IMG/VR virus record: IMGVR_UViG_3300000553_000137
Coordinates: 1-36,207 of that record
Length of the DNA: 36,207 bases
DNA from: a virus
Direction: 5' to 3' (one strand)
In this document: one piece after another, positions 1 through 36,207 of the stretch
How the letters are laid out: every line of letters begins with the position of its first letter
Position numbering within the stretch: the first letter of the stretch is position 1
Made by a program: the position numbers and the translations under genes
Notes under the pieces: generated by a model
What the model was told of the DNA's origin: nothing
Database searches by the model: none
The model's input: the letters and a program-made list of their open reading frames with translations, nothing else

Positions 1-504
1 ATGTTTGGTAACTACAACGTGGGCTTAGTGTGTACGAACCACACATACGCAAGTCAAGATATGTTTGACCCAGATGATAAAATCAGTGGCGGACAAGGCT
101 TTATCTACGCATCAAGTATTGTAGTTGCTATGCGTAAACTAAAACTTAAAATTGACGAAGACGGCAACAAAGTTACTGAAGTACTTGGTATACGTGCAGC
201 TTGTAAGATTATGAAAACACGTTATGCTAAACCATTTGAATCAGTACAAGTACAAATTCCATATGAAACAGGTATGAGCCCGTACAGTGGACTAGTTGAT
301 TTAAGTGAGAAAAAAGGTATTTTGGCTAAAGATGGTAACAGTCTTAAGTATACCGCAGTTGATGGCACAGTTATTAAACAATTCCGCAAAGCGTGGGAAC
401 GTAATGATAACAACTGTCTAGACAAAATTATGAAAGATCTTCAAGACAATCCTGATATGCTAAGTAAACAAGATACAGTTAAATCAGAGGAAGAAGCAGA
501 ATGA
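1..504 (+). CDS. uvsX: UvsX recombinase, C-terminal part (5' end outside window)
   Basis: RecA-like strand-exchange protein of T4-type phages; it coats ssDNA and drives recombination-dependent replication and repair. The visible 167 residues match the C-terminal half of the family: the NHTY segment near residue 13, the GGQG stretch near residue 30, the SPYSGLVDL segment near residue 93, and an acidic tail (EEEAE). The Walker A region lies upstream of the window, so the ATG at base 1 is an internal methionine and the gene is cut by the window edge. The stop overlaps the next start by 4 bases (ATGA), indicating translational coupling. uvsY follows two genes later, which supports the call. Confidence 0.9.
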   Translation: MFGNYNVGLVCTNHTYASQDMFDPDDKISGGQGFIYASSIVVAMRKLKLKIDEDGNKVTEVLGIRAACKIMKTRYAKPFESVQVQIPYETGMSPYSGLVDLSEKKGILAKDGNSLKYTAVDGTVIKQFRKAWERNDNNCLDKIMKDLQDNPDMLSKQDTVKSEEEAE

Positions 505-731
505 GTGTAGATGTAGAAATTTTGAGTGAAATGTGGCTTACAGTTAAGGAGTACATCTCGCAAAAGGACAGACAAGCAGTAGCAGATCATGTTATTAATG
601 TTGTAGCAGACCACAGCATTACAGAAGCAGATTTGAAGAAGTTTGGCGGTACTGATGCATATCTGCGACGAGCAGTTGAGGAATACTTAGGCGAAGAAGC
701 TGAACCCGAAAACGACTACGACGACGAGTAA
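501..731 (+). CDS. Small acidic phage protein between uvsX and uvsY
   Basis: A 76-residue protein with a very acidic C-terminus (EEAEPENDYDDE). No catalytic motif, signal peptide or membrane segment is visible. Its start overlaps the uvsX stop (ATGA), and uvsY begins 2 bases after its own stop, so it is in the recombination operon and probably co-translated. The acidic tail could be for protein-protein contacts in the UvsX/UvsY/ssDNA system, but that is inference. I do not recognise the family with certainty. Confidence 0.75.
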   Translation: MSVDVEILSEMWLTVKEYISQKDRQAVADHVINVVADHSITEADLKKFGGTDAYLRRAVEEYLGEEAEPENDYDDE

Positions 732-733
732 AT

Positions 734-1189
734 ATGTGGTATAACAAAGTAGTACAAGATATTAGCAGACTCCCTGACTTCATTGATTACTATGGTGCTG
801 AACTAGCACAGGCGAAAAATGAAGTTAAGGTGTTTGGCAATATTGAAAAGGGACTAGCAATGCTCCCAGGCGTTACAGAGCAACGTTTCAATCAGTTACA
901 AGAGATTGAAGCGGTGCTTAACTTTCTAAACATTAAACTACGTAAAATTCGTCAAGATCACTATAAAAAGTATCTCGAAGGATATGCACGTGCGCTAACA
1001 TCGAGAGATGCTGAAAAGTACGTTGATGGCGAAAGCGAAGTTATTGATATGGAAACAATTATTAACGAAGTTGCACTATTGCGCAACAAGTGGCTTGGCA
1101 TTATGAAAGGGCTCGAAGCGAAATCATACATGATAGGACATATTGTTAGACTGCGTACGGCAGGAATGGAAGATGCAACAATTAACTAA
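734..1189 (+). CDS. uvsY: UvsY recombination mediator
   Basis: Mediator that loads UvsX onto gp32-coated ssDNA. Length is 151 residues against about 137 in T4. The family pattern is visible from about residue 70: a basic helix with KIRQDHYKKY, an ALTSRDAEKYVDGE segment matching the T4 GRGDGDEFSMDRYEKSE region in position, then a central helix (NKWLGIMKGLEAKSYMIGHI) ending in IVRLRTAG, like T4 IKSRGFAIKHIQDMRA. Position downstream of uvsX in the same operon supports it. The next gene begins inside its last codons. Confidence 0.85.
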   Translation: MWYNKVVQDISRLPDFIDYYGAELAQAKNEVKVFGNIEKGLAMLPGVTEQRFNQLQEIEAVLNFLNIKLRKIRQDHYKKYLEGYARALTSRDAEKYVDGESEVIDMETIINEVALLRNKWLGIMKGLEAKSYMIGHIVRLRTAGMEDATIN

Positions 1190-1439
1190 TCCTGTAGACG
1201 AATTATTGGAACAATGGGAAGAAATTAAACATATTTCTTCCCATATCACCTCAACTGACAACACAGACATATTAGATTATATGCGTCGCAAAGCTCAACT
1301 CGTGCATTATTCTCAAGAACTACGATTCGCAAGACTAAGCAACGATACTAAAACTGAAGAAGAATATACTGCAAAATTTATAGAAGCTTACACTACTTTC
1401 AGCAAAGATTTTATTTTTAGGATATTAAAAAATGGCTAG
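1173..1439 (+). CDS. Hypothetical phage protein, 88 aa
   Basis: Predicted mostly helical, charged protein (motifs NPVDELLEQWEEI at the N-terminus, FSKDFIFRILKNG at the C-terminus). I chose the ATG at 1173, preceded by an AGGA-like sequence (1162-1165), over a possible TTG at 1143 that would overlap uvsY more deeply. The gene overlaps uvsY by 17 bases and the next gene by 8 bases, so it is part of a tightly packed operon. No function can be assigned. Confidence 0.65.
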   Translation: MQQLTNPVDELLEQWEEIKHISSHITSTDNTDILDYMRRKAQLVHYSQELRFARLSNDTKTEEEYTAKFIEAYTTFSKDFIFRILKNG

Positions 1440-2328
1440 ACATGCACTTAAGGTATTAAATCAACTTAGGGAATATGATAGCTTCCTTGATAGTTTACAT
1501 ACAATTGTAGACATAGGCTGTGGCACTGGTGAAGATATCACTTGGTGGGCTACATTAGAGTCACGCGATGATACGCCTGTTCCATACAACTATAATTGTT
1601 TTGCTATTGACCGCGACGCCGCTAAATTATCAAAAGTTCCCGATCTTATTAACATACATAAACTTGAAAAAGATTTTAATAAATTCTGTTTGCCTGTATT
1701 GGCTGATTTAATGTGGTCGCACGATAGTTTACAGTATAGCACTAACCCAATTGAAACATTGAAAGTGTGGAATGAGCAAATGAATGTTGATGCTATGCTA
1801 ATTTTAAGCATTCCACAACATTCCGGAGTTGCCGATAACAAATACTATAGTCGTACACATAGCGGATGTTTTTATAACTTTACTCCAACCAGTTTAATTT
1901 ATATGCTTGCAGTTAATGGCTTTGATTGTAAAGATGCATATATGCTTAAAGAATTCAATGATCCGTGGATTCATGTTGCAGTATATAAATCAGCAATTGC
2001 TCCAATGGATGCAACTACAACAACTTGGCTTGATTTGGTTAATTTTGGTTTACTGAATCAAACAGTAGTTGATTCGATTAATTCGTATGGTTACTTACGA
2101 CAAGAAGATATACTATATCCGTGGTTAGATAAAGAAAACTATTATATTGATTATGTAAGTCAATGGACAGAAATCCCAGAGCAAGCAACACGAACGGTAG
2201 ATGGTGTTATTAACATTTCCACACCGACTACTACACCGGTTATTAAACAAGGCAAACCTACTAAAAAAAGTACAACGCTACTTAAAGCAGTTGGTATAAT
2301 GCGCCCACCTAAGAAAAAATATGATTAA
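1432..2328 (+). CDS. Class I SAM-dependent methyltransferase
   Basis: 298 residues. Motif I of the Rossmann-fold methyltransferases is clear near residue 27 (VDIGCGTGED), followed by an acidic residue at the end of the second strand (FAIDRDAAK near residue 61) that should bind the SAM ribose. A WSHDSLQY segment near residue 101 and LILSIPQHSG near residue 123 are typical of the Methyltransf_11 group. The C-terminus is a basic, Pro-rich tail (RPPKKKYD). It overlaps both neighbours by 8 bases and stands with a nucleotidyltransferase-cupin gene and a radical SAM gene, so a small-molecule or glycan substrate is more likely than DNA. The exact substrate cannot be read from sequence. Confidence 0.8.
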   Translation: MARHALKVLNQLREYDSFLDSLHTIVDIGCGTGEDITWWATLESRDDTPVPYNYNCFAIDRDAAKLSKVPDLINIHKLEKDFNKFCLPVLADLMWSHDSLQYSTNPIETLKVWNEQMNVDAMLILSIPQHSGVADNKYYSRTHSGCFYNFTPTSLIYMLAVNGFDCKDAYMLKEFNDPWIHVAVYKSAIAPMDATTTTWLDLVNFGLLNQTVVDSINSYGYLRQEDILYPWLDKENYYIDYVSQWTEIPEQATRTVDGVINISTPTTTPVIKQGKPTKKSTTLLKAVGIMRPPKKKYD

Positions 2329-3085
2329 TAGAGTTGTGCTTGTAACGGGCGGGTTTGACTGCTTGCATAGCGGGCATATTGCCTACTTCAAAGCTGCTAA
2401 AGCACTTGGGCATATACTTGTTGTTGGAGTAAACAGTGATGCTTGGATTGCTCGTAAGAAGGGCCGAGCATTTATGCCAAGCACTGAGCGTATTGCTATT
2501 ATTGAAAACTTAAAGATGGTTGATCATTGTATATTGTTTAACGACGATGATGATACTGCAATCGAAGCAATTAATAACGTTAAAGCAATGTACCCAAACA
2601 GCGAGATAGTATTTGCTAACGGCGGCGATAGAACAGAATATAACATTCCTGAGATGAAATGTGCAGATGTTGCATTTGCATTTGGCGTTGGCGGCAAGGA
2701 TAAGCTCAATAGTAGCAGTTGGATATTAGATGAGTGGAAAGCGCCTAAAACTCTACGAGAATGGGGTTATTATCGTGTATTACATGACGTTCCAGGTCTA
2801 AAAGTGAAAGAATTAACCATCGATCCGGGCAAGCGCCTAAGTATGCAGAAACATTACGATAGATCCGAGTTATGGTTTATTGCAGATGGCGAAGCAACTG
2901 TTAGCGAGTACAGTATTGTTTACCCAACAACGCTACAAAATCCGCACCTACCCAAAAGTTCAACTCATCGCATACCAGAAGAACAATGGCATCAACTTGC
3001 TAACCCATATACTAGACCATGTCGCATAATTGAAATACAATATGGCGATCAATGTGTCGAAGAAGATATAGAAAGGAAAGATTAA
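2321..3085 (+). CDS. Cytidylyltransferase-like domain fused to a cupin domain
   Basis: 254 residues in two parts. Residues 1-135 form a nucleotidyltransferase of the cytidylyltransferase-like superfamily: VTGGFDCLHSGH carries the HxGH signature and MPSTERIAII the (S/T)TER signature, as in glycerol-3-phosphate cytidylyltransferase and the HldE/RfaE adenylyltransferase domain. Residues 150-250 look like a cupin of the mannose-6-phosphate isomerase type II kind (KRLSMQKHYDRSELWFIADGEA, then HRIPEEQWHQLANP and a C-terminal IIEIQYGD). This suggests activation plus isomerisation of a sugar phosphate or polyol phosphate in one polypeptide. It overlaps the methyltransferase by 8 bases, and its TAA overlaps the next ATG (TAATG). 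Confidence 0.8.
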   Translation: MINRVVLVTGGFDCLHSGHIAYFKAAKALGHILVVGVNSDAWIARKKGRAFMPSTERIAIIENLKMVDHCILFNDDDDTAIEAINNVKAMYPNSEIVFANGGDRTEYNIPEMKCADVAFAFGVGGKDKLNSSSWILDEWKAPKTLREWGYYRVLHDVPGLKVKELTIDPGKRLSMQKHYDRSELWFIADGEATVSEYSIVYPTTLQNPHLPKSSTHRIPEEQWHQLANPYTRPCRIIEIQYGDQCVEEDIERKD

Positions 3086-4647
3086 TGTTTGACAATAGTA
3101 AGCCAAATATTATTTTATTAACAGATCACAGTGAGCCAATATTCATGCAGAAGTTGTTTGGGATTGCACGAGTTGCATCGGCCCTACGACAAGCAGGGTA
3201 TCAGGTGGTTGTTATTAATCATTTGCATATATGGACTCCTGATGAACTTATGACTACACTTAGTCATTTAATTTCATCTCACACATTGTTTGTAGGGTTT
3301 AATTCTATATTTTATCGTGATTTAGAAAATGTAATTACCCGAGACGATGGTCATATCGAGTGGCCGTTATGTAAACCTGGATCTATGTTACCACATGCAC
3401 ACAGTCTGAATCGACGAGTAGTGCAGACTATTAAAACCGCAAATCCTAATTGTAAAATAGTATTGGGTGGTCCTGATGCTGCTGATGCTAGTTGGAATAA
3501 AGATTATGAGTATGTAGTATGTGGTTATGCAGATATGAGTATAGTTAATCTTGCAAATCATTTATTAAATGGCGAAAAACTTAATAAATCATATAGAAGC
3601 ATTAATGGATTTATTATAATAAATGATAGTAAAGCAGATGGGTTTGATATAGCAACATCTAGGACATCGTACGAAACATATGATGTAGTATTACCAGGAG
3701 AAACATTACCTATTGAGATTGCTCGTGGCTGCATATTCCAGTGTGCATTTTGTAGTTATCCATTAAATGGTAAAAAGAAATTAGATTTTATTCGTAGTGA
3801 AGAATTCTTATATAATGAATTTTTAGAAAACTACGAAAAATATCAAGTAACTAGATATATATTCTCCGATGATACCTTTAATGATAGCGTGGATAAAGTG
3901 CAGATGATGTATAATGTTTCAAAACGCTTGCCTTTTAAATTGGAATATTGGGCATATATAAGATTAGATTTAATCTCGGCCCATCCAGAAACAGCTGATT
4001 TACTGTTAGACAGTGGCATGCGTGGAGCCTACATGGGTATCGAATCGTGGAATAAAATCACCGGTGAAATCATTGGCAAGGGCATGGCTAAAGAAAAGCA
4101 ACTTGCAACCTTACGATACCTTAAAGGTAAGTGGGGAAATCAAATAATGCTACACGGTTCTTTTATGGTTGGCTTACCGGAAGAAAGCGTAGAATCAGTA
4201 ACTGACACCTTTAATACTTTAATGACTGATGATTCTCCACTTGATTCTTGGATATTTCGAGGATTTAACATGGAAGATAAAGCCGCCAAATCAAATGAAT
4301 TTTACAGTAAGATAACATTAGATCCTAAGGGCTATGGATATCGAATATTAGGCAAACAAGATCATTTGCTAGCATGGGAAAATGATTATATGGATTGGAA
4401 AAAAGCAACAGAACTTGCCAACCATTTTACATTGTCTGGCAGAACAGTTCGATCTGTTAAAATTGGAGGATTGGGATCATTTTCTATTGCTAGCCTTGGA
4501 TTTGATTTAGAATTTTCGACAAATAAATATGTTTCAGACTTTGATTGGAATCAAGTTGATATGCGTAAACAACAGCGAGCAACGGAATATAAACATAAAT
4601 TTTTCAAAGAACTACGTATACCTATTGATATAGAACGAAAAGAATAA
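3085..4647 (+). CDS. Radical SAM protein with B12-binding-like N-terminal domain
   Basis: 520 residues from the ATG at 3085, chosen over an upstream TTG-type start because GAAAGGAAAG lies just upstream and the ATG overlaps the previous stop. The N-terminal 170 residues look like a cobalamin-binding Rossmann domain (IILLTDHSEP; LVGFNSIFYRD region; KIVLGGPDAAD). The radical SAM core begins with ARGCIFQCAFC (CxxxCxxC) near residue 220, followed by YIFSDDTFND and RGAYMGIESWN, normal for B12-type radical SAM enzymes. Such proteins do methylations, ring contractions or C-C chemistry on small molecules. The neighbouring methyltransferase and sugar-activating fusion suggest glycan modification. Confidence 0.85.
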   Translation: MFDNSKPNIILLTDHSEPIFMQKLFGIARVASALRQAGYQVVVINHLHIWTPDELMTTLSHLISSHTLFVGFNSIFYRDLENVITRDDGHIEWPLCKPGSMLPHAHSLNRRVVQTIKTANPNCKIVLGGPDAADASWNKDYEYVVCGYADMSIVNLANHLLNGEKLNKSYRSINGFIIINDSKADGFDIATSRTSYETYDVVLPGETLPIEIARGCIFQCAFCSYPLNGKKKLDFIRSEEFLYNEFLENYEKYQVTRYIFSDDTFNDSVDKVQMMYNVSKRLPFKLEYWAYIRLDLISAHPETADLLLDSGMRGAYMGIESWNKITGEIIGKGMAKEKQLATLRYLKGKWGNQIMLHGSFMVGLPEESVESVTDTFNTLMTDDSPLDSWIFRGFNMEDKAAKSNEFYSKITLDPKGYGYRILGKQDHLLAWENDYMDWKKATELANHFTLSGRTVRSVKIGGLGSFSIASLGFDLEFSTNKYVSDFDWNQVDMRKQQRATEYKHKFFKELRIPIDIERKE

Positions 4648-4657
4648 TAAATACATT

Positions 4658-5815
4658 ATGCGCAAATTTATTGACCTCATTTTAGAAGCTGAATCTATTC
4701 TTAAACAACAAGTAGTTGATTTAGTACACCAAACCAACGATCCACAAATATTACACAAAGTACTATTAGCGTTAAAGTCTACTGACTTAGGTGCAAAACT
4801 TAAACAAGTACTTAAACAGGATGTTGATGCTAACAAGATGGTAGATAAGTTGGCTAATTTAATTGTACATGTTGATGGTACCGTTGAAGAAAAAGAAAAA
4901 TTTGCAGACGAATATCCAAATGGCTTTGTTGATACTACTACGTTACTGAATGGTAAGAGAAATAGTTTTACTGATATCATTGAAGCTGGCTTCCCAGATC
5001 GAGTATTTCGTTTACTTGCAATTGAATTAACAGCACAGGGTGTTGGACCAGGGGAAATTGCACTAGCAATACTAAGTCCTAAGATTAAACATAGTGGCCG
5101 TGCAAGTGGTGGCGGCGATTTGAATATTGATGGTAAGGCAGTTGAAGTTAAGACTACAGTAAGCAAAGGTGGCCGCTGGAGCGACGCACGTAAAGCTAAT
5201 TTAAACATGCGAGCTATTAGAGATGCAATTGCTGAAATAGTAGTAGCAAACGGTATTGAAATGCCAGCACGAGTAGGGATTACGTTTTGGGTTAATACAG
5301 TACGTCCTTTGATACAGGATGATTCGACAGCACTCGACAAAGTAACAACAATTATGGCCGATGGATTGTTTTCACATGTTAATAACTCAGAGTATAAAGA
5401 ATCACTACAAACTGGTGACGCCGGTGCCATCAAAGAAGCAGTATTGAGTACAGGATATGATAATTATAAAAAATATGCTGGATTTGATGGTATGCTATTG
5501 CTAGATGTGCGCGGCGGTGGATCTGCGCAGTATTTTGAAACATACGACGATATGCGCGGTCAAATTAATGCGTCGACTATCTATCTAATGGCACCAGAAT
5601 CAGAGGCTATGCCACAAATAGTATTGTCAACTTCGTCAAATGGTGCAGAACAATTTACAGGAATTGCGCCCCAATCCAGTAAAGAAACAGCAGATGCAAT
5701 ACGTAAGCAAGTAGATAACATAACTGCACCAACTACAGGACTTAGACCACCCGGAACAGTGACAGCTCCACGTGCTCAGAGGACAGTATCAGACATACCA
5801 AGAGAAAAACGATAG
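4658..5815 (+). CDS. PD-(D/E)XK nuclease-like phage protein
   Basis: 385 residues. The N-terminal 75 residues look helical. Near residues 130-165 there is a set resembling the restriction-endonuclease fold: GPGE (E133), SGGGDLNIDGK (D154) and AVEVKTT (E163, K165), i.e. E...D...ExK, followed by GGRWSDAR. The C-terminal 60 residues are Pro/Thr/Arg-rich and look disordered. It is the last gene of the uvsX operon before a strong terminator. The family is unnamed to me; a nuclease or DNA-binding role is inferred from the motif only. An AATAAATAC element (4646-4654) lies directly upstream but is so close to the ATG that it would give a nearly leaderless mRNA. Confidence 0.65.
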   Translation: MRKFIDLILEAESILKQQVVDLVHQTNDPQILHKVLLALKSTDLGAKLKQVLKQDVDANKMVDKLANLIVHVDGTVEEKEKFADEYPNGFVDTTTLLNGKRNSFTDIIEAGFPDRVFRLLAIELTAQGVGPGEIALAILSPKIKHSGRASGGGDLNIDGKAVEVKTTVSKGGRWSDARKANLNMRAIRDAIAEIVVANGIEMPARVGITFWVNTVRPLIQDDSTALDKVTTIMADGLFSHVNNSEYKESLQTGDAGAIKEAVLSTGYDNYKKYAGFDGMLLLDVRGGGSAQYFETYDDMRGQINASTIYLMAPESEAMPQIVLSTSSNGAEQFTGIAPQSSKETADAIRKQVDNITAPTTGLRPPGTVTAPRAQRTVSDIPREKR

Positions 5816-5822
5816 ATTCTCT

Positions 5823-5846
5823 AAAAAGGCACTTCGGTGCCTTTTT
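5823..5846 (+). terminator. Rho-independent terminator with UUCG loop
   Basis: A perfect 10-bp stem: AAAAAGGCAC, loop TTCG, GTGCCTTTTT, ending in a T run (5842-5847). The extra-stable UUCG tetraloop makes this a strong terminator for the uvsX-to-PD-(D/E)XK operon. The A/T flanks are symmetric, so it may act on both strands. A new promoter starts 3 bases downstream. Confidence 0.9.
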
Positions 5847-5848
5847 TA

Positions 5849-5877
5849 TTGACTTCATTTTCTAAAGGCTATATAAT
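5849..5877 (+). promoter_or_regulatory. Sigma70-type promoter, leaderless arrangement
   Basis: TTGACT (5849-5854), 17-bp spacer, TATAAT (5872-5877). The expected transcription start, 6-7 bases after the -10, coincides with the ATG at 5884, so the mRNA would be leaderless. No Shine-Dalgarno sequence fits that ATG. Confidence 0.8.
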
Positions 5878-5883
5878 AGTACT

Positions 5884-6123
5884 ATGAACTACACATTAGA
5901 ACAAATTATAGCACTAGCACAAGAAGTTGAAACAACTGATGCAATTGATTGGGAAAACTTGCCGCTTAATAAAGATCATATATATCAAATGGTTGGCAGT
6001 CAAGCATACGAACTATATAAGCAACACGCCGATACAGAAGATGGCGAAGCAATTATAGTAGCAACAATAACTAAACTGTTAGTAGAAAATTTTGTACTAA
6101 ATCTCAAAGTTGAATCACGATAA
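5884..6123 (+). CDS. Small acidic phage protein, probably from a leaderless mRNA
   Basis: 79 residues, acidic and helical (starts MNYTLEQIIALAQEVE). No known domain. The start sits 7 bases after a consensus -10 box, with no room for a ribosome binding site. The next in-frame ATG would remove about half the protein, so leaderless translation is the simplest reading. Followed by a gene with a good AAGGAG whose signal overlaps this stop. Probably early-expressed because of the host-type promoter (inference). Confidence 0.7.
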   Translation: MNYTLEQIIALAQEVETTDAIDWENLPLNKDHIYQMVGSQAYELYKQHADTEDGEAIIVATITKLLVENFVLNLKVESR

Positions 6124-6136
6124 GGAGTATTACAGC

Positions 6137-6346
6137 ATGGCTAAAACAAATGCAAGTTTTAAATTAGGTAAGATGGTTAAATTAACATTGTCTACAATTG
6201 ATGACAAAGAATCACGTCGTTTATATTTGAAAGCAATGGTTGATGCACAGCAATCATTTATGGAATCAAAGAACAAAAAGTTCTCTGAATTACGCTCAAC
6301 ACCAGCTAACGGCGGACAAGCACGTCAGCAACAACCAGCTAAGTAA
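6137..6346 (+). CDS. Hypothetical basic phage protein, 69 aa
   Basis: Starts at the ATG at 6137, preceded by AAGGAG (6122-6127), although the frame is open from 6110. The protein is basic, with a helical middle (DDKESRRLYLKAMVDAQQSF) and a Gln/Ala-rich disordered tail (ARQQQPAK). No functional domain recognised. Its final base overlaps the start of the RmlC-like gene (TAATG), linking the two translationally. Confidence 0.75.
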   Translation: MAKTNASFKLGKMVKLTLSTIDDKESRRLYLKAMVDAQQSFMESKNKKFSELRSTPANGGQARQQQPAK

Positions 6347-6891
6347 TGCAGGTACATAATCTTATTGGCGGAGCAAAGCTACTTATGTTTGCTCGCCATG
6401 CAGATAGTAGAGGCTGGTTTGCTGAAAGTTGGTCGAACAAATGGATGGAAGAATACGGAATTGCAAAACCATTTGTTCAATCCAACACAGTGCGCACTGA
6501 ACTAAAACATACTATTCGTGGATTGCACACACAAATCCCACCTCACCAAACTTCCAAGTTATTGCAAGTTATACGTGGTGCGGTGTTGGATGTGTTTGTT
6601 GATGCACGTGTAGATTCAGTAACGTATGGGCAATGGGGCTCAGTTACCCTAAGCGAAGATACTGCACAATTAATTTACGTACCCGATGGATTTTATCACG
6701 GCTATATGACATTAGTTGATAATACTATTGTACACTATCAACAGGATGAATTTTACTCATCCGATTCGGATCACGGCTTACTATGGAATGATTCAACAAT
6801 AAACATAGAATGGGGGCTAAATGGTGCAATACCGATAGTTTCTAGCAAAGATACTGCCCAACCGACGTGGAATCTTGCCAAAAAGTTCTAA
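6346..6891 (+). CDS. rmlC: dTDP-4-keto-6-deoxyglucose 3,5-epimerase (RmlC family)
   Basis: 181 residues, normal for the RmlC cupin family, which epimerises C3 and/or C5 of dTDP-4-keto-6-deoxyglucose. Diagnostic segments: FARHADSRGWFAESW, TIRGLHTQ with the catalytic His at about residue 61, a Lys at about 71 (SKLLQVIRGAVLDVFVD), PDGFYHGYMTL, the Tyr-containing HYQQDEFY, and the late Asp in LLWND. All residues normally needed seem present. It precedes an RmlB-type dehydratase by one small gene. RmlA and RmlD are not in the window. NovW/EvaD-type 3- or 5-epimerases of antibiotic sugar pathways have the same fold, so the exact specificity is open. Confidence 0.9.
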   Translation: MQVHNLIGGAKLLMFARHADSRGWFAESWSNKWMEEYGIAKPFVQSNTVRTELKHTIRGLHTQIPPHQTSKLLQVIRGAVLDVFVDARVDSVTYGQWGSVTLSEDTAQLIYVPDGFYHGYMTLVDNTIVHYQQDEFYSSDSDHGLLWNDSTINIEWGLNGAIPIVSSKDTAQPTWNLAKKF

Positions 6892-6896
6892 AAAGG

Positions 6897-6926
6897 TTGA
6901 CATTGTGCTTGCAAATATGCTATTAT
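6897..6926 (+). promoter_or_regulatory. Sigma70-type promoter with extended -10
   Basis: TTGACA (6897-6902), 18-bp spacer, TATTAT (6921-6926) with TGC directly before it (extended -10). It reads into the 51-residue gene at 6961, whose GAGGT ribosome binding site is at 6950-6954. Confidence 0.75.
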
Positions 6927-6960
6927 TGTAAGATAAACAATTAATCAATGAGGTAACACT

Positions 6961-7116
6961 ATGTTTGAATCAATCGAAATTAGAAAAGTAGCAAATGGTT
7001 TTATTGTAATTTTAAATACCGAAGATGACGCTAAAGAGTTTGTATTTGATACAAGTCGCAAAGCAGTTAAGTTCATTCGTGAATACGTAGAAGGTAAAGT
7101 ATCACAACCAGCATAA
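6961..7116 (+). CDS. Small conserved-looking phage protein, 51 aa
   Basis: Reads M-F-E-S-I-E-I-R-K-V, then NGFIVILNTEDDAKEFVFD, then SRKAVKFIREYVEG, ending VSQPA. The pattern is two or three beta strands followed by a helix. It has its own sigma70 promoter and a strong GAGGT signal 6 bases before ATG, and codon use like its neighbours. Similar tiny proteins with a NGFIV...EYVFD pattern are, from memory, common in marine T4-like phages, with no known function. Confidence 0.75.
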   Translation: MFESIEIRKVANGFIVILNTEDDAKEFVFDTSRKAVKFIREYVEGKVSQPA

Positions 7117-7138
7117 TTTTATCTGTGTTATATGCTAA

Positions 7139-7148
7139 AATAAATACC
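7139..7148 (+). promoter_or_regulatory. T4-late-like promoter box
   Basis: AATAAATACC in the 66-base gap before the RmlB-type gene, resembling the T4 late -10 element TATAAATA. The start would fall near 7153-7155, leaving a leader with AAAAGGA before the ATG at 7183. Late control by a gp55-type sigma factor is inference. Confidence 0.5.
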
Positions 7149-7182
7149 ATATAGCAGTAAATTCAACTAAAAGGAACATTCA

Positions 7183-8211
7183 ATGTCAAAAAACGTACTC
7201 GTAACGGGTGGCGCAGGTTTTGTAGCCCATCACGTTATTGAAAACTTACTTAGAAATACTGATTGGAATATTATCAGTCTTGATCGCTTAGATTTCTCAG
7301 GCAACTTAAATCGCCTTGCAGATATGATGGATCAATTTGATGCGACAACTAAAAAACGTGTACGGGTTGTGCATCACGATTTACGTGCAGAACTTAACTC
7401 AATGTTACAATATGATTTAGGTGATGTTAATCTTGTATTACACTTAGCGGCAGGTTCTCACGTTGATCGCAGTATTGCCGATCCAATGAGCTTTGTGCTT
7501 GATAACGTTGTAGGTACTTGTAATATTCTAAACTATGCACGTACACTTCCTAACTTAGAACGCTTTATCTACTTCTCAACAGATGAGATCTTCGGCGCAG
7601 CTCCTCCTGGTATTAATTATGGTGAGCGCGACCGTTACAACTCAACTAACCCATACTCTGCTACTAAAGCAGGCGGTGAAGAACTTGCAGTTGCATACGA
7701 AAATACATATAAAATGCCAATCTTCATTACACACACGATGAACGTGTTTGGTGAAAGACAGCATCCAGAGAAATTTATCCCAATGTGTGTACGTAAAGTA
7801 TTAGATGGTGACACAATTACTGTACATAGTGATGTTAGTCGCACAGTAGCAGGTAGTAGACATTATATCCATGCCGCAGACGTTGCAGATGCAATGCACT
7901 TCTTGTTAAACTTAGATGATGCTAAACTTACTACTGACTTTGGCGGCGCCAAATGTCCTAAGTTCAACTTAGTAGGTAAAGAAGAAATCGATAATTTAAC
8001 GCTTGCTAAAATTATTGCGCAAGTACAAGGCAAAGAACTAAAATACGAATTAGTGGATTGTCATAGTTCACGTCCAGGACATGATTTACGTTATGCATTA
8101 AGTGGTGACTACATGCGCAGTTTAGGATGGGAACCAAAGTATTCATTAAGCCAACGTATTGGTGAAGTAGTTGAGTGGACACTTGCAAATGAGAGATGGT
8201 TAAGATGCTAA
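7183..8211 (+). CDS. rmlB: dTDP-glucose 4,6-dehydratase-like SDR (RmlB family)
   Basis: 342 residues, extended short-chain dehydrogenase. NAD-binding TGGAGF near residues 8-13; LHLAAGSHVDRSI near residue 87; the dehydratase-specific triad STDE at 132-135 (Thr-Asp-Glu); catalytic YSATK at 158-162; then MNVFGERQHPEKFIP for substrate binding. This matches RmlB, which makes dTDP-4-keto-6-deoxyglucose, the entry point to deoxysugars. The sequence is somewhat short and divergent, so a related NDP-sugar dehydratase (CDP or UDP) cannot be excluded. It starts a run of overlapping sugar genes and is probably transcribed from the late-like box at 7139. Confidence 0.88.
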   Translation: MSKNVLVTGGAGFVAHHVIENLLRNTDWNIISLDRLDFSGNLNRLADMMDQFDATTKKRVRVVHHDLRAELNSMLQYDLGDVNLVLHLAAGSHVDRSIADPMSFVLDNVVGTCNILNYARTLPNLERFIYFSTDEIFGAAPPGINYGERDRYNSTNPYSATKAGGEELAVAYENTYKMPIFITHTMNVFGERQHPEKFIPMCVRKVLDGDTITVHSDVSRTVAGSRHYIHAADVADAMHFLLNLDDAKLTTDFGGAKCPKFNLVGKEEIDNLTLAKIIAQVQGKELKYELVDCHSSRPGHDLRYALSGDYMRSLGWEPKYSLSQRIGEVVEWTLANERWLRC

Positions 8212-8867
8212 GAGATATATTTGATAATTTAGATTTACATTGCGGTAAATGGTCTGAGTACTTTGACATTTATGAACGACATTTTGCAAAATATCAAAAC
8301 AGAAAACCAGTTGTAGTCGAAGTTGGTATCTGTAGGGGCGGAAGTGCTGAGATGTGGAAGAAGTATTTTGGTACTGATGCTACTATTGTCGGCATCGATG
8401 TTGATCCAGTGTCATTTGAACAACGCCATCAAACTGAAGGTTGCATACAAGTAAATGGCAATCAAGGTGACCCTGCATTTTGGCAAGAGTTTCTAAAAAC
8501 ATATCCGCAAATTGATGTGTTCTTAGACGATGGTGGTCATCATATGAGTCAACAGATTGTTACGTTGCAACAAGTATGGCCACATATTGTTAATGGTGGT
8601 GTTTATATGTGTGAAGATACACATACTGCATACTGGCCAGAATATGGCGGCGGACTTAATAACCCACGTAGCTTTCTTGAATATGCAAAACAAATTTCAG
8701 ATACAATGAATGTTAATTACTATCGTGGCAATGACCGTCACCCTGATAATATTGCACTTGCTAAATTCTTTAAAGAACTAACCGGCATGCATTTTTATGA
8801 TAGCATTGTAGTAATGGACAAAAATGTCCGTAAAGAACAAATTCTTGTAACGAGTACACCAATATAA
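8196..8867 (+). CDS. SAM-dependent O-methyltransferase-like protein (TylE/MycE-like)
   Basis: 223 residues. VVEVGICRGGSAEMW near residue 38 is motif I; VGIDVDP is the ribose-binding acidic loop; FLDDGGHHMSQQIVTL near residue 109 resembles the metal-binding DDGSH region of macrolide-sugar O-methyltransferases (TylE, MycE, TylF) and of CmcI-type proteins. MCEDTHTAYW follows, as in these families. Overlap with the RmlB stop is 16 bases from 8196, or 7 bases if the second ATG at 8205 is used. It likely methylates a sugar hydroxyl made by the neighbouring pathway (inference). Confidence 0.8.
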   Translation: MVKMLRDIFDNLDLHCGKWSEYFDIYERHFAKYQNRKPVVVEVGICRGGSAEMWKKYFGTDATIVGIDVDPVSFEQRHQTEGCIQVNGNQGDPAFWQEFLKTYPQIDVFLDDGGHHMSQQIVTLQQVWPHIVNGGVYMCEDTHTAYWPEYGGGLNNPRSFLEYAKQISDTMNVNYYRGNDRHPDNIALAKFFKELTGMHFYDSIVVMDKNVRKEQILVTSTPI

Positions 8868-9604
8868 TGAAAAACACAGTCCTAGTAACATCGGCAGTAT
8901 ATACTAACTATGGTATATACGATACTAAACAGCGTATACAACAAACATTAGATACCGTTAAAAGCGCACGTAAGTATATCCCAGATTGTACTATTATTCT
9001 AATTGACAATAGCACTACTGCAATTGCGCAAGACGACAGTACAGAACTAAATGAACTAATTGATATTGTTGATTACTATATCGACAATAGTGATGACAAA
9101 GACATACAGCACTTCCATAACAATATTACTAATTACGACATTGGTAAGAACTCAATGGAGTGTATTGGTATGTACAAAGCACTTGCTTACATGTCGTCTA
9201 ATGCAGAGATAATGGATATTATTACAAGCTCATCACGCATATTTAAACTTAGTGGTCGTTATCAAGTTACTGATAAGTTTGACATTACTAAGTTTGATAA
9301 TGAAACAACTGTGGACAAATATGTGTTTAAGAAGGCACAAGCAAGTTGGATTGCAGAAGCTGATACCGGTGTAACTACATTGTTACAAACTCGTCTGTGG
9401 TCATTTACTCCGAGTTTGTTTGTTGATACAGTTCAGTTGTTTCAAAACATTCTAAAAAATATGTTTTCTACTATTAATAACGGCAAGTACATTGATGTCG
9501 AGCATAGTATGGCTAAGTTCATTCCAGCAGACAAGTTAGTTGAACTCGACACAGTTGGATTAATTGGTAATATTGCTCCAAACGGTATGGTAGTAGTTGA
9601 TTAG
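8867..9604 (+). CDS. Putative glycosyltransferase-fold protein (WavE-like)
   Basis: 245 residues. It begins with a Rossmann-like beta strand (NTVLVTSAVYTNYG), has CTIILIDNST near residue 46 (the position where GT-A enzymes hold a nucleotide-binding Asp) and FKLSGRYQVTDKFD near residue 140, which resembles WavE-like lipopolysaccharide synthesis proteins. No signal peptide or membrane segment. It overlaps the previous stop by one base (TAATG). Function as a sugar transferase is inferred from fold-like motifs and gene context. Confidence 0.6.
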   Translation: MKNTVLVTSAVYTNYGIYDTKQRIQQTLDTVKSARKYIPDCTIILIDNSTTAIAQDDSTELNELIDIVDYYIDNSDDKDIQHFHNNITNYDIGKNSMECIGMYKALAYMSSNAEIMDIITSSSRIFKLSGRYQVTDKFDITKFDNETTVDKYVFKKAQASWIAEADTGVTTLLQTRLWSFTPSLFVDTVQLFQNILKNMFSTINNGKYIDVEHSMAKFIPADKLVELDTVGLIGNIAPNGMVVVD

Positions 9605-9605
9605 C

Positions 9606-10808
9606 ATGGAACACGCAAAAGAACTTAACGAATGTTTATGTTGTGGAAGTAAACAGTTGACATTGGTGATGGATTTAGGCGAGCAACCACTTGCTAATAG
9701 CTTTATCGACGATACTGCTATTCCTGAATATATATTTCCATTACAAGTAAATCTTTGTACGGATTGTACTCATTTGCAATTAAGTCATGCAGTAAATCCA
9801 GACTTAATGTTTAAAAATTATCTATATGTAAGTGGTACAAGCAAAACATTGCGTGACTACTTTGATAGTTTTGCTAAGTCGACGTTGGATTATTTTACAA
9901 CACCACCAACGACTATGTTAGATATTGCATGCAATGATGGTTCGCAATTGAATTCATTTAAAGCATTAGGATTAAAAACATACGGAATTGATCCTGCTCG
10001 TAACTTGTATATGTTAAGTAGTGCCAAACATGAAGTGGTTTGTGATTACTTTACGGAAGAATATGTAGAGCATTTTAAATCTAAACATATAGATATTATT
10101 AACGCACAAAATGTATTTGCGCATACAAGTTATCCGTTAGAGTTTTTAATGATGTGTAAAGAAATTATGCATGACAATAGTCGCTTGTTCTTACAAACAA
10201 GTCAGGCTAACATGGTGCACAATGATGAATTTGATACTGTGTACCATGAGCATTTAAGTTTCTTTAATGTTGCAAGTATGCAGGCACTAGCTATTCGTGC
10301 AGGGCTGTATTTAATTGATGTAGAGAAAACTCCAATTCACGGAATTAGTTATAAATTTGTGTTTGCTACAGTGCCAGACTTTAAGTCGGGAGTCGAACAA
10401 CACCTGGCAGAAGAACGTGCATGGGGATTACAAGAGATTGATACGTACACTACGTGGGCAGAAAAATGTCAACAAGGGGTTGATGTACTTAAAGAAAAGA
10501 TTAAGGAATATCGAGCTGAAGGATATGTAATCGCTGGCTATGGTGCCGCTGCAAAAGGTATGACATTACTCAACTTTGGTAATATACAATTAGATTTTAT
10601 CATTGACGATAATCCATTGAAACAAAATTTGTTTACGCCAGGTATGCATATTCCTGTAGTATCAATTGACATACTTAAAGAAGTTGAAGATATGAATGTA
10701 GCATTTATTCCGCTAGCATGGAATTTCTTTGATGAAATAAGTGCAAACATTCGGCTAGTACGTAATAAAGAAGGTGACGTATTTCTTAAATACGCACCAG
10801 GTAACTAA
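9606..10808 (+). CDS. NDP-sugar C-methyltransferase (NovU/TylCIII/TcaB9 type)
   Basis: 400 residues in the three-domain layout of sugar C-3 methyltransferases. There is an N-terminal zinc-type domain (CLCCGSKQL, later LCTDCTHLQLS); a central SAM domain (TMLDIACNDGSQL near residue 100, INAQNVFAHTSYP near 165); and a Methyltransf_14 C-terminal domain (IAGYGAAAKGMTLLN near 312). The active-site YHEH signature is at residues 213-216, within DEFDTVYHEHLSFF, as in TcaB9. These enzymes methylate C-3 of dTDP-4-keto-6-deoxysugars, which RmlB/RmlC-type enzymes supply. I use the ATG at 9606; a TTG at 9597 is possible. Confidence 0.9.
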   Translation: MEHAKELNECLCCGSKQLTLVMDLGEQPLANSFIDDTAIPEYIFPLQVNLCTDCTHLQLSHAVNPDLMFKNYLYVSGTSKTLRDYFDSFAKSTLDYFTTPPTTMLDIACNDGSQLNSFKALGLKTYGIDPARNLYMLSSAKHEVVCDYFTEEYVEHFKSKHIDIINAQNVFAHTSYPLEFLMMCKEIMHDNSRLFLQTSQANMVHNDEFDTVYHEHLSFFNVASMQALAIRAGLYLIDVEKTPIHGISYKFVFATVPDFKSGVEQHLAEERAWGLQEIDTYTTWAEKCQQGVDVLKEKIKEYRAEGYVIAGYGAAAKGMTLLNFGNIQLDFIIDDNPLKQNLFTPGMHIPVVSIDILKEVEDMNVAFIPLAWNFFDEISANIRLVRNKEGDVFLKYAPGN

Positions 10809-10809
10809 T

Positions 10810-11589
10810 ATGAAGAAAACAGTTGTTTGTACTTTTTATAATGAAGAATATATATTACCGTGGTTTTTAAAACATAATCGTGAAGTGTTCGACCATGGCG
10901 TTATGATTGACTATCACAGCACCGACAGAAGTAGAGAAATTATTAAAGAACTATGCCCAACTTGGGATATAGTAATGAGTCGAAACTTTGATTTCCAAGC
11001 CGATAAAGTAGATCGAGAAATAATGGATGTTGAGAACCAATTTGATGGTTGGAAGATGTGCCTTAACGCAACTGAATTGTTAGTAGGTGATTATTCTATA
11101 TTAGGTGATCAACCTGGGCAATTTCTTGTGCCAAGTGTGTTTATGGTTGATTGCGATAAAGAACGACTAGTTACACATGATCTTCCTTTATATGAACAAA
11201 AGACTTTTGGATTTACATTTGATACACAGCAAAACTTTTTAGAACGACGGGCTCGCAGCATACATAGTATACCTGTGCAATACGCACTTCAATCTACAGT
11301 TGAGTGTATGGGTCCGGGAAGACATTTTAACAAGTACACAACGGATAAGTTAGCAGTATTTTATTACGGTTGGGCTCCATTGGATGAACAGGGTATGAAA
11401 CGTAAGTTACAAATCCAAACACAAACTCCTTTACATGATAGACAACGCGGATGGGGATTTCATCACATAACAAACAAAGAAACAGTCGAGTATAGATTAG
11501 AAAATGAATTTATACCACGCAGTCGAGACTTAACACAGGAAATTGCAAAATATGTCACTAAACATAAAAATCTTTCAAATATACTTTAA
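10810..11589 (+). CDS. Family 2-like glycosyltransferase
   Basis: 259 residues from ATG 10810, just after the previous stop; an upstream GTG at 10774 is in frame but lies inside the methyltransferase gene. The N-terminus has TFYNEEYILPWFLKHN followed by GVMIDYHSTDRSREII, the pattern of Glyco_tranf_2_4 proteins, where the Asp and the StDgS loop hold the nucleotide sugar. A classic DxD is not obvious; DCDKER near residue 116 is a candidate. No membrane segments, so a soluble enzyme. Confidence 0.75.
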   Translation: MKKTVVCTFYNEEYILPWFLKHNREVFDHGVMIDYHSTDRSREIIKELCPTWDIVMSRNFDFQADKVDREIMDVENQFDGWKMCLNATELLVGDYSILGDQPGQFLVPSVFMVDCDKERLVTHDLPLYEQKTFGFTFDTQQNFLERRARSIHSIPVQYALQSTVECMGPGRHFNKYTTDKLAVFYYGWAPLDEQGMKRKLQIQTQTPLHDRQRGWGFHHITNKETVEYRLENEFIPRSRDLTQEIAKYVTKHKNLSNIL

Positions 11590-12385
11590 GCCAGAACAAG
11601 TTGCAACGTTAGATCCAGCATTTACTCCACTTGATAACACAGTAAACCTTAAACCAGAGTTGCGCGAGTGGGCAATATGGGAACAGGAATATGAACGTAT
11701 ATGTGCAGAAGGATTGGACTACTGGGGCTTTGTATCTTGGAAGTTTAAAGAGAAAACAAATCTAAGCGGTGAACAGTTACTGGCTTTTATTACTGATAAT
11801 CCCGGTGCTGACTTATACTTTGTTAACCCATGCTTAGTAAATGAAGCGTTATTTGCTAACAGTTGGGAACAAGGCGATATACACCACCCTAACATCTCTG
11901 CAATTGGCAACAGCTTTCTAACTAAGATCGGTTACGAAGATGTTGATGTACGCAGTATGGTACTTGATCGTAACTGTACTATGTTTGCTAACTACATTGT
12001 TGGTAGTAGAGCATTCTGGGATAAGTTTATGACATTTACACGTCGACTATTTACAGAAGCAGAAAAAGACCCTGTGTTCAAACAGCAAGTATTTGGTGAG
12101 GGTATGAGTAACTATGCGCATGATAAAACTCTACCTAACTTTACATTTTTAATTGAACGCTTAATCCCAACGTTTATTGATCTTGAGAAGATTTCTGCAC
12201 TTGCATACCAATACACGCCAGAAACTATACTTGAAAAATATCAGCCATATTTAGGCGAGTTACGAGCATTATCGAACCTAAAAGTACTCATAAATCAGTA
12301 TAATAGTGATGATTTGTACGACATTTGGAACCATTATAGACATAGCCTACTACAGCGTCACCCTGGGATATTGGGGTTAGAATGA
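11552..12385 (+). CDS. Sugar-cluster protein, possible glycosyltransferase
   Basis: 277 residues from the ATG at 11552, overlapping the previous gene by 38 bases. Visible segments: IKIFQIYFKPEQ at the start, LDYWGFVSWKFKEKT near residue 56, and FVNPCLVNEALFANSWEQGD. This resembles cytoplasmic proteins of O-antigen or capsule clusters that start with a strand like IKIFQIYY, but I cannot name the family. The C-terminal third is helical. Placement between a GT2-like gene and a radical SAM gene suggests a role in glycan assembly; this is inference. Confidence 0.6.
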   Translation: MSLNIKIFQIYFKPEQVATLDPAFTPLDNTVNLKPELREWAIWEQEYERICAEGLDYWGFVSWKFKEKTNLSGEQLLAFITDNPGADLYFVNPCLVNEALFANSWEQGDIHHPNISAIGNSFLTKIGYEDVDVRSMVLDRNCTMFANYIVGSRAFWDKFMTFTRRLFTEAEKDPVFKQQVFGEGMSNYAHDKTLPNFTFLIERLIPTFIDLEKISALAYQYTPETILEKYQPYLGELRALSNLKVLINQYNSDDLYDIWNHYRHSLLQRHPGILGLE

Positions 12386-13320
12386 GTTTAACTAGTAAAA
12401 AAATTATTAAGATCGAGCCAATAAATCCGACATTTTCGATAACTTGGTTTTTAGGATTAAGATGTAACTTTGATTGTATGTATTGCCCTGACAAATATCA
12501 TAATTTAACTGATAAGGATCTGACATTAGCTGAATTGCAACATAAATGGGAGATAATTTTTGCAAAAACACAAAAGCGTGGATTAAAATATAAATTAGCA
12601 TTCACTGGCGGTGAAGTTACTGCTAATAAAAATTTCCTACCTTTCTTACAATGGCTTGATACAAATTATAAGGAATATATTTCCGAAACAGGATTCACTA
12701 CAAATGGATCCGCTAGTAAACAATATTACTTAACTGCAATATCAATTGATATAATTTCATTTATTAGTTTTTCAACGCACAGTGAATTTTTTAATGAACA
12801 TAAATTTTTTGATACAATAATAGCAGTTCATCGAATAGCAACAATGATCCGTAAAAGTATACATGTTAATGTTATGAATGAATATTAGAGCACTGAAAAA
12901 TCTACAATATATTGCAACTTTTTAAAAGAGAAAAAATCAATCATAGTCTTAATGAAATCGAATACAGTCTTAAAATTAGAGATACTATAAAACTTAATCC
13001 TAATAAAAAGGAGTTTAATTTTGACAGTCAATGATCGTAATTATAATTCAAAAGTTACATTTGATGATAATACTACGGCACTAATATATGTTAGTAGATT
13101 ACATAATGAGGGGCTTGATCATTGGCAAGGTTGGCACTGTGACGCAGGGGTCAATTATATTTACATTTATCAGAATGAAGTATATGGCGGTGAATGTCAA
13201 AATGATAGGCTAGGCATATTGGATCAAGAATGGGACTTAATTGATTATTATACCATTTGTAATTTAGATAGGTGTAGCGGCTGCACCAATGATTTGATGC
13301 AGAAAAAGCAGAAACCGTAG
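12382..13320 (+). pseudogene. Radical SAM-SPASM-like gene broken into three frames
   Basis: The first piece (12382-12888, 168 codons) has the [4Fe-4S] motif CNFDCMYC (Cys 28, 32, 35) and FTGGEVT, the normal start of a radical SAM barrel, then stops at TAG 12886. The second piece (about 12897-13031) is open in another frame and reads like protein (KIYNILQLFKREK...IEYSLKIRDTIKLNP). The third (13021-13320) returns to the first frame and carries a Cys-rich SPASM-like end (GWHCDAGVNYIY; GGECQND; CNLDRCSGCTNDL). One missing base in the A5 run at 12896-12900, a TAG-for-sense change and one extra base near 13030 would restore about 310 residues. Either decay or a sequencing/assembly error. Confidence 0.7.
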
Positions 13321-13401
13321 TTATCCCAACCTACATAAAGTAAAGTATATAGTAAACCATAGGAACACATGGACTATATATAATACACAAGGAGGATTCT
13401 T

Positions 13402-13617
13402 ATGCGCAAACCAGAAGAAGCCACATTGCAACAAGCAACACCCGCCAGAGATTATTATTGTGCGGGAAGGAAGTGTAAGATAAGTAATACGTGCCACAGA
13501 CACACAGCAAGTCTAGAAGTTGCAGAACCCAGATGTAGTGATTATGATCTACTGATGATTCAAGAGCAACCAGCTACTTGCAGATTTTATACAATTCAAA
13601 GAAAGACATCAACTTAG
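13402..13617 (+). CDS. Small Cys-rich protein, 71 aa
   Basis: A strong AAGGAGG (13389-13395) precedes the ATG. The protein has five cysteines and two histidines (YYCAGRKCKISNTCHRHT, then EPRCSDYD and ATCRFYTI), a pattern that suggests metal binding or disulfides. There is no signal peptide, so a cytoplasmic zinc-binding protein is more likely. It lies just before the exported SleB-like hydrolase, 48 bases apart. Family not recognised. Confidence 0.7.
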   Translation: MRKPEEATLQQATPARDYYCAGRKCKISNTCHRHTASLEVAEPRCSDYDLLMIQEQPATCRFYTIQRKTST

Positions 13618-13665
13618 TAACACGTCTGTAAGAAATACGCAATAACTTAATAGGAGGTATCTACT

Positions 13666-14181
13666 ATGAGCAGTTTCGTCTACTCAAAAATAGCATTCAT
13701 GGCCATTATGTCATTAGTTATAATTACTGCCAACGCAGAAGAAGCAATATCAGTCGCAACACAAAAACAATTAACTTGTTTAGCACAAAACATCTACCAC
13801 GAAGCCGGAAACGAAAGTTTAGCTGGCAAAGTAGCAGTGGCTCAAGTAACAATCAATCGCGCTAAAAGCGGAGACTTCCCACGTACAATATGTGGTGTAG
13901 TTAATCAAAAAATAGTAATAGCAGATAAAACAATATGTCAGTTCTCGTGGGTATGCGATCCGCTTGCTCACGGACAACGCATATATTCTGCAGCATGGAA
14001 AGAAAGCTACACAATAGCACAAAACGTATTGTTCGAAGGACTACGCATTGAGTCATTGGGTACAGAAGCATTGTACTTTCATAATGCATCTGCCAACCCA
14101 CGATGGGGACTTGCAAAACTTGATCGCATTGGCGGGCATACATTTTACAGCGCAGACAAAGTAAAAGTAGCAGCCAGATAA
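13666..14181 (+). CDS. Exported cell wall hydrolase, SleB/Hydrolase_2 family
   Basis: 171 residues with an N-terminal signal sequence (Lys8, then a hydrophobic run IAFMAIMSLVIITANA, likely cut after ANA near residue 24). The SleB core follows: CLAQNIYHEAGNESLAGKVA (putative catalytic Glu in YHEAGNE), VTINRAKSGDFPRTICGVV, and CQFSWVCD near residue 90. A phage lysin that reaches the periplasm by the Sec route, i.e. peptidoglycan degradation at lysis, is the likely role. AGGAGG at 13652-13657 gives a strong ribosome binding site. No holin is recognisable nearby. Confidence 0.85.
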   Translation: MSSFVYSKIAFMAIMSLVIITANAEEAISVATQKQLTCLAQNIYHEAGNESLAGKVAVAQVTINRAKSGDFPRTICGVVNQKIVIADKTICQFSWVCDPLAHGQRIYSAAWKESYTIAQNVLFEGLRIESLGTEALYFHNASANPRWGLAKLDRIGGHTFYSADKVKVAAR

Positions 14182-14184
14182 TGC

Positions 14185-14213
14185 TTGACACTTTCACTAA
14201 ATTCAAGTATACT
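14185..14213 (+). promoter_or_regulatory. Sigma70-type promoter
   Basis: TTGACA (14185-14190), 17-bp spacer, TATACT (14208-14213). Start near 14220, followed by GAAGGAG (14225-14231) and the gene that appears to begin with ATT at 14239. Confidence 0.85.
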
Positions 14214-14238
14214 ATGTTTTTAGTGAAGGAGAGTTAAA

Positions 14239-14721
14239 ATTAAAATTGGATTCAGTTTTGGAAGATGCTTGCGAGATTTAGTCAACGGCACAGTTAAACT
14301 TGAAGATGTTATGTGCATCATTGCACGTACACATATGATTACAGAAGAACACGTTAAGAATGTGATTAAAGAATACACATATCGACGTGATTACTTATAC
14401 GGGCTTGACTCAGCAGAGTGTGAACGTATTGGACTCGAACTATGGAAGTCCGGTAAAATACTCGAGCCACGTGCTAACGGTATTAGTGCTAGCTCAGTAC
14501 CGCGTGATTATATCTGGATGGATTTATACCCAACAGAAGCAGACGTTACAAGTGATGGCGTTAAAGAAGCATGGGAAACATATCGTCTTATGATTGCGCT
14601 TACTGAACAACTACCCGAACCAAATGAGCAAGTGTATCATCACAGTTCAAAGTTTGTAAGCGAAAATGAGCGTGGCACCTTTGATGACATTGACCCCGCT
14701 ATACTTGCGGCATTAATTTAA
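14239..14721 (+). CDS. Conserved T4-like phage protein, apparent ATT start
   Basis: 160 residues if translation starts at ATT 14239. The strong GAAGGAG signal at 14225-14231 is spaced 7 bases from this ATT. Translation from there reads (M)KIGFSFGRCLRDLVNG, and the SFGRCLRD segment is, as I recall it, the usual N-terminus of a hypothetical family in marine T4-like phages (followed by DVL/M..IIART). The first alternative, TTG at 14269, has no ribosome binding site and removes that segment. Further segments are LWKSGKILEPR and YIWMDLYPTE. Function unknown. Either a rare AUU initiation or an ATG misread. Confidence 0.75.
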   Translation: MKIGFSFGRCLRDLVNGTVKLEDVMCIIARTHMITEEHVKNVIKEYTYRRDYLYGLDSAECERIGLELWKSGKILEPRANGISASSVPRDYIWMDLYPTEADVTSDGVKEAWETYRLMIALTEQLPEPNEQVYHHSSKFVSENERGTFDDIDPAILAALI

Positions 14722-14730
14722 CTAAATATT
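14722..14730 (+). promoter_or_regulatory. T4-late-like promoter box
   Basis: CTAAATATT directly after the stop at 14721, 45 bases before the next start. CTAAATA variants are, as I recall, late promoter boxes in T4-like cyanophages. Weak evidence, based on the motif and position. Confidence 0.35.
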
Positions 14731-14774
14731 TACATGGTGACAAAATTACCGTGCAAATTACAAAGGGACATACA

Positions 14775-14900
14775 ATGTCGAACACTACAGATACAAACTT
14801 ACCAACTCCCCCAGAAGAACCAACTCCCTCAACTGTCTGCCAACCAGGTGATACAGAATGCGTTAAACGCTTAATTGAAGCTTTTTCGGACTGTGATTAA
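14775..14900 (+). CDS. Tiny Pro/Thr-rich protein, 41 aa
   Basis: ATG at 14775 after AAAGGGA (14762-14768). The N-terminal half is Thr/Pro-rich (NLPTPPEEPTPST); the C-terminal half has three Cys (VCQPGDTECVKRLIEAFSDCD). It ends one base before the convergent minus-strand operon. No similarity recognised; the good ribosome binding site and upstream late-like box support a real gene. Confidence 0.55.
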   Translation: MSNTTDTNLPTPPEEPTPSTVCQPGDTECVKRLIEAFSDCD

Positions 14901-14901
14901 A

Positions 14902-15231
14902 TTATAGATTATCTGGCCAGTCACGATATAATGCATGTTGGATATTGCCTTTAACAAACTGATTAAAACTTCTATGTTTAGATTCTAGTTCACCTTCTAA
15001 CGGAGCAACACGTTTAAACGCATTGTCCAGTTGCGCCATATCTTTAAATTCCATCATAATATGCCACTCTGGAATATCCAGGCTTCGAAATCCCATCTTA
15101 CAACGTGTAATACGATAGCTAACTAATTTATCCTCGTTAACTAAATGTTGTAAAAATCCTTTCATATTATTGACCCAGTCTAAATCACTGATGTCGCCTT
15201 CTTTGTCTGCCCATATATGATAAATGTCCAT
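14902..15231 (-). CDS. DUF6614-like protein
   Basis: 109 residues. The pattern MDIYHIWAD...FLQHL...SYRITRCKMGF...EWHIMMEFKDMAQLDNAF...ALYRDWPDNL resembles a small alpha/beta family found in marine bacteria (DUF6614, from memory). It is the last gene of a four-gene minus-strand operon, one base after the amidinotransferase stop. The ferredoxin-like beta-alpha-beta pattern might be a small-molecule binding or monooxygenase-type fold; function unknown. A bacterial origin is likely. Confidence 0.6.
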   Translation of the reverse strand: MDIYHIWADKEGDISDLDWVNNMKGFLQHLVNEDKLVSYRITRCKMGFRSLDIPEWHIMMEFKDMAQLDNAFKRVAPLEGELESKHRSFNQFVKGNIQHALYRDWPDNL

Positions 15232-15232
15232 C

Positions 15233-16384
15233 TTAACTCCTCTCCGGAAAATAGTCTTTTATTGTACCTTCTCTATGCAAGTCACTTGTAATACAATGGA
15301 GGCCGCCATCCCAAAAATATCTATGTCGAAAATTGACAACATGAGGAGTAATTCCGTGCCGAACAAATGCCTCAAATACATGTTCATTGTAATTATTACA
15401 CACTACATTATGCTCATCTATAACCAACATATTGACATCAAATACAGTTTCTTCTACATAACCAACCCAATGCCCTAACCATTGCTCGACAAAATCAGTA
15501 AATTCATCATTTAGTTCTTCTCCCGGAACCCACCACTTACCATAATTTTTTTCTTTAAGATCTAAAAATGGTTTAACAGCCGCCCAACTTTGACCTGGTA
15601 AATAAACAACTTCCCAGTCTGGGAATGTTTCGGCATACGTCGGAACATCCCTCAGACTTATAATCAGTCCTGGTTTAACCGGACAGTATGTGCTATCCAT
15701 GTGTCCACCAGTATTAATAACACGGCACCGGTATTCTGAGAAAAAATTACTATATTTTTTTTTAATTTCTAATAGATCATCATTGTAATTTTCAGTGCCA
15801 AAATATAAATCTCGACCAACTCTGGTAGTCATAGCACGGTTCAACAGTGCTGGTCCCGATCCGTCTGACATCGGTTGTTCACTTATTATATTTCCTTGTG
15901 CGGATATTTTTTGAAATATATGGTTGTATTCTTGTGAAATAGTCACCCGATGTTTATTAATAATTGACTGTACTTCTTGTTTAATAATATCGGGTAATAT
16001 ATTATATTCATCTACAGTAGATATTTTTGGCCAATCATCTGCTGCAATACTTTGATATACCTGCACCTCGGTGCACCAATTATGATAAAAAGTTTCACCA
16101 ATCATAACTGAAAAATCACATGGAGTCATTGGTGGGGGTAGATATCTCCCATCCTTTAAATATACACTAAAATCTTCATTAATTATAGGTCTGAGTACTT
16201 CGACCCCAAATGATTCTAATAGAATGATTAATTTTTGATAATCTTCTTCTGTTTCGACGGCAATGCGTTCCATAACAGAACGCACACGTATATTTTTAAT
16301 AAATGAATAAAATTCAGGAGGATAGCTACGTCCTACTATGCAGACCTTAAGTGGATCCCAATGTTGATAAACTGAATATGTCAT
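15233..16384 (-). CDS. Glycine/arginine amidinotransferase-like enzyme (AGAT, pentein fold)
   Basis: 383 residues, close to the AGAT family length. Signatures: DPLKVCIVGRSY at the N-terminus; TRVGRDLYFG in the middle; INTGGHMDSTY, which carries the catalytic His in the position of MHIDATF of eukaryotic AGAT; and GGLHCITSDLHREG with the nucleophilic Cys near the C-terminus, like GGGFHCWTCDVRRRG. These enzymes move an amidino group from arginine to an amine through a Cys adduct. The acidic residue usually found before the GRD segment appears replaced (NRAMTTRVGRD), which should be checked before assuming full activity. It overlaps the GNAT-like gene by 4 bases. Confidence 0.85.
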   Translation of the reverse strand: MTYSVYQHWDPLKVCIVGRSYPPEFYSFIKNIRVRSVMERIAVETEEDYQKLIILLESFGVEVLRPIINEDFSVYLKDGRYLPPPMTPCDFSVMIGETFYHNWCTEVQVYQSIAADDWPKISTVDEYNILPDIIKQEVQSIINKHRVTISQEYNHIFQKISAQGNIISEQPMSDGSGPALLNRAMTTRVGRDLYFGTENYNDDLLEIKKKYSNFFSEYRCRVINTGGHMDSTYCPVKPGLIISLRDVPTYAETFPDWEVVYLPGQSWAAVKPFLDLKEKNYGKWWVPGEELNDEFTDFVEQWLGHWVGYVEETVFDVNMLVIDEHNVVCNNYNEHVFEAFVRHGITPHVVNFRHRYFWDGGLHCITSDLHREGTIKDYFPERS

Positions 16385-16809
16385 TCTAATTTTCCTAATA
16401 ATTCAAACCCGGAGATAGTTTGTTTGTATTCATCTGCTCCGCCCATATACAAATAAGTAAATCCTAATGCTTTGTATATAGCACACTCATTCTTTAAACT
16501 TTCTATTCCTAATCGCAATTTAGGATTATCATAATCCCATGCAAACTGTAAACTTTCAGCATTATTAACATCGTATTTTTTAACTAAACTAAATGCTATT
16601 AATTGACCCTGATTATGATATCCGATTATGTCAGTATTACTATCTAAATATTGTTGATTAAAAATTGGCATTACGCTACTAAACTTTTTATACTCGCAGT
16701 ACTTGCGATAAATGAGATTTAATTCTGATATATCAGGGTTGCGGATATATTGCCAGTTGGTTGATGTTGTATAATTGGTTTTTGCCAGATTTATTCTTGC
16801 GTATTTCAT
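16381..16809 (-). CDS. GNAT-like acyltransferase
   Basis: 142 residues. The segment LIAFSLVKKYD, followed by LQFAWDYDNPKLRLGIESLKNECAIYKALGFTYLYMGG, fits the central strands and the helix of GNAT or leucyl/arginyl-transferase-like folds, in which a substrate is acylated from acyl-CoA or aminoacyl-tRNA. The usual Q/RxxGxG/A loop is not clear. It ends FELLGKLE. It sits between the amidinotransferase (4-base overlap) and the first gene of the operon (4-base gap), so it probably acts in the same pathway. Confidence 0.5.
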   Translation of the reverse strand: MKYARINLAKTNYTTSTNWQYIRNPDISELNLIYRKYCEYKKFSSVMPIFNQQYLDSNTDIIGYHNQGQLIAFSLVKKYDVNNAESLQFAWDYDNPKLRLGIESLKNECAIYKALGFTYLYMGGADEYKQTISGFELLGKLE

Positions 16810-16813
16810 TAAA

Positions 16814-17308
16814 TTACTTATGGCGCCACGTTACTACTTCGTCTAACTCTGATTGACTCCATGTATCATAATATCCCTTAGCACGAATTTGATCAGACGC
16901 CGCAGTTAATTTACTCAACGGAGAGATTACAAATAATCCACATTGCCCAAAGTTCATATTAACCCCTGCAATATATTCTTTTACATCTGGGTGGTCTTCT
17001 AATAGAACATAATCATTTTGCATAATGTTAGCATTCAATTCTAATGCTAACTGTTGGCAATCTTCACCAGAGATTAGTGTATGGTCAAAGCATATAACTG
17101 CTACGTCATACTGTCCGAACATAGTTAAACTTTCGTTGACAGTTTTGGTTAAGTCTGCTATACTACTTTCGATTATAAGGATTTTATTGTTTATGCGAGC
17201 TTGTCTTGCATACAGGCAAGGCGGCCAATTATTTAATGCAGGATTTGGTTTCTCTACAAATGACGTCAACCATTCGATTAATTGAGTCTTTATTAAATTG
17301 AAGTTCAT
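16814..17308 (-). CDS. Unnamed protein, first gene of the minus-strand operon
   Basis: 164 residues, alpha/beta with no signal peptide. Notable segments: NWPPCLYARQARINNKILI near residue 27, DVAVICFDHTL near 88, EDHPDVKEYIAGVNMNFGQC near 123, and GYYDTWSQSELDEVVTWRH at the C-terminus. The Pro-Cys-Tyr-Ala and Asp-His-Pro-Asp motifs look like active-site conservation, but I cannot name the family. It is translated first in the operon with a GNAT-like protein and an amidinotransferase. A role in making or consuming a small molecule is inferred from context only. Confidence 0.6.
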   Translation of the reverse strand: MNFNLIKTQLIEWLTSFVEKPNPALNNWPPCLYARQARINNKILIIESSIADLTKTVNESLTMFGQYDVAVICFDHTLISGEDCQQLALELNANIMQNDYVLLEDHPDVKEYIAGVNMNFGQCGLFVISPLSKLTAASDQIRAKGYYDTWSQSELDEVVTWRHK

Positions 17309-17332
17309 ACTACTATTTAAGGTAGATTTAGG

Positions 17333-17361
17333 TTGACAAAATATTATTTTGGCTGTATAAT
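17333..17361 (+). promoter_or_regulatory. Perfect-consensus sigma70 promoter
   Basis: TTGACA (17333-17338), 17-bp spacer, TATAAT (17356-17361): full consensus. Start near 17368, AAGGAG (17382-17387) before ATG 17394. The GGCTGTATAAT context recurs in the promoter at 17847. Confidence 0.9.
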
Positions 17362-17393
17362 GCTATACATACACTAACAACAAGGAGCAACAA

Positions 17394-17558
17394 ATGACTA
17401 AACTTATTATTATTTTTATCTGCCTTAATTTAACTGCTTGCGGGTGGGACCAGAAGAAATGTGTAGATGGAAAGTTATACCACAAGCCCTACGGAAATGG
17501 ACCGTACCTACTCGAAAACGGTATCACTTGCCTACCTGAAGATAAGGAAACAAAATGA
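17394..17558 (+). CDS. Small lipoprotein, 54 aa
   Basis: The N-terminus is a lipoprotein signal: Lys3, a hydrophobic stretch (LIIIFICLNL) and a lipobox LTAC with the lipidated Cys at residue 16. The next residue is Gly rather than Asp, so outer-membrane sorting is expected. The mature part is about 39 residues with two Cys (KKCVDGKLY and GITCLPED) that could form a disulfide. The gene has a perfect-consensus promoter, so early expression is likely. By analogy with T5 Llp, a receptor-masking or superinfection-exclusion role is a reasonable guess; an outer-membrane spanin is an alternative. The stop overlaps the next start (ATGA). Confidence 0.75.
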   Translation: MTKLIIIFICLNLTACGWDQKKCVDGKLYHKPYGNGPYLLENGITCLPEDKETK

Positions 17559-17842
17559 AAAACTTAGCACAGTATATTGAACAGAAAAATACTTGGGCAA
17601 TTTTTTTTAAAAGCCCAACTTATGATGTTAATAACTTATCAGAACGTGATTGTCAAAATCTGTACGATAGTTTAGACAATGACCTAAGCCCAGAGAACTT
17701 AACTTGTGACGGCGAACTTAGCGGAGCAAACATTCGCGGTCGCGCACGTTTATTGAACTCAGCGGCAAAAGAGTTAGTTACGATAATTCGTGCTAACAAC
17801 TACACAATCCCCTACTCCGACTTCCGCGAACTTAATTTTTAA
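17555..17842 (+). CDS. Hypothetical protein, 95 aa
   Basis: Begins MKNLAQYIEQKNTWAIFFKS and continues with NLSERDCQNLYDSLDNDLSP and a helical region (ARLLNSAAKELVTIIRANNY). It overlaps the lipoprotein gene by 4 bases and shares its promoter. A T8 run (17602-17609) near the start of the gene is a potential slippage site. No recognised domain. Probably an early phage gene. Confidence 0.7.
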   Translation: MKNLAQYIEQKNTWAIFFKSPTYDVNNLSERDCQNLYDSLDNDLSPENLTCDGELSGANIRGRARLLNSAAKELVTIIRANNYTIPYSDFRELNF

Positions 17843-17846
17843 TCAC

Positions 17847-17875
17847 TTGACTTTTTGGTAAAATGGCTGTATAAT
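17847..17875 (+). promoter_or_regulatory. Sigma70-type promoter
   Basis: TTGACT (17847-17852), 17-bp spacer, TATAAT (17870-17875), with the same GGCTG just before the -10 as at 17351. Leader to ATG 17908 carries CGGAG (17897-17901). Confidence 0.88.
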
Positions 17876-17907
17876 AGCACTTATACACTAAAGCAACGGA
17901 GCACAAG

Positions 17908-18339
17908 ATGACATACACATTTGATGAGAACGTAGTTAGCGACTTACACAAAGATGCACGTGGTTCACGTCCAAATGAATACTTTTGGGAAGAATGGTAT
18001 AACATCAATGATGAAGGTAAACAGTCAATATGGGATGGCTTGCTTGTGGAACTTGACGTTACTGATAAGGAAGAACAAGCTCGCGAACAATCAGCAATTG
18101 CTAGTTTTGAACGGCACATTGCTTCATTGGAATCAATTAGCAACTCACGTGAACAATCAATCAGATGGATTCTTGAAGGCTTAGAACTTACTGAATCAGA
18201 CAAACTATATGGTAGTGATTACATTTGCTACAAATTGGGTCTACCATACAGTTACGCTACACAATTTGATCTAGCAAGTGTGCGCAACGACGCAGACATA
18301 TATGCGGATTTAGATGCTATTGCATATGGCAACAAATAG
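17908..18339 (+). CDS. Hypothetical acidic phage protein, 143 aa
   Basis: Acidic, largely helical. Segments: MTYTFDENVVSDLHKDARGSRP, EYFWEEWYNINDEGKQSIWD, a charged helix (TDKEEQAREQSAIASFERHI), then SDYICYKLGLPYSY. The first segment (SDLHKDARGSRP...W) resembles a family common in T4-like and other phages, function unknown. Single-gene unit with its own promoter; the next promoter begins 2 bases after its stop. Confidence 0.75.
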   Translation: MTYTFDENVVSDLHKDARGSRPNEYFWEEWYNINDEGKQSIWDGLLVELDVTDKEEQAREQSAIASFERHIASLESISNSREQSIRWILEGLELTESDKLYGSDYICYKLGLPYSYATQFDLASVRNDADIYADLDAIAYGNK

Positions 18340-18340
18340 G

Positions 18341-18369
18341 TTGACAGAACAGAAAATAGACTGTATAAT
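18341..18369 (+). promoter_or_regulatory. Perfect-consensus sigma70 promoter
   Basis: TTGACA (18341-18346), 17-bp spacer, TATAAT (18364-18369). It drives the AAA ATPase gene. The leader holds a small hairpin, AAACAG-ATAA-CTGTTT (18385-18400), upstream of the AAGGAG. Confidence 0.9.
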
Positions 18370-18431
18370 AGCTACATAATAAGAAAACAGATAACTGTTT
18401 CAAAATTATAAAATTATTTAAGGAGCATTAA

Positions 18432-19454
18432 ATGACTGGTTTTGTTAAAATTAAAAGTGGTACTTACAGAAACGCTAAAGTAGAAAACGAAGTGTTTCCG
18501 CTTGTTAAACAATATACTGTTGGTGCTAAAGGTGGCTTTATTACTGTTGATGGTACAGGACAGTTTGGTAAGGATAAAGTACGTGTGTTAGTAGATGGTG
18601 TAACAGACTTTGAGTTTGTACACGCAGACGAATATACAGGTACTGTTAGCACAGCAACAAAAACTTCAGCAGTAACGTCAACAGATGAAGAACGTATTAC
18701 GCAAATTGCAGAACGTTTTGAAATCTTAGATGACATGACTAAGGCAACATTGAATGGTGACATTCGTGCGCTGATTGTAAGTGGCCCTCCGGGTGTTGGT
18801 AAATCTTTTACAGTTGAACGTGAACTTGAACGTTCTGCACTGTTTGATCAAATTAGCGGACGTCGTGTAAAAAGTACTATTGTTAAAGGTAGTGCAACAG
18901 CTATTGGCTTGTACAAAACATTGTATGAGTTTAGTGATAGCAACTGCGTAATTGTATTTGATGACTGTGATAGCATCTTGTTTGATGAAGTGAGTTTGAA
19001 CTTGCTTAAAGGTGCATTGGACAGTGGTAAAAATCGTAAGATTAGCTGGTTAGCTGAATCACGTGTATTGAAAAATGAAGGCATTCCAAATAGCTTTACA
19101 TTTCACGGTAGCGTAATTTTTATTACAAACTTGAAATTTGATCAAGTACGTAGTCAAAAGATGAAAGATCACTTAGAAGCATTGCAATCACGTTGTCATT
19201 ACTTAGATTTGACACTTGATACAATGCGTGATAAGATTTTGCGTATCAAACAAATTGCCGATACTGGTGTGTTGTTTGCAGACTACGATTTTGAACAATG
19301 CGCACAAGATGAGATTATTAACTTCTTGAACGTAAACAAAAACAAAATGCGTGAAATGAGTTTGCGTATGGCAATTAAAGTAGCAGAGCTACGTAAGAGC
19401 TTTCCGACAAAATGGCAGGCACTTGCTTCAACAACTTGTATGAAAGCAGGTTAA
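18432..19454 (+). CDS. AAA-family ATPase
   Basis: 340 residues. An N-terminal beta-rich region of about 70 residues (FVKIKSGTYRNAKVENEVF) is followed by a single AAA module. Walker A is GPPGVGKS at 118-125; Walker B is CVIVFDDCDSI near 168; sensor 1 is VIFITNLKFD; a likely arginine-rich segment is LEALQSRCHYLDL. AAGGAG precedes the ATG, and the leader carries a small hairpin. Such ATPases occur, as I recall, in marine T4-like phages, often annotated only as ATPase. A role in remodelling host or replication complexes is inference. It is distinct from clamp loader gp44, which has other motifs. Confidence 0.85.
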   Translation: MTGFVKIKSGTYRNAKVENEVFPLVKQYTVGAKGGFITVDGTGQFGKDKVRVLVDGVTDFEFVHADEYTGTVSTATKTSAVTSTDEERITQIAERFEILDDMTKATLNGDIRALIVSGPPGVGKSFTVERELERSALFDQISGRRVKSTIVKGSATAIGLYKTLYEFSDSNCVIVFDDCDSILFDEVSLNLLKGALDSGKNRKISWLAESRVLKNEGIPNSFTFHGSVIFITNLKFDQVRSQKMKDHLEALQSRCHYLDLTLDTMRDKILRIKQIADTGVLFADYDFEQCAQDEIINFLNVNKNKMREMSLRMAIKVAELRKSFPTKWQALASTTCMKAG

Positions 19455-19720
19455 TGCGACATCGCAAGCGTAGAGTCTTAGAGGGTAGCTGGTTTAACTT
19501 AAACAGTGTAACCAGCCCCGCAACAGGTCGTAAGCACTATGTGGTCAGTGCTAATGCCTACAGACTATTAAAGTTAGAAGGCATGAACATAGACGATGTG
19601 CGTGATCACTTTGACCCACATCATAATAGAGGTAGTAAGCACAGTACTTCGTGGAAGTTTAGAAGCCGTGAACAAGCAGAACAATTACTTACAATGGCAA
19701 TATTAAAGTTCGGAGGATAA
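19454..19720 (+). CDS. Hypothetical basic phage protein, 88 aa
   Basis: Starts at the ATG at 19454, which overlaps the ATPase stop (TAATG). Basic N-terminus (MRHRKRRVLEGSWF), then HYVVSANAYRLLKLEGMNI and a His-rich part (DDVRDHFDPHHNRGSKHSTSW), ending FRSREQAEQLLTMAILKFGG. The charge suggests nucleic-acid binding. No domain recognised. It precedes an HNH-like gene by 1 base. Confidence 0.65.
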   Translation: MRHRKRRVLEGSWFNLNSVTSPATGRKHYVVSANAYRLLKLEGMNIDDVRDHFDPHHNRGSKHSTSWKFRSREQAEQLLTMAILKFGG

Positions 19721-19721
19721 G

Positions 19722-20096
19722 ATGGCTACTGGATACGCTCACGCAACAATTGAACGGCAGTTTCTAGCAGAAACAATACGTAAAGCAAAGTACGCGGCAA
19801 AGACAACTAGGAATCTTGCTTTCCTAGTTGACTTGGACTATGTTATTGGTTTACTAAAAGCGCAGTCCGGCAAGTGTGCGATTACAGGTTGGGATTTAGA
19901 ATTTACACGCGGCGGGACCTTCAAGGGAAGTATGAATCCTCGAGGTTGCACGATGGATAGAATTGATAACGACAAAGGTTATATTCGAGGTAATATTCAA
20001 TTGACCTGTGTGTTGCCTAATATGATTCGGGGAACAATGTCGTTGGAGTCATTTAAATCTTTGTGCAATGATGTAGTTGCACATACAGGAAAATAA
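19722..20096 (+). CDS. HNH-like endonuclease
   Basis: 124 residues. The C-terminal half carries the degenerate HNH pattern seen in many phages: SGKCAITGWDLEF, then GCTMDRIDNDKGYIRGNIQLTC and LPNMIRGTMS, i.e. C..TG, DRID..GY..GN and a terminal Asn-x-x-Arg. The N-terminal helices are basic. It could be a homing endonuclease or a phage nuclease that acts on the host genome. No inserted intron or intein is visible at its borders. Confidence 0.75.
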   Translation: MATGYAHATIERQFLAETIRKAKYAAKTTRNLAFLVDLDYVIGLLKAQSGKCAITGWDLEFTRGGTFKGSMNPRGCTMDRIDNDKGYIRGNIQLTCVLPNMIRGTMSLESFKSLCNDVVAHTGK

Positions 20097-20097
20097 G

Positions 20098-20205
20098 ATG
20101 GACAACAACACAGCCGCACTATTATTACTTGCTGGTACAGCTTATTTGGTAGGTTGGTGCGGCTGGAGTGCTTGGTGGTTTTTGTTTGCAGTATTATTGA
20201 TGTAA
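20098..20205 (+). CDS. Tiny membrane protein, 35 aa
   Basis: ATG at 20098, right after the HNH-like stop. The product is one or two hydrophobic segments: NTAALLLLAGTAYLVGW, then a Trp-rich part (CGWSAWWFLFAVLLM). A single-span or hairpin membrane peptide, as in small phage inhibitors or holin-like proteins; the function is unknown. No strong ribosome binding site (AAATAAG), so translation is probably coupled to the upstream gene. Confidence 0.5.
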   Translation: MDNNTAALLLLAGTAYLVGWCGWSAWWFLFAVLLM

Positions 20206-20211
20206 TAGCTT

Positions 20212-20245
20212 TCACTGTGTCGCATGTATGCTCCTGACACAGTGA
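20212..20245 (+). repeat. Perfect inverted repeat / strong hairpin
   Basis: TCACTGTGTC (20212-20221), a 14-base loop (20222-20235), then GACACAGTGA (20236-20245): a perfect 10-bp stem. It has no T run and lies 5 bases before a Rho-independent terminator. Possibly an mRNA-end stabiliser, a protein-binding operator, or part of a small RNA. Confidence 0.7.
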
Positions 20246-20249
20246 CCTC

Positions 20250-20284
20250 AAAGCCCGATGTTTAATCGCATTGGGCTTTTTTTT
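20250..20284 (+). terminator. Rho-independent terminator
   Basis: AAAGCCC-G-ATG, an 8-base loop, then CAT-T-GGGC followed by TTTTTTTT (20277-20284). The stem of 10 pairs plus one G/T mismatch closes the ATPase-HNH operon. A new promoter begins 6 bases downstream. Confidence 0.85.
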
Positions 20285-20289
20285 ATCGG

Positions 20290-20318
20290 TTGCTCTCTAT
20301 AACTTAATCGCGTATAAT
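20290..20318 (+). promoter_or_regulatory. Sigma70-type promoter, leaderless arrangement
   Basis: TTGCTC (20290-20295), 17-bp spacer, TATAAT (20313-20318). The ATG at 20324 begins 6 bases after the -10, exactly where transcription should start, so the mRNA of the HARP-like gene would be leaderless. Confidence 0.75.
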
Positions 20319-20323
20319 AAACT

Positions 20324-21451
20324 ATGACCTATAAATTCATCGAAGATTTTTTAGAAATAATGGCTGGTTACGATAACAATATCGCACCAAACATATTTCA
20401 CGTTGCTAACTACACCCCAACTATTAGCCTTGCTCGTTACGACCATACAATAGTTGAGAGCATGGGCGCACATACACGTTATGGTGGCGCACTAACTGAT
20501 AAGCAAGCTGACTTGGCTGTACGCCTAGTGCTTAAATATCGTAAGCAATTTACTAAACTTGGTATTGATGTAACGCCAGCCGAGAACCCACAGTATCGCA
20601 GACCAGTGCGCATTATTAACAGAGCAAAACGTGTATGGTTAGATGATGAACGTATTGCTATGCGCTTCCCATACGACATGGCGATTATTAAAGAAGTGCA
20701 GACATACAGAAATCAAAGTCAAGGGCGCATGAAGTTTGATAGCGAAGATAAGATATGGTATCTAGCATTAACAGAATCAAACATCTGTTGGGCAGTTGCA
20801 TTTAGCGAACTATATAACTTTGAAGTCGATGAGCTTGTACAAAACTTAAACACACTAATCACAACATGCGAAGCAGAACTGTATGAGATTAAACTTGTAT
20901 ATGATGCGGTGCATGGCTTTAAGATTACTAACGCGGCTGATAGTTTAATTGAATACATCAATACTAACTTAGGTGGGTTTGGTCTCGACAATGCAGTTGC
21001 ACTAATTGATAATGCAAGTGTGCTAGGTTATACGTATGACGAAATGATTATACACCCTGCACTATTAGATGTGTTTAATATGCGTCGTAACATACATCTA
21101 CCAACTACAGCAAGTGCCCTTACGCTTGTTTTAGACTATGCAGAGCTAACTAATCGCTACCCTGTATGTATATACGACCCATCAATGACATCAACGGATA
21201 TGGATTTAAGCAGGTTTAGTGAAAGCGAAATTGTACGCTTTAATCATAGTGGTAAAACAAAGACTTGCGATTATAACATAGATTGTGTTAAAGTAGTATA
21301 TGCAAACAAGATACCAACGACATGGGAGTATCCAGTGCCGTTACTTATATCAACTGCTGAGATGATGTTTGGTGGTAAACGGATGGAATGGATTAATCGA
21401 GCAGAGAAGATTGTTTACTATACCAATGTTAAATTGAGAGAAGCTGATTAA
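20324..21451 (+). CDS. HARP-like DNA-annealing domain protein (phage)
   Basis: 375 residues. Residues 108-165 resemble the HARP domain of SMARCAL1-type annealing helicases: IAMRFPYDMAIIKEVQTY, then MKFDSEDKIWYLALTES. An N-terminal segment (GGALTDKQADLAVRLVLKYR, about residue 50) and a basic stretch (INRAKRVWLDDER) precede it. The rest is alpha/beta without an ATPase motif. It sits two genes before uvsW, a helicase that anneals strands and regresses forks, so it may supply an in-trans substrate-recognition module. The HARP assignment is a pattern match by eye. Start chosen because a promoter -10 box lies 6 bases upstream; the mRNA seems leaderless. Confidence 0.6.
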   Translation: MTYKFIEDFLEIMAGYDNNIAPNIFHVANYTPTISLARYDHTIVESMGAHTRYGGALTDKQADLAVRLVLKYRKQFTKLGIDVTPAENPQYRRPVRIINRAKRVWLDDERIAMRFPYDMAIIKEVQTYRNQSQGRMKFDSEDKIWYLALTESNICWAVAFSELYNFEVDELVQNLNTLITTCEAELYEIKLVYDAVHGFKITNAADSLIEYINTNLGGFGLDNAVALIDNASVLGYTYDEMIIHPALLDVFNMRRNIHLPTTASALTLVLDYAELTNRYPVCIYDPSMTSTDMDLSRFSESEIVRFNHSGKTKTCDYNIDCVKVVYANKIPTTWEYPVPLLISTAEMMFGGKRMEWINRAEKIVYYTNVKLREAD

Positions 21452-22245
21452 TGGCAACAAAAATTTTAGTAGTCGGATGTTCGTTTTCAAATGGTCATGG
21501 GCTCAATGATCAGGACAATGGCGATTGTAATAAATCTGATCCAAAACTTTGGGTTAATCAGGTATGCAATAAAGTTTGGCCTAATTCAGACATAACTAAT
21601 CTTGCGAAAACTGGAGCAAATAATAATTGGATATTCTTTGAAACTATAAGCGCATTATTATTAAATGAATATGATATTGTTTTAGTAGAATGGACGGCGA
21701 TACCTAGATTCAATATTAAAGTAGGATTAGAATTGTACACCGTTGAATCAATGTTAAATTCAGAATCAATTGATATTAATATTAATAACAATATAACTTA
21801 TACCAGTAAATGGCTAAACTCATTAGGTGATAATTTACGAAAAATACATAACGATCATTGGGATATTTTAGATCTTGTCAAATATATAAATGTCATATTG
21901 CAAATACACAAAGGAAAAACATTTTTTATCAATGGGTTGGCTCCGTGGCCAGATCAATATTTTACTAAGAAAAAAATTCAGTATCCATCTGAATTATCAA
22001 ATTTTGAACAAAATATGTTTGCTATAAGTACCAGAGATGACGATGAAATATTTGCTCTTTATGAAATGGTACATAATCAATATCAACAATATGGAGGAGT
22101 ACGTCAAGAGCATTGGTTAAATTTATATAGCTCATTGATGTCGATGCAAGTTGATTATATAAGCGATACAGATCTGCACCCAGGTTACAAAAGTCAAGAT
22201 ATATTTGCAGAATATTTAATATCACAACTAAGAGAAAATAATTAA
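21451..22245 (+). CDS. SGNH/GDSL hydrolase-like protein
   Basis: 264 residues, AT-rich codon use compared with its neighbours. The N-terminus ILVVGCSFSNGHG matches block I with the nucleophile Ser; GANNNWIFFE near residue 51 gives the Asn block; DLHPGYKSQDIFAEYLI near the C-terminus matches block V (Asp-x-His). SGNH enzymes remove acyl groups from sugars or lipids. It overlaps both neighbours by one base (TAATG) and lies between the HARP-like gene and uvsW, looking like an inserted cargo gene that kept translational coupling. Substrate unknown; a glycan acyl-esterase would fit the phage's sugar genes. Confidence 0.7.
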   Translation: MATKILVVGCSFSNGHGLNDQDNGDCNKSDPKLWVNQVCNKVWPNSDITNLAKTGANNNWIFFETISALLLNEYDIVLVEWTAIPRFNIKVGLELYTVESMLNSESIDININNNITYTSKWLNSLGDNLRKIHNDHWDILDLVKYINVILQIHKGKTFFINGLAPWPDQYFTKKKIQYPSELSNFEQNMFAISTRDDDEIFALYEMVHNQYQQYGGVRQEHWLNLYSSLMSMQVDYISDTDLHPGYKSQDIFAEYLISQLRENN

Positions 22246-23261
22246 TGGCACTAGCTAGACTGATAATCAAAGATGAAGTTAATGTAAAGATCGAAGGACT
22301 AGACTTACATGAACGCAAAGAACTCAGCAACATGTTCAAGTATGAAATTCCGGGCGCACGTTATCTACCAAGTGTACGTCTTGGTCGTTGGGATGGCAAG
22401 ATTGCTTACTTTCAGTTAGGTGGTAGCACGTACACTAACTTGCTTGCTGAGATATTACCATACTTAGATGAGCGTGGGTATAACATTGAGTTGGAAGATT
22501 TACGTGACTATAGAACACAGTTTAGTTTTGCGCAGGTAACAGAACAAACATTCGCACACAAAGTATGGCCAGCTAAACATCCGATTGCGGGCCAGCCAGT
22601 TGTGCTACGAGATTATCAAATTGAAATCATTAACAAGTTTCTTGAGAACCCACAGTGCATACAAGAAATTGCAACTGGCGCAGGTAAGACATTAATTACT
22701 GCGGCACTAAGTTATAGCTGTGAACAATACGGTCGTACTGTAGTAATCGTACCAAACAAATCACTTGTTACACAAACAGAAGCAGACTACATTAACTTGG
22801 GACTAGACGTTGGTGTTTACTTTGGTGACAGAAAAGAATATGGACGTACACATACAATATGTACATGGCAAAGTCTTAACATTATGCTTAAGAACACTAA
22901 GTCAGCAGAAGCCGATGTTACTATAATGGAATTTTTAGAAGGTGTTGTATGCGTTATGGTCGACGAATGTTTTGATAGTGATAGTAAGGTATTAACTCCG
23001 ACTGGATATGTGGCTATTAAAAATATAAAAGCTGGTGACAAAGTAATTAACTATTCGGAAAATACTAAAGAATTTAAGATAGATACTGTAGTTAAACAAC
23101 ATATAAATTTAACTAATTCGTCTAGCGAAAAAATGTATGAGCTAACCTTTGATAATGGAGTATCTATCCGTGTAACTGGCAATCATAAATTTTTAACTAA
23201 TTTGGGTTGGTGCAGGGCCGACGAATTATCAGATAACCATGAAATTGTAAATAAAACATAA
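22245..23261 (+). CDS. uvsW: UvsW helicase, N-terminal half with N-intein
   Basis: 338 residues. Residues 1-241 are UvsW: RLGRWDGKIAYFQLGG (the N-terminal UvsW domain), VLRDYQIEIINKF (Q-motif-like), ATGAGKT at 143-149 (Walker A), VVIVPNKSLVTQTE (motif Ia), and CVMVDE at the end of motif II. At residue 242 the DECH box is interrupted: Cys242 begins an intein N-segment of 97 residues (CFDSDSKVLTPTGY = block A; SIRVTGNHKFLTNLGW = block B), then a TAA. The C-terminal half with the rest of the motifs is a separate gene 916 bases downstream. The protein is thus inactive as a helicase until trans-spliced. Confidence 0.93.
   Translation: MALARLIIKDEVNVKIEGLDLHERKELSNMFKYEIPGARYLPSVRLGRWDGKIAYFQLGGSTYTNLLAEILPYLDERGYNIELEDLRDYRTQFSFAQVTEQTFAHKVWPAKHPIAGQPVVLRDYQIEIINKFLENPQCIQEIATGAGKTLITAALSYSCEQYGRTVVIVPNKSLVTQTEADYINLGLDVGVYFGDRKEYGRTHTICTWQSLNIMLKNTKSAEADVTIMEFLEGVVCVMVDECFDSDSKVLTPTGYVAIKNIKAGDKVINYSENTKEFKIDTVVKQHINLTNSSSEKMYELTFDNGVSIRVTGNHKFLTNLGWCRADELSDNHEIVNKT
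22968..23258 (+). mobile_element. Split intein, N-terminal segment (in uvsW)
   Basis: 97 residues starting with the conserved Cys1 directly after the extein Glu of the DEAH-type box (VDE|C). Block A is CFDSDSKVLTPTG. Block B has the TxxH motif (T-G-N-H in VTGNHKFLT) followed by GWCRADELSDNHEI. It ends with a natural stop and has no endonuclease domain. Size is typical of N-segments of naturally split inteins. It should associate with the 35-residue segment encoded at 24178. Confidence 0.92.
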
Positions 23262-23265
23262 ATAC
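23257..23265 (+). promoter_or_regulatory. T4-late-like promoter before the intein-borne nuclease
   Basis: CATAAATAC overlaps the stop of the N-half gene and lies 24 bases upstream of the nuclease ATG. Transcription would start near 23271. It suggests that the nuclease is expressed late and separately from uvsW. Confidence 0.5.
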
Positions 23266-23288
23266 ATATAACTAATGCAGAAGTCCTT

Positions 23289-24191
23289 ATGAAAATACAA
23301 TACAATAAATGGATAGAATTACTCAATGACAGACTAATAGAACATAATCAATCTATTAGAGTAATCGAGTACTCTAGTGGCACATTAACATTGTCGAGCG
23401 GTGAAACTTTACTAGATAATAAGTTTGAGAAATTTAAAAAACGAGTTATGAATAAAAAAACCACAATGTGGGTAGATAATATGGATAACTTATTCCATGG
23501 TACAGTTACTGAAAAAGAAATTAAATCTAAATTGGCGGCAATTGGCGGGTTGTCAGTACAAGAAAAATACGGTGAAAATATTAGATTAAATCTTAATACA
23601 GGTACCCCATGGAATAAAGGTACCAAAGGACAAAATATAGGTACAGGTACTCCCCGACCACAAGCAGTTAAAGACAAAATTAGTGAAAAAAATTCCGGCA
23701 ACAGAAATGGTATGTACGGAATTAAGATGACTGAACAAGATAGACAAAAAAAATCATCATTAATGAAACAAAAAATATTAGCAGGAGAGTTTACTCCTAA
23801 CAGCAATAATAGAAATACTCATTGGGACACGAAATTTAATAGTAAATCGTATAGGTCAAGTTGGGAGGCATTATATCAATATATTAACCCTTTTGCAGAA
23901 TACGAGACACTGAGGATAGAATATAATTTGCATGATAAAAGACATATTTATATTGTGGATTTTGTAGATCATGTCAATAAACTAGTGGTAGAAGTTAAAC
24001 CTAAAGAATTGTGCATTGGAGAGAAATTTGGTGCGAAAATGTCGGCACTAACTGCATGGGCCAACAATAATAACTATAAAACACTATTAGTTAATAAAAA
24101 GTGGTTACAAGAACAAGTAGTTGATATTGATTACAGTATGTTTGATACAAAAACTGCAAAAAAAATAAAGGCGTTATATGAAACTAATTAA
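23289..24191 (+). CDS. Free-standing homing endonuclease inside fractured uvsW
   Basis: 300 residues in its own frame between the two intein halves. Residues about 95-165 carry NUMOD3-type DNA-binding motifs (NTGTPWNKG; SGNRNGMYGIKMTEQDRQKKS). The C-terminal part has a restriction-fold or Vsr-like core: SYRSSWEALYQY (Glu), RHIYIVDFVD (Asp) and KLVVEVKPKE (ExK). This is the layout of the nucleases described with metagenomic fractured genes bearing split inteins (Dassa and co-workers) and of the I-Bth0305I/EDxHD group; membership of that family should be tested. Codon use is more AT-rich than in the uvsW parts. The last 14 bases overlap the start of the C-half gene. It would cut intein-free uvsW alleles. 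Confidence 0.85.
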   Translation: MKIQYNKWIELLNDRLIEHNQSIRVIEYSSGTLTLSSGETLLDNKFEKFKKRVMNKKTTMWVDNMDNLFHGTVTEKEIKSKLAAIGGLSVQEKYGENIRLNLNTGTPWNKGTKGQNIGTGTPRPQAVKDKISEKNSGNRNGMYGIKMTEQDRQKKSSLMKQKILAGEFTPNSNNRNTHWDTKFNSKSYRSSWEALYQYINPFAEYETLRIEYNLHDKRHIYIVDFVDHVNKLVVEVKPKELCIGEKFGAKMSALTAWANNNNYKTLLVNKKWLQEQVVDIDYSMFDTKTAKKIKALYETN

Positions 24192-24282
24192 CCGAACAGA
24201 AATATCTAAACCGGCCAATGTATATAATTTACATATAGAAAATGACCACAACTATATTGTCGACGGAGCAGTGGTGTCAAAT
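24178..24282 (+). mobile_element. Split intein, C-terminal segment (in uvsW)
   Basis: 35 residues from ATG 24178: KPANVYNLHIENDHNYIVDG is block F and VVSN the end of block G, with the terminal Asn followed by Cys+1. The penultimate residue is Ser instead of the usual His, as in the Npu DnaE split intein (ASN|C), which splices very fast. The length is typical of natural split-intein C-segments. Confidence 0.92.
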
Positions 24283-25017
24283 TGTCATATGGCCAAAGCG
24301 GATGCGCTGAAAACTTTATTAACGGGAGTGATGTCACACATACCTATCCGATGGGGCTTAACGGGCACAATACCTAAAGAAATGTACGAGTTTATGAGCC
24401 TAAAGTGTTCATTGGGTGAAGTCATTGGGCGTTTAAGTGCAAGTGAATTACAAGATCAGGGTGTACTTGCTAACTGTCATGTAAACGTTGTACAGCTAAT
24501 AGACCATGTTGAATATAAGGATTATCAAAGCGAGTTAAAATATCTATTAGAGACAGACGCACGTATTGATTATATAAGTAAAATGATAGAGCGTATTAGA
24601 TTAACTGGCAATACACTTGTCTTAGTTGATCGCATCGCACCGGGCAAAGCATTAGTTGAGCTAGTTAAAGATGCTGTGTTTGTATCAGGAGGAACAAAAG
24701 CAAATGATAGGAAAGAAAGTTATGATGAGTTTGCAACCAGTGATAACTTTGTTGCTGTTGCCACTTATGGGGTTGCTGCTGTTGGTATCAATATCCCTCG
24801 CGTTTTTAACCTTGTGCTCATTGAGCCTGGTAAGAGCTTTGTGCGGGTCATCCAAAGTATCGGGCGTGGCATTCGTAAAGCGGAAGACAAAGATTTCGTC
24901 CAAATCTGGGACGTAACGTCAACTTGTAAGTTTGCTAAACGACATCTTACAGTCAGAAAGAAATTTTATTCTGAGGCCTCATATCCTTACGCAATAGAAA
25001 AAACCGAATGGAAATAA
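24178..25017 (+). CDS. uvsW: UvsW helicase, C-terminal half with C-intein
   Basis: 279 residues: a 35-residue C-intein then 244 residues of UvsW beginning CHMAKADALKTLLTG, which completes the DE|CH box (T4 UvsW also has DECH). Later helicase motifs: WGLTGTIPK (III), LVLVDRIAPGKALVE (IV-like), VATYGVAAVGINIPR (V) and VIQSIGRGIRKAEDK (VI, QxxGRxxR). The spliced product would be 241 + 244 = 485 residues, close to T4 UvsW (about 500). The start ATG lies in the last codons of the nuclease gene (14-base overlap). No clear ribosome binding site is seen, so expression is probably coupled to that gene. Confidence 0.93.
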   Translation: MKLINRTEISKPANVYNLHIENDHNYIVDGAVVSNCHMAKADALKTLLTGVMSHIPIRWGLTGTIPKEMYEFMSLKCSLGEVIGRLSASELQDQGVLANCHVNVVQLIDHVEYKDYQSELKYLLETDARIDYISKMIERIRLTGNTLVLVDRIAPGKALVELVKDAVFVSGGTKANDRKESYDEFATSDNFVAVATYGVAAVGINIPRVFNLVLIEPGKSFVRVIQSIGRGIRKAEDKDFVQIWDVTSTCKFAKRHLTVRKKFYSEASYPYAIEKTEWK

Positions 25018-25036
25018 TTAATCAAGGAGCATTAAA

Positions 25037-25189
25037 ATTCACATCCTCACCTTAGAAAATACCGCATACGAAATGAATGAAATCCCAGATGAAGTGGAGG
25101 ATTTACGCTTTGCGCTATTTGGATTGAATTCTGACAGATTATGTAGACCAAAAGATTTTAGCAACACCACCATACCTTATGAATACTAA
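25037..25189 (+). pseudogene. Truncated 5' duplicate of the gene at 26066, apparent ATT start
   Basis: A 50-codon frame preceded by AAGGAG (25024-25029). The first 26 codons (HILTLENTAYEMNEI, then PDEVEDLRFA) match the start of the 166-residue protein at 26066 at every residue after the first codon, which is ATT here and ATG there. About eight synonymous third-base differences separate the copies. After LRFA the sequence becomes unrelated (LFGLNSDRLCRPKDF...) and stops at TAA 25187. It could be an expressed fragment or a dead copy. The downstream cassette (25179-26053) lies between the two copies, as if its arrival duplicated the target's 5' end. Confidence 0.65.
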
Positions 25190-25397
25190 CATAGTTTGCG
25201 CTATGTTGGAATATTTTGATACAAATGCAATTAGTATTACAGATAATGTAGGTGTAATATTACCTGCTGATCCAAAGTGTGCGGACTATTATCTGTATAA
25301 CGCATGGATTATTAAAACAAAACAAATTGATCAAATAGTATGGTCTGATGAACTTGTTGCTAGTTTGCCATTTGACAGAACATTACGTAGACATTAA
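25179..25397 (+). CDS. Hypothetical protein, 72 aa
   Basis: Starts at 25179 inside the end of the truncated duplicate, or at the second ATG (25203). Segments: MLEYFDTNAISITDN, ADPKCADYYLYNAWIIK and ELVASLPFDRTLRRH. No domain recognised and no good ribosome binding site. A short stretch (TGATCCAAAG ... CGGACTATT) is shared with the gene at 26066, so part of it may also derive from the duplication. It may be a real small gene or a mosaic remnant. Confidence 0.45.
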   Translation: MNTNIVCAMLEYFDTNAISITDNVGVILPADPKCADYYLYNAWIIKTKQIDQIVWSDELVASLPFDRTLRRH

Positions 25398-25417
25398 ATT
25401 TAGAAAAGGAAACAACA

Positions 25418-26053
25418 ATGATTTATAAAGTAGATTTACCTCCGCCTCATCCGGGCATTATTAAATATTGTCTTGAAAATATATTAGGAACTCACTTAGA
25501 CTGGGCGTATACATGGCATGACCAATTTATCGCACCGCACATACCTGCAGGAACAACACCGGTATCATCTTATATACATCCATTTCTACCTGAAAGTTTG
25601 GTATTTAAACAGATTAATATACAGTATAAAACGTATTTTAGTAAACCCGTTAGACCTGCAATTGTTATGTTTACTAATAACTCCACAGATCATAAATTTG
25701 CTAGTCTAGTACCGCATTGTGATAAGAATCGAACATTTTCTATTAATTATATAATAGAACAGGGCGGCGCCGAAGTCACCACATCATTTTATCGAGAAGG
25801 TAGAGAAAATCCGGATTTATCAGTGGCAGAATTTGGATATCCTAATCAGTTAACACTTGAAAATGTTTATGTATGTCCGAAAAATTCCTGGTCGATGCTT
25901 AATGTTCAGCAATATCATGGCGTTGATAATATTGAATCTACTAGAATCGTGTTTATGTTAATGTCGCTGGATAATTTTGATAGATCAGTAGAAGAAATAT
26001 ATAAAGAGTTAGAACATTTAACAACACCACTGGAACCAATTAACAAGGATTAA
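25418..26053 (+). CDS. 2OG-Fe(II) oxygenase-like protein
   Basis: 211 residues; AAGGAAA precedes the ATG. The facial triad pattern is visible: VPHCDKNRTFSINYII supplies HxD near residue 100, and LNVQQYHGVDNIESTRIVFML supplies the distal His followed by an Arg for 2-oxoglutarate. The strands between them (GAEVTTSFYRE) fit a double-stranded beta helix. Marine T4-like phages often carry such oxygenases, presumably to hydroxylate proteins or small molecules; the target is unknown. It is the main cargo between the duplicated ends of the gene at 26066. Confidence 0.75.
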   Translation: MIYKVDLPPPHPGIIKYCLENILGTHLDWAYTWHDQFIAPHIPAGTTPVSSYIHPFLPESLVFKQINIQYKTYFSKPVRPAIVMFTNNSTDHKFASLVPHCDKNRTFSINYIIEQGGAEVTTSFYREGRENPDLSVAEFGYPNQLTLENVYVCPKNSWSMLNVQQYHGVDNIESTRIVFMLMSLDNFDRSVEEIYKELEHLTTPLEPINKD

Positions 26054-26065
26054 TACCATAATACT

Positions 26066-26566
26066 ATGCATATACTAACATTAGAAAATACCGCGTACGA
26101 AATGAATGAAATCCCTGATGAAGTGGAGGATTTACGCTTTGCTATTTTAGACAACAGTGATCCAAAGAATCCGGACTATTTCTTTATCCCACTAATCTTT
26201 TTAGAATCATTTAACAGCCCTGCACTTGTATTAAACATCGGTGGCAACATGGTAAAGATGCCGGTTGATTGGCAAGTGCTAATCGGCGAACCAGACATTG
26301 GTGATTTAGAAGTAATACCATTAACTAGCATCAATGACAGGGGCTTTAGTGTATTCGAATTCAATCCAATCTCGAGCTTTAAGCCAGAGTTCTTTAAGAT
26401 TGAGATTGTAGACATCTATCAAGACGTTAAATGGTACTTCCCAAAACTTAAACCAGGGCAGATGCTGGCTGTACCAATTGAATCAGGCGACAAGCCATTA
26501 TGCGCTTACTTTGTTAAAGACATTTCGAGACAAAGTGAAGTCGTGGATTATTCAAAGATATTTTAA
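26066..26566 (+). CDS. Conserved-looking phage protein, 166 aa (full-length copy)
   Basis: Beta-rich protein without known motifs: MHILTLENTAYEMNEIPD, FFIPLIFLESFNSPALVLN, VKMPVDWQVLIGEPDIGDLE and MLAVPIESGDKPLCAYFV. Its first 26 codons are duplicated at 25037. The ribosome binding site is weak, in contrast to the AAGGAG of the truncated copy, suggesting that the native leader stayed with the upstream copy. Conserved position after uvsW suggests a core phage gene; function unknown. Confidence 0.75.
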   Translation: MHILTLENTAYEMNEIPDEVEDLRFAILDNSDPKNPDYFFIPLIFLESFNSPALVLNIGGNMVKMPVDWQVLIGEPDIGDLEVIPLTSINDRGFSVFEFNPISSFKPEFFKIEIVDIYQDVKWYFPKLKPGQMLAVPIESGDKPLCAYFVKDISRQSEVVDYSKIF

Positions 26567-26737
26567 ATGGCACGTAAACATATTTGGCGGATGTGGGCTA
26601 AGGCACTTGGCGACAAGGCTGGGCTCACCGATAAAGAAGCAGATACAGTTGCATTAATACGCACTATAATTGTGTTAACATATCTGCTAACTAACTTTAC
26701 TATTGTTGCAGGTGTACTGCGACATTGGAATGGATAA
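26567..26737 (+). CDS. Small membrane protein, 56 aa
   Basis: ATG immediately follows the previous stop. N-terminus MARKHIWRMWAKALGDKAG, then a helix with LTDKEADTVALIRTI and a single membrane span (IIVLTYLLTNFTIVAGVLRHW). Very similar small proteins with the HIWRMWAKALG start and a terminal RHW occur, as far as I recall, across marine T4-like phages with unknown function. Topology: N-terminus in the cytoplasm by the positive-inside rule. Overlaps the next ATG by one base (TAATG). Confidence 0.75.
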   Translation: MARKHIWRMWAKALGDKAGLTDKEADTVALIRTIIVLTYLLTNFTIVAGVLRHWNG

Positions 26738-26964
26738 TGATATTTGAAAGCCCGGACAAAGGTAAGACTGTGTACAGTAGGGAAGTGGGAGAAACAGCCC
26801 GCACACTACATAGCATGGATGATGACATACAAGATATGTTTGCAACTATACGCGAAGAGAGACTATGGGAGAACATTCGCTGTGAAGCAAAGACAAATAT
26901 CGCTTTACAAAACGCCCTCGAACATGCTATAATGATATATAAGTTAAGCAAAGAGTATGAATAA
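26737..26964 (+). CDS. Hypothetical protein, 75 aa
   Basis: Starts at ATG 26737, overlapping the previous stop. Begins MIFESPDKGKTVYSREVGE, followed by a helical part (SMDDDIQDMFATIREERLWE; NALEHAIMIYKLSKEYE). No domain known. Its 3' end contains a promoter for the next gene, and its stop overlaps the next start by 8 bases. Confidence 0.65.
   Translation: MIFESPDKGKTVYSREVGETARTLHSMDDDIQDMFATIREERLWENIRCEAKTNIALQNALEHAIMIYKLSKEYE
26904..26933 (+). promoter_or_regulatory. Sigma70-type promoter inside the preceding gene
   Basis: TTTACA (26904-26909), 18-bp spacer, TATAAT (26928-26933) with TGC directly upstream (extended -10). Start near 26940, 17 bases before ATG 26957. Position within coding sequence lowers certainty. 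Confidence 0.55.
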
Positions 26965-27952
26965 ATTACATATTAGACAACATTTAGATCGCCTGACTAC
27001 TAAGAAAATATTAGTAGTCGATGAGTCTGATCTACTTGCCGATGAGATAATTTCCACTGATTCATATGATAGTATAATATTTGATTATGCAACCCCATAT
27101 ATTCAACAGTTAAATGAACTTAAAATAGTTGAGTTGTTAATACAACTAAATTTATCTATACCGTGGATAATAATAACATCAAATTTTACTTATTATAAAA
27201 ATAATAATCCACATATAATATATTATCCAATTTATTTTATTGATGGCATTGATAAAGCTGGGCAACGAATAGAGATATGGGGACCTCGCTTATATAATTT
27301 AAGTTTTATGTCGTATCATTTGCACTGGCATCGATTATTGTCGTTGTTAGCATTATATAAACAAACATGGTTTACTACTTGCCTACTAAATTTATTGCCT
27401 ATTGCCCAAATGAATTCAAGTCAATTACAAGGATATCAAAATGGTATACTATTGTTAACTAAGGATGAATTGTTATCATTAAATGAATTGTTTAAATTAG
27501 CTCCAATTGTTGCAGACGACACCGATGATCAACGAGAGATTGTGAATATACAAAATCGAGCATTCACTGATTGCTATATAAACATGTTTACTGAATCTGA
27601 TTACGCAAAACCATTTATAACAGAAAAAAGCATAAAACCTTTTTTATCAGGGCAATTCACTGCGGTGATGGCACATAAAGGAGTATATACCCATTTACAA
27701 GATTTAGGATTTGATTTATTTCAAGAATACATTAATTTAGAATTTAATATAATAGACATAAATGATGCAAGAAATGCAATTAATAATGTGATTGATCAAA
27801 TTTCTAAATTATTACCTAATATAGAACAAGTATGGAATGATACCTATATTAGACGTAAGCATAATTATGAACTTGCAATATCGCCTGCATTGCGCAGTGA
27901 ATTGTGTAGAGAATTAACAGAACAATTAAATAAAGATAAAGAGACTATATAA
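26957..27952 (+). CDS. Putative glycosyltransferase-like protein
   Basis: 331 residues, very AT-rich. The N-terminal half reads as a Rossmann-like domain (KKILVVDESDLLAD; IPWIIITSNFTYYK). The C-terminal half has the segment KPFITEKSIKPFLSGQFTAV, then VYTHLQDLGFDLFQEYI, like the EKxxKPF...G...V signature of fucosyltransferase- or exostosin-like GT-B enzymes, in which it contacts the nucleotide sugar. No membrane segment is seen. Family known to me only as hypothetical in marine phages. An 8-base overlap with its upstream neighbour suggests insertion with coupling retained. Confidence 0.55.
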   Translation: MNKLHIRQHLDRLTTKKILVVDESDLLADEIISTDSYDSIIFDYATPYIQQLNELKIVELLIQLNLSIPWIIITSNFTYYKNNNPHIIYYPIYFIDGIDKAGQRIEIWGPRLYNLSFMSYHLHWHRLLSLLALYKQTWFTTCLLNLLPIAQMNSSQLQGYQNGILLLTKDELLSLNELFKLAPIVADDTDDQREIVNIQNRAFTDCYINMFTESDYAKPFITEKSIKPFLSGQFTAVMAHKGVYTHLQDLGFDLFQEYINLEFNIIDINDARNAINNVIDQISKLLPNIEQVWNDTYIRRKHNYELAISPALRSELCRELTEQLNKDKETI

Positions 27953-28191
27953 TGGCATATAACCCAGCCCAATTTAAAGCAAAGAAGAAACGTGCAGTAG
28001 ATCCAAATGCGCCACCGCGCCCTAACTTGCTAGCACATGAAAAGAAAATGAAAGAGTCGCAAGCGGCATTTGAAGAACTGTATCATAGAGTGCATCAACA
28101 AGCAGAGTTGATTGAAAGTTTGCGCACAAAGTTTCAATTTTTAGAACACACAGTGAATTACATTGTGGCTAAACTTAAAGGTAACAAATGA
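27952..28191 (+). CDS. Small coiled-coil protein, 79 aa
   Basis: Basic, disordered N-terminus (AQFKAKKKRAVDPNAPPRP) followed by a long amphipathic helix (EKKMKESQAAFEELYHRVHQ; LIESLRTKFQFLEHTVNYIV) that should form a coiled coil. Overlaps the previous stop (TAATG) and the next start (ATGA). Its place just before the probable clamp-loader gene suggests a replication or late-transcription accessory protein; a gp33-like role is possible but cannot be shown. Confidence 0.65.
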   Translation: MAYNPAQFKAKKKRAVDPNAPPRPNLLAHEKKMKESQAAFEELYHRVHQQAELIESLRTKFQFLEHTVNYIVAKLKGNK

Positions 28192-28652
28192 GTTCAAGTT
28201 TACAAATTAGTGATGAGATGGCAGCATATGATCGCAAAGATCGTGCTTACTACGATAACTTTACAGACGAAGATGTGAAGAAGTTTAGCACATACTTAAT
28301 GCTACGTTATGGCGCAAGCGTTACTGGGTCAAGTGATTTACAAGCATACTATGTTATGGCAGTAAACGAACGTGTAAACAAAAACTTCTTTGACTTAGGC
28401 AAACACCCGAAGTTACAATGGTTACTTTGTACAACAGTAAGCCCGGGAATGGGCAGACAAAGTCATTACTGGCAGGGTACTAAGAAGAAAGAAGGCGATA
28501 GCAAAGCAGTAAAGTTTCTTGCTAAACTATATCCTAATTTAAAACAAGATGAGCTCGATGTACTTGTTGCAATCAATGATACTAAAAGTCTTAAACTGCT
28601 AGGGCAAACAATGGGTATGGATGATAAGGCAATTAAGAAAGAGCTTGGATGA
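28188..28652 (+). CDS. 62: Probable clamp loader small subunit (gp62-like)
   Basis: 154 residues. Pattern resembling phage gp62: a helical N-terminal part (DEDVKKFSTYLMLRYGAS), SDLQAYYVMAVNERVNKNFF, then a conserved-looking KLQWLLCTTVSPG...HYWQ segment at the position of the PRGKRYGKW region of T4 gp62, then KAVKFLAKLYPNLKQDELDV, as in T4 LLAKRYQVN. T4 gp62 is 187 residues and cyanophage forms are shorter. gp62 joins gp44 to load the sliding clamp gp45. The assignment is by eye and moderate; neighbouring zinc-finger and DnaE-like genes support a replication block. Confidence 0.5.
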   Translation: MSSSLQISDEMAAYDRKDRAYYDNFTDEDVKKFSTYLMLRYGASVTGSSDLQAYYVMAVNERVNKNFFDLGKHPKLQWLLCTTVSPGMGRQSHYWQGTKKKEGDSKAVKFLAKLYPNLKQDELDVLVAINDTKSLKLLGQTMGMDDKAIKKELG

Positions 28653-29386
28653 TTAACGACATTGTTAGCGCATGGAAGGATAGCAACATAGCAAAGCCCG
28701 CGGGATATACGTGTAAGTATTGCGAGCGTAGTTTTCAACGTGAGAAAACACTTGCTGCGCATCAGTGCGAACCAAAGCGCAGATGGCAACAGGAAAAAGA
28801 AGTCGGTGTACAGTTTGGCTTACAGGCATACTTACGCTTCTTTGAACTGAGTCAAGGTAGCGCAAAGACAAAGAGCTACGAAGATTTTGTTACAAGCCCT
28901 TACTACACAGCATTTGTTAAGTGTGGCAGATACATGATTGATGTACGTGCAGTGAACCCAAAAGCGTTTATTGAATATGTACTTAAACAAAACAAGAAGA
29001 TTGATCATTGGACACACGAAGTAGTATACTTAGAATACTTACATCAGTATATGCGCAAAGAAGCAGTGTCGGATGCGCTTGAAAGAGCATTAACGGAGAT
29101 GCAAAAATATGTGGACGAAAATACAGAATTATTTCCGAATGGGTTCAGAGACTATTTTAGAGTGGCTAATCCAAACCGTGTTTGCCATCATATTGCTAAT
29201 GGGCGTGTCAGTCCTTGGATTGTGTTTAACTGTGATTCGGGCATTGCATTTCTTGGTGAGTTGGGCGAAGAGCAAGTTACACAAATAATTAAAATGATTG
29301 ACCCGGAGTACTGGCAACGTAAGTTTAAAGATTACTTGGCTGATACTGAATGGACTAAACAGATTTTAAAAGATGCCGGGCTATGA
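28649..29386 (+). CDS. Zinc-finger phage protein, 245 aa
   Basis: A C2H2/C2HC-type finger lies at residues 20-42 (YTCKYCERSFQREKTLAAHQ, Cys22, Cys25, His38, Cys40). The remaining 200 residues are helical and unclassified, with DFVTSPYYTAFVKCGRYM near residue 88 and DYFRVANPNRVCHHI near 168. Nucleic-acid or protein binding through the finger is expected. ATGA overlaps at both ends place it in one translation unit with gp62 and the DnaE-like protein. Probably a conserved replication accessory protein; no named family. Confidence 0.7.
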   Translation: MINDIVSAWKDSNIAKPAGYTCKYCERSFQREKTLAAHQCEPKRRWQQEKEVGVQFGLQAYLRFFELSQGSAKTKSYEDFVTSPYYTAFVKCGRYMIDVRAVNPKAFIEYVLKQNKKIDHWTHEVVYLEYLHQYMRKEAVSDALERALTEMQKYVDENTELFPNGFRDYFRVANPNRVCHHIANGRVSPWIVFNCDSGIAFLGELGEEQVTQIIKMIDPEYWQRKFKDYLADTEWTKQILKDAGL

Positions 29387-29970
29387 CAATTAAGTTTAAA
29401 TCCGACATTGATATCGATTTTGCTGACCGAACAGAGATATTGAATTTAATAGATCATGTACCTGCGAGCATACTAACTAATGGTAATTTTCGAAAACATG
29501 CGTCTGGAATCTATGTAACGGACATCCCACAAGACCCATTTACAGCACAAGCAAGTATTGATTATGATGTTGCTGAAGATAGAGGTTATGTTAAACTGGA
29601 CTTTCTTAACGTAAACTTATACAAGCAAGTACGTGACGAAGCACATTTAATTGAACTTATGCGTGAACCGGACTGGGCTCGACTATATGACCCAGACTTC
29701 TGTGCGCAATTGATGCATGTAAATGCACATTATGATACATTGATTAAAATGCCCGAAGCAGTAAACACTATTCCGCGACTAGCAATGTTCCTTGCTATCA
29801 TACGTCCTGCAAAGCGACACTTGGTTGGTAAAACTTGGAAAGAAGTTGCTGAAACTGTGTGGGATAAACCCGATGATGATACTTATTACTTTAAGAAGGC
29901 GCATTCGATTTCGTACAGCCAATTAGTTGTTGTTAATATGAATTTAATAGAAGAACAATTAATGTTGTAA
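29383..29970 (+). CDS. Mini protein related to bacterial DNA polymerase III alpha (DnaE)
   Basis: 195 residues that line up with pieces of the C-family polymerase palm. SDIDIDFADRTEILNLIDHV (Asp8, 10, 12) matches DnaE PDFDVDFCMEKRDQVIEHV with its catalytic Asp pair. FRKHASGIYVTD (residues 37-47) matches GKHAGGVVIA. DYDVAEDRGYVKLDFLNVNL (60-79) matches [20 protein letters not shown]. The about 110 residues between the first two blocks in DnaE are reduced to a few, and the PHP, fingers and tau-binding parts are absent, so it cannot be a normal polymerase. T4-like phages use a B-family polymerase. Regulatory or structural reuse of the fold is inference. Confidence 0.65.
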   Translation: MTIKFKSDIDIDFADRTEILNLIDHVPASILTNGNFRKHASGIYVTDIPQDPFTAQASIDYDVAEDRGYVKLDFLNVNLYKQVRDEAHLIELMREPDWARLYDPDFCAQLMHVNAHYDTLIKMPEAVNTIPRLAMFLAIIRPAKRHLVGKTWKEVAETVWDKPDDDTYYFKKAHSISYSQLVVVNMNLIEEQLML

Positions 29971-30648
29971 TCGTTTTAATTCGGCAACTTTTCTGGCAGC
30001 ATCTCCTAATTTTCTTTTATGCTCTTCTGTTCTAACAGGTTTTGGTTTTCTTAATTTAGCCTTTCGTTCTTCGGATAATGGTATTCCCTTCAACTTCGAT
30101 ACTTTGCCTGTTTGTGAGATTGATTTCTTCCGTTTGGTTTCTTCTGAATCGGGTATTCTGTGTTTGTGTGCTTCGCTCATTTTTAATTTAGTTTCGAGTG
30201 AATGTTTCTTTCGTGCGATACCTTTTTGTGCATTGGAAATTTTTTGTCGTGTTTCTGCAGAACACACACGCTTTGTTAATTGTTGGGTTACCAAATTTGA
30301 TCTTTCTATTCTTAAATTTTCATACACCCTGCTAGTGATGTTAGTGGTATATCTAGGTTGAGTAACAGACATTCGCTTCATTGAAAACAACGCAAAAATC
30401 ATCGATGTTCGACCTGGGCCAGTGGTAATTTTACTTAATAACCAATGACAAATAAAATGTTCTCTTGCTGTTAATTTAACTAAATTACCTAATTCGTTGC
30501 TTCCTAATAAAGAACGAGGAATAATATGATGAGTTTCGTAATATACATACTCGGGATTACTTTTTTTTAATTTTTTTCGATTCTGTGATTTTGCGGTATT
30601 GATTATATTATAATACCAGATAGTGTATTTGTTATTAATAAATAACAT
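29959..30648 (-). CDS. HNH homing endonuclease with NUMOD3 repeats
   Basis: 229 residues. HNH core near residues 38-70: YYETHHIIPRSLLGSNELGN then KLTAREHFICHWLL. The C-terminal half is a string of basic NUMOD3-like repeats (SAETRQKISNAQKG; SLETKLKMSEAHKH; DSEETKRKKSISQTG; SEERKAKLRKPK; TEEHKRKLGDAARK), DNA-binding helices of homing enzymes. It is on the opposite strand, tail to tail with the DnaE-like gene (12-base overlap). AGGAGT precedes its ATG. A free-standing mobile nuclease in the manner of T4 Seg/Mob proteins. Confidence 0.88.
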   Translation of the reverse strand: MLFINNKYTIWYYNIINTAKSQNRKKLKKSNPEYVYYETHHIIPRSLLGSNELGNLVKLTAREHFICHWLLSKITTGPGRTSMIFALFSMKRMSVTQPRYTTNITSRVYENLRIERSNLVTQQLTKRVCSAETRQKISNAQKGIARKKHSLETKLKMSEAHKHRIPDSEETKRKKSISQTGKVSKLKGIPLSEERKAKLRKPKPVRTEEHKRKLGDAARKVAELKRLQH

Positions 30649-30710
30649 AGCTGTAACTCCTAAATAGTTATAGAGTAGTTGGATATGTCTAGTATCGTGA
30701 ACTACATTAA

Positions 30711-30718
30711 TATTTATC
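30711..30718 (-). promoter_or_regulatory. T4-late-like box on the minus strand
   Basis: Reading the minus strand, GATAAATA (30718 to 30711), followed by TTAATG, about 65 bases upstream of the homing endonuclease ATG at 30648. Compatible with late expression of the nuclease. Confidence 0.4.
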
Positions 30719-31092
30719 TATTGAACACGTCTTACCAACGTGATGGAACGGCGCTTACTGCGCTTTGCTGCAATTTCTCTTAGACTTACGTACGGCCCGT
30801 GTTGTATTACGACATCTTTACTGTTGAATGTTTTTAAACAAACTCTAAACTCTACCCAATCCTGCTTTAAAAATACGTTAATAGGTATAAGTCTATTACT
30901 CTCCCACCACCACTGATCTGCCATAGCTAAAAACACTGTTTTCTGCTCCAATGTTCGTAGTGCAGCGAAGTCATATATAGTGGTGATGAATTCATCTGCG
31001 TTCTGAACCACGCCAATATATTCATTACCACCATACGTTAAGAACGACATGAAAGGGTATTGATCTAATAAAATCTTGTGACTGTCTTCCAT
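30718..31092 (-). CDS. Conserved-looking phage protein, 124 aa
   Basis: I take the internal ATG at 31092 (MEDSHKILLDQYPF) because the longer frame to 31137 would run across the late-like box used by the plus-strand gene. Segments: FLTYGGNEYIGVVQNADEF, YDFAALRTLEQKTVFLAMAD, DQWWWESNRLIPINVFL and a basic C-terminus (AAKRSKRRSITLVRRVQ). I recall similar TYGGNEY...VQN proteins from T4-like marine phages with no function assigned. Probably binds nucleic acid by its basic tail. Confidence 0.7.
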   Translation of the reverse strand: MEDSHKILLDQYPFMSFLTYGGNEYIGVVQNADEFITTIYDFAALRTLEQKTVFLAMADQWWWESNRLIPINVFLKQDWVEFRVCLKTFNSKDVVIQHGPYVSLREIAAKRSKRRSITLVRRVQ

Positions 31093-31101
31093 TGGATTCC
31101 G

Positions 31102-31109
31102 TATAAATA
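31102..31109 (+). promoter_or_regulatory. T4-type late promoter TATAAATA
   Basis: An exact T4 late -10 element, TATAAATA, with transcription expected near 31115. It drives the structural genes from 31131 onward: baseplate/fibre protein and large fibre. AAGGG (31116-31120) precedes the GTG start. Confidence 0.75.
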
Positions 31110-31130
31110 TGTGATAAGGGATAAAACATA

Positions 31131-31625
31131 GTGCCACTCATTACTTCATATTTATACGAGAATATTATCGAGGTTCAGATTCTGGACACAAATCCCACAA
31201 TTAAAACAAGGAATAATGTCGTGTATAGCAGACCAATCAAAATTTACCAAGGAATAGATAATCCTGTTCAAGTTCATATTAAGAATCAAGATCAAAAATC
31301 AGTAAATTTGACGGGCTATGCAGTACAAATAGACATACAAGATCCATTAGTACAAGGGTCGATGGAAAGTTTAGCTGTAGACATGACAGACATAACAACA
31401 GGACAAGGTACGGTAATTATTACACGTGATGTTGTAAACTCGTTAGATCAACGATACTATAAACTAACTATTAAATTAATTAAACAAAGTAATAATGCAG
31501 AACGCCCGTTGTATATTGACAGCAACTTTGGCGCACTGTTAGATTTAGAAGTATTACCGGGTTGGTATGAAAGCATGCCACTCACATTAAACTCAGATGA
31601 AGTAATTGACGGTGGAACAATATAA
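31131..31625 (+). CDS. Virion structural protein, BppU-N-like
   Basis: 164 residues from a GTG at 31131 with AAGGG (31116-31120) upstream. Middle part: IKIYQGIDNPVQVHIKNQDQ, then KSVNLTGYAVQIDIQDPL, the beta-sandwich pattern of phage baseplate upper protein N-terminal domains and related fibre-attachment proteins. It ends GWYESMPLTLNSDEVIDGG. It follows a late promoter and is directly before the long fibre gene (stop TAA overlaps by one base), so it probably links the fibre to the baseplate. Confidence 0.65.
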   Translation: MPLITSYLYENIIEVQILDTNPTIKTRNNVVYSRPIKIYQGIDNPVQVHIKNQDQKSVNLTGYAVQIDIQDPLVQGSMESLAVDMTDITTGQGTVIITRDVVNSLDQRYYKLTIKLIKQSNNAERPLYIDSNFGALLDLEVLPGWYESMPLTLNSDEVIDGGTI

Positions 31626-34600
31626 TGACAATATCATATAGCAAACAAGTATTATTAAAAAGAGGCAATACTGCGGTATCGAGTACATATCTTGGACCGC
31701 TGGGTGAGTTAGTATTAGATACTGATACATTAAATGTATATGTACACGATGGCGTAACTGTAGGTGGTACATTAATAGGTACGGGCACAGGCGGTACTGG
31801 TGGCAGCATTTATGGTGACGCTAATGTTGCGGCTTATTTGACAAGTATCGGATATAACCCATACGGTGATTCAAATGTTGCTACGTATCTAGGTGCGTTT
31901 GATGGTAACATCGTTCCATCGGCAAATAATGTTTATAGTTTAGGTAGTATTGATAGTCAATGGAAGGATTTGTTTGTTAGTAATAACACCATTTACATCA
32001 ATGGTGTGCCATTAACGTTGGGCGCAGATAATACTTCATTGAGTATTAACGGACAACCCATATTAAGCAACGGTAGTATTAGTAGTTTTAGTACAACAGG
32101 TAATATCGCAGCCAGCAACTTCTTTATAACTGATGGTGTTCCCTTAACAGGCAACATAGCATTTGCTGGTGATCAAATTATTAATTCAGCTGGAAATGAT
32201 ATCCGTATTGTTGCCAATAACAATACGTGGGCATTTGGCACAGATGGAGTAATTACGTTCCCAGACAACACAGTACAAACTACAGCATATCCGGGAGATG
32301 GTGCAATCGACACACATAGCTGGGTTAACAAATTATCATATCCTGTTAATTCATCTATTAATCCAATAGCAGTAACATCTACAGAATATGACAGTCAAGG
32401 TAATATTATTGCGCTAGTACTTAATTATTCAAATGGACCAGATTTTGTCACTGTTATGAAGTTTGATCAATACGGGTCATTAATCGGGCAAGTTAACTAT
32501 GCTGATACTTTTAATATTGATGGCTGGGGACTGGCAGTTGATCTAAATGACGATAGTATATACATTACCGGTTCCACTGCCGGCGTACTTGATACTGAGA
32601 TATTTATTACTAAATTAACTAGCGAACTGGTGGCAGTATGGACAAATACTTACGGCACACCACAAGACGATAATGGGTATGTTATTGACGTAGCATCGGA
32701 TGGCAACCCAGTTATAGTTGGTATATCATCAGTTACTGCTATTACTATATTAAAAGTTGCTAGTGCAGATGGAGCAGTTATCTGGCAACAAGAATTAATT
32801 GCGGCTACAGGCAGTTCTCAAGCATACGGAATGGGAGTAGGCCCAAGTGGCGAGATTGTTGCGGTTGGCAATAGATATGACGTTGGTGATTCTACTAATC
32901 GTCAATTAGTTGTAAAATATGATAGTACTGGCGCAATACAGTGGCAAAAAGAATTATTAATGGATGCTGGCTTTGAGTGTCGTGGTGCTGATGCAGATAT
33001 AGATAGTAGCGGAAATATTTACGTACTTGGTACTTACGATTGGGCCAGTGGTACCGGTCTTAGCGTAACGCAACTTAACAGTTCAGGAGTGGCACAATGG
33101 ACACGTAAAGTACAAGGACCGTGTAATGAGCTTGCATCTAGTATAGTATGCGGCCAAGATGGTTTCTTATACTTAGAAGCGACATCAGGAACTGCTATTA
33201 CTGGCCCTGATATAAGACTTGATAAATTAATAGCCAAATATGATACAAGTGGTGCAGTTATATGGCAACGTAAATTTTCATCGGCAGTTAATTGGCAAGT
33301 AGATTTTAATTTCTTCACTAATGGTATTGCTGGCGGCAGCTTGTTAGCAGTTAGAAATGGTTTATTTGCCGTGGGTGGATTACAAACTCCTCCTTATTTC
33401 GGCGGTGGCCCATCACAGTGGAACGGTCTAGTATTTCAAACTGCTACAAGTGGGGTTGAAGTCACTATGGGAGAATATACATTTGCAGCAAGTAACTTAT
33501 CTGGTATATTAACTACACCGTTTAATACTGCTGATGCTGGATTAGTAACTCAGACAGGTAACTTATCTCAATTTAACACATACGCAATCACATTATCGTC
33601 GGGCAGTGTTACTTCGACACATACCGGTACTGAGAATCTTGGTAATTTTATATTCTTTAAAGATACTGTTAGAGTTGATAATGGAATGACAGTAATTACC
33701 AACCGTGGAACATTAAATATCGGTACTAATATGGAAATGCCCGGCGTTCCACAACATTTTCATATTGCCTTTGATGGTAGTAATGGCACAGCCCCAACCA
33801 GTGACTTATTCTTAGGAGATGATTGGAATTATACAAAAATACCAGCAGGACGTAATGGAGTTATTATTGGTGCTGGTAACTTAGGTGGCAACGCACAACA
33901 ATGGAACTTTGGTATCGATGGCAATTTAACATTGCCTAACTCTGCTACCATTTCTGACCTTAAGGGTGGAGCAACAGCATTTAGTTCTATAGGCGGCGTA
34001 CAAATTAACACAGCAGCAGGTACTTGGCAATTTGGTGGTGATGGCAGTTTAACATTACCGGGTGGTGGTACAATCACTTCTGCTCTTGGCTCGCCACAAC
34101 AAGGACTTTGGTTAGGATGGAATGGACATAAATTATTACTGAACGATGACGGTCAATTTTGGACGGGCGGGGTTCAGCTAGGCGGTAGTGGACACCCAGG
34201 TTATGTTGGGTCATATGGCAACATAACGCTAGATACCAATATTGGTGCTACTCCCGGCGATTCAAAATGGGTCTTTGGAACAGATGGTTTGCTAACATTC
34301 CCAGATGGACAACTAATTGGATCTCTAGAAGGCTCTGCTGGTATCTTTGGTCCAAACGGAACAGATTTTTTAATCAATACTCGCTTTGATAACACAGGTT
34401 CTTATCAGGCGTGGACATTTGGCACCAATGGTATATTAACATTACCATTTGGTAGCACTATCAATGATACACCGTTAGCCCCAGGTGCAGGCGGTAATGG
34501 CCAGGCTGTTGAGATCAAACCAGGCCGCGTCAGCCATAATAATCAACTATTAAGAATATATCCCACAGCTCCTAATCCAGACGGCAATCACCTACACTTA

Positions 34601-35485
34601 ACTTCAGGCGATCTCACAGACACTGATTTGTTCCTAGGCGATGACAATCAGTTTGTACAAATTGCTGTTGACGGTAAAGTTTGTATTGGTACTTATGGTA
34701 CTGAAGGACATTTCTGGCAGTTTGGCACAGATGGTACAACTTCATTTCCTAACAATGCTATTACCACATCTAATACACCATTAACAATACAAACTAAATT
34801 ACCTGCTACATATGGTCCGTTTTACACAGCGTATTTTGAAAGTGGCAATGGCAGTGTAAACGGTGTTCATCCGGGAACTTATGCTGGATATTTTAGTATT
34901 ACTACTGTCAATATTAACAACGATGGAACATATTCAGTTAGTGGTTACCCAGCATCTATACAGAACGGAACTAATCCAACTTATACAATATCGGGTGTAG
35001 ACTTAGGCGGTACTTCCCCTGCCAACGACTGCCTATTAACTGTTACCACAGTCGATGACATTATTACAAATGTAGTAGTATCCGGTACTGCGCTTTTACC
35101 TAAATGGACCTTTGGCACAGATGGTTCGTTGACATTACCTGGTGCAATTATTACAACTGCAAACACTTCATCATATACCAGTACAACGGTTACTGTTGAT
35201 ATTACTGCATTAGTTAATAAATTAGTACCACAAGCAACAACAGGTGCCCCACATTATTATATTCCTCCAGGAACTGATGGACAAATTATGTATCTTGTTC
35301 CGGCAAATATACATAATGACGGCAGTGAATCAACAACGATAAGTTTTGATAATGCTCGTTGGTCAAGTGGCGCAGGTCCAATTTATATTAGTGAAGGCGC
35401 AAGGCCAAGTTGGCTTCCATTTGCAGCCGGTTCTGCTGTTGTAACAATCATATTCGCTAATGGTGCATGGAATCTTCCATACTAG
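31625..35485 (+). CDS. Large tail fibre / receptor-binding protein with a predicted six-bladed propeller
   Basis: 1286 residues. Residues 8-52 have the Mtd-type N-terminal pattern (VLLKRGNTAVSSTYLGPLGE, then LNVYVHDGVTVGG). Residues about 235-560 contain six blade-like repeats ending in (K)xxxxGxxxW or similar (KFDQYGSLIG, KLTSELVAVW, KVASADGAVIW, KYDSTGAIQW, QLNSSGVAQW, KYDTSGAVIW), as in SBBP/NHL-type propellers. Seven copies of a W-x-F-G-x-D/N-G...P motif lie at residues 202, 760, 801, 882, 930, 1031 and 1161 (e.g. WTFGTDGSLTLPG), probably beta-helical shaft repeats. Gly/Thr/Asn-rich, no cleavage signal. Likely binds the host surface. Confidence 0.82.
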   Translation: MTISYSKQVLLKRGNTAVSSTYLGPLGELVLDTDTLNVYVHDGVTVGGTLIGTGTGGTGGSIYGDANVAAYLTSIGYNPYGDSNVATYLGAFDGNIVPSANNVYSLGSIDSQWKDLFVSNNTIYINGVPLTLGADNTSLSINGQPILSNGSISSFSTTGNIAASNFFITDGVPLTGNIAFAGDQIINSAGNDIRIVANNNTWAFGTDGVITFPDNTVQTTAYPGDGAIDTHSWVNKLSYPVNSSINPIAVTSTEYDSQGNIIALVLNYSNGPDFVTVMKFDQYGSLIGQVNYADTFNIDGWGLAVDLNDDSIYITGSTAGVLDTEIFITKLTSELVAVWTNTYGTPQDDNGYVIDVASDGNPVIVGISSVTAITILKVASADGAVIWQQELIAATGSSQAYGMGVGPSGEIVAVGNRYDVGDSTNRQLVVKYDSTGAIQWQKELLMDAGFECRGADADIDSSGNIYVLGTYDWASGTGLSVTQLNSSGVAQWTRKVQGPCNELASSIVCGQDGFLYLEATSGTAITGPDIRLDKLIAKYDTSGAVIWQRKFSSAVNWQVDFNFFTNGIAGGSLLAVRNGLFAVGGLQTPPYFGGGPSQWNGLVFQTATSGVEVTMGEYTFAASNLSGILTTPFNTADAGLVTQTGNLSQFNTYAITLSSGSVTSTHTGTENLGNFIFFKDTVRVDNGMTVITNRGTLNIGTNMEMPGVPQHFHIAFDGSNGTAPTSDLFLGDDWNYTKIPAGRNGVIIGAGNLGGNAQQWNFGIDGNLTLPNSATISDLKGGATAFSSIGGVQINTAAGTWQFGGDGSLTLPGGGTITSALGSPQQGLWLGWNGHKLLLNDDGQFWTGGVQLGGSGHPGYVGSYGNITLDTNIGATPGDSKWVFGTDGLLTFPDGQLIGSLEGSAGIFGPNGTDFLINTRFDNTGSYQAWTFGTNGILTLPFGSTINDTPLAPGAGGNGQAVEIKPGRVSHNNQLLRIYPTAPNPDGNHLHLTSGDLTDTDLFLGDDNQFVQIAVDGKVCIGTYGTEGHFWQFGTDGTTSFPNNAITTSNTPLTIQTKLPATYGPFYTAYFESGNGSVNGVHPGTYAGYFSITTVNINNDGTYSVSGYPASIQNGTNPTYTISGVDLGGTSPANDCLLTVTTVDDIITNVVVSGTALLPKWTFGTDGSLTLPGAIITTANTSSYTSTTVTVDITALVNKLVPQATTGAPHYYIPPGTDGQIMYLVPANIHNDGSESTTISFDNARWSSGAGPIYISEGARPSWLPFAAGSAVVTIIFANGAWNLPY

Positions 35486-35488
35486 AAC

Positions 35489-36202
35489 GTGATGCAACTA
35501 TTTTTATATACCTTAATCGTAACACACATTACAATAGTGTGTGTTACGCTTTATCTACACCGTTGCCAAAGTCATAAAGGTGTTGAGTTCCATCCGGGGC
35601 TCGCACACTTTATGCGTTTTTGGTTGTGGATGACTACTGGTATGACTACTAAACAATGGGTAGCAGTACATCGCAAACATCATCAATCGACTGACATTAT
35701 CGGTGATCCACATAGTCCTCATATCTTTGGTATTATGACTGTTATGTTTACTGGTATGTTACTATATAATAACACTTGTAAAGATGCAACCTTTGTTATG
35801 AAATATGGTAAAGGTACACCCAAGGATTGGATCGAGCGTAAATTATACACAGCATATCCGAGACTTGGTCTATTACTAATGTTACTAATAGATTTAATAT
35901 TATTTGGTCCTGTGGGTTTGGCAATATGGATTATACAAATATTATGGATACCTGTTGGTGCAGCTGCATTAATTAATGGATTGGGTCATTGGGTCGGGTA
36001 CCGCAATGGTGAAACTAACGATTACAGTCGTAACATTAGTCCAATTGGAATTATTGTAGCTGGCGAAGAATTACATAACAATCATCACTTAAATCCAGCA
36101 AGTCCAAAGTTTAGTCGTAAGCCTTGGGAATTTGACATAGGCTGGATGTACATTACAATATTTAGATTTTTAGGTTTAGCAACACTTAATCAAATCTCTT
36201 GA
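35489..36202 (+). CDS. Fatty acid desaturase (membrane di-iron)
   Basis: 237 residues with several hydrophobic spans (TLIVTHITIVCVTLYL; LLLMLLIDLILFGPVGLAIW). All three histidine boxes are present: HRCQSH (Hx4H), HRKHH (HxxHH) and HNNHH (HxxHH); also GLGHWVGYRN and SPIGIIVAGEELHNN, as in delta-9 acyl desaturases. It is shorter than most bacterial homologues. It introduces a double bond into acyl chains and could change membrane fluidity in the infected cell. Start is GTG 35489 or ATG 35492, 3-6 bases after the fibre gene, so it is probably expressed late. Confidence 0.9.
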   Translation: MMQLFLYTLIVTHITIVCVTLYLHRCQSHKGVEFHPGLAHFMRFWLWMTTGMTTKQWVAVHRKHHQSTDIIGDPHSPHIFGIMTVMFTGMLLYNNTCKDATFVMKYGKGTPKDWIERKLYTAYPRLGLLLMLLIDLILFGPVGLAIWIIQILWIPVGAAALINGLGHWVGYRNGETNDYSRNISPIGIIVAGEELHNNHHLNPASPKFSRKPWEFDIGWMYITIFRFLGLATLNQIS

Positions 36203-36207
36203 CTTAA

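What the first reader, a model, noticed from the sequence alone, without database searches (positions are those of the whole stretch)
22245..25017. Fractured uvsW: split intein inserted in the DECH box with a free-standing nuclease between the halves
UvsW is encoded by two genes separated by 916 bases. The first ends with DE then a Cys1-start N-intein (97 residues, blocks A and B) and a stop; the second starts with a 35-residue C-intein (block F/G, VVSN|C) and resumes at C-H of the helicase motif II. Insertion is exactly between E and C of DECH, so neither half can act alone and the Cys+1 is supplied by the motif itself. A NUMOD3/PD-(D/E)XK-like nuclease in its own frame sits between. Together this is a trans-splicing gene plus a homing cassette in a recombination-dependent-replication helicase. 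Fractured genes of this layout are known from metagenomes; I am not aware with certainty of one in uvsW.
Basis: partly seen in the sequence, partly recalled or inferred. Interest (0 to 1): 0.95.

Follow-up and report, generated by a model that had tools for sequence, protein, structure and literature searches.

The report
Split helicase gene with homing cassette
In this phage the gene for a DNA-repair helicase is cut in two by a self-splicing protein element with a predicted DNA-cutting enzyme between the halves; related phages show signs of the element moving between genomes, losing its enzyme, and at least once returning to one piece.

Summary
Confirmed at sequence level. uvsW is split exactly between E and C of motif II: N-half 22245-23261 (241-aa extein, 97-aa N-intein), a 300-aa PD-(D/E)XK-like nuclease 23289-24191, C-half 24178-25017 (35-aa C-intein, 244-aa extein). 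The joined exteins give a 485-aa UvsW without an indel at the join. A 329-kb contig matches the window DNA 100% over 10,303 nt and has no second uvsW, so this is no chimera. Splicing and cutting are inferred. It is a 'fractured gene', a known kind, and not unique: phage S16 and relatives, phage PM2 and 73 distinct viral-contig sequences (this locus included) carry the same insertion.

The parts
22245..22967 (+). UvsW N-extein, 241 aa, ends ...VMVDE (first half of motif II)
   Evidence: ResIII; PHROG 16259 E 4.1e-64
22968..23261 (+). N-intein, 97 aa, Cys1, block-B-like TGNHKFL, stop TAA at 23259-23261
   Evidence: (TIGR01445 40.9 bits)
23258..23265 (+). ATAAATAC element 31 nt before the nuclease ATG; in 20 of 25 distinct cassettes printed, in more than one reading frame; function unknown, promoter-like by position only
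23289..24191 (+). free-standing nuclease, 300 aa; NUMOD3-like stretch about residues 126-154, PD-(D/E)XK-like domain about 178-283 (E193, D224, E235-x-K237)
24178..24282 (+). C-intein, 35 aa, ends VVSN; its start overlaps the nuclease end by 14 nt
   Evidence: (TIGR01443 20.0 bits)
24283..25017 (+). UvsW C-extein, 244 aa, begins C-H of motif II (Cys = +1 residue), plus stop
   Evidence: Helicase_C; PHROG 9690
22956..24350 (+). tract identical to L012 (1,315-bp cassette plus 12 nt left and 68 nt right): footprint of a recent transfer that includes the +1 codon

Best explanation
This is a mobile split-intein cassette in uvsW. Two polypeptides are encoded: UvsW residues 1-241 plus the N-intein, and the C-intein plus UvsW residues 242-485. 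Inferred: the intein halves associate, trans-splice, and restore the helicase with an intact motif II. Inferred: the nuclease between them cuts uninterrupted uvsW alleles near motif II in co-infecting phages, and repair copies the cassette across. The copied tract is short, but it includes the flanking codons, so it brings the Cys+1 needed for splicing into hosts that otherwise carry Val. Supported by comparison: recent transfer of the cassette between diverged phages, repeated loss of the nuclease, and selection against amino-acid change in both intein halves.
For: Curated intein models on both ORFs at the two edges of the same motif. Exact DE|CH junction: of 73 distinct viral-contig sequences, 73 have DE before Cys1; 69 read N|CH after, in 3 the fetched piece holds no C part, 1 could not be read. 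Clean 485-aa join. Only the two halves in the 329-kb contig, and likewise in 360-, 117- and 103-kb contigs (4 of 4). Cassette of 1,315 bp with 0, 2 and 2 mismatches to L012, L007 and L010, whose flanks are 71-78% identical to the window. Against S16 the window's N-extein is 26% and its N-intein 64% identical, while S16 exteins are 74 and 80% identical to T4. Insertion needs 15 changes on the extein tree, with the window inside a set of empty DEVH alleles. dN/dS of the intein halves 0.015-0.32 where it could be estimated. Nuclease domain: best Z with TnsA, 7.8, and Vsr 6.1; E193, D224 and E235 invariant in 19 of 19 sequences.
Against: The penultimate intein residue is Ser, not the commoner His (recalled), though S16 has His. 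The nuclease fold matches have Z below 8, an unrelated mitoribosome chain scores Z 6.4 among them, and no Foldseek match has E below 0.001. The intein structure model was poor, pLDDT 62, and was not used. Many dS values were saturated or not estimable, and the highest dN/dS, 0.32, comes from a pair with very low dS. The mobility evidence is from sequence alone.
Confidence: 0.9

Rival explanations
1. The two polypeptides assemble without splicing into a two-subunit helicase, and the intein halves are idle, as in other phage genes split by a homing nuclease.
For: Split phage enzymes that work without splicing exist: NrdA of Aeh1 and gp43 of phage 25 (PMC2988022, passages).
Against: Cys1 is kept in 73 of 73 distinct sequences and N|CH in the 69 that could be read; +1 Cys in 53 of 53 inserted rows against Val in 78 of 84 empty loci is what splicing needs; low dN/dS in the intein halves.
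Confidence: 0.05
2. An RNA-level intron, such as group I, removes 22968-24282 before translation.
For: Phage LIMEstone1 was reported to carry an intron with a nuclease in uvsW (PMC3296691, passages).
Against: Intein models hit both edges; no Rfam match up to E 1 in 21900-25400; the intein parts stay open and in place in the split forms and in the one-ORF forms.
Confidence: 0.02
3. Assembly chimera, or a decayed cis-intein gene with sequencing errors.
For: Only one TAA separates N-half and nuclease, and L206 has the two in one ORF, 419 codons from Cys1 to the stop.
Against: 100% DNA identity with three other contigs; the same split layout with nuclease in 50 of 73 distinct viral-contig sequences and in cultured phages; in the window and most relatives printed the C-half is out of frame with the nuclease and begins with its own Met.
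Confidence: 0.02

Closest known systems
Fractured genes (Dassa et al. 2009, NAR; not held here, content recalled from its abstract)
   Same: Conserved DNA-metabolism enzyme broken in two, split intein halves at the break, free-standing endonuclease gene between; mostly phage.
   Different: I could not check whether uvsW is among its eight enzyme types.
uvsW of Salmonella phage S16 and relatives and of Proteus phage PM2 (annotated as helicase genes around a hypothetical protein)
   Same: Same DE|CH site, N-intein 58-62% identical over the aligned stretch, related nuclease, same order.
   Different: Straboviridae; the uninterrupted T4 homologue is natively DECH; N- and C-halves share a frame, nuclease in another.
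Split PolB intein with HNH nuclease of jumbo phage MIJ3 (PMC6892783, passages)
   Same: Split intein plus nuclease ORF in a replication gene of a jumbo phage.
   Different: Other gene, other site, HNH nuclease.
Split terL of phiR1-RT and Thanatos-2 (annotated records)
   Same: Related nuclease; the break also lies right after DE of what I take for a Walker B motif (motif name recalled).
   Different: Terminase; in Thanatos-2 the nuclease is fused to the N-half.

Membership tests
Fractured gene with split intein (definition recalled) | One enzyme encoded by two ORFs that rejoin without loss | tested here: met
Fractured gene with split intein (definition recalled) | N-intein on the first ORF and C-intein on the second, at the break | tested here: met
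   TIGR01445 40.9 bits, TIGR01443 20.0 bits, both above cut-off
Fractured gene with split intein (definition recalled) | Free-standing endonuclease ORF between the halves | tested here: met
   (nuclease by motif and probable fold; activity not tested)
Fractured gene with split intein (definition recalled) | Protein trans-splicing | not testable with these tools
   needs co-expression
Class 1 intein (motif names recalled) | Cys1, block-B TxxH, terminal Asn, Cys/Ser/Thr at +1 | tested here: met
Class 1 intein (motif names recalled) | Penultimate His (common, not universal) | tested here: not met
   VVSN in the window; ALAHN in S16
PD-(D/E)XK homing nuclease | Conserved E ... D ... E-x-K in the core | tested here: met
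   E193, D224, E235 invariant, K237 nearly so, 19 sequences
PD-(D/E)XK homing nuclease | Fold of the superfamily | tested here: inconclusive
   TnsA Z 7.8, Vsr Z 6.1, I-Bth0305I Z 5.6 within residues 178-299, all under Z 8, with a mitoribosome chain at Z 6.4 between them; Foldseek none below 0.001
PD-(D/E)XK homing nuclease | Cuts the empty uvsW site | not testable with these tools
   needs an in vitro assay
Group I intron | Intron RNA fold | tested here: not met
   no match to any Rfam family up to E 1 in 21900-25400

The most novel reading that the evidence does not exclude
The uvsW cassette is a homing element that carries the nucleophile for its own splicing: it invades hosts whose motif II reads DEVH and converts the +1 codon to Cys as it enters. 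Split and one-piece states are reversible: losing the nuclease usually leaves a split gene, but can re-fuse it into a cis-spliced intein. In some phages two different split-intein cassettes have broken the same helicase into three polypeptides that must be joined by two trans-splicing reactions.
Probability: 0.6. Interest if true: 0.78.

Novelty: new variant of a known kind. Interest (0 to 1): 0.63.

Why it matters
It gives a natural series at one site (empty, split with nuclease, split without it, one ORF, three-piece) on which the origin and fate of split inteins can be tested. If Cys+1 travels with the cassette, an intein need not wait for a host that already has a usable +1 residue, which widens what counts as a possible homing site. 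It also offers many natural split-intein pairs, including an atypically split one with an N-part of 28 or 39 residues, as tools for protein joining.

Tried and rejected
RNA intron: no Rfam match. Chimera: rejected by 100% identical contigs. The ATAAATAC element as a phage late promoter: in the first test the counts came partly from the cassette itself; with the cassette excluded only 11 contexts remained, 4 of them 10-55 nt upstream of ORFs (p 0.0003), and other motifs such as TATAATAA were far stronger, so its role is left open. Sequence search of solved structures with the nuclease profile: none up to E 10. Structure model of the one-piece intein: low confidence, not used; its sequence does match solved inteins, best E 2.4e-9. 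Net charge of the intein halves: weak and not specific (means -2.8/0.1 for 50 split with nuclease, -0.6/-0.6 for 14 split without, -4.5/-0.5 for 6 one-ORF). Alignment A6 mis-stacked the N-inteins on the C-inteins and was dropped for A7. Fossil nuclease ends in L152, L155, L169, L182 and L217 are not counted, because those codons overlap the C-intein start; L160, L163, L166 and L194 show none. So of the six one-ORF forms only L016 has a fossil, and the others could be old cis forms. L169 and L217 are called split on frame alone, with gaps of 1 and 5 nt, and a base error could hide a one-ORF form. Genome contigs: 2 hits, both 31% identical, in Acidimicrobiia bins, not followed. The search tool reported one TAA inside the C-half match of the 360- and 117-kb contigs; read directly in L029 the C-half is open to its own end. 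Dassa 2009 could not be read. Papers on uvsW with inteins or on fractured genes were sought; no uvsW split intein was seen in their listings or in the passages read. No paper was read whole. Most subscription papers, the S16 genome paper among them as far as I recall, are outside that library.
Full report
WHAT IS THERE. The window holds three tightly packed ORFs on the + strand: 22245-23261, 23289-24191 and 24178-25017. The first begins with UvsW (PHROG 16259, E 4.1e-64, matched over residues 6-336) and ends with a 97-residue N-intein (TIGR01445, 40.9 bits). The last begins with a 35-residue C-intein (TIGR01443, 20.0 bits) and goes on as UvsW (PHROG 9690; Pfam Helicase_C). The break lies between E and C of motif II. 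Joined, the exteins give 485 residues that align without an indel at the join to uninterrupted UvsW of Phosso, Atu_ph07, PAC2 and Vibrio phage 2.275.O. The nuclease ORF is in the frame of the N-half, behind one TAA and nine sense codons; its end overlaps the C-half start by 14 nt.

IT IS REAL. The window DNA is 100% identical over 10,303 nt to two other contigs, one of 329 kb, and over 7,575 nt to a third. In the 329-kb contig, and in 360-, 117- and 103-kb contigs of relatives, a UvsW search finds only the two halves (4 of 4 records; these records may be incomplete).

THE NUCLEASE. Alone, the window copy scores below Pfam's cut-offs for NUMOD3 and TnsA-like; its relative in L040 passes both (24.8 against 20.4 bits; 35.5 against 26.5 bits), that in L029 does not for TnsA-like. 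Across 19 sequences E193, D224 and E235 are invariant and K237 nearly so. In the model (pLDDT 82.8, pTM 0.46) residues 178-299 align best with TnsA (Z 7.8 and 7.7) and less with Vsr (Z 6.1) and the homing nuclease I-Bth0305I (Z 5.6); a mitoribosome chain at Z 6.4 lies among them. All are below Z 8, so the fold is supported, not proven. Relatives of this nuclease sit between the halves of terL in phiR1-RT and others by annotation, there too right after DE, and are fused to the N-half of terL in Thanatos-2.

NOT UNIQUE. In cultured phages the same intein and nuclease occur in S16, STP4-a, SEA1, CF-SP2, AKM_NP4 and UTK0003 and in Proteus phage PM2 by search; S16, PM2 and SEA1 were read and aligned and have the same site. 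The loci L007-L057 and L142-L221 held 73 distinct N-intein sequences in uvsW, near-copies and this locus included. All 73 have DE before Cys1; after the intein 69 read N|CH, in 3 the fetched piece holds no C part, and 1 could not be read. In the 40 rows listed of 67 phage records with a similar N-intein, those in other genes are 45% identical or less.

HOMING FOOTPRINTS. Against L012, L007 and L010 the 1,315-bp cassette has 0, 2 and 2 mismatches, while the flanks are 71-78% identical (L013, cut inside the N-intein, agrees on its right side). Identity runs on for 12, 12 and 18 nt to the left and 68, 68 and 17 nt to the right. L015 and L019 repeat the pattern: the nuclease region is 98.2% identical, dS is 0.00-0.06 in the cassette parts and 1.25-1.62 in the exteins. 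L040 and L043 share near-identical intein parts (dS 0.05 and 0.00) while dS of the C-extein could not be estimated, as expected at saturation. Between the window and T-even-like S16, the N-extein is 26%, the whole C-half 28% and the N-intein 64% identical, while S16 exteins are 74 and 80% identical to T4.

THE +1 CYSTEINE. Every inserted row has Cys at +1 (53 of 53, near-copies and re-fetches of this locus included; 32 distinct extein rows with enough coverage). Of 84 empty loci (80 viral contigs chosen by similarity to a Cys-bearing query, plus four phages), 78 have Val, 3 Ala and 3 Cys. The codon is TGY in the 12 inserted loci printed and GTN in the Val ones. On an extein tree built without columns 236-247 (108 rows, quick search) insertion needs 15 changes. 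The window lies in a starred set of 7 rows whose other 6 are empty DEVH alleles. In independent pairs on starred branches the +1 residue goes with the insertion in 7.3 of 8 on average, never the other way (median p 0.016). The window's immediate right flank matches L007 and L012, not its nearest empty relatives L068 and L069, which differ in the +1 codon and at many further places. So in this clade Cys+1 most simply came with the cassette by co-conversion. The alternative, an intein lost together with Cys by recombination with a Val allele, would couple the two as well; the nested place of the window speaks for gain. In T4 the motif is DECH without an intein, and 3 of the 84 empty loci have Cys, so Cys can also be native.

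NUCLEASE LOSS AND RE-FUSION. Of the 73 sequences, 50 are split with nuclease, 14 split without it, 6 are one ORF, and in 3 the fetched piece ends before the C-half. Remains of the nuclease 3' end upstream of the C-intein start are seen in L016, L032, L043, L045, L151, L153, L174/L177, L185, L192 and L212. The L016 form, found in five contigs (re-fetched), is one ORF of 633 codons counted from the upstream stop. Its linker still reads FDNNTARKIKTLYETN in the nuclease frame, and against L015, L017 and L019 it lacks one block of 899 alignment columns. L016 sits beside fractured L015/L019 in the extein tree (100*) and beside L015/L017 in the intein tree (98/92*). This supports a return from trans to cis. 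L182 is sister to fractured L052 (97/86*), but without a usable fossil. L155, L160, L163 and L194 are unresolved on long branches and may be old cis forms. On the intein tree (72 rows, bootstrap not settled) nuclease presence needs 18 changes, no fewer than shuffled labels give for that group (mean 17.4), so its history there is scattered rather than resolved. L206 joins N-intein and nuclease in one ORF.

THREE PIECES. In L028/L142, L144, L036/L145/L032 and L143+L056 uvsW carries a second split intein in Walker A; six contigs hold its C-part, one of them cut. The first ORF ends GAGK plus an N-part of 28 residues (L028, L143) or 39 (L144, L145) and a stop. A different nuclease follows (DUF559 above its cut-off, REase_MTES_1575 below it, for L028), reduced to a remnant in L143. 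Then comes an ORF of C-intein (133 aa in L028, ends HHN before the T of GKT), middle UvsW and the motif-II N-intein, and last the known C-half. In L143+L056, 10 nt between the two fetched pieces were not read and the stop of the middle piece was not seen. No family model named the second C-intein itself, so its identity rests on its place, its ends and the clean resumption of UvsW. L036 and its kin have lost the motif-II nuclease but stay split there.

MECHANISM. Shown by sequence: layout, junctions, purifying selection on the intein halves (dN/dS 0.015-0.32 where it could be estimated), recent transfer, coupling to Cys+1, nuclease loss. Inferred: trans-splicing, cleavage of empty alleles, co-conversion as the route. 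Not shown: that either half is inactive alone.

KNOWN OR NEW. The arrangement is the 'fractured gene' of Dassa et al. 2009 (recalled; not held). A jumbo-phage case in PolB is in print (PMC6892783, passages), and an intron in uvsW of LIMEstone1 was reported (PMC3296691, passages). I saw no description of a split intein in uvsW in the paper searches (listings, and passages of twelve papers), which cover open papers only. I therefore rate it a new variant of a known kind: ordinary in its basic layout, unusual in the series of states around it.

Noticed in passing
L028 2778-7065; L144 3441-7729; L036 2775-6197; L143 4309-6031 with L056: uvsW in three pieces by two different split inteins (Walker A and motif II), with up to two different nucleases between.
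   Followed up: partly
window 23258-23265: ATAAATAC before the nuclease start in 20 of 25 distinct cassettes printed, in different reading frames; absent in S16, PM2 and three nuclease-less forms; role open.
   Followed up: partly
window 29959-30648 (-) beside 29383-29970 (+): A homing endonuclease-like ORF (PHROG 655, E 1.8e-36) lies opposite and next to a 195-aa DNA polymerase-like ORF (PHROG 11778).
   Followed up: no
window 19722-20096: 124-aa endonuclease-like ORF (PHROG 3322 E 3.4e-20; endonuclease VII-like PHROG 1035); no Pfam match.
   Followed up: no
window 3052-4647, 7183-8211, 8196-10808: Radical SAM protein, nucleotide-sugar epimerase-like ORF and methyltransferase-like ORFs.
   Followed up: no
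window 31625-35485: 1286-aa protein with a Major tropism determinant N-terminal domain.
   Followed up: no
L004, L005 (terL of phiR1-RT and Thanatos-2): Related nuclease in split terL, also right after DE; annotated as terminase genes.
   Followed up: partly
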